A program made the translations under genes and the position numbers. DNA of 64,000 bases. It comes from Nectonema munidae (lineage: Eukaryota; Nematomorpha; Nectonematoida; Nectonematidae). Positions within the stretch are counted from its first letter, which is position 1; every line of letters begins with the position of its first letter. Positions 1 to 64,000 of the stretch are shown one piece after another. The stretch is from contig JAUIRK010001052.1 in the NCBI GenBank assembly GCA_030549495.1, positions 2,108,001 to 2,172,000 of the forward strand, written 5' to 3'. The notes below the pieces were generated by a model. The model saw only the letters and a list, made by a program, of their open reading frames with translations. It ran no database searches and was not told the origin of the DNA.

Positions 1-1530
1 TTACAGCGTATTTCAATCAGTTCTTCTTGTAACGTGACATCTGCTTCTTCAATTTCATTGTATGAGTTGATCATCCATAGTGGTAGTCAAATTATCACCA
101 AACCTGACCTTAAAATCTGCATGAAGGGCATTTAAATGTTGCACGTAGACAAAAACTTCATCATCATGGACGTTTGTCGATCACAAATTTGGAAAATTCA
201 CGCCTTTCCATTTTCTGCATCAAGTCAATTTTACCAAAAAAGGCTGCCACAATGGACTTTGTTTTCACTAAATTCAGACTGTCTCCTTGTAACTGCAAGT
301 TAACTTTATTAAATTTAGTATACAAATTAGTTAAATAAGCAATGTCTGGTTTATATTTGATTAAATTTTCTTTCAAAATGGGATCTTTAGTAGCGAAAAA
401 CTCTAAAATGGTCTCAAAAAGGGAAAAAATCTTGTCAAACAAGTCTTTCTACAGCCATTATACTTCAGTATGGAGCAGTAATTCAACGCATTGCTACGAA
501 TCTTGTTAATAGCATTTATGACTAATTGAAGAGATTCATGTAGTCTGGCATTCAGAGTTTTGGCTACTATGTGTTGTCGGTGGATGACGCAGTGAATTGC
601 AAACACCCCAGGTACATTTCGTTTTAACCCTTTCGTGACGAGCGTATATATGATACATAAACAAGTTTACCTTCGTCTGCTTTTTCAAATAGTTTTGTAT
701 AGGAATCTTCTGCTTTTTAATAAATATCGTCTGATTTTTCTGGTAATGAAAGGGTTAAATGGCTTATAAAACCGCGATAACGCCCAAACATTGCTTGGGC
801 TCCATCCACTGCTGCTGCTATAATATTTGATAAAGAAATAGATTTTTGGGTACAAAAATCTTTCAAAACATTGAATATAGTTTCACCTTTAGAGTCCGTC
901 GTGAAATTTTTTGCAAAGAGGAGTTCTTTATCAATTTTTTCATCCATAACAAAACGAACATAGGCCAATAAAAGCGCTTCGTTACGAGGTAAAGTAGACT
1001 CGTCCAAGTGAATAGAGAAATGGTTCATTTGCAAATAATTACACAAGAAGCTTTGAACATCAAGACTCATTTCATCAATACGTCTTTGAACTGTGTTGTT
1101 CCTCAAAGGAATTCTTTTCAGAATATCATATGCAGAATGGTGTAAAACAGTTTTTAAAAGCTCTTCACTAGCTGGCAAAATTAGCTGCTCCCCGATAGTA
1201 TGATGTTTTCCAGATTTTGCTATGAGCAGTGAGATAGATATTGTACGACGCCCGCAAATCATCATCGTCTCTCCTTGACGTTGAAGCGACATCTTGTCCA
1301 CAGTAATTCTCTTTCCGTGTTTTAAAGTATGTCAAATTATGACTTTTTTTTTATCAGGGTGATATCTTCTCAGATGATCCTCCAACTTGGATGGTTTCAT
1401 AGCGTCATTGCTTAAAACTTTGCTGCATTGAAGGCACATGGGTAGATTATATGTCCCATGGGGAAGAAATGAAGCCGAAATTCAAATAATCAAAGCTATA
1501 TTGCCTACATTTTCCTTTTTGCTCGGCCAT
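1..1530 (-). pseudogene. hAT-superfamily transposase (ZBED5/SCAND3-like), decayed, runs off left edge
   Basis: Read on the minus strand from a likely ATG at 1530. The N-terminal part (about 1500-1350) reads as a BED-like zinc finger: KCRQYS, then a Cys-x2-Cys pair (CLQCSK) and HLRRYHPDKK. Next comes the open block 1301-717, with the hAT-typical MNHFSIHLDEST and the AAAVDGAQAMFGRYRG stretch carrying a conserved Asp. After a transposon insertion (628-754) the reading resumes with NVPGVFAIHCVIHRQH, then 442-164 (FFGKIDLMQKMERREF) and on past base 1 (LHADFKVRF). hAT transposases cut and paste DNA and leave 8-bp duplications. Several stops and frameshifts, in the BED region and near 606-440, show this copy is dead. 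The C-terminal dimerisation region and the 3' terminal repeat lie outside the window. The family match is my recognition of the ZBED5-like protein pattern. Confidence 0.85.
628..754. mobile_element. TTAA-type (piggyBac-like) MITE inside the hAT gene
   Basis: 127 bp bounded by TTAA at 624-627 and TTAA at 755-758. The ends are inverted: CCCTTTCGTGA on the left and TAATGAAAGGG on the right. Removing the element with one TTAA restores the flanking hAT reading frame (GFISHL joined to KRNVPGVF), so the insertion boundaries are exact. It is non-coding and carries the internal motif CTTCGTCTGCTTTTT, which is shared with the element at 1710-1841. TTAA duplication with CCC/GGG ends is the known signature of piggyBac-mobilised elements. 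Confidence 0.85.
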
Positions 1531-1709
1531 GTTCAATAGATTGATTAATTAATTAAAAATAAATTATCTATAAATATTAAAATCTATAATTAATTAAAAA
1601 TAATTTAAAATTACATAAATAATATTTAGAAATATAATAAAATAGGCATTTAAATAAAATAAATCACATATGAAATAGGCATTTAAATAATTTTATTAAA
1701 CGTAATTAA

Positions 1710-1841
1710 CCCATTTAAGGCCAAGCAAAGCAGACGATATCTAAAAAAAAACGCAGACGATTTATATTCAAAGTCATTGAAAAAAGCAGACGAAGATGAA
1801 ATTACTTATGTTCCAAAATAGGAACATTGGCCGTAAATGGG
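1710..1841. mobile_element. Second TTAA-type MITE of the same family
   Basis: 132 bp with inverted ends CCCATTTAAGGCCAA on the left and TTGGCCGTAAATGGG on the right (one mismatch). It is flanked by TTAA at 1706-1709 and by TTAT at 1842-1845, which looks like a one-base decay of TTAA. Read on the minus strand, its interior has the same CTTCGTCTGC/CGTCTGCTTT motifs as the element at 628-754, so the two are relatives in opposite orientation. No coding capacity. Confidence 0.75.
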
Positions 1842-1845
1842 TTAT

Positions 1846-3815
1846 TTATGCATAAATATGCAGAATATCTATTATAAGAATCATATACGCAGAGTTTGCG
1901 TTGTGTGTAATTTCGTCACCTGCCTAAATATGTAGACCCATATTTACATATCGTAGACCACAAAATAATTTTTTTGTTAACTTATGACCACTGACATAAG
2001 TATATATTGACCGTTAGATGTCAATATAGACCACTTTGGGAACCAGTGGTATAAAACATATATTTTATGTAAAATTTGAAGGAATTATTTAGAGACAATT
2101 TTTAGAAGTAAACCGCAAATTTGATTAACACTTATAGGTATTTTCAAATCCTAAATGTAAAAATGAGTCCAAAAATGAAACCAGCATGGCTGATTTAGTA
2201 TAACACACATTTTATGTAAAATTTGAAGGAATATTTTATTATATATATTTCTGATTAATCAAAATTTTGATTGACATTTTCTAAAAAGTAGTCATGATTA
2301 TTGAAAAAATTAAATATATAAAGTGTTATGCGTTCAAAACTGTATATAATTATAAATTTTCAAGGTAGTATATAATATAGATCCTAAGTTATAAGGTTAA
2401 CTACAGACAAAAATTTGCCAAAAAATTTAATTTTTGATTTTGATTGACAGTTTTTTTTACATGAAAGGGTCATTCAACTACCATGGAAATGGTATCAAAA
2501 GATGCAGCTATCGATTTTACGAAAATTGAAGGGATATTTATTTTTCTTCATTTTAGAGCAAAAAATATTTTATCCAAAATAAAGAGAAAAATGAGAATTA
2601 GATAAAATGTTCAATAACTAGTTTTGCATATGTTTGACATTTATTATTGACTAACAAAAATATATTTGATCATTATAAATCATGAAGCATCTTTTACGTG
2701 TCAATTTAAAAAATCATAAAGATGATTTATCAATAAAAGAAGTCTGTTACGCGTGCATTTTGTACACCATTTTATTAATGAGTTAATTCATTAGAAACAA
2801 AGTTGAACCTCACTTCTTTGTTTGGTATTTTTAAAGTCGATAAAACAACTAGACCTACATGAAGGGGTCATAGATTATTGTAAAATGTATTATTTGTAAA
2901 CAAAGATTTCTAGTTTTTTGAAAATTTATAGAGTACAATTTGTAAACCAAAAAACACTAGAGGACACCTATTTTTGACTTTGTATTTAGAACTGCAGTAT
3001 AATATTTATTGTCTTTTGTTTTTTGAACCTTTTTTTTGTTCTTGACATCATGACTTTATATATTTCTCATAAAAATAACAACGTTTATGCTGAATCTAGT
3101 CGAAGTTTTGTTGACTTAGATTCGACTGATTTGCAGAAGTAAACTAAATGCTAAGAGCGGATTTAGAAATCGATTATTGAGGAGGCTAAATACTATCTAC
3201 ATCCGCATTGTCTTTCGGCATCAGCACTTTTTCCTGTGAATGAACATTTTGAACTCTTAAAAGAGTTTTGACCCTCAAAAGACAATCCATGCTAAAATTG
3301 ATAATGTTTTCAGCAGGAAAAAATTATTTGGGTTCAATTACGTTCCAAAATTTTCTGATTAAATTTTCAAAAATGCTAATAGTTAAAAAAAACATTATAT
3401 TTATACGTTTGTTTTTATGATGTAAACAGTGAAATTTTTATAAAACAAATTTTAGTACCCCATTCAAGCCACCACCCATTCTTCCTCCAAAATTTTTGTA
3501 GCGCAATAAATGATTGGAATTAAATGTTGCTTTGAAAAATGTACAGGAAAATTTTTATAAAGCACGTGTATTCAATGATACAGCATTTATGATTTATTCA
3601 TTGACGAAATGGAATCCAATCGCACTTTAGAATGTTAAAAAAATAGATGACATCAAAATAGAATTTATAGGCTCACTTTATATAAAATACAAGTTTTTTA
3701 TACAAGCTCAAAGTTGATCGAATGATAGCTTTATTTTAAATTGAGATGAATTTTTGCAAAATCCATTACTCAGAGATCGAGATGTATGAGGATGCAAGGA
3801 CCTTATATTTACTGC
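1846..3815. other. AT-rich non-coding stretch
   Basis: No convincing coding frame, RNA gene or organised repeat seen on either strand. Runs of A and T with scattered short stops in all frames. Confidence 0.6.
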
Positions 3816-4148
3816 GATCCTCAAATAAGGACTTTTTAAAAACTTTGTTTTAGAAAAATGTCGACCTCTCTTTCTCCTATATAATTATAAATAATTTTAA
3901 GCACTTACATATTTGAGAAAAAGTAAAAAAAAACATTATTTTTAAAGGTTTTAAATAAAATACTATTAAATATTCATTTAATTGAAAGAAAAAAAATTTG
4001 CAGCAAAGTACGCATGTCATAGAAAGATCTTATGAGAATATCCGATATGATATAAAATTTATTTCAAAAAATTTGAATTTCATACCTGTTCATAACAATG
4101 TTTCGTTTTAGAAAAATCATAAATTAATTTTTTTATATGTAATTTTTA

Positions 4149-4189
4149 GGTTTTTCCATTAGTCCTCATTTGAGGACCATAGGAAAACC
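4149..4189. repeat. Imperfect 20-bp inverted repeat (piggyBac subterminal palindrome)
   Basis: The left arm reads GGTTTTTCCATTAGTCCTCA and the right arm reads TGAGGACCATAGGAAAACC, nearly the reverse complement, with two bases between. Related shorter palindromes occur at 3816-3832 and 6104-6122 on either side of the same transposase relic. Confidence 0.7.
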
Positions 4190-4479
4190 TTCAATTTTAC
4201 TTTATAAAATTTGAAATATTATTTTTTTTAAATTATACAAATTATATATTTAATCAAAAAGGAAGATAACCAATAATTTTTTAGTAAATTATTTAAAAAT
4301 ATTAGTATTTTTTCATGATATTTTTAAAATTTTGATATTTTCTAAAAAGTACGTTTATTCAATTTTTTTAGTTTAAAAATAATTTTCTTTATTTTAGTTT
4401 ACTGAACAGCCTTGAGACATGGAATTTTTCGATAATTAAAAAAATGCTTTAAGATATTTGGAAAACGTTACATTTTCTG

Positions 4480-5910
4480 AAAACGAAGTGAAGTGAATGA
4501 TGATGAACTTTTTATTTCACAAGTTTTACCCAATGATGTTGTTGGAACAATTGAAGTTATAGATTTTTTCTGATTTAAAAAATCAAGCAGTTAATTGGAC
4601 TAAAAAACGTTTTCTGACAGTCAAAGTAGTACAAAAAATATTGATGCGAATTAAAACAAAATAGAACTTGAAGTCGAATATGCCACTTATCTAAACATTT
4701 GAATGATTTTTTACAGATAAGGTTTACAAATTTATAGTCCATCATTCGAAAATTTAAGCGTCAAATGTTTGAAAAAGTTTTTTGGTATCTTGATTCTATC
4801 TGGGTATCACAAAATTCCTCATGCTAAACATTTTTGGTGTTTAGATGATGATTTCGATGTAAAAATAGTTAGAAAAGCTATGCCCCGCAATAGATTGATG
4901 GAGATCCAAAAATATTTGCATTTTAATAATAACGAAAATGTTTTGAAAAATCAAACAGATAATGCTTAATATGATTGTTTAAGTAGCAGTTTTAAACGAT
5001 TTGGCATTTTTTCAAAACATTTGAGCATTGGCGAACCAATTGTGCGTTTTTATGGAAAACAGTATAAAGCAACTTATTCATGGAAAACCTATTAGTTTTG
5101 GATTCAAGCACTGGATAATGAGCTGTTCGCTTACTGGATTTTGTTTTCATATGGATTTGTATCAAAACAAAGAAGCATCGTTTGAAAATAAAAGTTGAGA
5201 TAATTTAGCCCTGGTGTTAACGTCCTTTCAATGTGCAGTAAACTTGAAATCCAGAAAAGCACGAAATTCATAGTGACAATTTTTTTACAAGCTACGATCT
5301 TTTTGAACACATGGCTAAAAAAAAATGAAAATTATAGGCACTATAAGATGTAATGAACTAAAGAAAAATGATGTAATGAAAAAAGAAAATCGTGGAAGCT
5401 ATGATTACAAAGTTGATGAAATAAATAAAGTAATGTTTTTAAAATGGTATGATAACAACTTTGTTATTCTAAGAACGAATCATCAAAGCATTGAACCTTT
5501 TGATAATGCTACACGATATTCTTCAAAATACAAAAAGATTATGAAAGTACCAAAATCAAATATAGTCAAACAATACAATTTTTACATGGGTGGTATCGAT
5601 AAGCTTGATTGGTTAATTCAAAAGTATAGAATTAATTTCAAATAGGAAAAATGGTACTGGAATATTTTTACCAGCTTTATATACACATGCATAGTGAATG
5701 GTTGGATAATCCACAACAAATTCAAAAATGATAAACTATCTTTACTGGAATTTAGAAGGAAAATTTGTCTTAGCTATTTAAATTTACCTTCAATTTTCGA
5801 CCGTGAAAAAACAGGACGACCCAGTAAAAGACTATGCAAAGTTTTGGACGAAATACGGTGCGAAGGCCTTGATCATCATATTGTAAGAAAGAAAGTGTGC
5901 TTATTCTAAA
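4480..5910 (+). pseudogene. piggyBac transposase (PGBD2/3-like), decayed
   Basis: Stretches in three frames line up with the piggyBac transposase (DDE_Tnp_1_7) order. First comes an acidic N-terminal end (DVVGTIEVIDFF), then 4769-4966 (FFGILILSGYHKIPH and MPRNRLMEIQKYLHFNN). Next, near 5075, is KQLIHGKPISFGFKHWIMSC, the RGKPIRFG-type region. DNFFTSYDLFEH near 5273-5308 carries the second catalytic Asp. 5325-5642 has the third catalytic region, FYMGGIDKLDW. The last block, 5694-5909, has a CLSYLNLP stretch and FDREKTGRPSKR. At least four frameshifts or stops break it, so it cannot make an active enzyme. The first catalytic Asp region is too decayed to place. Confidence 0.85.
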
Positions 5911-6122
5911 AAAAGGTAGAAAAGAATGTACAAAGTGTGAAGTTGGTTTACATTTAGGAGAATGCGAAATTTTGTGGCATTCTAAATAATTCCAGTAGCT
6001 TTGTAAAAATTTATACATAAAAAAATCTTTTTAAATCAAATTATTTTTACAACTTTATTTTTATAAATAAAATTTACTTGTTTTTATATATACTTATTCC
6101 CATAGTCCTCAATAAAGGACCA

Positions 6123-9100
6123 AAATATTAGTAAAAAAATTATGTGTTACAAACATGAAAATGAAAAAACATATATTTAAATTAAAAGCAACATAGAAAA
6201 ACATAAAAAATGAAAAAATAATGTTTTAAAAAATTTGGTAAATAATGGGTCAAAAATTTTGTCTAACAAAGGCTATGCGTGTTCACAAACGAAACGGATT
6301 CAAAAGTCTAAGATTTAAAAACGTTAGAATCTATTTTTTAGAGGCAAACGAGTTGAATGAACATAAAAAAACTGATAAAAACAAAGACTTACATCGATGT
6401 GATAGCTTAAGAAACATTAAAGCAAATAATAAAACAGCATTATTTGGAAATAGTTGAAAACTAAATCTTTATTTTTAAACTACTGAAAATCAGGATCGCT
6501 TGCCAAAATCAATTTCTATCGCATGATGAATCGGATTTGATTATCTTCTTGACAGCCAACTTTGATTCCGAATCAAAACTCTAATTTGTAAATAAAAGAT
6601 TTAAACATTTGCTAAAAATTATCATTCAATTTATCACAGAGGAAAAGGATTGAATACGAGGGCTGAGAAGACGAAGGGAAAAAATAATCAAAAAATGTGC
6701 CTACAAATACAAATATCAAAATATGCAAACTTTCCAATATTTAAAATACTTAAAAAAATCAAACTCAGACTCTTAAATTTCATTTGATACTGACTCTGCA
6801 ATCTTTTCCCCTACTTTAAAAAAGTCGAAATTATTGAATAAATTCCTAACTACATATGAGTAAAGCTCCCCTCTCAAACTTTATACTCTGCAACTGATAG
6901 TTGAAGACTGATCTTGTCCTAATTAACATTTTGATACAGCTATCTTTAAGGTGGTAACGAATCGTATAAATCAATTTCACCCAATTTCATTTTAATTTTA
7001 AAATAACTACACTTTTCGATTAAAAAAATTAATGAATTCTCTCCTAATCTTTGAAATTGCAGGCTTGGATAACTGAAAAATATATACTTTTTAATAATCT
7101 ATAACTATTTTCATTGTTGAGTTTTAGCGAAGAACATGGAGTCGGCCTCTAGAGACAAGCTATGAAGAAAATTATATGATAAACAATGAAACATATTATT
7201 AGATTATGTTTTCTCATGATTATACTTAGCATATCTTAATTCCTATCTTACAGAATAAATAATTAGGTTCGGAAAAATGGAAGATTTTTAATTACTTTAG
7301 GTTTATTTCAAATTAAGATTAATTTGACTTGATAAAATGTTGAACAAAATTATGATATTTTTAAAAAGTTAAATAAAAACGTATACATGTTTTACCTTTT
7401 CTCTCATTCACCCTCCTTTATCTTCTTTTTTCTTCATGCTTTATGCTCATATCCCCCTAGAATATTTACTAGTGATAGGACGATTGAACGAATTGGGAAT
7501 AGTGAGAATCGTGTTTTTTAAATATCAGAATCGGAATCTCTTTGGAAAATTTCATTAGTGTCTTGCGATGCCTCAGCCTCGATTCTTTTATTTTTAGGAG
7601 TATTTAAAAAGTTATATTTTTAAACCTATTATTTAACTAAATTAGATTAAAATTTTATTTAACTCAATTTATTGACATTACAAATCCAAACAGATAAAAT
7701 ATTTAAAATAAAATTTTTAACATTACACATTAGACAAAAATCGGCATATCGCAAGCGTATATAAGAATCAGAATCGTACCAAACTTTGGTATGGTCCCAC
7801 CACTAATATTTGCCTTGAGATACTATCTCAGAGGGGCATCCAACAACAATCGAACATAGTTTTATGTACAGATGTTTAGACTGAGAGGAGAGTACTTGTT
7901 TGAACATTGAATACTAATAATCGCATCCAGTCAGATAGAAGTGTCATATGCGATTAAATATTTGAGTTGACGCAGGATAGTGAAAACTCGACCGAATAGC
8001 AAGCTTTCAAGTAATTAGTAATTATGTTGAGAATAACCACTAGTATAAATCAGAAATACGAGCAAATTAACTTTGTCAGTGGGATGTTTCTAGTGGAAAA
8101 TGTTGTACACAAAAAAGCTTAAGATTATTATATTCTAAACAATATGGAAAATAAATGAAACAAACCGCCTGTACAAAAGCAAGACAACTAAAATGTACGA
8201 TTATAGAGTAGTTTATTCAACATTTCTAGGAAATAGTTTTCATTATTTGACCCATTAAAATATACATGCAAGAAGCTAAAAATATTAACCAATTTATTGA
8301 TGCTGAAGTTTCATATTCTATTTTATAATCTGCAATAATAAAATTATATATTTCGAAATGACAGTGTACTTTTATAAAGCAGCAAAAAACAAAGGGAACT
8401 ATAAATCCTATTTTCTTATATTTACAAATGGAAAAAATTATTAGATTCGATATATAAGGGGTTTGACATGATCACGGGAGACAACGAAAAGTATATAAGA
8501 TAGTATCTTATGCAGAAAATAGTTTTGCTAGACGTAGTCATTTAACGATTTCGATAAATATGAGAATTCCAACTTCAATAGGGTCGGATTTTCTCAAAAA
8601 GTAATATAAACATGAAACTTTTAGAGACAAGTTTAACGGTGTTATCTTGTTTCTTTGTTGAGCAACTTTGGAGATATGAGCCATAAAAGTAGTTAAAAGG
8701 GTCATTTTTCAAAAATTTGAGAGTATTTCAAAATAATAGATAAGTTATAGTAATAAATTTGGTATCATATTGAAGCTAAAAAAGGAACATAGTATGGCTC
8801 CTTTTCTTCTGGGAAGTTTTAAAGCGACCAGATGGGGCCAAAGCATGAGTTGACAAATAGAGTGCCACACCAGCGAACACATAAATACCTATGTATGTAA
8901 TGTGGTATGAATATATTTATTTCAACTTTTAAAAATTTAAATTTCTTGACTATAAACTACATGCTTTTTAAATAAATTTTGAAAAATTACAAGTGATAAA
9001 TTCAAATGTTTCGACAATTTTTAATTTTTCCAATAATTGTGAGTCAAATGCATTTCTTAGAATCTGTAGGTTACTTCGAACAATTTCACTGCAAACTGTA

Positions 9101-11049
9101 TATGTTATATTATCCCAAATTTAGAATGATAATTACAAAATAAAATGTACTTTTAAATTTTATGATCTTTTGAAAAAATATAAAGATTACAAATTGAAAT
9201 AATTTTTTATACATTTATTGGAATGGTGAAAGTGAAGTTTAACTAAATAGTTAGGATATTTAAGTATTATAAATATATTTATTTTAAAAAAGTTACCAAG
9301 ATTGGTGTTCTTGGAATTCCCATAGTAGGAGAACGTGGATCTGAAAGACAAGAATACTTCAATCTGTTAACTAAGACATATTTCTAAATTAAAAATAGGT
9401 TAGTTTATTAACAATAAAATAGAATAATAGAGGGTACAGGAGTTGATGTTATGTCATTATTGCTAGATTTATCTAAATTATTAGTTGAATCTAAGATATT
9501 GTTTTCATTTTTGAGAATTTGTTCGTTAATGCTTTGAGTTTTGATAATGTTTCCCATGAGGATGCAAAACAATTCAAATTACAAAAATTTGCCGGTCATA
9601 AAATAATAGAACAAAAGATGATTAAAATAAAAAAATTATAATTTAAAAATATATTTCTTTTATGACTTTAGGTTATCAATAGTCTCCTGGTCATATTGAT
9701 TTGTTTAACTTAGATACACCTTGCTGTTTTTATTCTTTTCTTTCTCTAATTGACATATTTCATTTGCAATAATAATCTGTAGGTGTTCGACTTAAATAAT
9801 TAGTTTTACCAATTTTAGAGTTTGATCTCTTTTTTAGTTTTGCCTTAAATTTAAAACTTTAATTATATTTTACTGTTTTAACTAAACTTTGATAATCCAA
9901 TGTCATATTTTAGATTTTCCTTACTGGTTTCGACCAGTATCTTGTCAAAATCCCTCAAAACTGAAATCCTCGCTATCAAAATTCCAGAAAACCAAAATCT
10001 TGGCTATCCAATTTCCCATTAACAAAGGTAGCAGAGACTTTAGGTAATTTAAAATTTAAATCCGAAACAAATAAATAAAAATATATATAAATTTAAGTTT
10101 AAATATTTTTTAAGGAATGCATATTATATTATACTTAGAATTACCTAGTCCAAAATATATATTTTTATAGATGGTAATTGCTCTCAATGTTTTTAATTGT
10201 GTTTCTGTGTACCTAAGTAATATATTAATTGTGAAAATTCAAAAAATTATTAGTTATTTCTTATATTAAGTTATGAGTTTTTTCCTTTTATGTCCACTTG
10301 TGCCACCAATTTAGAGATACCCAGTTAAATGTCTTATTGGCTTATTGTTTATTCAAATAATATCCGCAGGATCTTTTCAATTCTACTTTTCTAAGGTGTT
10401 TTCCCATTTTTTTTAAATATACACGTAGTCACTAACCTTATTTGATAATATTTATTAACTTTAGTGTTGATTTTTTAATTCAATTTTTTATATATTTGAA
10501 AATTATACCAATATATTATTAACCAATATAAAATTAATCAATATTTTATAAATAAAAATGTGAATCACAATAGGCCATACTAAACAAGTTTAAATGCCGT
10601 CCTAATTTTTGTCCAGCCATTAATTTTAATTGATATAATAATAACTGAATAGTGTCATACATGCCAACTATCGCGATTTTAGCGGGATCATGCCGATTTA
10701 GACACATCAGCCCGATTTTCGATGTAAGGGTAAAAATTTAAGTATAAATCCAAATTAAAAAAAACTGTAAAAAATATCCTCTTTTATTTGTTTAAAGAAT
10801 AAATTTTATATTTTATAAAATTAGTTCCTAACTCAAAAGCTCAGAGTAAAAATATTTTCCTTATGATAAATTAAATCCAAACTGAAGGCTAAACAATCAT
10901 ACTGACATCACAACAGAGATAATACAAATTGTTATGAAAACTTAGAAAACTAATTTAAAAGGCTGTTAAATGAAGCATTATTTGTTTAAAATAGATAAAT
11001 TTTGGAATGACCTAAAAATAAAGGCGAACATCCTCAAAATTTTTGAGAA
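6123..11049. other. AT-rich intergenic DNA, nothing identified
   Basis: About 4.9 kb without a gene that I can support. Short open frames, for example 6245-6457, have AT-driven composition, no recognisable motif and no splice context. A short open run at 9293-9385 begins like an arginase-type sequence but does not continue as one. Confidence 0.5.
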
Positions 11050-11068
11050 GGGGGGGGGGGGGGGGGGG
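11050..11068 (+). repeat. Poly-G tract, 19 nt
   Basis: Nineteen consecutive G on the plus strand, followed by A and GGGG. Similar shorter runs are at 27073-27085, 51641-51651 and 52284-52294. Such runs can form G-quadruplexes and are unusual in this AT-rich setting. Confidence 0.95.
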
Positions 11069-11459
11069 AGGGGTGAACTTTTTTATAATATTAAAAATTT
11101 GCCATAAAAGAATTTTTATCCAAAGAACACAACACGATCATTACCCGACATTATACTTGCACTGGAAGCTAAGCCTTCAATGCCACAATAACTGCAGATA
11201 CCTGGCTATTTTTATCAAGTCAAATAATCGTATTTGTTATTCTGATTGCATCGCTACCTTCTAGTTTAGTAGTTTTGAAACTGAAGTTCTCAGTGCCTTA
11301 GAGGGCATGGCGTAACAGTTTTATGGGTATCGAGAAGGGGTCACTGAATTGATCGTTTTGCGCAACATATTGGAACCATATTGGATTATTTTCAATTTTT
11401 GTCAAAAAGAATAAATAATTTTGGAATTGAGTATTTACTTTTTTATTGCTTTCTGGGCT

Positions 11460-11471
11460 TGACTTTATAGA
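11460..11471 (+). repeat. Target-site duplication, 3' side of LINE
   Basis: TGACTTTATAGA, identical to 16931-16942. The tetranucleotide tail of the LINE starts at its last base. Confidence 0.8.
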
Positions 11472-11840
11472 GTGAGTGAGTGCGTGAGTGAGTGAGTGAG
11501 TGAATGAGTGAGTGAGTGAGTGAGTGAGTGAGTGAGTGAGTGAGTGAGTGAGTGAGTGAGTGAGTGAGTGAGTGAGTGAGTGAGTGAGTGAGTGAGTGAG
11601 TGAGTGAGTGAGTGAGTGAGTGAGTGAGTGAGTGAGTGAGTGAGTGAGTGAGTGAGTGAGTGAGTGAGTGAGTGAGTGAGTGAGTGAGTGAGTGAGTGAG
11701 TGAGTGAGTGAGTGAGTGAGTGAGTGAGTGAGTGAGTGAGTGAGTGAGTGAGTGAGTGAGTGAGTGAGTGAGTGAGTGAGTGAGTGAGTGAGTGAGTGAG
11801 TGAGTGAGTGAGTGAGTGAGTGAGTGAGTGAGTGAGTGAG
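11471..11840 (+). repeat. (GAGT)n microsatellite, 3' tail of the LINE
   Basis: About 92 tandem GAGT units (CTCA in the LINE orientation). It is uninterrupted except for two base changes near the end next to the target-site duplication (C at 11483, A at 11504). It abuts the LINE 3' UTR at 11841 without a gap. The imperfect units lie at the far end and the rest is perfect. Long open frames through this array (His-Ser-Leu-Thr on the minus strand) are artefacts of the repeat. Confidence 0.95.
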
Positions 11841-12018
11841 GGAAATCTCTAAGCACTTTCCAGCGTTGGCTGATATGCTTGCTGTATTGCTATGATTTTG
11901 GATGGCTTTGATTGGTTGTTTCTATGTGACGGAAATCGAATTAGTTGTTATGTTCTAAAGGAGCAAATAAAAGGAAAGAAAATGTAAAAGTGTTGTAATA
12001 AAAATGTGGTATGTGAAA

Positions 12019-15000
12019 TTAGGAGTTGGGTGATGAAGGGATAAGATTTTGCTGTGCTTTAAGAATTGGTTCTATTGTGTTTATCAGGATTGAAAGTTCT
12101 TGGAAAATTGAAGGGTGATATAGAAAGTCATAAAAGGAGTTAGGGATTCCATTGAAATATAAGTGGCAAAATTTGAGTAGTTTGGTTCGTATGTTTTGAA
12201 AGATGGGGCATAGAAGGATGATGTGTATTGGTGTATATATTTATGTGCAACCAAAACGGCAAAGTGGGTTGTTGTCTAGTTTGAATTTGTAAAAATAAGC
12301 ATAGGTTGGGCGGCGAAAAGAGAGCCATCTAATTGTGTTGCGTGCGAGAAAAATGCTTTTATTATTAATCGCAAAATTGATTAGAGGAGGAGAATTATTG
12401 AGGGATGACAAATTGTTCAGGATGGATGTGTGTGTTGAAGACTTGAGTTTGATAGAGGGTACAATAATTGAGGCTGTGTTCGATGTTGATGTTTTGAATA
12501 ATTGATCCACTATGTTGTTTTCCGTGCATGTAAAATGTCTGGGAGACCAGGTGATTGTGATGTTAAAATGTTGAGCGAGTTGGATGAGTTTGGTGGCTAT
12601 GCTATGACATGACAGCGAAATTTTATGATTGAGATTGAGATAGTTAATGATGTTTTGTGCGTCTGTGTAAAGATGGATGTGACTAAAGTTGTGGCGATAT
12701 GTTTCGATGTTGTCTAATAGATGGCTGCAGGGGGCTAAAATTACTAACGCTTCTGTTTCATAAGATGAAGTGTTGTTGTCGGTGTTAAGGACTTCGGAGA
12801 AAAAGGGGGTTAATGAGTTGGTGATGAAGAAGGCGTATGCACCAGTAGCATGGTGAGAGGATTTTGAAACGTCAGTAAAGATGAAAAGATTATATGATGA
12901 GTGGGGATTAGTGCGTTGCATTTTGATTAGTTTGGTAGCAATGTTTTTATCTTTGCATATGGTTAATGTGTAGGGTAATTCATCGGAAGGGTTGAAATGG
13001 AAGATGGGATGGATTTCAGATGATATGGAATAGTGAGCTAAGTTTGGTATGTACTTGTCACATATGGTTTCGTAAAATGAGAGTATAAGGGATGAAGTTG
13101 AGTAGAGTGTGGTGAAAACGTGAATGGGGCGCATGGATTTGAAAGTTTTCGAGTATAGTGTTACTAGAGTTAGGTGTAATTTGTATAGAATTGGTAGAGT
13201 GTGTGTAAGGAGTTCAAGTTTTGAGGTTGGTGTGGTGTGATACGCGTTAGTGATTGTGAGGAGACAGGTACGGTAAATTTTATTAAGAATGATTCTAGTA
13301 TTATGCAGCTTTAGGGAGAAACTCCAGGAGAGGTTACCGTATTGAATTATGGGTAAAATAATTGATGTATAAATATATTTTAAAATTTTCGGGTTTAGTC
13401 CCCATTTGTAGGAGATGGCTTTCTTGAAAGAGAAAATGATAGGTGTGAGTTTATGTGTAGGTTTTTGATATGTGCTGACAATTTAAGGTTTGATTGAAAA
13501 ATAACTCAGAGATATTTTATTTGGGTTACTGGTGTGATTGGTGTGGATGATGGCATGACTAGGGGTTGAGGTAAGATTCTTTTCCTAGTGAAATGTAAGA
13601 TGTTTAGTTTACTCTGGTTAAACTGAATTTTATATTTAGAGGCTAAAGAATTAATATTCGTCAAAAGGGTGGTAGCGTTATTCAAATTGGTTTCCTGGTC
13701 GTCGTTGGAGAAGGTAAAGGGAATATCGTCAGAGTAGCATTATGCGAAGTGTGAGTTGGAATTAATGTGATCTAATAGTGGATTAATGAGGATGAGCAAT
13801 AAAATGTCTGAGAGGCAGCCGCCTTGGGGGATAGAAAGCGAGAGTTGTTTTATGTAAGTGTTGTTGTTGTGATGCAGGATTAGTATGCGTTTGTTGAGAT
13901 AGTTTTGAATGAACTTGCTGAGGTATAAAGGGTAATTGTTTTGGATTAAGTTGAATAGAATTGCGGGATGCCATGCAGAGTTGAAAGCATTATCAATGTC
14001 GAGAAATGTTGTTGTTGCGATTTTGCGATGGTTTAGTGTGTTTTCCAAGAAGAGAGTTAGGCGTGAGACGGCCATTTCAGTATTTTTGTTGGGGAGATAG
14101 GCAAATTGATTGGAATGAATGAGATTCTTTCTGCAAATGTGGTGTAGTAATCTTTTTCTTAAAATTCGTTCTAGTACTTTGCCAAGAGACGGTAAGATCG
14201 AGATGGGGCGTCAGTTTTTAATTTCGTTAATGTTTTTGTTGGGTTTAGGGATTAGCACTAGCTTGCTAATTTTCCAAATGTTTGGAAAAAAGCTAAATTT
14301 TAGACATGCATTGTAAATATTGATGAGATGAGGTTGTAAGATATGGTACGATTTTTTGATGTGCCTGGGAGAGATGAGGTTTAGACTATGAGAAAGTTTT
14401 AATTTCATATTGGGAACTGTACGATCAAGCTCAGATTTGGTAATGGGCTGAAAAGGTATTGGTGAGTTGTGTGATAGTTTATGATGAACAGTTTGCCTAA
14501 TAATGGTGTTCAAGGGGTTGTCTGAGTTTTCATTGTCGGATTGGAAATAGTAGGTTAAGGAAGTGAGGGTTAATTTGTATATTTGTGTTTGAGTTGGGAA
14601 GTAAGTGGTGAGGTAAAGAGGCGTTTTGCTTTGAATTTCTTGTTTTGTTCAATAAGTTCCATGGGTTAGAAGGAGTTTGGCTACAAAATTTGGTCCTTGA
14701 TTTCCTTTTGGCTTGACTGATTTCATGTTTATATTTTCGCTTAAGATTGAAGTATGATTCAATTGATGCAGTAGAATGTGATTTTCTTAAAAATTTTAGG
14801 GCGCTGCATAGTTGCTTTTTGAGATGTGTGAGTTGGGAGTTCCAATAGTACGTGTTATGTCTTTTGTGTTCTGGGTGGTTAGGGGTGGATGCTTGAATGC
14901 ATGATGATATGGTTTTGTTGATAAATGTTGCGGATGCTTCAATATTTGGGATTGAGTTGGTGTCGAAGGTAGTGTTGTTTAAATTGAGTTCTAGTTTATG

Positions 15001-15671
15001 AAGGTATGATGTCCAAAAAATTTGAGTGGTTGGAAGATTTATTCTATGTTTTGAATGAGTTGGCTGCAGATGAAATTGGAAAGTAATGTAACAGTGATCT
15101 GATTCGGAAGGAGTTTCTGATATCTGACAGTTATGGATGAGGTTGATTGAGTGGAATGAGGTTATTGTGAGGTTAATGTGTGATTTGTATAGTTTGTTTT
15201 GGTTTAGCTTCATATAAGTAGGATCTTTACTGTTATCAGCAAGAATAAGGTTATTTGGGGCGATAAAATTTTCAGCTTGCGTCCCGCGATAGTTTGATTT
15301 GGTATCCCATAGAAAGGATCTGGCGTTTAAATCGGCTGATATGATGACGTGCTTATAATAGAAGATTAGAAGACAGCAGAATAAAGGAGGTAGTGGTTTA
15401 GTATGAATGAGAGTAAATATGTAATTGGATTCAGAGTGTTGATATAAAGGCGTGTTGTGAATTGAGGATTTGATTAGAATACAGGCAGAGTATTCGTTTA
15501 GTGGGGGAACATGTAGAAGCGTGTAGTTGCATGTATATTGGGGAATATGTAGATTTTGGCTCGTTTATGGAAATGATATCATACTTATATGAGGTTAGTA
15601 TATTGTATTTAGATTTGAGATTTATGTATTAGATTTGAATGGCTGAGGTTAATGTAGAAAAAGTTTAGCAT
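12019..15671 (-). pseudogene. LINE ORF2: endonuclease, reverse transcriptase, RNase H
   Basis: Likely start ATG at 15671, 17 nt after the ORF1 stop. Order on the minus strand: APE-like endonuclease with YDIISINEP (about 15570), VIISADLNARSFLWDTK (about 15320, the GDFNA-type motif) and SDHCYITF (about 15090). RT follows with LDIDNAFNSAWH (motif A, about 13990), SIPQGGCLSD (motif B) and YSDD at 13736-13725 (motif C, normally YADD), then KYKIQFNQSK. RNase H comes next with FTDVSKSS (usually TDGS), SYETEAL, YTDAQN and NNIVDQL, so the four catalytic acids D-E-D-D are still readable. A C-terminal Cys/His motif (CRFGC, then HIILLCP) follows a frameshift near 12240. Breaks: a stop after the first 20 codons, frameshifts near 15590 and 14520, a stop just before YSDD, and one near 12240. 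Confidence 0.88.
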
Positions 15672-15688
15672 ATGAAGTTAGATATGGT

Positions 15689-16740
15689 TTAGTTATGGAT
15701 TGAGTTTATGTGGTTATAATGATTAATGTAGTGAGTGCACTGAGAAGATGTTGTGGAGTGAGGTATGTGAAAGTTGAAGCAAGAACATTTTGAGGTGTAT
15801 AGGGCATGTATACAGGAGCTAATGGAATTGCCGCGGTTGCCGCAATGTGAGCAGTTTGGTAAAGTTGAATTGCATTTTTGTGTGTTATGTCCGTCCGTAT
15901 ATGAGCCAGTTTTCACATTGTTTAGCATTGGTTTTGAATATATGTGTGGTGAGTAGGCAATTGTCTAAGAAGATTTTTGGTTGTGTGGAAAGAAACTTGA
16001 AAATTTGCTTGTTAGATGACTCCATGATAGCGGTGTAATTATAAGTGCCTTGTTTCCCTATTTGAATGGGGTTAATTAGTGAACCTATTGTTTGAATGTT
16101 TGGATTTTGTTTAGAAATAAGGTTAGCGAGATTCAAGACGGGTATGTCGTTTCGAATACTCCGCAAAATGAATTTTGGTTTTTGGGTATCGATGTTTTCC
16201 GCGATCATATCCTTTTTAGTAAGTTGAGTCATAGCTAGATTTTTTTGTGTAGGGTTGTCGAATTGGAAGTAAAGTGTTCCTGAATGAGATGAGCGTGTTT
16301 TAGTAACCGTGAAATTATTGCGTGTGGTTTTCAAATTTTTGATTGAAGTTTGTTTGTGTGTGGCTTTATCTTTTTTTGTAGTGATATTTGAGGATGGTTT
16401 TATTTTTATTGTGAGGTCTGGATTTAAAAAAGATTTTGTGTGCTTGGGTTGAGTAGCATCTGCATGATCGACTTAATGTTGGTGATTGAGAATTATGTTG
16501 TGTGAGATTGGATGAAACAATGCTCGTGTATGTAGAGGTTTGGTTATTGTTTTGTATGTTGGGTTTTTCGAAAGTTTTTAGGTAATGTAATGAAATTTTG
16601 TATTTTAGATCGTTAAATTGCGTAAGGTCTTGTGGAGATAATGTTGTGTTAGCGATGAAATCGTTGAATAGTTGATCGAGAGTGTTGGTGAATGATATAT
16701 GTGGGTTCATTTCTATTCTAGGCCGCTTGGTGAGAGACAT
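15689..16740 (-). pseudogene. LINE ORF1 (gag-like, RRM-like core plus zinc knuckles)
   Basis: Starts at ATG 16740 (MSLTKRPRIE) and runs in three overlapping pieces: 16740-16366, 16334-15885 and 15928-15689. Together they give roughly 340 residues with two frameshifts. The middle piece has an RRM-like pattern (SGTLYFQFDNPTQKNLAM, FILRSIRNDIPVLNLANLI) typical of LINE ORF1 RNA-binding domains. The last piece has a Cys/His series (KCNSTLPNCSHCGNRG, then SKCSCFNF and SSQCTHY), equivalent to the two or three zinc knuckles of I/Jockey-type ORF1 proteins. In an intact element this protein coats the element RNA for delivery to the nucleus. The domain match is from pattern, not from a search. Confidence 0.8.
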
Positions 16741-16930
16741 TTAATGATATATCTAATATGGTACACCAAAATGATGTGTATGTTGTTGATGTATTGATTA
16801 AAAGCTTTGAGATACAAATGTAAAGTAAAAGGAAAAATTATAGTTGAAAAAAAGATCCTGAAAGTAGAAAGGTAGTTTTGTATCAGAAGGAAAAATCCAT
16901 TGGTGAAAACTGGAACAAAAAAGGGGAGTA

Positions 16931-16942
16931 TGACTTTATAGA
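16931..16942 (+). repeat. Target-site duplication, 5' side of LINE
   Basis: TGACTTTATAGA, identical to 11460-11471. It marks the LINE 5' end at 16930. Confidence 0.8.
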
Positions 16943-17079
16943 TATAAATGTGTTTTTAATGGCTTAAAAATAAATTTTTTCATGCTTAAAATTTAATTTA
17001 ACTGCATTAACGTCTATTGAGAAAAATAATCTTTATTTTTTGTTGTTTTTCTTGTTTTCAGAATCTTATTGAGCAAAAA

Positions 17080-18650
17080 CCTCCAGATGTAATTGGTTTA
17101 TCGTTTTTGAAACGCTGTTTACGCCGTCAGTTTGGATTTCACCTAAGTTCTGGCTCGATGATACGTATACAACTTTAAAATATTTATTAGCGTGTTTACG
17201 AGGTATGTAAGCAGTTAGAAATTCATGTGTGATAAATAAATATTGACTTTCACATGCAATCTAACTTCTTCATATGTTGAGGTCGTAATATGAAAAGCAT
17301 GAATCTTCTGTTTGCCCTTACTGTAACTAAAATTGTGAATCCATGAATTGTAGCTCAAACACATAAATTATGTGATGTAAAGAAGCGGTCTGTTATAATT
17401 CCACAGCCTTTTGGAAAGTTTGAATCACTTACTAAACACGTTGCTATATTTTCCCCATTGAAATAAGATCTATTCTCTAAACCTGAAACATATTTTTCAG
17501 GTTTCAAAATATAATAATTTCTAGCGTCTCTAAAATGGTAGAGTTTGATCCCGTATCTACCGGGTTTGGAGGGATCATATATTTTTACCAGAGAACCCCC
17601 TCGAAATTCACAAACTGCTCGTCTAAAGTTACATAATCTGTGGAATTATAATACAATGAAAAAATGTGATAAAAATGGTCATGTATGTGTTCAATCGGAG
17701 AAATTTTAGCTCCACAATTTCTTTGGCTTCTAATATCAAATAAAAGTGTGTATGAGGTGAAACATGCCTCTAGAAATTGACGCCTTCAGAAAAGTTCTTC
17801 ACAATGCTCTGCTAGAACTTTATGTTAATAGATTCGTTTTTTGATTGACCAATGTAGAGTATAGAACTGAAATATGACAAGACATCGTTAACGTCAAACT
17901 TTTGATTAAAGGATCCATATAATATAAGAACGAGTAAATTAATAATTCTGTTGAACTTTTGTGTTTAAATATTAAATTTATTCAAATTACAAAATTGAAA
18001 AAATATATTATTTTTGAGTTGGTTTGAAACAATTTTGTATTGCCTTTGAGATTGAAAGTTTTTTAGACATTTGTCTATGAAAATTCCTTTAGAGTACTCT
18101 GTTTTCAAAATTTTAAAATAAAGTGCTTTATTATAAAAAAATTGCTTATTATCAGCATTTATAATATAGATTCGAATTATTCTCGCTTACAATTTGGCGT
18201 ACTTGCTCGTTAAAAAAATAAACAAACCCATCCATTCTAGATTTTGTACATTTATACTGTAGCTTTCAGTCATAAATTACTTGAATATGGAAAAACAATC
18301 TTTTAAAAATTTAGCCTCATCTTTTGGACCAGATGGGTCTGACTGTAGATTTCTGATGTTTCTGGATAGCGCTCTGCCTCGATTTCATTGAGTTGGCACT
18401 CAAGGTTAAATAATGTTGTCAGGGGCATCAAAGAGTCATAATTTTCAAAAGGGATTGAAGAGTCTGTGTAAGAACTTTCATTTTGAGATTCAGGTGAACA
18501 AGAATAACGATCATCGAAGTCTTCAGTTTCGTTAATTGTGATAAAAATAAGGAAAAAATCAGGGAACGATAGAAAAGGAAGAGAATCAAGTGAAAAGAAT
18601 GAATGATAAACAAAACAATATAGAAGGCTTATTGCCTTTTGAAACAATAT
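17080..18650 (-). pseudogene. Second piggyBac transposase relic
   Basis: Minus-strand reading. The acidic N-terminal part is open from about 18550 to 18303 (DFDDRYSCSPES and LNEIEAERYPETSE). After a break comes GFVYFFNEQVRQIVSENNSN near 18230. Then DVNDVLSYFSSILYIG (about 17920), SRGMFHLIHTLLFD, ISPIEHIHDHF and DYVTLDEQF near 17635 (first catalytic Asp region). FRGGSLVKIYDPSKPGRYGI (about 17600) is the strongest family signature. IITDRFFTSHNLC near 17390 holds the second catalytic Asp. The third catalytic region and the C-terminal cysteine domain cannot be read. Multiple frameshifts make it inactive. It differs clearly in sequence from the relic at 4480-5910, so it is a separate piggyBac lineage. 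Confidence 0.83.
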
Positions 18651-18789
18651 TACAAAAACGTTTATATATGAAGTACATATGATATAAGATGTGTAAAAGT
18701 GAGATGTAATCAAGTAGTCAGTTGTTTGGTTTATAAGTTCAGTGTGATATATGATATGAACCTTGTTGACGTTTATGAAGTACAATGGA

Positions 18790-19300
18790 AATATTGAAAA
18801 TCATGTGTGTCTCCTAGTCACGATTCTAACTGCAATGAATGTTTACGTTTTTCATCCATCAGCGTTGGCTGCGCAGTGCGCACTGTAATAAAGTTTGTAA
18901 AATGATATTTGCAGTGGAGTTTTTTTCCACTGCTCTGTCTTTCGAAGGGGGTGAAAATGGACTGTACTGCAAGGGCTAAGAAGCCTTTATCACCACTAAT
19001 GCTTTTTCTTTATTTGGATTTAGAGTACGAATTCTTCTTTTCAAACAACTCTTAAATTCCGATAACTAATAACGCTTTGCTCGATTTGTTTAGCGTCTCA
19101 AAACTAGCTCTCCTAAACCTACAACTAATAATTCTTTGGAAACTTACTTCTTCTCTCTTCGTCTTTAGAAGTTTTGCGAATTCAGTTCAGAAATTGTTTT
19201 CATAATCTACCAACCTATTTATGATGTCAATATCTTTTTCAATTTAAGAGATCATATCTAAAAATGAAACGTTAGGTATAATTTAGATTAAAAGAAAAAT
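18790..19300. other. Spacer between piggyBac relic and lifeguard gene 3' end
   Basis: No gene seen. A perfect 8-bp hairpin with a 7-nt loop (GCAGTGGA / TCCACTGC) lies at 18911-18933; its role is unknown. Confidence 0.5.
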
Positions 19301-19304
19301 AATA

Positions 19305-19315
19305 TTTATTTTATT
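19305..19315 (-). terminator. Overlapping poly(A) signals of the lifeguard gene
   Basis: Two overlapping AATAAA hexamers on the minus strand, at 19315-19310 and 19310-19305, about 85-95 nt after the lifeguard stop codon. This is a sensible 3' UTR length, but in AT-rich DNA such hexamers also arise by chance. Confidence 0.5.
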
Positions 19316-19400
19316 TATAAAGTACATTACAATTTGGCTGATATTCAGGTTTAAATAGTCGTGTTTAAATGGGAATGAAGATTTATACTTCAATTTAAAA

Positions 19401-22400
19401 TTATCTACTACTTAGAGATAATATTGATAGGAATATGAAGACGATGTCTGTGTAAAGCTGAATGGAAGCAAAGATGTATTCTTCAGGACTCATTTTGTAA
19501 GTTTTGTTTCCCATTAGGAGCTGTACATCAAATGCGAGATACTAAAAAATTATGAAATTATGGGAAGCAAATATTTTATGTCTTATGCAAGGAGTTATAT
19601 TTAAGTTATAACTAGGGCAGTTAAAATTCATAGAAAATTGTGAAATTATTAAATTTTATAATAAAATTTGACATAACAGAAAAAAATTGACATAAAAGAC
19701 ATTTTAAAATTAAAAATTTACATAAAAAACTAGTAATTTATAATTTTTATGAAAAATTTTTACAAAAATATTGATCTTTATTGAAAAATTAATTGAAGAC
19801 GAAGAACAAGACTTTATTCAAAAATAAGCATCTTTTACAACAAAGACATAGAACATTATGTTATCTACATGAAAATAATGTTAAATCAATTTGTTAATAA
19901 TGATAGAAAATCGATCACAATGCCTAAAACGCTTGTAAGATTTTGTTTAATTTTTAAGGTAAATTGTAACAATATTTTATTATAACAAAAATTATGTTAA
20001 AATAATTTAAAAGAAACAAGATAGAATTTTCTATATTTGCCAAAAGTTTTTTTGTGATAATTTAGATTCGGCATAAGATTTATCATAGATTTATTAGGAG
20101 CGAATACAAAGCTAATATATTTCGCTAAGGGATTGTAGTTTTTAATCTGTACAACAGCGTTTTCTCTACCTTTTTACATTAGCAGAAACCTTGCAATATA
20201 TGAAATCTAGGAAAACGAATCCAAAAATATTCCCGTATATTTTTATCACAGTAAAAGAAAAGTAATTAGATTAAAGACAAAAAAGGATTCTCAATTAAAC
20301 TATCAAAAAATCAATAAAAATTTGCTTAAATGGTGTCCTTCGAAAAATATATGATAATTAAAGCGTAAACTACGATCAAAAAATATATGATTTGTACTAG
20401 TTTGAGAAAACTTCATTATCATATTTATTAGTAGCGCTAGATAAGATTTCCACAACTTCTTTATGACACCTGATTAAAAAGTTTCCATTAAAAACATCTA
20501 AACATAAATGTAAAAAATACCTTGCTATTTCTTGGGGAACCCTTAAGATTTGCGAAACCCTGTAGTGCTCCGTGGAACAGCGGTTGAGAAACTCTTGTGT
20601 ACAATATAACTTATTTGACGGAGAATGAGTTTGAATATTTTCTATATTTTTGAATACAAAATACGTGCTAATGATTAATGTTAACCGGGCTAACGATAAG
20701 GCTTGTATTTTAATAAGCATTTATAACAGACGCTTCATATTTTTGTACTGCTCATTAACCGTGCGAGATTCTACCATACTTAAAACCTAATTATATTTGA
20801 AACAAATTCAAAATAGTTAAAGAAGGATTTAAATTTTAAATTCTTTACAAGCTGAACTCAAATTAATTTGATTCTTATGTGTGCTTTATAAAAACATTAT
20901 TTAAATAGATCATTAAAAGTCAACAACTTAATAATAATAGTTAATAAGCTTCATGTTTTTAAAACGAATCCTCTATTTACTTTTTCAAGAGATATAATTT
21001 TAAGCAAAAGAATTTTATTTTATGGGACATTGGTGTTCGATTGGGGATTAAGGGGTAAACAAAATATAGATCTAGAAATGAACACAAAATTGTAAAAACT
21101 TTCAGATATTGGCTAACGAAGTTAGTCGTCTTCGCAGCATTTTGAATGAGTTTTCATATAACTTTGAGCATACAATTTTTATTTCGTGGATAACTGATCA
21201 TCAAATAAGAATAGTTTTAATCAAGAAGGCACAAACCCGTCGCGTATGTCGAACTTTGACAAAGGAAGGTTTGATATGGGTTCGAACGCAATACCTTGTG
21301 CTACGAAGCAAAGTATCTAGAAAAGTTTACTCATGCCCCCATAAAAGGACATTTCAAAAGAGCAAAATGAATATTTGTATATATTAGTTGTGTAAAACTT
21401 GTATAATAAAATGAAAATATATTTAATTTAGGTTAGAAATGTCTGAACATAAGACAAAACTTATTATTAGCATCCAAAGCGAATATTATAATTATTTGAG
21501 ATATAAAAAGATGATAAATGCATTTCACTTACTGAGCTAAATATGAAAGCTATCAAGCATGAGTAGAACACCATTGCAACCTAAATATATTTTAAACATT
21601 TTAATTAATAATTTTTTAAACACTGAATTACCAAAAATGTAATTTTCAAAACAAATACGAATGCGCCTAAAAAGCATTTTTGCAAATATTATATAATAGT
21701 AAAATATTTTTTAAAGTAAATATCTATACATTTTCTTATATTTTTTCAATGATTTATTAAAAATAGATTTATAAAGTTTTTTATTTTATCTTTCGTACTT
21801 TTTTGTGCTGTCAATCAATTTTTGCATTCAAATTTTGAAAATAATTCTTGTTTTTTTGTTTGATCCTAAATTTTTATTTATTTAAATTTTAAAAAGACGA
21901 GCTTGATCAAAAACAAATCTTTTTTTTAATATAATGAGTATCATATTTTATGTTTTATTTAACTTCAATGCAGCCAATAGATCTTTCGTATCCTTACAAT
22001 TTTCTTTAATTTCTACTGAATAAGCAATAGGAACTGATACAAATTTGTTGCCAATATTAATCAAGACTGCTTTAAAACTTTTGAGAGAAGAATTTAGAAA
22101 AAGCCTTATCTCTGGGATTATATTCAACTCCTAAAGCCTCTATCAATCCTTTGATATCTTTATTAAAAATAAATTACGAGTGCTATTGTAAGCGAATTTT
22201 TTTAGAATTCTTTTCCCGCTCTCTATACCAATTATTTTGTTTTAGCCGTGAACCCAGTAATTGAGAAGACTTTTTGGATAAAGCTAAGTCTCTTGTCAAA
22301 TCATTGTGCTCAGCTTGATTTAAAGGTTTTGGTTCATCTTTATTCATCGAGCATATGAATGCCTTGTCAGATATGTTTGCTTCATCTTCTTCCAAACTCA

Positions 22401-25400
22401 AAATCCGGCAATTTCTAAGAGGCCGCTTAGGTATTGGGATACCTGTCCCATGAGGAACTGGTTTAATTGTCGAGGAAACATCAGGATAATTAATAAAGGA
22501 CCTCTTTTTTTGTTAATACCTTCTAAGTATGTCATGCAAGAATAACAATATGAAATATGGTCTTTTTGCTCTCGCCAAACCATCGAACACCGAAAGCAAG
22601 TTCTTCCTGTTTCCTATTGGTCCATCGCCCCAAGCTTTCAACACATGTTCTACAACAAATATGTGGCGCAAAAGATTTGTCTTGATCGCTAAGTTTAACC
22701 TCAAAATAAGCATGATAACATTTTAAACAAACTTTGTGATTTTTGACACTTGATCAGGAAATGTTACCTCACCACAAATATAGCAATATTGATCTGGATC
22801 GTTAATACATTTTCTATTCATTTTAGATTCTATATAAAATAGAAAATGAAACGTTTTAATAACTGAAAAAATGATACAAACAAAAATAAAAAAGTTGAGC
22901 CAACCAAACCAAATGAGTAGTATTTTCGAATTCAGCATAAAAACTCATAGGGAAATTGCATGAGAAAAGACAGCAAAAATGATGCAGGTCAGTGTTTTTA
23001 TTTATCTAGTTTGATTTTAAATAGTTATAGAACGAGTGAAAAGTTAATTAAAAATTATCAGAATTAAAAAAAAAATTGTCAATGGAAAAAATATCATCCA
23101 AATTTAGGAATATTTTAAAAATACCCAATTTTTTTATAAGAAAAGATTTAAAAAACCTATCAAAATCGAAAATATAAATTAATACAGTAAATAAATCCAA
23201 AAATATTTTTGGCGTAATTTACCCCAATAAAATCTGTCAAATTATACCCATCAAATCCTGTTCTTATAATAAGAACCAAGCCAGCTCTAAACTCTGAAAA
23301 TGAAAAAAAAGTTTTTTTGCTAGCTGTGATAATCTTCTATTTATGAATATGAGTATAGTTAATAAAATAGCTTCTTTTAAAAAGTATAAAAAAAGATTGA
23401 AGTTCAGATACAGCGCGAAAAGTTGTTCTTGATTGAAGAGATGAAACAACATTTTTTCTATAGATTTGATTGATATGTGGAACATTTATCCTTTATTACC
23501 TTTATTACATCGTTTCAAGTGAACATGGGTATATTTTTTACTCAAAAATGGAAAGATTCCATGTTTTTATAAAGGTTTGTCTTCATACATTTTTTAAATT
23601 GTTATAACAATCCTTTTTATCCTCTCATCCAAGCAAAATTCACTGTAAGTTTTAATGCTTTATATAAAGTACTTATTTTTTCGTATATTTTCATTTTTTT
23701 CTTATGATATTTCTTCTTTACCTAATTTTACATATGAGAGAAAAAATTACAAAAACCATAAAGCTTTCTATTTGTAATTCTTGCTGATTAAAAGTAGAGG
23801 ATAATATAAAATTCATTTTTAGACTTGTCTGGTGTTGTCATCTTTGTTAAAATATTGATCAAGACTTTAAAATTAACCTTTTGAGAGATTTCAAATGAAT
23901 TCCCAAATTTGCATGGAATTATATCAATGGAAAAAGAAAGAATCGTATTGCTTTAGAAACCATAGTGAATAATTATAATATTATTATTGAAAAGAACTTA
24001 TTACCAAAAGCTTTCAACCAGTACTTTTCATTCATTTATAAAAATAAAAGTAAACTTCTAACTAAAAAATTATAAAGCCATTAGATAAAATTAATATAAG
24101 AATGTCTGAAGTCTACAACAAAGTCGTTAATCTAGATACAACAAAATCTTCTGGACTTGATAACATTTCACCTCTTTTCTTTAGAAGACTTATGGTGAAT
24201 GTTATCACAGAACCATTAACTATTTTGTTTGACAAGTTTTTAGCCGAAGGTAAATTTTCAGAGTCATAGAAAATAAGTTGTATCACACCAATCTTCAAAA
24301 AAAGGTAACTAAAATACCTTTCTAATTATAGGCCTACTTCGGTTAACCCTGTAATTTTCAAAGTATTTGAAACAATAATCAAAGATAAAGCCTTCACTCA
24401 TCTCGATGAGAATAAGTTAGATCAAAATATCAACATGGGCTTCTTCCTAAAAAGTCCACGATTACTAATTGAATTGAATTTTCGAACGAATTATCATTGG
24501 AAAAGAACGAAAGCAAAACAGTTAATATTGTGTATCTTGACTTCCAATAAGCATTTGATACTGTTCCGCATGAAAGACTAATTTCGAAACGCCAATCATT
24601 TGGTATTACTAATAATCTTCTAAATTGGAAATCCATAGTGCATGATGGAACTCTTTCAAATTTTTTGAAATTAAAAGCGGTATCCCATAAAGATCCCTAC
24701 TCATTCCAATATTGTTCCCTATTTTCATAGATGAAGCTTTCCTGAAGCTTTTCAAAACACAAAAATTTACTGAACGATCATTGAAGCAAATGTTGTTGTT
24801 ATTTCTCAGTGTGTTTATATTTTAAAAAAAAAGCTGCACGAACTATGGAAAAATGAAAAATATGTTATGTTATGTTATATGTAGACAGATAGCGGATAGG
24901 TAAATTATGGTAATGATTTAATAGACGGTCAAGATGGATAAATTTAGTCTAGGTACCTCGTAATTTTAGGAGATCGACTTTATATCTAAAGAAAATAAAG
25001 GCTAAACGAAGGACTGCTGTATGCATGGCAGAATGCATAGGTGTAGGAATACTAAAAGTGGAGGAAAACTAAAGGAAGATCAGAATAATGAGTAATCAAG
25101 TGTAAGAGATGAAAGTGAAAAGTAATCCTTACTTGACTATAGAAAAAAATCATGAAAAATCCAAAGGTAAAAGCAATCATTGATAGCACAAAGATAAACA
25201 TTGATTTCTTTGTCAAGTCATACTAAAGTAGAGAATGTTGAAAAATAAAAACTTTTAATCATATAAAATGAAGATGGAATCTAAACTTATAATTGAAATT
25301 GAATTAATGTTATAGAATTGCTACTATGAATTGAAAAGAATTGTATTTCTTAGTTTAAATTATAAACTAAACAATTGATATCTTAGTTTAATGATATTAT

Positions 25401-28400
25401 ACCGTATATCTGTGTCTATAAGTCGATGTGGTTCGTTGACTTCAGAAAACAAAAGATAGATTCATTTACAAAATAAAAAAAATATTTTAAAAGATATATT
25501 TTGTCTGTAACAGAGTTTGTCAATAGTTCATAAATTTGATAGCAATAAATCATATTAATGACTTTCTTAGAAGAAATATTTTAACAAATGTAATTATACA
25601 CTCGAACAAATCTTTAGAGTGTAGAACAATAAAACTTTTAACATAAAATAATTTTCATCAATAATCCAAATATATCTCGAGGAAATATAAAACTTACTAA
25701 ACAATGGCCGAAGTGATAAAAATTTTCCATAATGTTTCTACTTTAAGTTCAAACATAACTCTAAAGAAATTAACATAGTTCTGGATATATTTACATGTTT
25801 TTGAAGAAAATTTAAGTCGCTTTAATAATTTTTTTTTAAATTTTGTTATCATTTGGATGATGACATCAAGAGAAAAAATGTGTTGATAAATATTTTTAAA
25901 GATAAAATCTAAAAAAAATTGGTAAGGCGAAACATTGGAAGGAATGTTAAAAAAGAAGAATATTATGAATTCTTCTTCTTGGTATAGCTTACCTTTGTTT
26001 GGGAAGCAAAGATAATTATTCCAACACAAATTAATGCAGTTATTCCCATAGACATAAAGACAATTTTGGTATTGTTGAACCTTAATGAAGTAAAAAATTA
26101 CACTCAAAGGTTATCCTTTAGTGATTATGAGAGATATCATCTTTAGTAAATAATTTTATATAGTAATAAAAATATAGTTGAGAAATTGAAAGTAAAAAGT
26201 TTGGAAAAGTTTTATATAGTAAATTTTTCATATATCCAAAAGTTGAATTTTTAAAATTTACTTGTTAGAATCTAATTTATTAAAATAACAAACAAATAAA
26301 CAATTGAACAGCGAAACAAAATTTAAACTCAACTAACTAGATTTTAAACGCTTCATGAAAATTTGAAAACCCGATTAAGGCTATGTCTTCATGAGTTATC
26401 TTTTCAACCAGTTACGAGATAGTAATGGATATTATCAACCAAAAAAAGAACAGCTGTTTTTTATGTGAAATAGGCCAAAATATTTTTTAAATTAAAGCCT
26501 TGAAAATTTCTATCGAGCTTATAATTTTACCTACAATTTACACTAATGCTATTTAATTTAGCATAAAAGAGAAATGTATAATCAAACGCTTGACACTTTT
26601 TTAAGACTGTTCTTGTTTTGAAGAGTTTACACTATGAATGAGACTATCTTGAATTGACTAACTCTTGCGCAATGAACAACATCTGTTTCTATTAAATGGA
26701 TTTTGCTTAGATTTTATCTCTATTTCTTACAAAGTCTAAGTTCTATAAAAACGGCAATGAAAGAACTTTTGAAAAAAAATGGAGTGATCTAATCCTACAA
26801 CTAGGGTAAAGTGCGTTTGCGTTAACTCGGTTCCGATTTTAGTCCCAACAAAAACATTCGGCTTCATTCGGTCTCTAATTTTTGAACTATCATATTAATC
26901 TGCTTCAAAGCGAAAAGAAAACATATGATGTATTTGTCAAGCCATATCTATACAGATTATATTTTCATGAAAGAAATTATCATGAATGCTAGATGTTTGA
27001 CATATTTTTTTTGGGTAATGAAAATTTTTTTAGGGGAGCTTGAAAATTAGCTGGGAGCTTAAGAAATAATTAGGGGGGGGGGGGGCTTGTACCCCAAAAT
27101 TTAATAGGTGGCGCAGGCTTTGAACGTACCTTAGAGGTATAATAAGTGTTAATAGAATGCGCTACATTCCTGAAGAAAGCAAATTTCATGTTAAATGTGT
27201 TTAACTATAATTTTGAAATATTAAAAGATACACCTTCTAACATACTTTTTAGAATACTATGATATCATCGTCTCAATTGTTAAAAACATGAAATATTAGT
27301 TTCCAAAGTTTTTTCTTTCATTCTTTATATTATTTGTTTTAAATAATTGCTAGCAAATATCGGATACCTTATTTAAAATCTTTTAGGTTCTTTAAAATTT
27401 AAGAATTTAAACGAACTTAAAAAAAGCAAGAATGCCTTTTTTCAAATTCAATTTGTCTAAATAAACTTATACTACAAAGCACCAAAATATGGAACAAATC
27501 CCAACACTTTAAAAGCAACACTTCAAGAATCTTCCTTTTTACAGTGTATGAAGAAAACTTGCAAAACCCTTTTTATTGACACTTATAACACCGTTTTCAA
27601 GTCACAGCTGTTTTTCTTGTATTAGATAATAATTTTATAAATCGTTCTTTTTGTTTATTATTATTTATTTTGTTGATCCAACATATATATTTTAATTAAT
27701 ATTTATACTTTTTTACGCCATACTTTCATCATTTAGTTATTGAATAAACTGATACTTATATTCAATTACCATCAAAGCGTCATTTTTTTCCGTTTTAAAC
27801 GACAATCAGTGTTATTTCATTATATTTTTCAAATCTCTAAGTTGATATTTAGACTTATTCAAATGGAAATTAGATTCAATGTTAGCATAATTTTATCTTT
27901 TTGAACCCTGTAAATAAAGTTCTTCTTCTTATTCAAAGTGAAGCAGAATTATAAAATAGAGTTTAAACACTTACATACTGATAACACCCACCATGTACGC
28001 CAGTGAAAGCGTCTAAAATTGGCAGTAAATGAAATATTATTCAAGTTCAAAAAGTGCACCTTTTTACAAACACTTACGAATATAATGAGCGAAATGATGT
28101 TGAGAGGGAAATTGCGTCGAATGCCTTCTGAGCACGTCAGAGTTATGAAGACGGCAAAAAATATAATGCTGTAGATAAGTTTGTCGTAGTTTTGAAAAGT
28201 TAAGGATTAAAATAAAATAAGACTTACAAAGAAAGATGATAGGTCCAATAATAGTGTAGGACAAAAGTTTTGATGTCGATACTAAAATATAAAATAAAGA
28301 ATACTCCAAAACTTCCGGAAACTTTTAATGAAAGAACGGATTTAAATTCAAAGAATGAAGCTTTGCATGAAGTTGTCTAAATTCGATCCCTCCTGTAATG

Positions 28401-29431
28401 ACATCTTCATTAGTCCAGTTATCCAAAATGATATACTTTCTTAGAAATTGAAACAATCAAACGATTTACATATTCAATTTAGTTCATGAGTTAACATCAT
28501 GCGTTACTTCCTTCTAATGAATATTCTACCATTTTTGGAGATGGAACATTCTTTATGCAAATGTCCATACGCATGAACTATGTTTTTGCAAGTTAAAATG
28601 ATTATTATGTCTAAACCTACAAAGGAGATATTTGAGTAGACTAAAATTTAAATGATGTTCATTTTGTGGCAATATTTTTATGAGATAATCATTTTATTGA
28701 AGTAATTAAATAATGCAGATGACGGATTAATTAATTTTAATAATGAATGTTGTTATTACCTTTGTGATTTTTAATGAAATTATAATTATAATCATCAGCA
28801 TAAAATGTTATAAATTGATAAAGTTTTATCAGTATAAAATGTTCAAAGATCCTTATTTCTCTCGCAACCTAGAAAAAGTATCAAATGCCCAGAGGAGTGA
28901 AAGTATAAAAAAGCAAAAAAGTAGTTGGAGAAAAACATTGCATTGAATAAAATTTTGATTTTATATAAATGCTTTAAAAAAGAAGGCGAAACTTTCATCT
29001 TATAATTTGCAAGGATAAAAAACCCAGCTAAATGTGATAAATAGCTGAAATATAAAGTGAAGACTCATCTTGTGTGTTTGTGCATCAAGAAATGGAACCA
29101 ATGAAAGATATACGCAAATTCCATAGTTTTCTGTCATTTCAAACATTATAAATTGTAAGTGACCTGTTAATGAAATACTATCACTCTTGTTGATAACAAA
29201 TATCTAGGAATTGATAATCTCTACATTCTTATGTTTTAAAATAATTATGTCACGTCCTGACAGATTCTGACTCAGTTTTGCAATGTGATCAACATGGATT
29301 CTTCAAAAAAAAACAGCAATAAATCAATTATTGGACTTTTAATGATATTGTTGGATGCTTGAAAGCAACACGATAGTTGTCGATTTATATTTTGGTTTTA
29401 AGAAGCCATTTGAAAAAGTTTCAAACAAATA

Positions 29432-29470
<39 letters not shown>

Positions 29471-32400
29471 TTTTGCCTTCGAGGCCTGGTTATTGTTCCC
29501 AAAAAGTCGGGGTCAACCAGTTTGCTGCAACAACTACGCCATTTCATTCTTTCTTTAGCATCACTTCGCACAAGCTTTCTTTTTTCCATATCGTGATGAA
29601 TCACTTTATTCCATGCTCTCTTTGGTCTTCCTCTCTTCATCTTTCCATCAATCAATTCATCTTTTATCTTCTTTACAACGTTCCCTTCGGATATCCTTTC
29701 TACATGACCAAACCAACGTAATCTATTCTCTTCTAAATGCACTTCTATATCCTCAATTCCAAAAAGTTTCAAACAAATACCTGTCCAAAAAATTAAAGGA
29801 ATTTAGCATCAACAAAAAAGTCATTTTTTAGGACAACCCTTGAAGTATGAACTCAAATTTGTGCAAATGTCACCATCTTCCAATTTACTCCAAAAATAAA
29901 TTCAACTATTACGCAGATCACAATAATGTAAAACGAAATCAGGTTATTGATCATGAACAAAGGTCATGAATTAGTCATGATCAACCAGTTCATGATGAAA
30001 AGTTCATCATGAACTTTTTCAGTTCATGATGATCATGAACAAAGATCATGAAGCATGTCTAAAAATCTTTAGCTTTTTGTATCCTTTATGTTGTTTATTC
30101 GAAATTACTATTGCTTCATTTTTATATTAAGCATTAATTAGACCACGTTTGGAATATGAAATGTTATCTCACACCAAATCTTGAATAAAGATTTGGAAGC
30201 CCTATAGAAAGGGAGATATAACGAAAAGCAAGATGTTTAGAAAATTTATACTATACTGAAATAGACATCTTGTCTTTACCTTTACTGCGATACCAATTTA
30301 AAAGAAGAAACATGGCCGTTTACATCTTTAAAAGATATGTTTGTAAACCTTGATGTTTTGCCTGCATTTTCTCAACAAAATATATCTATAAAAACAAGAC
30401 ATATAAAACCTTTCCATAAAGCTTATTTCTCTAATAGAATTGTAGAAGAGTGGAACAACATATGCCTGATTATGTTACAATATCTCCATCATTATAAATC
30501 TTTAAAAAACGCCTTGATTGTTTCTGAAATGATAAGAAAAAATTATTAAGAAAGTACATCCATATCATTTGTGGTGATTCAGTAAGTTTTAAACTCAGTG
30601 TTCTATAAACTTTAAACTCATTTCTATTTTTTCTACACAAATTGTCAGGCGTTTCGAACCTTCTTCGAATTTTCGCCTATTTATCTAAAAAATTCCATAA
30701 ATCAAACTTGGTGTGAATGTAAGATTGCTATTGTAAACAAAAAGATTTTTTTACAAGTTGGATTTAATTCCCATTTATGCTTAGATTTTCTTATATTGAT
30801 TGTGCTATAAATTTTTAATTTTCAATTTTTCAGTTCATTCAAATTCGTTGTGTAAATGTATTGTGTTTGTTTTCCAGGATATTTGAGATAATGGAAGTAA
30901 TTTTTTTAGTTTTTATCGTTCTAATTAAAAATGGTTTGCGTACTTATATCCACATGTAAGAATAAAATCCTAAAGCCTGTCAAAATTTTAGATGACCTTA
31001 CAGTTCCTATATAAATTATTTCACCGCCGACACGACAATTAAAACAGTATCTGTAAGAGATATTGTACAGATTTGGAACACCTGTTCTAAATTGAAGACT
31101 ATTTCAAGTTGTATCGTATTTCAACGTGTATAGAGAACCCTGGTGTTTGATAAAGCGCCAAATTTTTAGGTGTTAAAATTTTAAAACGTTTTGTAAGGGA
31201 TTAAACCCCTCAAGAAGAATATAGATTTACTATATTAAATAAATTTTGTTGAAAATACTTTTTCATTAAGCACAGAAAATGCAAATTTATATAACTATAG
31301 AAAAAGCGTAAGATTGTGTCGTGGTTGAATTTCCATATTTGTTTATATTTCATTGCCAATACTATTGATCGGAACCTTCCACATTTTTTGAATATAATTT
31401 TTGACAAATATACGTTAAGTTACAGCGTGTTTTATTATGGAAATATCTTACAGGTACAAGCACATAGCAATAATGGCCACCGTAAAAGCGAGTTGCAATG
31501 ATACAATGATAAAGACCTAAAAGTAAATATGAAATTGAAATTTAGAAAAAACATATTAACATGAAAAAGGCCAATTTTCAATAAAGTAATGCATATGGAA
31601 GTTGTCGAAATTTAAGGTAAAATTAAATTTTGTTCAGTCAATCCACCTTCCTGTTAAAGAAAAAATACAAAACATTAAAACTCAATGTTTCCACTAAGAG
31701 GTAATTGAGACAACTCGTTTAACAATATTTCGAACTAAAAATTAGGGATATTTTCAAACTCAATATGAAGTATTGGAAAAATTCCTAAGTATGAAAATAT
31801 TGAAAGAGTAAAAAAGATAAAAAGCTTATCTTAATATATGCGTAACTTTTTCTAGCCAATCATATCCGAGATCTGTGCGAGGTTTATTTGAATAATAATC
31901 AAAATTTATTCAAGGAATCTTTAAAATATTTGGTTTGATTATAGTGTAATTTGATTGGTTAAAACTATAAAAATTATTCAAATCTTTTTCCAATGAGATC
32001 AAAGATTTTGCGTAGTTCCTCCGTGACAAAAAAAGACACTTCTATTTAAAATATATAATATAGATGAAGAAATTAACTTAGGGTTTCCCAAATTGGTAGA
32101 TGTAGCTTTGCATGAAGCAAAAAGATCATTTGGTTGGCACGAAAGTTGGAGCGTATGAACTTGTTTAACTTGGAGCGGCACACAACTAATTCGTAAAATT
32201 TTCTTTTATAATAATTTATCTACCCTCATTTCCAACCTACTATCGTTGACTTCCGATAATTTTTATGACCTAATTTCTCATTAAAAACGAACACTAAAAT
32301 TTCACTCCTACCTATTGTTTCTAAATTTGATGAATAAATGCTATATATAAAATAAAAAAATGTTAACTATATATGGAAAAATGATTCATATTACTTTTCG

Positions 32401-33867
32401 AATAAATGCTTTTCGTATTAATTTTTCTTCAAATGAGATATTAGCCCAATTGTTTTGTGATTCGCTTTGAGTTGTGGTAGACTGTGTTGCTAAAAATAAT
32501 TTATTGGTTGAATACAACATATCATTAATTCATTAAAAATTTTTTGATTGTCTTAGAAAAGATGTCGGATTTAAAAGAGAGCGAAACATTTAAGAAATTG
32601 AAATTTGTTAAAAAGAAATGGAAGCGGTCACAAAAATATTTAAACAAAATTAAATATTGAAAAATTTTAAAAAGTTGAAAAATACTTCTAAATTTAATTA
32701 AATTCGAAATAGACATGAAAAATCACGTGTGCAAACAAAGTTCATGTTTAAGTAATTTAGGGAATTATTTACAACTCAAATGTGACAAAACTAAAACCAA
32801 TCTTTAATATTTTAACACAAAAATGTAGTGTTATTCTCCAATTATATTTGTATTAGAGAGTTATGTTAATGTAAAAATTGTCTGAAAAAATAACAACTCT
32901 AATTGCATCAAATATTGGAATAATATTGAACTAATTTAGTTAATATAGTTCTAAGTAAGATAAAATGTAAAAGCAAGGTATATTGTATGGATAAAGTTAC
33001 GCAAAGTTTGTCAAAACAAGAGAAAAAAAAAGGAAATACTGAATTCCAAGCGAAAATATTCAACTGTCAAAGTCATCGATAAAGATAACCTTACACATTT
33101 CCCCAAATATATATAAAAATTCATGGGAAGCTTAGAGATCTTTTGGAATTTTTTTAAGTATGCTAATGTTTAGTTTGTCGGTCAATGAGATGCTAAGTTA
33201 ATATTATTAAAAGAAAAAAAATAATTCATTTTTTCAGTTTTAATATAACAAATTAAGAAATAAATAAATAAAGTTCAAATCACTAACTAAATAATTAACC
33301 ATATGAGCTTTATATTTTATGAAATTTCAAAAATAAATATAAAGTACTTTTTGATTTGAAGACAATGAAATTAAAATATCATTAAGTTTACAAAACCATG
33401 CATATATTTTCAATCTGTATATTTTTTAGGAAAGTACAAGTGCATACATTCGGTTAAATCGACACGGCTTCCATCAGTTAAATTATAGCAATTTTTAATC
33501 TATTTTGAAATTTTTTCGAAAAAAAATCTTCATGAGGAAAATAAGGAATATTGGAAAAGAAAAGATAAGGAATTAATAATGCATTTAAATAATTAACAAA
33601 AGGAGAAATATTTTTTTAAGCAGATCCAATTTTATATAACTAAAATATTAAAAAAAAAAAAGTTAACCAAATAAATTTTCGTGGTTTACTTATTTTAAAT
33701 GTCAAAGAATTGTTGAGAACTGATTATATAGAAAAAAAAGTGAGAAAAAAATAAATGGAACCTTGATGGGATGAGGGTGAAGCCACAAACAAAGTAGGCA
33801 CAGCTGCTGCTGGCGGAATATTATTAGTCTGAGAAATTTCTGGATGCACTTTATCTGAAGTATCCAT
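19401..33867 (-). CDS. Lifeguard/TMBIM-family (Bax inhibitor-1 superfamily, GRINA/LFG-like) membrane protein, 10 coding exons
   Basis: Exons (minus strand): 33867-33762, 32489-32395, 31516-31452, 28281-28228, 28168-28078, 28012-27975, 26080-25993, 25222-25133, 21580-21533 and 19541-19401 (stop TAA at 19403-19401). They sum to 816 nt, that is 271 residues plus stop. Every intron starts GT and ends AG, and all phases match. Residues 1-67 are a cytosolic tail ending in FEEKLIRKAFIRK, the usual LFG entry to helix 1. Seven hydrophobic segments follow, at about 68-89, 100-119, 131-150, 157-176, 187-208, 210-229 and 247-269. Signatures are SEGIRRNFPLN (120-130), TLSLAYMVGVIS (138-149), MGITAL, YDLT (180-183), DVQLLMGNK (230-238) and MSPEEYIFASIQLYTDI (242-258). 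D230 and D257 fit the conserved acidic pair of the superfamily. Family members sit in ER/Golgi membranes and modulate calcium leak and cell death; that role is inferred from family. The acceptor AG at 33891-33890 suggests an untranslated upstream exon. The subfamily (LFG1/2/3) is not resolved. Confidence 0.93.
20510..20610 (-). repeat. Fragment of a dispersed repeat (GTTCCACGGAGCACTA type)
   Basis: In lifeguard intron 9. On the minus strand it reads TTTCTCAACCGCTGTTCCAC, then GGAGCACTACAGGGTTTCGC and AGGGTTCCCCAAGAAAT. I recognise this wording from non-autonomous DNA repeats dispersed in animal genomes; no terminal repeats or duplications were found, so class and limits are uncertain. Confidence 0.4.
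21962..22821 (-). pseudogene. Broken copy of an uncharacterised multicopy animal protein family
   Basis: In lifeguard intron 8, same strand as the gene. From ATG 22821: MNRKCINDPDQYCYICGEV, then (frameshift) CYHAYFEVKLSDQDKSFAPH and CCRTCVESLGRW. After another shift it reads MVWREQKDHISYCYSCMTYL, then YPDVSSTIKPVPHGTGIPIP. An acidic stretch follows, then LNQAEHNDLTRDLALSKKSS and QLLGSRLKQNNWY. After a further break it reads KDIKGLIEALGVEYNPRD and KSFKAVLINIGNKFVSVPIA, ending near LLAALK. Cys-x2-Cys pairs (CYICG, CRTC, CYSC) suggest zinc binding near the N-terminus. I recognise this module order from unnamed arthropod proteins present in many copies; no function is established to my knowledge. 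It is truncated at its 3' side. A second copy is at 54805-55610 (+). Confidence 0.75.
23860..24790 (+). pseudogene. LINE reverse transcriptase fragment (CR1/Jockey-like), decayed
   Basis: In lifeguard intron 8, antisense to the gene. It begins with the pre-RT FNQYFSFIYKNKSKL. Then come TTKSSGLDNISPLFFRRL, LTILFDKFLAEGKFSES, PIFKK, NYRPTSVNPVIFKVFE and the motif-A region VYLDFQ(stop)AFDTVPHERL near 24530-24585. ILFPIFIDEAF is readable near 24706-24738. Motif C (YADD) is not found, so the copy is truncated or deleted there. At least six stops or frameshifts are present. It looks older than the LINE at 11472-16930 and belongs to a different clade. Confidence 0.8.
27073..27085 (+). repeat. Poly-G tract, 13 nt
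   Basis: Thirteen consecutive G on the plus strand, within lifeguard intron 6. Confidence 0.95.
29413..29432 (+). repeat. Target-site duplication, left copy (20 bp)
   Basis: AAAAAGTTTCAAACAAATAC, identical to 29761-29780. It flanks the truncated LINE. Confidence 0.93.
29433..29760 (-). mobile_element. 5'-truncated LINE with (GAT)n tail
   Basis: A 328-bp insertion with exact 20-bp duplications on both sides. On the minus strand it encodes GIEDIEVHLEENRLRWFGHV and KRGRPKRAWNKVIHHDM, then AKERMKWRS, the usual C-terminal end of many LINE ORF2 proteins. A stop follows, and 12 GAT units (29468-29433) form the 3' tail against the left duplication. The retained coding frame has no stop, so this insertion is young. 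It landed in an older RT relic in lifeguard intron 3. Confidence 0.92.
29761..29780 (+). repeat. Target-site duplication, right copy (20 bp)
   Basis: Identical to 29413-29432; marks the truncated 5' end of the LINE at 29760. Confidence 0.93.
29987..30040. repeat. Cluster of TCATGA palindromes
   Basis: A perfect 13-bp inverted repeat with a 3-nt loop (29987-29999 and 30003-30015) is followed by a perfect 9-bp inverted repeat around one base (30022-30040). More TCATGA boxes lie at 29950-29982 and 30044-30056. It could fold into one or two hairpins on either strand. Confidence 0.85.
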
Positions 33868-34284
33868 TATTAATTTTTGTTTTAGAAATCTGAAACGTAA
33901 AAGCATCAAAAATATTAGAAATAAAAAACTTGAAAATCTTCAAAAGAAATATAATTTAAACAAATAACTAATATTCAACATATTGAAGGAGCGATTCTAT
34001 TAAACTTTAATCTGTGAAATGAGGTACTGCCTGGCTACCTAAGCTGTCAAGAGAGGACAACACGCAGGATAGAAGAGTTTTGAGCTATAGCTATCATGCT
34101 TTATACTCAAAGCCATAGAGGGCCGCTTCACGTTGCGGATCCAGGAAAATCCTAAATATATATAGGACATCTGCGAATATAGTGAATAAGCAGTCGCGGA
34201 CAATAAAGTACATTTGCATAAAATGAACTGCCTTTAAGGTCATCGCATAAATGTAAGTAGTAAATGTAAGGATGCTCTTCCTGA

Positions 34285-34599
34285 CGCCAACCAAAAAATG
34301 TTGGAGCTGGAAGAACAAAGATCAGAGGAAATTAGTCACTAGAGAGATGAAGATGCTTAGAAAAATTATGGGAGAAACACTGAGGGATCAAATAAGAAAT
34401 GAAGAACTGAGATTGATGTTGTAGGTCAAGCGCTGGACAAGAAAGTGGTTGAAACGAAAAGTAGGGGAGGACAAGGCAAATAATGGAAAGACGATCGGAA
34501 GGAACGACTCAATCTTGGACTGAGTGAAGGTGACGCAAAGAATCGTGAGAAGTGGAGACAAAGGATCGCAGGCACCGACCCCCAACTTGGGAACAAGGT
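34285..34599 (+). mobile_element. LINE ORF2 C-terminal end, source of the GAA tail
   Basis: Plus-strand frames read SWKNKDQRKLVTREMKMLRK and then IMGETLRDQIRNEEL (34290-34420), the post-RT region of LINE ORF2. After decay it reads WKDDRKERLNLGLSEGDAKN, then REKWRQRIAGTDPQLGNK (34482-34596), the common end of such proteins. The (GAA)n array begins at 34600 immediately after, so the array occupies the position of the element's 3' tail. The upstream limit is uncertain and no clear duplication was found. Confidence 0.8.
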
Positions 34600-37500
34600 G
34601 AAGAAGAAGAAGAAGAAGAAGAAGAAGAAGAAGAAGAAGAAGAAGAAGAAGAAGAAGAAGAAGAAGAAGAAGAAGGAAGAAGAAGAAGAAGAAGAAGAAG
34701 AAGAAGAAGAAGAAGAAGAAGAAGAAGAAGAAGAAGAAGAAGAAGAAGAAGAAGAAGAAGAAGAAGAAGAAGAAGAAGAAGAAGAAGAAGAAGAAGAAGA
34801 AGAAGAAGAAGAAGAAGAAGAAGAAGAAGAAGAAGAAGAAGAAGAAGAAGAAGAAGAAGAAGAAGAAGAAGAAGAAGAAGAAGAAGAAGAAGAAGAAGAA
34901 GAAGAAGAAGAAGAAGAAGAAGAAGAAGAAGAAGAAGAAGAAGAAGAAGAAGAAGAAGAAGAAGAAGAAGAAGAAGAAGAAGAAGAAGAAGAAGAAGAAG
35001 AAGAAGAAGAAGAAGAAGAAGAAGAAGAAGAAGAAGAAGAAGAAGAAGAAGAAGAAGAAGAAGAAGAAGAAGAAGAAGAAGAAGAAGAAGAAGAAGAAGA
35101 AGAAGAAGAAGAAGAAGAAGAAGAAGAAGAAGAAGAAGAAGAAGAAGAAGAAGAAGAAGAAGAAGAAGAAGAAGAAGAAGAAGAAGAAGAAGAAGAAGAA
35201 GAAGAAGAAGAAGAAGAAGAAGAAGAAGAAGAAGAAGAAGAAGAAGAAGAAGAAGAAGAAGAAGAAGAAGAAGAAGAAGAAGAAGAAGAAGAAGAAGAAG
35301 AAGAAGAAGAAGAAGAAGAAGAAGAAGAAGAAGAAGAAGAAGAAGAAGAAGAAGAAGAAGAAGAAGAAGAAGAAGAAGAAGAAGAAGAAGAAGAAGAAGA
35401 AGAAGAAGAAGAAGAAGAAGAAGAAGAAGAAGAAGAAGAAGAAGAAGAAGAAGAAGAAGAAGAAGAAGAAGAAGAAGAAGAAGAAGAAGAAGAAGAAGAA
35501 GAAGAAGAAGAAGAAGAAGAAGAAGAAGAAGAAGAAGAAGAAGAAGAAGAAGAAGAAGAAGAAGAAGAAGAAGAAGAAGAAGAAGAAGAAGAAGAAGAAG
35601 AAGAAGAAGAAGAAGAAGAAGAAGAAGAAGAAGAAGAAGAAGAAGAAGAAGAAGAAGAAGAAGAAGAAGAAGAAGAAGAAGAAGAAGAAGAAGAAGAAGA
35701 AGAAGAAGAAGAAGAAGAAGAAGAAGAAGAAGAAGAAGAAGAAGAAGAAGAAGAAGAAGAAGAAGAAGAAGAAGAAGAAGAAGAAGAAGAAGAAGAAGAA
35801 GAAGAAGAAGAAGAAGAAGAAGAAGAAGAAGAAGAAGAAGAAGAAGAAGAAGAAGAAGAAGAAGAAGAAGAAGAAGAAGAAGAAGAAGAAGAAGAAGAAG
35901 AAGAAGAAGAAGAAGAAGAAGAAGAAGAAGAAGAAGAAGAAGAAGAAGAAGAAGAAGAAGAAGAAGAAGAAGAAGAAGAAGAAGAAGAAGAAGAAGAAGA
36001 AGAAGAAGAAGAAGAAGAAGAAGAAGAAGAAGAAGAAGAAGAAGAAGAAGAAGAAGAAGAAGAAGAAGAAGAAGAAGAAGAAGAAGAAGAAGAAGAAGAA
36101 GAAGAAGAAGAAGAAGAAGAAGAAGAAGAAGAAGAAGAAGAAGAAGAAGAAGAAGAAGAAGAAGAAGAAGAAGAAGAAGAAGAAGAAGAAGAAGAAGAAG
36201 AAGAAGAAGAAGAAGAAGAAGAAGAAGAAGAAGAAGAAGAAGAAGAAGAAGAAGAAGAAGAAGAAGAAGAAGAAGAAGAAGAAGAAGAAGAAGAAGAAGA
36301 AGAAGAAGAAGAAGAAGAAGAAGAAGAAGAAGAAGAAGAAGAAGAAGAAGAAGAAGAAGAAGAAGAAGAAGAAGAAGAAGAAGAAGAAGAAGAAGAAGAA
36401 GAAGAAGAAGAAGAAGAAGAAGAAGAAGAAGAAGAAGAAGAAGAAGAAGAAGAAGAAGAAGAAGAAGAAGAAGAAGAAGAAGAAGAAGAAGAAGAAGAAG
36501 AAGAAGAAGAAGAAGAAGAAGAAGAAGAAGAAGAAGAAGAAGAAGAAGAAGAAGAAGAAGAAGAAGAAGAAGAAGAAGAAGAAGAAGAAGAAGAAGAAGA
36601 AGAAGAAGAAGAAGAAGAAGAAGAAGAAGAAGAAGAAGAAGAAGAAGAAGAAGAAGAAGAAGAAGAAGAAGAAGAAGAAGAAGAAGAAGAAGAAGAAGAA
36701 GAAGAAGAAGAAGAAGAAGAAGAAGAAGAAGAAGAAGAAGAAGAAGAAGAAGAAGAAGAAGAAGAAGAAGAAGAAGAAGAAGAAGAAGAAGAAGAAGAAG
36801 AAGAAGAAGAAGAAGAAGAAGAAGAAGAAGAAGAAGAAGAAGAAGAAGAAGAAGAAGAAGAAGAAGAAGAAGAAGAAGAAGAAGAAGAAGAAGAAGAAGA
36901 AGAAGAAGAAGAAGAAGAAGAAGAAGAAGAAGAAGAAGAAGAAGAAGAAGAAGAAGAAGAAGAAGAAGAAGAAGAAGAAGAAGAAGAAGAAGAAGAAGAA
37001 GAAGAAGAAGAAGAAGAAGAAGAAGAAGAAGAAGAAGAAGAAGAAGAAGAAGAAGAAGAAGAAGAAGAAGAAGAAGAAGAAGAAGAAGAAGAAGAAGAAG
37101 AAGAAGAAGAAGAAGAAGAAGAAGAAGAAGAAGAAGAAGAAGAAGAAGAAGAAGAAGAAGAAGAAGAAGAAGAAGAAGAAGAAGAAGAAGAAGAAGAAGA
37201 AGAAGAAGAAGAAGAAGAAGAAGAAGAAGAAGAAGAAGAAGAAGAAGAAGAAGAAGAAGAAGAAGAAGAAGAAGAAGAAGAAGAAGAAGAAGAAGAAGAA
37301 GAAGAAGAAGAAGAAGAAGAAGAAGAAGAAGAAGAAGAAGAAGAAGAAGAAGAAGAAGAAGAAGAAGAAGAAGAAGAAGAAGAAGAAGAAGAAGAAGAAG
37401 AAGAAGAAGAAGAAGAAGAAGAAGAAGAAGAAGAAGAAGAAGAAGAAGAAGAAGAAGAAGAAGAAGAAGAAGAAGAAGAAGAAGAAGAAGAAGAAGAAGA

Positions 37501-40500
37501 AGAAGAAGAAGAAGAAGAAGAAGAAGAAGAAGAAGAAGAAGAAGAAGAAGAAGAAGAAGAAGAAGAAGAAGAAGAAGAAGAAGAAGAAGAAGAAGAAGAA
37601 GAAGAAGAAGAAGAAGAAGAAGAAGAAGAAGAAGAAGAAGAAGAAGAAGAAGAAGAAGAAGAAGAAGAAGAAGAAGAAGAAGAAGAAGAAGAAGAAGAAG
37701 AAGAAGAAGAAGAAGAAGAAGAAGAAGAAGAAGAAGAAGAAGAAGAAGAAGAAGAAGAAGAAGAAGAAGAAGAAGAAGAAGAAGAAGAAGAAGAAGAAGA
37801 AGAAGAAGAAGAAGAAGAAGAAGAAGAAGAAGAAGAAGAAGAAGAAGAAGAAGAAGAAGAAGAAGAAGAAGAAGAAGAAGAAGAAGAAGAAGAAGAAGAA
37901 GAAGAAGAAGAAGAAGAAGAAGAAGAAGAAGAAGAAGAAGAAGAAGAAGAAGAAGAAGAAGAAGAAGAAGAAGAAGAAGAAGAAGAAGAAGAAGAAGAAG
38001 AAGAAGAAGAAGAAGAAGAAGAAGAAGAAGAAGAAGAAGAAGAAGAAGAAGAAGAAGAAGAAGAAGAAGAAGAAGAAGAAGAAGAAGAAGAAGAAGAAGA
38101 AGAAGAAGAAGAAGAAGAAGAAGAAGAAGAAGAAGAAGAAGAAGAAGAAGAAGAAGAAGAAGAAGAAGAAGAAGAAGAAGAAGAAGAAGAAGAAGAAGAA
38201 GAAGAAGAAGAAGAAGAAGAAGAAGAAGAAGAAGAAGAAGAAGAAGAAGAAGAAGAAGAAGAAGAAGAAGAAGAAGAAGAAGAAGAAGAAGAAGAAGAAG
38301 AAGAAGAAGAAGAAGAAGAAGAAGAAGAAGAAGAAGAAGAAGAAGAAGAAGAAGAAGAAGAAGAAGAAGAAGAAGAAGAAGAAGAAGAAGAAGAAGAAGA
38401 AGAAGAAGAAGAAGAAGAAGAAGAAGAAGAAGAAGAAGAAGAAGAAGAAGAAGAAGAAGAAGAAGAAGAAGAAGAAGAAGAAGAAGAAGAAGAAGAAGAA
38501 GAAGAAGAAGAAGAAGAAGAAGAAGAAGAAGAAGAAGAAGAAGAAGAAGAAGAAGAAGAAGAAGAAGAAGAAGAAGAAGAAGAAGAAGAAGAAGAAGAAG
38601 AAGAAGAAGAAGAAGAAGAAGAAGAAGAAGAAGAAGAAGAAGAAGAAGAAGAAGAAGAAGAAGAAGAAGAAGAAGAAGAAGAAGAAGAAGAAGAAGAAGA
38701 AGAAGAAGAAGAAGAAGAAGAAGAAGAAGAAGAAGAAGAAGAAGAAGAAGAAGAAGAAGAAGAAGAAGAAGAAGAAGAAGAAGAAGAAGAAGAAGAAGAA
38801 GAAGAAGAAGAAGAAGAAGAAGAAGAAGAAGAAGAAGAAGAAGAAGAAGAAGAAGAAGAAGAAGAAGAAGAAGAAGAAGAAGAAGAAGAAGAAGAAGAAG
38901 AAGAAGAAGAAGAAGAAGAAGAAGAAGAAGAAGAAGAAGAAGAAGAAGAAGAAGAAGAAGAAGAAGAAGAAGAAGAAGAAGAAGAAGAAGAAGAAGAAGA
39001 AGAAGAAGAAGAAGAAGAAGAAGAAGAAGAAGAAGAAGAAGAAGAAGAAGAAGAAGAAGAAGAAGAAGAAGAAGAAGAAGAAGAAGAAGAAGAAGAAGAA
39101 GAAGAAGAAGAAGAAGAAGAAGAAGAAGAAGAAGAAGAAGAAGAAGAAGAAGAAGAAGAAGAAGAAGAAGAAGAAGAAGAAGAAGAAGAAGAAGAAGAAG
39201 AAGAAGAAGAAGAAGAAGAAGAAGAAGAAGAAGAAGAAGAAGAAGAAGAAGAAGAAGAAGAAGAAGAAGAAGAAGAAGAAGAAGAAGAAGAAGAAGAAGA
39301 AGAAGAAGAAGAAGAAGAAGAAGAAGAAGAAGAAGAAGAAGAAGAAGAAGAAGAAGAAGAAGAAGAAGAAGAAGAAGAAGAAGAAGAAGAAGAAGAAGAA
39401 GAAGAAGAAGAAGAATGAAGAAGAAGAAGAAGAAGAAGAAGAAGAAGAAGAAGAAGAAGAAGAAGAAGAAGAAGAAGAAGAAGAAGAAGAAGAAGAAGAA
39501 GAAGAAGAAGAAGAAGAAGAAGAAGAAGAAGAAGAAGAAGAAGAAGAAGAAGAAGAAGAAGAAGAAGAAGAAGAAGAAGAAGAAGAAGAAGAAGAAGAAG
39601 AAGAAGAAGAAGAAGAAGAAGAAGAAGAAGAAGAAGAAGAAGAAGAAGAAGAAGAAGAAGAAGAAGAAGAAGAAGAAGAAGAAGAAGAAGAAGAAGAAGA
39701 AGAAGAAGAAGAAGAAGAAGAAGAAGAAGAAGAAGAAGAAGAAGAAGAAGAAGAAGAAGAAGAAGAAGAAGAAGAAGAAGAAGAAGAAGAAGAAGAAGAA
39801 GAAGAAGAAGAAGAAGAAGAAGAAGAAGAAGAAGAAGAAGAAGAAGAAGAAGAAGAAGAAGAAGAAGAAGAAGAAGAAGAAGAAGAAGAAGAAGAAGAAG
39901 AAGAAGAAGAAGAAGAAGAAGAAGAAGAAGAAGAAGAAGAAGAAGAAGAAGAAGAAGAAGAAGAAGAAGAAGAAGAAGAAGAAGAAGAAGAAGAAGAAGA
40001 AGAAGAAGAAGAAGAAGAAGAAGAAGAAGAAGAAGAAGAAGAAGAAGAAGAAGAAGAAGAAGAAGAAGAAGAAGAAGAAGAAGAAGAAGAAGAAGAAGAA
40101 GAAGAAGAAGAAGAAGAAGAAGAAGAAGAAGAAGAAGAAGAAGAAGAAGAAGAAGAAGAAGAAGAAGAAGAAGAAGAAGAAGAAGAAGAAGAAGAAGAAG
40201 AAGAAGAAGAAGAAGAAGAAGAAGAAGAAGAAGAAGAAGAAGAAGAAGAAGAAGAAGAAGAAGAAGAAGAAGAAGAAGAAGAAGAAGAAGAAGAAGAAGA
40301 AGAAGAAGAAGAAGAAGAAGAAGAAGAAGAAGAAGAAGAAGAAGAAGAAGAAGAAGAAGAAGAAGAAGAAGAAGAAGAAGAAGAAGAAGAAGAAGAAGAA
40401 GAAGAAGAAGAAGAAGAAGAAGAAGAAGAAGAAGAAGAAGAAGAAGAAGAAGAAGAAGAAGAAGAAGAAGAAGAAGAAGAAGAAGAAGAAGAAGAAGAAG

Positions 40501-43500
40501 AAGAAGAAGAAGAAGAAGAAGAAGAAGAAGAAGAAGAAGAAGAAGAAGAAGAAGAAGAAGAAGAAGAAGAAGAAGAAGAAGAAGAAGAAGAAGAAGAAGA
40601 AGAAGAAGAAGAAGAAGAAGAAGAAGAAGAAGAAGAAGAAGAAGAAGAAGAAGAAAAAGAAGAAGAAGAAGAAGAAGAAGAAGAAGAAGAAGAAGAAGAA
40701 GAAGAAGAAGAAGAAGAAGAAGAAGAAGAAGAAGAAGAAGAAGAAGAAGAAGAAGAAGAAGAAGAAGAAGAAGAAGAAGAAGAAGAAGAAGAAGAAGAAG
40801 AAGAAGAAGAAGAAGAAGAAGAAGAAGAAGAAGAAGAAGAAGAAGAAGAAGAAGAAGAAGAAGAAGAAGAAGAAGAAGAAGAAGAAGAAGAAGAAGAAGA
40901 AGAAGAAGAAGAAGAAGAAGAAGAAGAAGAAGAAGAAGAAGAAGAAGAAGAAGAAGAAGAAGAAGAAGAAGAAGAAGAAGAAGAAGAAGAAGAAGAAGAA
41001 GAAGAAGAAGAAGAAGAAGAAGAAGAAGAAGAAGAAGAAGAAGAAGAAGAAGAAGAAGAAGAAGAAGAAGAAGAAGAAGAAGAAGAAGAAGAAGAAGAAG
41101 AAGAAGAAGAAGAAGAAGAAGAAGAAGAAGAAGAAGAAGAAGAAGAAGAAGAAGAAGAAGAAGAAGAAGAAGAAGAAGAAGAAGAAGAAGAAGAAGAAGA
41201 AGAAGAAGAAGAAGAAGAAGAAGAAGAAGAAGAAGAAGAAGAAGAAGAAGAAGAAGAAGAAGAAGAAGAAGAAGAAGAAGAAGAAGAAGAAGAAGAAGAA
41301 GAAGAAGAAGAAGAAGAAGAAGAAGAAGAAGAAGAAGAAGAAGAAGAAGAAGAAGAAGAAGAAGAAGAAGAAGAAGAAGAAGAAGAAGAAGAAGAAGAAG
41401 AAGAAGAAGAAGAAGAAGAAGAAGAAGAAGAAGAAGAAGAAGAAGAAGAAGAAGAAGAAGAAGAAGAAGAAGAAGAAGAAGAAGAAGAAGAAGAAGAAGA
41501 AGAAGAAGAAGAAGAAGAAGAAGAAGAAGAAGAAGAAGAAGAAGAAGAAGAAGAAGAAGAAGAAGAAGAAGAAGAAGAAGAAGAAGAAGAAGAAGAAGAA
41601 GAAGAAGAAGAAGAAGAAGAAGAAGAAGAAGAAGAAGAAGAAGAAGAAGAAGAAGAAGAAGAAGAAGAAGAAGAAGAAGAAGAAGAAGAAGAAGAAGAAG
41701 AAGAAGAAGAAGAAGAAGAAGAAGAAGAAGAAGAAGAAGAAGAAGAAGAAGAAGAAGAAGAAGAAGAAGAAGAAGAAGAAGAAGAAGAAGAAGAAGAAGA
41801 AGAAGAAGAAGAAGAAGAAGAAGAAGAAGAAGAAGAAGAAGAAGAAGAAGAAGAAGAAGAAGAAGAAGAAGAAGAAGAAGAAGAAGAAGAAGAAGAAGAA
41901 GAAGAAGAAGAAGAAGAAGAAGAAGAAGAAGAAGAAGAAGAAGAAGAAGAAGAAGAAGAAGAAGAAGAAGAAGAAGAAGAAGAAGAAGAAGAAGAAGAAG
42001 AAGAAGAAGAAGAAGAAGAAGAAGAAGAAGAAGAAGAAGAAGAAGAAGAAGAAGAAGAAGAAGAAGAAGAAGAAGAAGAAGAAGAAGAAGAAGAAGAAGA
42101 AGAAGAAGAAGAAGAAGAAGAAGAAGAAGAAGAAGAAGAAGAAGAAGAAGAAGAAGAAGAAGAAGAAGAAGAAGAAGAAGAAGAAGAAGAAGAAGAAGAA
42201 GAAGAAGAAGAAGAAGAAGAAGAAGAAGAAGAAGAAGAAGAAGAAGAAGAAGAAGAAGAAGAAGAAGAAGAAGAAGAAGAAGAAGAAGAAGAAGAAGAAG
42301 AAGAAGAAGAAGAAGAAGAAGAAGAAGAAGAAGAAGAAGAAGAAGAAGAAGAAGAAGAAGAAGAAGAAGAAGAAGAAGAAGAAGAAGAAGAAGAAGAAGA
42401 AGAAGAAGAAGAAGAAGAAGAAGAAGAAGAAGAAGAAGAAGAAGAAGAAGAAGAAGAAGAAGAAGAAGAAGAAGAAGAAGAAGAAGAAGAAGAAGAAGAA
42501 GAAGAAGAAGAAGAAGAAGAAGAAGAAGAAGAAGAAGAAGAAGAAGAAGAAGAAGAAGAAGAAGAAGAAGAAGAAGAAGAAGAAGAAGAAGAAGAAGAAG
42601 AAGAAGAAGAAGAAGAAGAAGAAGAAGAAGAAGAAGAAGAAGAAGAAGAAGAAGAAGAAGAAGAAGAAGAAGAAGAAGAAGAAGAAGAAGAAGAAGAAGA
42701 AGAAGAAGAAGAAGAAGAAGAAGAAGAAGAAGAAGAAGAAGAAGAAGAAGAAGAAGAAGAAGAAGAAGAAGAAGAAGAAGAAGAAGAAGAAGAAGAAGAA
42801 GAAGAAGAAGAAGAAGAAGAAGAAGAAGAAGAAGAAGAAGAAGAAGAAGAAGAAGAAGAAGAAGAAGAAGAAGAAGAAGAAGAAGAAGAAGAAGAAGAAG
42901 AAGAAGAAGAAGAAGAAGAAGAAGAAGAAGAAGAAGAAGAAGAAGAAGAAGAAGAAGAAGAAGAAGAAGAAGAAGAAGAAGAAGAAGAAGAAGAAGAAGA
43001 AGAAGAAGAAGAAGAAGAAGAAGAAGAAGAAGAAGAAGAAGAAGAAGAAGAAGAAGAAGAAGAAGAAGAAGAAGAAGAAGAAGAAGAAGAAGAAGAAGAA
43101 GAAGAAGAAGAAGAAGAAGAAGAAGAAGAAGAAGAAGAAGAAGAAGAAGAAGAAGAAGAAGAAGAAGAAGAAGAAGAAGAAGAAGAAGAAGAAGAAGAAG
43201 AAGAAGAAGAAGAAGAAGAAGAAGAAGAAGAAGAAGAAGAAGAAGAAGAAGAAGAAGAAGAAGAAGAAGAAGAAGAAGAAGAAGAAGAAGAAGAAGAAGA
43301 AGAAGAAGAAGAAGAAGAAGAAGAAGAAGAAGAAGAAGAAGAAGAAGAAGAAGAAGAAGAAGAAGAAGAAGAAGAAGAAGAAGAAGAAGAAGAAGAAGAA
43401 GAAGAAGAAGAAGAAGAAGAAGAAGAAGAAGAAGAAGAAGAAGAAGAAGAAGAAGAAGAAGAAGAAGAAGAAGAAGAAGAAGAAGAAGAAGAAGAAGAAG

Positions 43501-44939
43501 AAGAAGAAGAAGAAGAAGAAGAAGAAGAAGAAGAAGAAGAAGAAGAAGAAGAAGAAGAAGAAGAAGAAGAAGAAGAAGAAGAAGAAGAAGAAGAAGAAGA
43601 AGAAGAAGAAGAAGAAGAAGAAGAAGAAGAAGAAGAAGAAGAAGAAGAAGAAGAAGAAGAAGAAGAAGAAGAAGAAGAAGAAGAAGAAGAAGAAGAAGAA
43701 GAAGAAGAAGAAGAAGAAGAAGAAGAAGAAGAAGAAGAAGAAGAAGAAGAAGAAGAAGAAGAAGAAGAAGAAGAAGAAGAAGAAGAAGAAGAAGAAGAAG
43801 AAGAAGAAGAAGAAGAAGAAGAAGAAGAAGAAGAAGAAGAAGAAGAAGAAGAAGAAGAAGAAGAAGAAGAAGAAGAAGAAGAAGAAGAAGAAGAAGAAGA
43901 AGAAGAAGAAGAAGAAGAAGAAGAAGAAGAAGAAGAAGAAGAAGAAGAAGAAGAAGAAGAAGAAGAAGAAGAAGAAGAAGAAGAAGAAGAAGAAGAAGAA
44001 GAAGAAGAAGAAGAAGAAGAAGAAGAAGAAGAAGAAGAAGAAGAAGAAGAAGAAGAAGAAGAAGAAGAAGAAGAAGAAGAAGAAGAAGAAGAAGAAGAAG
44101 AAGAAGAAGAAGAAGAAGAAGAAGAAGAAGAAGAAGAAGAAGAAGAAGAAGAAGAAGAAGAAGAAGAAGAAGAAGAAGAAGAAGAAGAAGAAGAAGAAGA
44201 AGAAGAAGAAGAAGAAGAAGAAGAAGAAGAAGAAGAAGAAGAAGAAGAAGAAGAAGAAGAAGAAGAAGAAGAAGAAGAAGAAGAAGAAGAAGAAGAAGAA
44301 GAAGAAGAAGAAGAAGAAGAAGAAGAAGAAGAAGAAGAAGAAGAAGAAGAAGAAGAAGAAGAAGAAGAAGAAGAAGAAGAAGAAGAAGAAGAAGAAGAAG
44401 AAGAAGAAGAAGAAGAAGAAGAAGAAGAAGAAGAAGAAGAAGAAGAAGAAGAAGAAGAAGAAGAAGAAGAAGAAGAAGAAGAAGAAGAAGAAGAAGAAGA
44501 AGAAGAAGAAGAAGAAGAAGAAGAAGAAGAAGAAGAAGAAGAAGAAGAAGAAGAAGAAGAAGAAGAAGAAGAAGAAGAAGAAGAAGAAGAAGAAGAAGAA
44601 GAAGAAGAAGAAGAAGAAGAAGAAGAAGAAGAAGAAGAAGAAGAAGAAGAAGAAGAAGAAGAAGAAGAAGAAGAAGAAGAAGAAGAAGAAGAAGAAGAAG
44701 AAGAAGAAGAAGAAGAAGAAGAAGAAGAAGAAGAAGAAGAAGAAGAAGAAGAAGAAGAAGAAGAAGAAGAAGAAGAAGAAGAAGAAGAAGAAGAAGAAGA
44801 AGAAGAAGAAGAAGAAGAAGAAGAAGAAGAAGAAGAAGAAGAAGAAGAAGAAGAAGAAGAAGAAGAAGAAGAAGAAGAAGAAGAAGAAGAAGAAGAAGAA
44901 GAAGAAGAAGAAGAAGAAGAAGAAGAAGAAGAAGAAGAA
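34600..44939 (+). repeat. Giant (GAA)n microsatellite, about 10.34 kb
   Basis: About 3,447 tandem GAA units (TTC on the minus strand), pure purine on the plus strand. I see only three interruptions: an extra G near 34676, a T at 39416 (GAATGAAG) and a G-to-A change at 40656. The five very long open frames here (poly-Ser, Leu, Phe, Glu, Arg, Lys) are repeat artefacts and not genes. Long GAA/TTC tracts are known to form triplex and sticky DNA and to silence nearby transcription (for example FXN intron 1 in people). This one starts 733 bp upstream of the lifeguard start codon, with TTC in that gene's sense strand. Confidence 0.98.
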
Positions 44940-47215
44940 TTTGACAAAATGTGCAGTCATGTCTGAAGAAATTAGCGACTGAGAAAAGACACACAAATTA
45001 GACTATATTGAGACATCTTACTAATTAGCATGTTTTTAGTTCGGAGTTGTGGATGATATAGAGACACAACATACGACTTCTAAAATGTTTCCATTAATGA
45101 TGTTACCGATCTATCCCCAATATCCATCGGAACTACTACGTGACAAATGTTGAAGTGTTAGAGCGAGCGGTAGTAACGTTGAACACTCTATGACTTCGTT
45201 ATACTACATTTAAAATTTATTATATAAGAGTTATAAAAGTCTAATTGTAGCTTTCAAAAATCCAAACACCAGATTAAGATGGTGAATTATTACAAAAAAT
45301 TTCATGAATCAAGAAAGTCAAGAAAATTTGTCTCAAAGAATTAATGCACAAATTTATAGATTCCACATAACAAGAATTACGTCCAAAGTGCAAATATTAC
45401 ATTAATTGAAGTTTAGGGTAATCTTAAAGATTTAATGATAGAAACAACAAAATCATCAGCGCCATTCAATCTCTTTTACTTTCGTTCTTGTCATTTTTAA
45501 GTTCTAAAAATAATTGGCTGCCTCATAAAATACTATTTTTTTCTGAAATTGTTATTATTTTTAATGAAAGAAACAGAATAAAATCAAAATTTTAGGATTC
45601 ACTGTATTTCCAAATGCCAAATAATGATTTTGGCAATATAGTAACACCTATTAATTTAGTAATTACAAGAAATCTGCATAAATTTTTTTGAATTCATAAA
45701 CCCTTAATTGCAACACTCATTTTTCCTATTTGATGAGATTTGTGAGCCTAGAATTTTCCCGCATCTGAGGAAATTAGTAGCTAGTCTTACTGTAACATAT
45801 ACACAATTGGTGAATTTATGCTAATCTAGTAAATGTTAAAAATATATTACACCAAATTTATATAAGTACTGATTTAGATATGAAGATTTTGTGATTAAAA
45901 TAAAACATTTAATTAATAATAATAGAAATGAATGGACATTACTGACTTACCAAGATAATACTTCTGGAAATTGTTTTATAAATCTGAATAAAAATTTTAA
46001 CAATCTTGCACCTAATTTAAACTCCTTTGCTGAAAAGGTTATATCAAATGCTATATATGTAATATTTAATAAGACGAAACAAATAAATTAGAAAAGGTAT
46101 TATGGTGTAATTTTGTCATGTTTCTTTAAAAAAACACGCGAAAATCGGTTTTGTTACAGCTACGCCTTCAGGCAATTCTGTGACCTTCAGGTTGTTATAG
46201 GAATTATACACATAGGTTTTATCTATCTATAGCATGTTGCATAAGAGATAGTAAGTAATGTCAATGTATAGAGTAGTATGATAATAAATTAATTGTACAC
46301 ATGAAACATGATGGAAAACTCATATTAAATGTATTATTATACTAATATAGTTAGTTTGCAGTAGTCCAATGCTTGGAGCATTAGTTCCAATCAATCACCG
46401 GCCACGATTAGTGTTGGAGATTTAGCAATTATTTTAACATAGAGATTTTGGGTCTAGATAAGCAAAAATAAGTTAGATCAAAGGCTTAGTAAGGTTTTCT
46501 TTCTGCAAATGGCAAATTGTCTCCAAAATGAAGTATCTTGATTTATTTTACCTTTTATGCGACTATGACTAATTATATTTGTTCAATTTATTACAAATTT
46601 CATTAAATCGTTTGCTTTTGGTGTTAAAAATCCTACGAGAAGGTAAACTCGCTCTCAAACAATAATTTTAGGGGTAATCGATGAAAGCGATAGGAGAAAA
46701 ACACTGTTCTAAGGCTTCCTCCCGGCACCACCCATCATTTGAAAAATAGTTCCAGAGCAATGCTCGACAATAACATGGTTAGAGTTAGGGCTATGGTTAG
46801 GCTCATAGGTTAAAATTTTATACAAAATATTAAAAATATATATAAAAAAATTATATAAAATTTTACAATTTCCAATTAACCGTGGGACAGCAAGTTGTTG
46901 ATATATTTGAGACACGAACAGGTCAATTTTACCTTTGAATAATGATAATTTTTTAATATAAATTTCCCAGTAATCAAAGAAATTTGTTTTGAAATTTATA
47001 CTAACACAAAGAAATCGTAATATTTTCTTTATAAAACGTTTTAAATTTAAAAAAAAGCATCAAAACTTGGTGAAGTTTAAGAATTTTCTCATATCATGGA
47101 ATGATCACAATTTATGATGAAAAATTCTTTTTTTTAAGCACAGTTTTAGGTTTATAGAGCACAAAATTTATTCTCAATTTTTGAGCTAAATAGTTTCCTT
47201 TTTGATAGTCATTGC
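44940..47215. other. AT-rich stretch right of the GAA array
   Basis: No supported gene. An open run at 45891-46091 (+) has no recognisable motif. 46710-46810 holds a low-copy-looking GC-richer segment with GTTAGAGTTAGGGCTATGGTTAGG, telomere-like in wording only. Confidence 0.5.
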
Positions 47216-47286
47216 GGCTTGAGTAAGGTTGGTTAGATACTGGGTTTCGATAACTCAAGGTCTTTGCTTCGATCCAGCATCAAGCC
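47216..47286 (+). other. tRNA-like sequence, probably a decayed tRNA or SINE head
   Basis: 71 nt with tRNA geometry. The acceptor stem is a perfect 7 bp (GGCTTGA / TCAAGCC) and the anticodon stem is 5 bp (TGGGT / ACTCA) around the loop TTCGATA. That gives anticodon CGA with T before it. A TTCGATC loop lies in the T-arm position. The T stem is mostly unpaired and the D stem is only GTA/TAC. CGA would mean serine, but there is no long variable arm. I therefore read it as a degenerate tRNA or tRNA-derived repeat and not a working gene. Confidence 0.4.
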
Positions 47287-47984
47287 TACTTTCTTCATAG
47301 TTCGTTACGAGCACCGCAATTGTGCCTTTTTGATAAAAACACCCCTGCACTACCCTTATCTTTACTGTACTTTATTGAGTGACAAATGGGCAAATTATAA
47401 AATTTTCAATGTGAGAAGTTGTTTTCATGTTTCCTTAATATTTTTCTAATCTATTATTATTATTATACTAGCGGGTACCATGGTCGTTTCTCGCTGCGCT
47501 CGAAACATAGAATCTTATTATTATATAGATTAAATGTCAATAATGTTTAAATTAATGTTATTGATTAACCTTCTCAGGACACAATTGGGCTTTTTACTCC
47601 AGATAATTGATATGCAATAACTATTGCTAATAATGCAAAATAATGTGCAAAAATAAAGTTAATCTGTCTCTTAGACACACTTGAACAAACCAATAAATTT
47701 AACTCAAAAAAAGACTTAATTTTCCTTTGGTCTTTTACATTTTTTAACTAAGTTGATACTGATGGTAAATGAAAATAAAATAAGACACATTCAACATTAG
47801 CATTTTTCCTTTTAGTTTCAACACGACCGTAAAGCTTTCTTTTGATGGAACGTTGAGCAAAAATACTTAATTTTGATGTTTATTAAACTTTTCATTTATC
47901 TATTTTCTTCAAATCGAGTTAAATCGTTCTTAATTTCTCAAATAAAACCAACAATTATGAAGCAGTTGTAATTAAGGACTTAAC

Positions 47985-48052
47985 CTGATTGAGAACTTCG
48001 CCAGGTTCTAATCCAAATTTACCGTAATGATCCTTACCAAACTGAAGAAAGC
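47985..48052 (-). CDS. Possible single internal exon of an unidentified gene
   Basis: 68 nt between CCACAG and GTTAAG on the minus strand. It encodes, after two leading bases, FLQFGKDHYGKFGLEPGEVL and then NQ. The composition (Gly, Asp, His, Pro) is unlike the surrounding AT noise. No neighbouring exon of matching phase was identified, and I do not recognise the protein. Confidence 0.3.
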
Positions 48053-48296
48053 CTGTGGTTATAAGTAAAACTGACTTCTTACTTTTTTGTGATAAAAACA
48101 TTAAAATTGAATTTTTTTGTTATGTTAAGAGTTTTTTCTTAAATGAAAAAATTTCTTTCAAAATTCTTATTTTTTTTTGTGAAGCATTTTTCTGTCCTTT
48201 TGGTATATTTTTACCATTCGTATTCTTTGAAAGTGATCCATTTATAGTTATGCCATTATTCAACAACAATACATTATTTCATCTAAACTTATGCTA

Positions 48297-48655
48297 GAGT
48301 TAAAATCAGAAAACTTATATTTATAAAAATATTCCCCAATTTTTTCTAAATCTTTATTACTCAAATTACCCATATGTCTTCTCATAAAATATCCTTTGGA
48401 CTTCATTAAAATGTGTTGTTTTAATTTTTTTATTTCCATCTTTATCAAGAGAATAATAGTACACTTGTTCACTTGTTGTTATAAATCGTTCAACCTTTAA
48501 AAACTCTCTATATGTAAAGCAATCAATTTTAACAATATAAACATTTTGAATATATGTACTGACTGGAGTGATAAAGACTTGATGCCTTACATGTTGGCCT
48601 TTATCTGTATTCATTAACAAATATGCACCAAAAAACTTATTTAAATTTAAAATAT
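48297..48655 (-). pseudogene. Unidentified coding-looking stretch with one frameshift
   Basis: On the minus strand an open frame from about 48655 reads NKFFGAYLLMNTDKGQHVRH and later FTYREFLKVERFITTSEQVY, then SLDKDGNKKIKTTHFNEVQ, to a stop near 48366. Dropping one G in the GGG at that point continues it as NLSNKDLEKIGEYFYKYKFS down to 48260. Residue use is protein-like (charged and aromatic mix), but I recognise no family, and no start or splice frame is certain. It could be a relic of a mobile element or a decayed gene. Confidence 0.3.
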
Positions 48656-48982
48656 GAAGGATTCTTTGACTTCTTTTTAAAATTTATATTTTTCTATTTC
48701 AAAATTTCATTTAAGATTTCAGAAAAAAAATGGAAAGAGTCTACTTTCATTTTGATAGCATAATTGAGGAATATGAGTAGTTGTGAGCTTTATCACTGTA
48801 TGAGTGAGTGCTCAATGAGCTCCAAAATCATTAGCAGGACTTGTGACCAAACGCCAGCATTTTAGAAGTAGAAATGTAGGAAGTATATTTCTTTTTTGAA
48901 TTCTAATTATTTGAAGGTCAGAATTAACACCACGAATAAAATCAAGGACTAGTGAGGAACTCGAGAAATCACTTGATTCATA

Positions 48983-49210
48983 CAGTGCCAAATAAAAGGA
49001 ACGGAAATTTCAAGTTTTAATGTATATGCTCTATGATTATTTTCCGATTTTTTCTGTTCTTTTTTATTCGTAGTGTTAATACTGATTTTCTGATGATAGA
49101 AGAGTTAGTAGCGTCCGCCTTTAGCATGCATGATACAACGACTAAAAAGATGTTTTTATAGTAATTGAGGAAGTTTTGCAAAATCTTCTATCGAATCAAT
49201 TATGACGTGT
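48983..49210 (-). mobile_element. Tc1/mariner 3' end remnant
   Basis: The minus strand reads IEDFAKLPQLL, then SRCIMHAKGGRY and a stop. This is the typical C-terminal end of Tc1-type transposases, where Arg-Cys and Ala-Lys-Gly-Gly are conserved. About 100 nt later the strand ends at a Tc1-like terminus, CAGTGCCAAATAAAAGG on the plus strand at 48983, next to TA at 48981-48982. An internal near-inverted pair built on ATTAACAC(C/T)ACGAATAAAA lies at about 48923 and 49060. The 5' part of the element is missing. Confidence 0.65.
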
Positions 49211-50259
49211 TAGAATTTATGGAGGGATAAATATATTAAAAAAGGGTTAGTTGGGCAGATTAAAAAAGTAAATTAATGGTTAATTTGTCGTAGAATTTTA
49301 TTAATTTTTAAGCTGTGAAATGAAATAAATATTTTTATAATAAAAAAACAAAGCTAATCGATTGATCTCTAATGCTATCTGGCTATCAAAATTAGCATTT
49401 TCAATTGGCATTGTATCTCATATGAATTAATTATATTTAAAACTTCAAAGAAAAATCATCTTATTTGTGATTTTAATAGATTTATCAAATATCAAAATTT
49501 AGGTTATTAGTCAAAAAAATTAACTCAAAAATTTTAATTTTGAGATGAGCTGTAATATTTAAATCATTTTTTGGCAGGTTTGACTGATTTAAGAATTTTA
49601 GCTTCCTCCACCTCTTAATTGTAATAGATGCGTAGTACAATTATCATCCTTCTCTTAAAGTTAAACCAAAAGATAAAAAATAACAATTAAATCTTAAAAA
49701 TAATTTCTTTAAAATTTGAAAAAAAATCACTTTAACTTGAAATGCTATAAAAAGTATGATACCTGCTACGAGTTACGACCCAGCTCCAGAGGCTTTGTTC
49801 AGAGGCTTCATCGGCACTAGTGACTAAATTTAAAGAAAAGCAACATTTTGCTTTACAATAATTGGAATATATTAAAACATTGAAGTTTACCTTGAAATTA
49901 TTGATCCAATTTTTTAAGGGAAATGTGACCTAAATAAGCTGTATAAACAATTAAGTAGTGGAGATGCTTTATAAAAACTGATTTAATATGGCAACTTCAC
50001 AGTGTGCGCGTTTATTTTAGCAAACTGTTTTCAAAAGAAGATCATAATCGATACGATAGAAATATTCATCTTTAAATATTTTTTCTTTCAGGCTTAAGGG
50101 AATTTAATAAATCAAACGTCTTTAAACAATAAGAAGAAGATAGAAGAAGCATATTTCTTGCAATACACATAAATATTTAATTAAATACTATACTAATATA
50201 GCATTTAATAGCTTACAAATATAGCTAATGGAAAAAGATATAAGATTATGAATAAAATA
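49211..50259. other. AT-rich stretch, nothing identified
   Basis: No coding frame or RNA gene supported. A GC-richer patch at about 49760-49830 resembles a dispersed-repeat edge but could not be classed. Confidence 0.5.
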
Positions 50260-50560
50260 ATAAGGACCAGTGCCGGATTAACATAATAGCAGATGTGGCA
50301 GCTGCTACAGGCCCCGCGCTTTACAAGGGCCCCGCGCTTATTTGAAAAATGCGTCTAAAAAACTTTTAAAGTTTTCTTCAATTCTTCTTTTATATTTCCT
50401 CCTTAAAATAAATTTTTGCTCTTGAATTTTGTGGTTTTTATCTTTTTTGTAGAATCTAGATGAATTTTAATAAAAAAATTTTTTACTTCCTGACTATCAT
50501 TTGTAAATTTAATCGATCTGCTACAGGCCCCGCACTTGGTAGACCGGCACTAATAAGGAC
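50260..50560. mobile_element. hAT-type MITE with 8-bp target duplications
   Basis: The element is 50268-50552 (285 bp). The left end is CAGTGCCGG and the right end, read inward, is TAGTGCCGG (8 of 9 identical). ATAAGGAC is duplicated exactly at 50260-50267 and 50553-50560. The 8-bp duplication with CAG/TAG ends is the hAT signature. The interior has two copies of CTGCTACAGGCCCCGC, near 50307 and 50519. It is much richer in GC than its surroundings and has no ORF. Confidence 0.85.
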
Positions 50561-52313
50561 ACATAAGGCATAATAGGGTAGCTATTTAGCATGAGTGAAA
50601 AGAGAAGGTTAATATCTCAAATTTAGAGAGTTTTAATGGCAAATTAAAACAATATTACTTTTAAGATATATACAGATTAAAAACGCAAATAATCTGGGAA
50701 GGAGAAACAACAACTTTGAATTCATAGAAGATTAAAATTATTTAATTTATTGGTTCATTTCTCTACATTAAATTCTACAGAGACTTGCTAAAATTTTCTT
50801 CAGTTCTTATTTGTAAAATTTTTAAGAATACTTTTAATAATCCTCTTATGTCCTCACAACTTAAGCGTTTCCACTCTGATAAGTGTATTCAACCTGCATC
50901 CTCGAAAATTTTTTTAATTTTTGGGAGAATGCATTGCTCAACAAGTATACATGCTGATACACTTTTATATTTTGCAAAGCTAAAGTTAAATCTCAAACTC
51001 GAAAACTATTAAAAATTTTAAGGCATATTCTCAGCTTTTAAATATGAACAAGACATATTCCCACCTAATTCATTTCCGAATAACAAATCAACAAAAACAT
51101 ACGCTTCTCTCTTACAAGCAACGCTACAAACCAGCAATATTAGTATATATGTTTCACAAATATCTACCAGAAACACTTTTAACACTGCTAAACCCAAAAT
51201 ATCCCTCAATCCCAAAGTGTGCACTGTTATATCAAACGGACTCTCCAAAAGATTAGCTATAGCTTTTTTAATCAATAAAGTTAATTTAGAATTATACTTA
51301 CTTTTTTAACTAATTTATTTAGCAAAGATCAAAACTAGAAATAAATAAATTAGGCTTAACTTTTACTAATTTTACTCGTAGGTTACACTTTCAAACTAGT
51401 AAAATTTGGTACACCTTAATGGATTTTGGACAAAAGACTTTTCAATTAGTATGTGCAAGTAATTATTTTACAAATTTATTGGTCCTTAATAATTTAATTT
51501 ATGAAAATTTGGTCAAAAGCAATTTAATTGGTGAGTGGAACTAATTTTTTTCTCAGTGAAACATATTCGATATAAGAAGGATAAAACTCGGTTATAGTGA
51601 TGATAATAGTTGTCGATGTATGCAATATGGGGGAAGGAGAGGGGGGGGGGGTGGTAGGATTAGACAAACTATTGTTCTTTTTAGTTTTCAATTAACTTCA
51701 TAGTAACATTTTTGTAAATTGATGACATAAGGGTTAAGCTATATATTTAAGATGAATATTTGTATGAAATTCATTAAACAAATTATCATCGAACCAAGCA
51801 AGACCAACTGGTTCGAGACCCTACACTTATCCACCAAGGACAAGAAAAACCTGTATTTATTAAAAATATAAAATTTATAATGCCACTTTTTATTAAAAAC
51901 CTATATTTATAATTTATATTGTTTCCTTGTTGTTTTACTCTTTATTATCTGAAAAATTTAAGCAAATTTTTTATTGTATTTTTTTTTTTGAAAAGAATCT
52001 TTTTTTTGTCTTGGAACTAATTATCTTTTCATAGAATTGCAAACAATGTGTTAAAAAATACATGAAAATGATGTATTTTTTGTGTAAGTTTTCTTGAAAG
52101 ATTTAATATATTTCAAGGGTTGCGATAAAGTAAAATGTGAGAAACGCTCCATTAGAGAATATCATATATATATGAAAGCGAAATGCATTATAACAAAAGG
52201 GTTCTTGTGAAAACTGGTCTATTTAAAGAGCTGGTCGGCTTAAAGTGTTGTCGTATGAGTTTGACTCAGGGATGGATTTACCCGGGGGGGGGGGAGAGGG
52301 GGCGATCGAAAAG
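50561..52313. other. AT-rich stretch with two poly-G runs
   Basis: Open frames at 50785-51012 (+) and 51018-51275 (either strand) have no recognisable motif. Poly-G runs of 11 nt lie at 51641-51651 and 52284-52294. A tRNA B-box-like GGTTCGAGACC at about 51810 has no matching A box. Confidence 0.5.
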
Positions 52314-52567
52314 CCCCTGTTTTTTATGGTTGAGTTTTTGGTTGGGGATATGTACACACATTTCAAAAAATAAGCTCATATGAAATGAAATTATAAAAAC
52401 AATGTAGCAATTAAACAATTTAGTAACTTTGAAATTGAATCCCCTGTTTTTTATAGTTGAGTTTTTGTTTGGGGAAATGTACACACATTTCAAAAAATAA
52501 GCTCATATGAAATGAAATTATAAAAACAATGTAGCAATTAAACAATGTAGTAACTTTGAAATTGAAT
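52314..52567 (+). repeat. 127-bp tandem duplication
   Basis: Two adjacent copies, 52314-52440 and 52441-52567, differ at only a few positions (for example TTATGG versus TTATAG near the start). The low divergence suggests a recent duplication. Non-coding. Confidence 0.9.
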
Positions 52568-52657
52568 CTTTATGATAAAGGGTAAATGTAGTGTGGTATT
52601 TTCATTGAATAAAGTACTAATTTGCAGCTAACATCGAGCTATGGATAATCTAGCAGA

Positions 52658-52727
52658 AGCGAGGCCTAAACCCGGAACTCAGATCAATAGCAGCGCTTCT
52701 AACCTCGCAGCCACTAAACCACTTACG
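52658..52727 (-). repeat. Possible tRNA-derived SINE head
   Basis: On the minus strand a good A-box-like TGGTTTAGTGG (52721-52711) is followed about 30 nt later by GAGTTCCGGGTTT, which resembles a weak B box. The spacing fits a tRNA promoter. The sequence is GC-rich against its flanks. No tail or duplications were seen. Confidence 0.4.
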
Positions 52728-52739
52728 TTTTGATAAAAA

Positions 52740-54804
52740 CGTAAAAGTTAGTTTAAACTTTTAAATAACAACTTTTCACGATAGAAAATATTAGAAAAAA
52801 ATTCGAAAAAGTGGCACAGCCCCCCTCCCCTAAATTTTTGACCAAGATCGATATCTTTTCAATTGTTCTTTGAGGCCTTGAATCTCTCTCTTTATAATGC
52901 AATTTTTCACTCTATTCTTTTGAACGCGGAAAGTGATTCTATTACCTGGTAGCACATATTTGACGCCAATCTTTTATTATTATTTTCTCACTACTTTTAT
53001 TTATGTACTCCTTTGTTTTGTTGTTCATGGTCAAAATCTTTCTCCTCTGGATGTTATATTCTTGCATCTATGGATGTTCCATTAATGCATTTATATTCAC
53101 AATTATATACTAATATTACCATCCCATCTTTCTTTATTTTAAAGATTCCTTGCACTAAAACTTTTATAGCTTAATGAAATTGAAGCATTCAATCATTTAA
53201 CTGATTAATTATTGGAATCTATGCTGCCTATGATGATTGAAGTTCTTCGGATAAATTATAAAAACGCGTAGTAGCAGAAAAATAAATATTATTAATAAGA
53301 ATGACTTTCATTTGTTTAAGGTGTCCTATTTTTTTTAATTTTTAAAAAAGATACTAGGGGAAAATAGAGTTCAATCTATGTAATAAAGAAAATAAACGTG
53401 CACTTCTTATAGTTCCAATTATTATCTCAACATTTAATACAAGTAATGGATTTTTAGCGTATATTTTTTAATTAGGGCTTCTTTGACTACGAGTATTTTT
53501 TTTTAATTTGACTTCAAATTAATTTTCATAAAACAAAACAGGAGATTGCATAATGAAAACTCATAAATGTAAACACATGTAAATAGAATAAAAATAGGAA
53601 TTATAAATGGTCTGGAAGAGGGCACCAGAGAAAAAAGGAGAAAAGAGAGAGTGCGACCCTATAATTTGCATTTGTATCTTCTAGCTTTGTGACTCGTCTT
53701 GTGAGAATAAGTTCGCTAGATTTATACGGGTTGCGATATACTTGTTATTCTTTGACATAAATTTATAAAATTATCTATACGTATGCTATTCAAATGAAGG
53801 TTATATAAACCATGCCCGTTTTTGTATAAGAGATATAAAATGTGAACTATTTATATTGTAAAAATTATACTAGTTTTAAAAAATAAAAATTTTATGTTAA
53901 AATACACTCAAAAATCACATTATTCCAAAATTCTCATTTATGAAATACCGCGAATAAAACAATTGTATGCTTGATCACTTAGCATGTCAAGTTTCGCGTC
54001 AAAAAACACTTGATGAGAATGAAAGAAATTAGACTTTCTTCCACATCTGAAATATTTTCTAACTTTGCGAGGAAGTTTCTTCAATAGCCCTGTGTATCTA
54101 CAAACATGCTTCTCTGTGTTTTGTTTTTTTGTGAAAAGCCAACATATTTACAATATTAAGAACGGCATGCTAAACTGGAATGAGCAATATTTAAAATACG
54201 CAAGATAGGAGTTTTTAAAGAAATAAACAATTATTTTTGTTAATATTTAATGTAATATATAAAAGGATAGAAAAAAGTGGGATCTAAGCTCTTTTCAGAG
54301 TGAGCTGATAATGCTTTCAGTAGCGCTTGATTTGAAGAGAATTTGGGGTTTTTTATAGTTAAGATTGCGAGATAGCTCATTTGGGATTTTTCCACTTTTT
54401 CACTAGCTTAACAACGGAATTTTGGGAGATTTATAAGAATCCCTGTTTTCCATTATCTTTTATGTAAAAAAAGAGGTTTAGAAAAATTAAGTTTTAAAGG
54501 TGATTGTTTATCTCTTTTTTACTATTAAAAACAGAACTTTTACTTTCAAAGTACTGATCAACACCAAATTTATTATCTAACGTTTTTTTAACTGATTTAG
54601 GAAAATTTTGATGTGCTGAATCTAAAAATAACATTGATTTTGCTCAATCAAACTTTCTGAATTACGCCACTTGTTTTTTTTGATGTTTTGTTTACATGTA
54701 AGAGTATTTTCAATTTAAATGATACAAAATTCTTTTTTATTTTTTGAAATAAAATAACACTAAAGAGTTTGCTAGTGTCAATTCATGATATACTATTTTT
54801 ATTT
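52740..54804. other. AT-rich stretch, nothing identified
   Basis: No supported coding region, RNA gene or organised repeat. Confidence 0.5.
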
Positions 54805-55610
54805 TAGGTGTAAATAATTTGGCGTTGACCAGAAGAACTTGGTGATTGGGAGAAAGCTTAAGCGCTACACATGATATGCTAGCCATGCACCGAGTATCTG
54901 CGTCAATGAGCCAAATGCAAGAAAAGTTGTCTGTAGTTTATGGGATTCCTATGTTTTAGAGGGAGCTGACAAATCATGGCACTGACTGGTTATTCTGCAC
55001 TATTTATCTGACTGGGATCAACAGAACAAATCGCAGCAGCTTAAAGTATCCTGATTTTGAATTAGCACGTCGTCATGTAGCTCTAATTTATGACATTAGT
55101 GATGAAGATTTGTCTAGTGGTCAAGAAAATGAAGAAAAGAATAAGAAGAAGAAATAGATCCTTTATTTTTGCTCCACATCCTTTTTCGAAAATGAATGAA
55201 ATGTTTTTTTTCGCAATCTCAGCTTGTCAAATTCAGCATCCAGATTGAATTAAAAACTTAAACTGTTCAGCATTACAAGAAGAAGGACTGGCCTGTGAAA
55301 ACAGAATTGGTGTCAGACCAAATAATGGTATCAACAACACTCTTCTAGACAGAAACAGGATACTCTTTCCACCGCTGCACACTAAACTTGGCATAATTAA
55401 ACAGCCCACAAAAGCTCTGGACAAAGAAGGTTGGGACCTCAATTACTTGATCAAACTTTTCTAAATTTAACCATAAAAAAGTTGAAATGTGGCATCTTTG
55501 ATCATTCTCAAATCTGTCAACTCATCAGAGATCCTGAGTTTGAAAACTCAATCAATGAAGTGAAACTGGAAGCGAAGATTTTCGATATTCATTTTTTGTG
55601 TTAAGGCGAA
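54805..55610 (+). pseudogene. Second broken copy of the uncharacterised multicopy protein family
   Basis: Plus-strand frames read LGDWEKA and ALHMIC (matching the LSDQDKSFAPH region of the copy at 21962-22821). Then come INRTNRSSLKYPDFELARRH and an acidic DISDEDLSSGQENEEK. After what looks like an internal deletion it reads HYKKKDWPVK, LLDRNRILFPPLHTKLGII, KQPTKALDKEGWDLNYL and KLKCGIFDHSQICQLIRDPE. It thus preserves the C-terminal half that the other copy lacks, and the two overlap only in the N-terminal part. Several frameshifts and stops. Opposite orientation and a distant site mean the family spreads in the genome. Confidence 0.72.
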
Positions 55611-57002
55611 GTCTTTAAATGAATATTTAAACTCAATTTTTTTTTATTATTTTAGCTTTATTTAATATAGTAGACAACTCAAGAAGCAATAATATAGCGA
55701 GAAATTTGAACAAGACTACACAAATTTTTCTAGGAGTGAGGCAAATATTTTTATAGCACATAACTATATAAGATACTTTTTCTCGGTGGCCAGAAAGTAT
55801 TTTCAATAATTTAAATCTTAAAACAGCCATGTCAAACTTTTTTTTGGATGGACTAATTTTAATTTCTGGACTCATTTTTCATTCCTAGATTTTTTTTTGA
55901 AAAGTTTAAAACAAAGAATTTAGGAATGAATACAAAAGATTATTCGGATTAAAATAATAAGGAGTTTTGACTTATTTAAAAAAAATTGTCAATATCTGTT
56001 TGTATATTACTGCTTTTTATTAAAAAAATTTATTTGAGAATTTTTGATGTTTTCAATAGAAGAAAAAAATACATCACTATATATATTTTAAAGAGGGGTG
56101 CACGCACATGGTTGAAATTTGTCAAGGAAGAAGATGTTTTTTTTAAATGATTTTAACATGTCAGTTCAATACAACCATTCTTTATATTAGTTATATAAAA
56201 ATTGGTCTTGAAAAGACTTTGAAAAATGATGAAGGTGTTAATGCTATCAAAGTGAATGAGAAAATGGAAAGGAATAATTTAGGGCTAAAATTTTGTACCT
56301 GCCTCCAATTTTGTAGGGGGTAGCGAAAAAGTCTTTTTCACCCTCTTGGAATGAAATTTAGGGGAGGGTGTCGTTCCCTTTGCCCCCTGGTTACAAATGC
56401 ATCACTATTTTATAAGTCAAATATATTCATCAAAATTTTTAGTTCTTTGCAAAAATGCAATTATTTTTTCCGTTTATAATTCTTTATAATCTTGTACAAT
56501 ATTAAAAAAGATTATTTTTTTGAATATGAATATTATATAGGACGTAAATGTTAAAAACTATTACTTCAATAATCATGTTAATAAAATCACATAATTTGAT
56601 CTTCAAAATATGAAACTTGAATAAATGGTCGGCGGCATCAAATGATAAAGTGGCAACCGTTTGGCCCGTAGGCCATGGATTGGACATCGTTGGTTTAAAA
56701 GATTTATCTCTATTGATAATAGTAACTGAAGGAGTTAAATTAACCTAATAGTATACATAAGTTGGGATAAATGCCCTGATTATATTTGCTAAATATAATT
56801 TAAAAAATCAAGCCTTTTATTACAGAATTCAATTGTATAGCAGCTTTATTCAGATATTCATTTTATTTATTTTCGGTTTATTTTATGAGAATTGCATTGA
56901 TTATACTGTTTTTACATTCTCCTTCAAATCTTCCTCAATAAAGCTTATAAGTATTATAATCTCAAATAAATCTTAAATGATTTAATTATATTAGTTCTAT
57001 TG
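55611..57002. other. AT-rich stretch before the minisatellite
   Basis: No supported gene. 56280-56400 holds a GC-richer patch with GGGGGTAGCG and TTTAGGGGAGGGTGTCG that looks like a decayed repeat but could not be classed. Confidence 0.5.
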
Positions 57003-59976
57003 TTTAAATCCTGTCTGTGTTTAAGTGCTCCTTGTTTGTGCGTGACTGTGTTTAAGTGCTCCATGTTTGTGGTTTCTGTGCTTGAGTGCCCCCTAATGGT
57101 GTTTGCTTGTGATAAAGTGCTCCCTGTTTGTTCCTGGCTGTGTTTGAGAGCTCTCTGTGTGCTTGTTTGTGTTTAAGTGCTCATTGTTTGTGTCGACCTG
57201 TGTTTAAGTGTTCCATTTTGTGTTTGCCTTTGCCTATGTGTGCCTGCTTGTGTTTGAGTGCTCACTGTATGTGCTTTCATGCGTTTGAGTGTTCGTTCAC
57301 TGTTAGTGCTTCTCTGTGTTTGATTTCTCCCTGTTTGTGCCTGATTTTGTTTGAGTGCTCCCTGTTTGTGCCTTCCTATTGTTTAAGTCCTACCTGTGTT
57401 TAAGTGCTCCTTATTTGTGTCTGACTGTGTGTGCCGGCCTGTGTTTAAGTCCTCCTTGTTTGTGTCTGACTGTGTGTCCCGGCTTGTGTTTAAGTGCTCC
57501 CTCCTTGTGCTTGCCTGTGTTTGAGTGCTACCTGTTTGTGCCTGCCTGTGTTTGAGTGCTCCTTTATTGTGCCTGAATGTGGTTGAATGCCCCGTGTTTG
57601 TGCCTGCCTGTTGTTTTAGTGCTCCCCGTTTGTGCCTGCCTGTTGTTTGAGTGCTCGATGATGGTGTCTGCCTGTGTTTAAGTGCTCCCTGTTTGTGCCT
57701 GTCTATTGTTTAAATCCTGCCTGTGTTTAAGTGCTCCTTGTTTGTGCGTGACTGTGTTTAAGTGCTCCATGTTTGTGGTTCTGTGCTTGAGTGCCCCCTG
57801 TTGGTGCTTGTTGTGATAAAGTGCTACCTGTTTGTGCCTGGCTGTGTTTGATAGCTTTCTGTGTGCTTGCTTGTGTTTATGTGCTCATTGTTTGTGTCGA
57901 CCTGTGTTTAAGTGTTCCATTTTGTGTTTGCCTTTTCATGTTTGTGCCTGCTTGTGTTTGAGTGCTCCCTGTATGTGCTTCCCTGTGTTTGAGTGTTCGT
58001 TCACTGTTTGTGTTTCTCTGTGTTTGATTTCTCCCTTTTTGTGCCTGATTTTGTTTGAGTGCTCTCTGTTTGCGCCTTCCTATTGTTTAAGTCCTACCTG
58101 TGTTTAAGTGCTCCTTCTTTGTGTTTGACTGTGTGTGCCGGCCTGTGTTTAAGTCCTCATTGTTTGTGTCTGACTGTGTGTCCCGGCCTGTGTTTAAGTG
58201 CTCCCTGTTTGTGCTTGCCTGTGTTTGAGTGCTCCCGCTTTGTGCCTGCCAGTGTTTGAGTGCTCCTTTTTTGTGTCTGAATGTGGTTGAGTGCCCCGTA
58301 TTTGTGCCTGCCTGTGTTTGAATGTTCCCAGTTGATTCCTGCCTGTGTTTGAGTTTTGGTTCACTGTTTGTGCTTGAGTGCTCCCTGCTTGTTCTTGCCT
58401 GCATTTGACTGCTACCTATTTGTCCCTGCATGTGTTTGTGTGCTCTCTATTTGTATCTGCCTGTGTTTGAGTGTTACCTGTTTATGCCCGTCTATGCTTA
58501 CCTGCTCCATTTTGCCCTTCCTGTTGTTTGAGTGCTCAATGTTTGTGCATGCCTGTTGTTTAAGTGCTCAATGTTTGTGCTTGCCAGTTGTTTAAGTGCT
58601 CCCTGTTTGTGCCTGTTTCTTGTTTGAGTTCTCCCTGTTTGTGCCTGCCTATGTTTGAGCGCCCTCTGTCGGTGGCTTCCTGTGTTTAAATTCTCCCTGT
58701 TTGTGCCTGACTATTGTTTAAGTCCTACCTGTGTTTAAGTGCTCCTTGTTTGTCCCTGACTATGTTTGGGTGTTGCCTGTTTGTACCAGGCTGTTGTTTG
58801 AGTGCTCGTTGTATGTTCCTTTCTGTGTTTGAGTGCTCCCTTTTTGTTCCTACCTATGTTTGAGTGCTCTCTGTTTGTACCTGCCTGTGTTTGAGTGCTA
58901 CGTGTTTGTTCTTACCTATGTTTGAGTGCTCTCTGTTTGTACGTGCCTATGTTTAAGTGCCCACTTTTGGTGTCTGCCTGTTGTTTAAGTGCTCCCTGTC
59001 TGTGCCTGCCTGTCTTTGAGGGCCTGCTGTTAGTGTCTTCCTGTGTTTTAGTGTTCCTTGTGTGTGCCTTCCAATTGATTAAGTCATACCTGTGTTTAAG
59101 TGCTCCTTGTTTGTCCCTGACTGTGTTAGAGTGCTCCCTGTTTGTCTCAGCCTGTGTTTGAGTGCTCCTTCTTTGTGCCTGAATGTGGTTGAGTGGCCCG
59201 TTTTTGTGCCTGCCTGAGTTTGAGTGTTCCCTGTTGGTGCCTGCTTGTGTTTGAGTGTTGGTTCACTGTTTGTCCTTGAATGTGTTTGAGTGCTCCATTC
59301 TTGTTCTTGCCTGTGTTTGAGTGCTCCCTGTTTGTCCCGACCTATGTTTAAGTGCCTCTTGTTTGTGCCGTTGTGTGTTTAATGCTACCTGTTTGTTCTT
59401 GCCTGTGTTTTATTGCTCCTTCTTTGTGCCTGAATGTTATTGAGTGCTCCCTGTTAGTACCTGTATGTGTTTGAGTGTTGGTACACTGTTTGTGTTGCCT
59501 GTGTTTGAGTGCTCCCTGTTATTCCTACCTGTATTTGACTGTTCTCTGTTTATACCTGCCTATGTTTAAGCGCTCCTTGTTGTTTAACTGCTACCTGTTG
59601 ATTGAGTGATCGTTGTTTGTTCTTAACAGTGTTTAAGTGCTCTGTTTGTAACTGCCTCTGTTTAAGCGTTATCTGTTTTTGCCTGCCTGTATTTAAGTGC
59701 TCCCTGTTTGTGCCTGCCTGTTGTTTGAGTGCTCCAGTTTGTGCCTGCCTGTGTTTAAGTGCTCCCTGTTTGTGCCTGTCTATTGTTTAAATCCTGTCTA
59801 TTGTTTAAGCGTAACTGTGTTTAAGTGCTTCATGTTTGTGCTTTCCTGTGCTTGAGTTCCCCCTGTTGGTGCTTGCTTGTGATAAGAGATCCCTGTTTTT
59901 GCCTGCCTGTATTTAAGTGCTCCCTATTTGTGCCTGCCTGTTGTTTGAGTGCTCCAGTTTGTGCCTGCCTGTTGTT
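57003..59976 (+). repeat. Minisatellite arm 1, about 31-bp unit, 704-bp higher-order repeat
   Basis: Degenerate tandem units close to GTGTTTGAGTGCTCCCTGTT + TGTGCCTGCCT (31 bp), with a TTGTTTAAGTGC variant. A higher-order period of 704 bp is clear: distinctive variants at 57003-57400 recur at about 57707-58107 in the same order. These include the TGATAAAGTGC unit, the CTGTGTGCTTG unit and the GTTCGTTCACTGTT unit. A third, worn copy starts near 59786. Short Cys/Leu-rich open frames here (CLSAPCLCL type) are by-products of the unit, broken by stops. Confidence 0.95.
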
Positions 59977-60209
59977 TGACCTTTATGATTGATGGGAATA
60001 TTTCTGTTACTGAAAATCCTGACGTGATACGGCAAAACGGTTATGATTTTTGAAATCAGCGTACCCAAATTAGTCTAAATCACTTTACACATCTCCAGTA
60101 AAATTTTTTTGCTTGTTCAGTGTTATTAGGGGAACCAATGATCTTTAAAGTGGTAACAATTTACGGTAGGTACCCATCATATTTTCCGTATAATAAATCT
60201 TTGAAAAAA
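59977..60209. other. Unique spacer at the minisatellite inversion centre
   Basis: About 233 bp of non-repetitive AT-rich DNA between the two inverted arms. No ORF or known element recognised. Confidence 0.8.
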
Positions 60210-63200
60210 CAACGGGGTGCACTCAAACTGAGACAGGCACAAATGGAGCAATTAAACACTTGAAGGCACAAACAGGGAGCAATTAAAAAGGTTCCGTCAT
60301 AAATAGGGAGCACTTTAACACAAGCAAGCACCAACAGGGGGAATTAAGACACAAACAGAGAGCACACTAACGCAGACAGACACAAACATATGGAACTTAA
60401 ACACAGGCATGCCCATATAGGAAGCACTCAAACACAGGCATGCACAAACAGGGAGCACTAAAACACAGGCAGTCAGGCACAAACATGGGGCACTCAAACA
60501 CAGGGAGGCACCTCAGAGGGCACTCAGAGACAGGCAGGCACAAACAGGTAGCACTTAAACAACAGACAGACACCAAAAGGGGACACTCTAACACAGGTAG
60601 GAACAAACAACGAGCACTCAATCAACAGGAAGTACCCAAACATAGTCAGGCACAAACAAAGGGCACTTAAATACAGTTAGAACTTAAACAATAGTCAGGC
60701 ACAAACCGGGAACACTTAAACACAGTCAGAATCATGGGGCATTCTAACACATGCAGGCACAAACAGGGAGCACTCAAACACAGGAAGGAACAAAAATGAA
60801 CACTCAGGGAGCACCCAAACACAGTCAGGCACAAACAAGGAGTACTTAAAAACTGGTAGGATTTAAAAATGAAGAAGGCAAAAACCGGTAGCATTTTATC
60901 ACAAGCAAGCACTAACAGGGGGCACTCAAGCACAGGAAGGCACAAACAAGGAGCACTTAAACACAGGTAGGACTTAAACAATAGGCAGACACAAACTGGG
61001 AGCACTATAACACAGGGAGGCACCCCAGTGGGAACTCAAAGTCAAGCAGGCCAAACGTCTAGCACTTAAACAACAGGCAGACACCAAAGGGGACACTCAA
61101 ACACAGGCAGGCACCAACAAAGAGCACTTAAACAAAGGGAGCAACAAACAGGGAGTACGTAAACACATGCGGACATTAACAGATAACACTCAAACACAGG
61201 CGAACATTAACAGGTAACCCTCAAACACAGGCAGCTACAAACAGGGATCACTCAAACACAGGCAGGAACAAACAAAGAGCACTCAATCAAGAGGAAGCAA
61301 CCAAACACACTCAGGCACAAACAAGGAGCACTTAAACTCAGTTAGGATAACAATAGGCAGGCACAAACAGGGAGCACTTAAGCACAGGCAGACACCATCA
61401 TGGGGCACTCAAACAAAGGCAGTCACAAACAGGGAGCACTCAAACACAGGCAGGCACCAACAGGGGGCACTCAAAGACAGGTAGGTAAAAACTAGGAGCA
61501 ATTAAACTGAGACATGCACACAGAGGTAGCACTTAAAAAACAGGCAGGCACCAACAGGGGGCACTCAAACACAGGCATGCACAAACAGGTAGCACTTAAA
61601 CGACAGGCAGGCACAAACAGGGAGCACTCAAACAACAGGCAGGCACAAAGAGTGAGCACTTAAACACAGGCAGGGATAAACAAGTAGCACTCAAACACAG
61701 CAGCTACAAACAGAGAGCACTCAAACATTGGTAGGAACAAATAGGGAGCACTAAAACACAATCAGGCACAAACAGGCAGAACTCAAACCCAGAGATGCAC
61801 AAACAGTAAACGAACACTTAAACACAGGCAAGCACATACCGGGAGAACTCAAACACAGGAAGACACAAACAGGAAGCACTCATACAAAGTCAGACACAAA
61901 ATGAAACTCTCAAACACAGGTTGACATAAACAGTGAGGACTCAAAGACAGGCAAGCCCAAAAGGGAGCTCTCAAGCACAGCCAGGCATAAACAGAAAGCA
62001 CTTAATCACAAGCAAGCACCAACAGAGGGCACTCTAGCACAGGAAGACACAAACAGGGAGCAATTAAATACAACAGGCACAAACAAGGAGCACTTAAACA
62101 CAGTTAGGACTTAAACAATAGGCAGGCACAAACATGGAGCACTTAAACACAGACAGACACCATCATGTAGCACTCAAACACAGGAAGGCACAAACAGGGA
62201 GCACTCAAACACAGGAAGGAACAAACAACAAACACTCAAACAACATCCTGGTACAAACAGGGAACACCCAAACATAGTCAGGCACAAATAAGGAGCACTT
62301 AAACACAGGTAGGACTTAAACAAGAGGTAGGCACGAACAGTGAGCAATTACACAAAGGCAGGCACCAACAGGGGGCACTTAAACATACTCAAAGACAGGC
62401 AGGCACTAACAGGGGGCACTCTAACACAGGCAGGCACAAACAGGGAGTACCTAAAGACAGGCAGGCACAAACGGGGCACTCAAAGACAACCAGGCACAAA
62501 CAAGGAGCACTTAAACAAAGACAGGCACAAACAGGTAGCCTTTAAACAACAGAGGGGGGCACTCTGCATAGACAGGGAACACTTAAACACACGCAGGCAC
62601 AAAGAGGGATCACTTAAACAGATTCAGGAATAAGCAGGAAACACTTTATCCAAGGCAAGCAGCAACAGGGAGCACTCAAACACAGGAAGGCACAAACATG
62701 GAGCACTTAAACAAAATGCTGGCATAAATAACGAGCACTTAAACGACAGGCAGGCACCAACAGGAGGCACTCAAGCACAGGCATGTACAAACAGATAGCA
62801 CTTAAACAACAGGCAGGCACAAACAGGGAGCGCTTAAACAACAGGCAGGCACAAACAGTGAGCACTTAAACACAAGCAGGGATAAACAAGTACCACTCAA
62901 ACACAGGCAGGTACAAACATAGAGCACTCAAACATTTATAGGAAAAAACAGGAAGCACTCAAACACAATCAGGCACAAACAGAGAGGACTCAAACACAGA
63001 GAAGCACAAACAGTAAACAAACACTCAAACACAGGCAAGCACATACAGGGAAAATTCAAACACAGGCAGGCATAAACAGGAAGCACTCAAAGAAAGGCAG
63101 ACACAAAATGGAGCATTCAAACACAGGTCGACACGAACAGTGAGCACTCAAAAACAGGCAAGCACAAACAGGGAGATCTCAAACACAGCTAGGCACAAAC

Positions 63201-64000
63201 AGGGAGCACTTTATCACAAGCAAGCAATCAAGCACAGGAAGGCACAAACAGAGAGCACTTAAACCTAATCAAGCACAAACAAGGAACACTTAAACACAGG
63301 TAGGACTTAAACAATAGGCAGTCACAAACAGGGACCACTCAAACAGAGGCAAGAACAAACAGGGAGCACATAAACCAACGGAGGCAAAAACAGGTAATGC
63401 TTAAACAACAGGCAGGCACAAACCGTGAGCACTTAAACACAGGCAGGCACAAATAACGGGAGGCACAAAGAGATAACATTCAAACAACAGGCAGAAATAA
63501 ACAGGGAGCACGTAAACACAGGCGGACATTAACAGATTACACTCAAACACAGACAGGAACAAACAGCACTCTATCAACAGGAAGCACGCAAACACAGTCA
63601 GACACAAACAAGGAGCACTTAAACATAGTTAGGACTTAAAAAATAGGCAGGCAAAAACTGGGAGCACTTAAACATATGCAAACACCATTATGTGGCACTC
63701 AAATACATGCAGGCACAAACAAGGAGCACTCAAACAACAGACTGGTTAAACAGGGAGCACCCAAACACAGTCAGGCACAAACACGGAACACTTAAACATA
63801 GGTAAGACTTAAACAATAGGCAGGCACAAACAGGGAGCACTTAAACCCAGGAAGCCTCCAACAGGGGGCACTCAAACAAAGGCAGGCACAATTAGGAAGC
63901 ACTCACACAACAGGCAAGCATAGGGATCACTTAAACAACTGGCAGGCACGAAAAGGGAGCACTTAAACCCAGACCAGGACAAACAGGGAGCACTTAAACA
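60210..64000 (-). repeat. Minisatellite arm 2, inverted, runs off right edge
   Basis: The same roughly 31-bp unit in reverse complement (CACTCAAACACAGGCAGGCA + CAAACAGGGAG). Distinctive variants also recur here. The AACAGTAAACGAACAC unit near 61802 returns near 63009, about 1.2 kb later. The CAACAGGAAGCACGCAAACA type occurs near 60624, 61288 and 63568, and the TAGGACTTAAACAATAGGCA type many times. The AACAGTAAACGAACAC unit is the reverse complement of the GTTCGTTCACTGTT unit of arm 1, so both arms share ancestry. Confidence 0.95.

What the first reader, a model, noticed from the sequence alone, without database searches (positions are those of the whole stretch)
34600..44939. A nearly perfect 10.34-kb GAA/TTC array
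Seen directly: about 3,447 GAA units with three interruptions. This is several times longer than the long pathogenic human FXN alleles known from the literature (up to roughly 1,700 units). Pure purine/pyrimidine tracts of this kind form triplexes and block polymerases, so persistence at this length implies a tolerant genome, a special replication or repair state, or a heterochromatic role.
Basis: partly seen in the sequence, partly recalled or inferred. Interest (0 to 1): 0.88.

Follow-up and report, generated by a model that had tools for sequence, protein, structure and literature searches.

The report
Giant GAA repeat grown from retrotransposon tail
A 10-kilobase run of the triplet GAA sits exactly at the 3' end of an old retrotransposon fragment, and the same animal genome holds dozens more long triplet runs, so this looks like an extreme case of a known process rather than a new kind of element.

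Summary
The array is real in the assembly: 34600-44939 holds 3,445 GAA triplets with three small interruptions. It is not isolated. Exact (GAA)16 matches 31,569 times genome-wide. Searching 5 of 9 boundary classes gave 32 loci with pure runs of 40 or more units, 22 of them at least 1 kb. The window's array is the longest mapped.

The array begins where a 5'-truncated, RTE-like LINE fragment ends (34297-34599). Twenty-two of 26 sister loci show a GTAGTCAAA-like terminus there, followed by at most 1-4 unbroken GAA units. The LINE is 71-87% identical to its sisters; the array is about 99.97% pure, so it probably grew long after the insertion. Two more long arrays (L081, L062) and a 22-unit one (L040) follow LINE 3' ends; most edges examined show no recognised LINE.

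Triplex formation is not the general cause: (ATG)16, no purine tract, matches 107,347 times, (AAT)16 only 1,564. LINE-tail microsatellite seeding is known (PMC2887409, PMC6050309); size and abundance are unusual. The assembled length is provisional: 7 of 32 arrays lie near contig ends.

The parts
34297..34599 (+). 5'-truncated 3' end of a non-LTR (RTE-like) retrotransposon; the C-terminal reading frame ends ...SEGDAKNREKWRQRIAGTDPQLGNKV at the array edge
   Evidence: 58 matches in the genome, itself included (254 first-look candidates, 40 scored); 19 of the 57 others run to the last base before the array; C-terminal peptide matches sister copies; RVT_1 in 2 of 4 sister-copy frames tested
34600..34674 (+). 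(GAA)25, LINE-proximal part of the array
34675..34675 (+). interruption 1: single extra G
34676..39415 (+). (GAA)1580
39416..39416 (+). interruption 2: single extra T
39417..40655 (+). (GAA)413
40656..40658 (+). interruption 3: AAA in place of GAA
40659..44939 (+). (GAA)1427
44940..45900 (.). right flank, single-copy at the sensitivity of the search
   Evidence: one match only, itself
29432..29760 (-). comparison element 5 kb away: second RTE-like LINE 3' fragment with an (ATG)12 tail (29432-29468)
   Evidence: frame; tandem repeat; target-site duplication
29413..29431 (-). target-site duplication copy 1 (19 bp) of the comparison element
   Evidence: perfect 19-bp repeat; alignment score reached by 0.06% of 5,000 random pairs
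29761..29779 (-). target-site duplication copy 2 (19 bp)

Best explanation
The array is the overgrown 3' microsatellite tail of an old, 5'-truncated RTE-like LINE insertion. SHOWN: it starts at the LINE's 3' end; the family's own tail is a short GAA run; the LINE flank is diverged and the array almost pure; many other long GAA arrays exist in the genome, and 3 of the 30 whose upstream flank was held (this one included) follow a LINE 3' end. INFERRED: target-primed reverse transcription left a tail of a few GAA units. Long after insertion that tail grew by repeated expansion during replication or break repair (slippage, template switching, break-induced copying), in a genome that lets several triplet repeats, ATG above all, reach great length. 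The change from GGTGTAGTCAAAGAAG in the family to GGTGAAGAAG at this junction is read as a small deletion or overwrite during expansion. No function is needed; the array is probably neutral to mildly harmful.
For: Array start coincides with the family's 3' terminus: 22 of 26 distinct sister loci (from the 30 fetched of 58 matches) show a GTAGTCAAA-like terminus, and the longest unbroken GAA run in the next 60 bp is 1-4 units (by eye). Nineteen of 57 other matches, 72-87% identical, run to the last base before the array. L081 (408 units) starts 3 bp after a related LINE C-terminus (hmmsearch 3.3e-5; 31 bp at 90% DNA identity). L062 (249 units) starts about 29 bp after decayed LINE C-terminal pieces (best 1.5e-4 against the frame at window 29464-29802). 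L040 carries TAGTCAAA and a 22-unit run and matches sister copy L022 at 71% over 216 bp. In all four the LINE is in sense orientation with GAA after it. A neighbouring LINE fragment in the window shows the process cleanly: an (ATG)12 tail inside a perfect 19-bp target-site duplication. RTE LINEs with very short SSR 3' UTRs are published as microsatellite progenitors, (GAA)n among the motifs (PMC2887409, abstract and section 8).
Against: No significant target-site duplication flanks this array: the best shared word is AAAATGT, a score reached by 16.8% of random pairs. The TAGTCAAA motif is missing at this junction. Only 3 of 30 upstream edges examined show a LINE 3' end, and L062's is weak and 29 bp off; L059 adjoins a minisatellite, L078 a 61-bp shared stretch, L041 and L066 another repeat downstream, and the other edges nothing recognised. 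One weak LINE-like hit (L047 downstream flank, 0.002) is on the opposite strand and away from the array. The one (ATG)n array read (L113, 233 units) had no LINE visible by eye in its upstream 600 bp. Only one genome place carries TAGTCAAA plus 8 or more units, so native tails of this family rarely grow.
Confidence: 0.72

Rival explanations
1. Assembly or consensus artefact: the true allele is much shorter, longer or less pure, and 10.34 kb is what the assembler and polisher made of it. (The rivals are not mutually exclusive.)
For: 7 of 32 mapped arrays lie within about 1.4 kb of a contig end (about 0.3 expected, binomial 2.5e-8; the 1.4-kb bound was chosen after seeing the data). Contig C513 ends inside a GAA array and C590 within three bases of one. 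HiFi dropout in GA-rich sequence is described in PMC9241371 (passages); the sequencing platform used here is not known.
Against: The array lies inside a 3.2-Mb contig with single-copy sequence to its right; GAA arrays in the genome span a graded range of lengths rather than one odd case; three unique interruptions could anchor reads.
Confidence: 0.2
2. GAA-specific expansion driven by triplex or R-loop formation, as argued for Friedreich ataxia repeats.
For: (GAA)16 is 20 times more frequent than (AAT)16 although the window is only 31% GC. GAA tracts can stall replication (PMC9296464, passages).
Against: (ATG)16, not a homopurine tract, is 3.4 times more frequent still (107,347 hits). The purine repeat (GAAA)12 gives only 56. 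PMC9296464 reports only mild stalling by GAA repeats in its own system.
Confidence: 0.2
3. The LINE inserted next to, or into, a GAA array that already existed, its GAA tail priming on TTC; the array did not grow from the tail.
For: A GAA-tailed RNA could prime on TTC targets (inference); no target-site duplication was found.
Against: Insertion into an array should leave GAA on both sides of the LINE. No GAA or TTC run of four or more units lies in the window outside 34600-44939.
Confidence: 0.15
4. A functional heterochromatic satellite, kept by selection.
For: GAA satellites accumulate on both sides of barley centromeres and serve to identify chromosomes (PMC11447152, passages).
Against: The 32 mapped arrays lie on 31 different contigs, and few of the flanks compared share any sequence. 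Chromatin could not be tested.
Confidence: 0.05

Closest known systems
RTE-clade LINE-derived microsatellites of Lepidoptera (PMC2887409; abstract and section 8 read)
   Same: Array directly at the 3' end of a LINE C-terminal fragment; native 3' UTR made of short SSR units, (GAA)n among the reported motifs
   Different: Published arrays run from 2 to more than 35 units; here 3,445
LINE microsatellite seeding in snakes by CR1-L3 (PMC6050309; passages read)
   Same: LINE 3' tail as seed of a microsatellite motif, genome-wide effect
   Different: AATAG pentamer there with significant adjacency to CR1-L3; here triplets in kilobase arrays, and LINE adjacency recognised at only 3 of 30 upstream edges
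Expanded FXN GAA repeat in Friedreich ataxia (disease alleles and Alu origin recalled; replication context from PMC9296464 passages)
   Same: Same motif, large expansion, retroelement origin
GAA satellite of barley (PMC11447152; passages read)
   Same: GAA/TTC tandem arrays
   Different: The barley unit mixes perfect and degenerate GAA and accumulates at loci on both sides of the centromeres; here the array is nearly pure and others are dispersed over many contigs

Membership tests
RTE-clade non-LTR retrotransposon (left flank) | reverse transcriptase domain | tested here: met
   RVT_1 in 2 of 4 sister-copy frames tested (L011 7.3e-11, L031 4.2e-14), and homology between copies runs through that region; the window's own fragment is truncated before it
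RTE-clade non-LTR retrotransposon (left flank) | very short 3' UTR ending in simple repeat units | tested here: met
   frame ...DKV-TAG then TCAAA and short GAA runs; terminus seen in 22 of 26 sister loci, longest run 1-4 units
RTE-clade non-LTR retrotransposon (left flank) | single ORF with APE-type endonuclease | not tested
RTE-clade non-LTR retrotransposon (left flank) | RT phylogeny places it in the RTE clade | not tested
   the name 'RTE-like' rests on tail structure and recalled C-terminal resemblance
RTE-clade non-LTR retrotransposon (left flank) | 5' truncation with target-site duplication | tested here: inconclusive
   homology starts at about 34297; no significant TSD (p 0.168). The nearby (ATG)-tailed fragment has a perfect 19-bp TSD
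LINE-seeded microsatellite | array begins at the LINE 3' terminus in fixed orientation | tested here: met
LINE-seeded microsatellite | same adjacency at many loci genome-wide | tested here: inconclusive
   3 of 30 upstream edges of arrays of 40 or more units, plus L040 with 22 units; only two LINE C-termini were used as probes and no shuffled-position control was run
Triplex-driven GAA expansion (FXN-like) | expansion restricted to triplex-forming motifs | tested here: not met
   (ATG)16 107,347 hits against (GAA)16 31,569 and (GAAA)12 56
Functional heterochromatic satellite | H3K9me3, small RNAs, chromosome banding | not testable with these tools
   no chromatin or cytological data

The most novel reading that the evidence does not exclude
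This animal's genome has an unusual replication or repair state in which triplet repeats of at least two unrelated motifs (ATG and GAA) run away to great length at many sites, the largest seen here being 10.3 kb, with retrotransposon tails as one source of seeds. It would be a natural model of large-scale triplet expansion without disease.
Probability: 0.3. Interest if true: 0.68.

Novelty: new member of a known kind. Interest (0 to 1): 0.42.

Why it matters
Large-scale triplet expansion is studied mostly at a few human disease loci and in yeast reporters (recalled). A compact animal genome with at least 32 GAA arrays, from 41 units up to the 3,445 seen here and some traceable to LINE tails of 1-4 units, gives starting points that can be dated (the LINE flank) and end points (the array). 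It also offers a comparison between a triplex-forming motif (GAA) and a motif that is not (ATG) in the same cells. It warns, too, that GAA-rich arrays may break assemblies.

Tried and rejected
Rejected: a protein-coding reading. The 1,600-3,500-aa frames over the array exist because GAA, AAG, AGA and their complements are not stop codons. Rejected: a significant target-site duplication around the array. Rejected as the general cause: GAA-only triplex expansion, because of (ATG)n. Not resolved: species. A full-text search for contig number and genome size listed nothing useful; an L016 frame is closest to LAR-type receptor phosphatases (about 5e-74), from which I take the genome to be an animal's. 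Rfam and tRNA scans of the window were empty.

In one search a permissive fuzzy pattern for the LINE terminus gave false matches (25 of 26); I dropped it for the stricter. The pattern itself counts L023 through a chance word (its real TTTAATCAAAG lies a few bases on) and misses L038, which has GTGTAGTAAAG by eye. Left out of the copy counts: L009 (the window itself) and L034, L035, L036 (second pieces of L031, L026 and L011). In the flank comparisons nine loci were left out as repeats of arrays already held (L048, L057, L061, L065, L067, L068, L071, L072, L073); of these L068 alone held the downstream edge of C744, which was therefore not compared. Held were upstream edges of 30 of 32 arrays and downstream edges of 17 of 32, plus both of L040.

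In the rows they listed I saw no paper on kilobase GAA arrays grown from LINE tails, but the listings are capped and the library holds open-licence papers only; I make no claim that none exists.

Full report
OBSERVATION. The sequence 34600-44939 is (GAA)25-G-(GAA)1580-T-(GAA)413-AAA-(GAA)1427: 3,445 GAA triplets in 10,340 bp with three small interruptions. No GAA or TTC run of four or more units lies elsewhere in the window. Tandem Repeats Finder reports one period-3 array at the same coordinates. The long frames through it are a by-product of a motif without stop codons.

GENOME CONTEXT. The window is C740:2108001-2172000 of a 211.6-Mb genome in 748 contigs. Window GC outside the array is 31%. 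A frame beside one LINE copy is closest to LAR-type receptor tyrosine phosphatases (about 5e-74), from which I take the genome to be an animal's; the species is not known. Exact (GAA)16 matches 17,659 times forward and 13,910 reverse, of which this array explains 3,385.

OTHER GAA ARRAYS. I searched starts of pure runs of 40 or more units by the letters before them: T 10, C 1, G 6, AAA 16, TAA 8, together 41 run starts at 32 loci, the window included. The classes CAA, TA, CA and GA were not searched. Chaining pure runs over gaps of up to 30 bp, 22 of 32 arrays are at least 1 kb. The longest others are bracketed by short probes: C627 5.25-7.15 kb, C239 4.6-5.5 kb, C159 about 4.5-6 kb, C589 4.1-5.0 kb (interruptions between probes are possible). 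C748 runs for about 4.75 kb, its far part heavily interrupted, and C744 for 2.65 kb. Nine others were no longer GAA at probes 3.0-3.4 kb from their start. The window's array is the longest mapped. By a rough tally 5,700-11,600 of the 31,569 hits are still unlocated (C748 is a guess in it and C590 slightly underestimated), so a longer array in the unsearched classes is not excluded.

THE LEFT FLANK IS A LINE 3' END. The 700 bp before the array have 58 matches in the genome, itself included (254 first-look candidates, 40 scored). All but two (itself and one at 34101-34211) lie within 34296-34599, and 19 of the 57 others end at the last base before the array. In 22 of 26 distinct sister loci this point is followed by a GTAGTCAAA-like terminus, and the longest unbroken GAA run in the next 60 bp is 1-4 units. 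The frame ends ...DKV-TAG, so the native 3' UTR is little more than TCAAA(GAA)n. In the window the junction reads GGTGAAGAAG instead of GGTGTAGTCAAAGAAG. Reverse transcriptase (RVT_1) was found in 2 of 4 sister-copy frames tested. I call the family RTE-like because of the tail; no RT tree was built.

AGE CONTRAST. The LINE flank is 71-87% identical to its sisters over the matched stretches, while the array carries three interruptions in 10.3 kb. Each interruption is unique, so no later duplication copied it (sequence, inference). Most of the array is therefore probably much younger than the insertion.

DOES LINE SEEDING GENERALISE? In part. Of 30 upstream edges held, three follow a LINE 3' end: the window, L081 (408 units, 3 bp after a related C-terminus; 3.3e-5; 90% over 31 bp) and L062 (249 units, about 29 bp after decayed C-terminal pieces; best 1.5e-4). 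L040 carries this family's TAGTCAAA with a 22-unit run. L041 and L066 share a 238-bp repeat directly downstream (90%), L059 adjoins the 31-bp minisatellite that also lies in the window, and L078 a 61-bp stretch shared with L055. The other edges show nothing recognised at the array; a LINE-like hit in the L047 downstream flank (0.002) is on the other strand and not at the edge. No shuffled-position control was possible. Five kilobases to the left of the array a second LINE fragment shows the process in clean form: a C-terminal fragment, an (ATG)12 tail, and a perfect 19-bp target-site duplication. The GAA array itself has no significant target-site duplication.

IS GAA SPECIAL? Not uniquely. 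By the same 48-base exact count, (ATG)16 gives 107,347 hits (reversed control 121), (GAA)16 31,569, (AAT)16 1,564 and (GAAA)12 56. The first 100 (AAT) places lie at about a dozen loci, those of (GAA) and of (ATG) at one each; as far as these capped lists go, AAT arrays are short and GAA and ATG arrays long. The one ATG array read has 233 pure units and no LINE seen by eye. A triplex property cannot explain ATG. A general tolerance for triplet arrays, with LINE tails as one seed, fits better.

ASSEMBLY CAUTION. Seven of 32 arrays lie within about 1.4 kb of a contig end (binomial 2.5e-8 against about 0.3 expected; the bound was chosen after the fact). Contig C513 ends inside an array and C590 within three bases of one. 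HiFi dropout in GA-rich sequence is reported (PMC9241371, passages), but the platform used here is not known. The 10.34-kb length should be treated as provisional until spanning reads are seen.

COMPARISON. RTE LINEs of Lepidoptera with SSR 3' UTRs as microsatellite progenitors (PMC2887409, abstract and section 8) are the closest precedent, with arrays from 2 to more than 35 units. Snake CR1-L3 seeding (PMC6050309, passages) is the genome-wide precedent. Barley GAA satellites (PMC11447152, passages) differ in being partly degenerate and placed around centromeres. Human DM2 alleles reach 11,000 CCTG units (PMC3378579, abstract in listing).

VERDICT. A real, extreme member of a known kind: most likely a LINE-tail microsatellite grown to 10 kb in a genome rich in long triplet arrays. 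The genome-wide pattern is more interesting than the single locus.

Noticed in passing
genome-wide; L113: (ATG)n arrays are 3.4 times more abundant than (GAA)n by exact 48-mers; the one array read has 233 pure units and no LINE seen by eye in the 600 bp upstream.
   Followed up: partly
window 29413-29779: RTE-like LINE fragment on the minus strand with an (ATG)12 tail inside a perfect 19-bp target-site duplication.
   Followed up: yes
window 57015-64000: Large inverted pair of a 31-bp minisatellite (forward 57015-59979, inverted from 60350 to the window end); the same minisatellite directly adjoins a GAA array on another contig (L059).
   Followed up: no
window 11470-11840: (GAGT)93, a long tetranucleotide array at 98% match.
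   Followed up: no
window 12241-16740: Decayed LINE on the minus strand; RVT_1 at 13740-14207 and Exo_endo_phos_2 at 14530-15561.
   Followed up: no
window 52314-52568: A 127-bp unit in two tandem copies, 96% match.
   Followed up: no
L041 and L066, directly downstream of their GAA arrays: A shared 238-bp dispersed repeat (90% identity) borders both arrays, a possible second seed family.
   Followed up: no
L055 about 200 bp downstream of its array; L078 directly upstream of its array: A shared 61-bp stretch; in L055 it leads into sequence that reads like the start of a tRNA-derived SINE on the other strand (motif recalled).
   Followed up: no
contigs C590, C513, C522, C558, C159, C239, C249: GAA arrays within about 1.4 kb of contig ends, C513 ending inside one; arrays seem to break the assembly.
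   Followed up: yes
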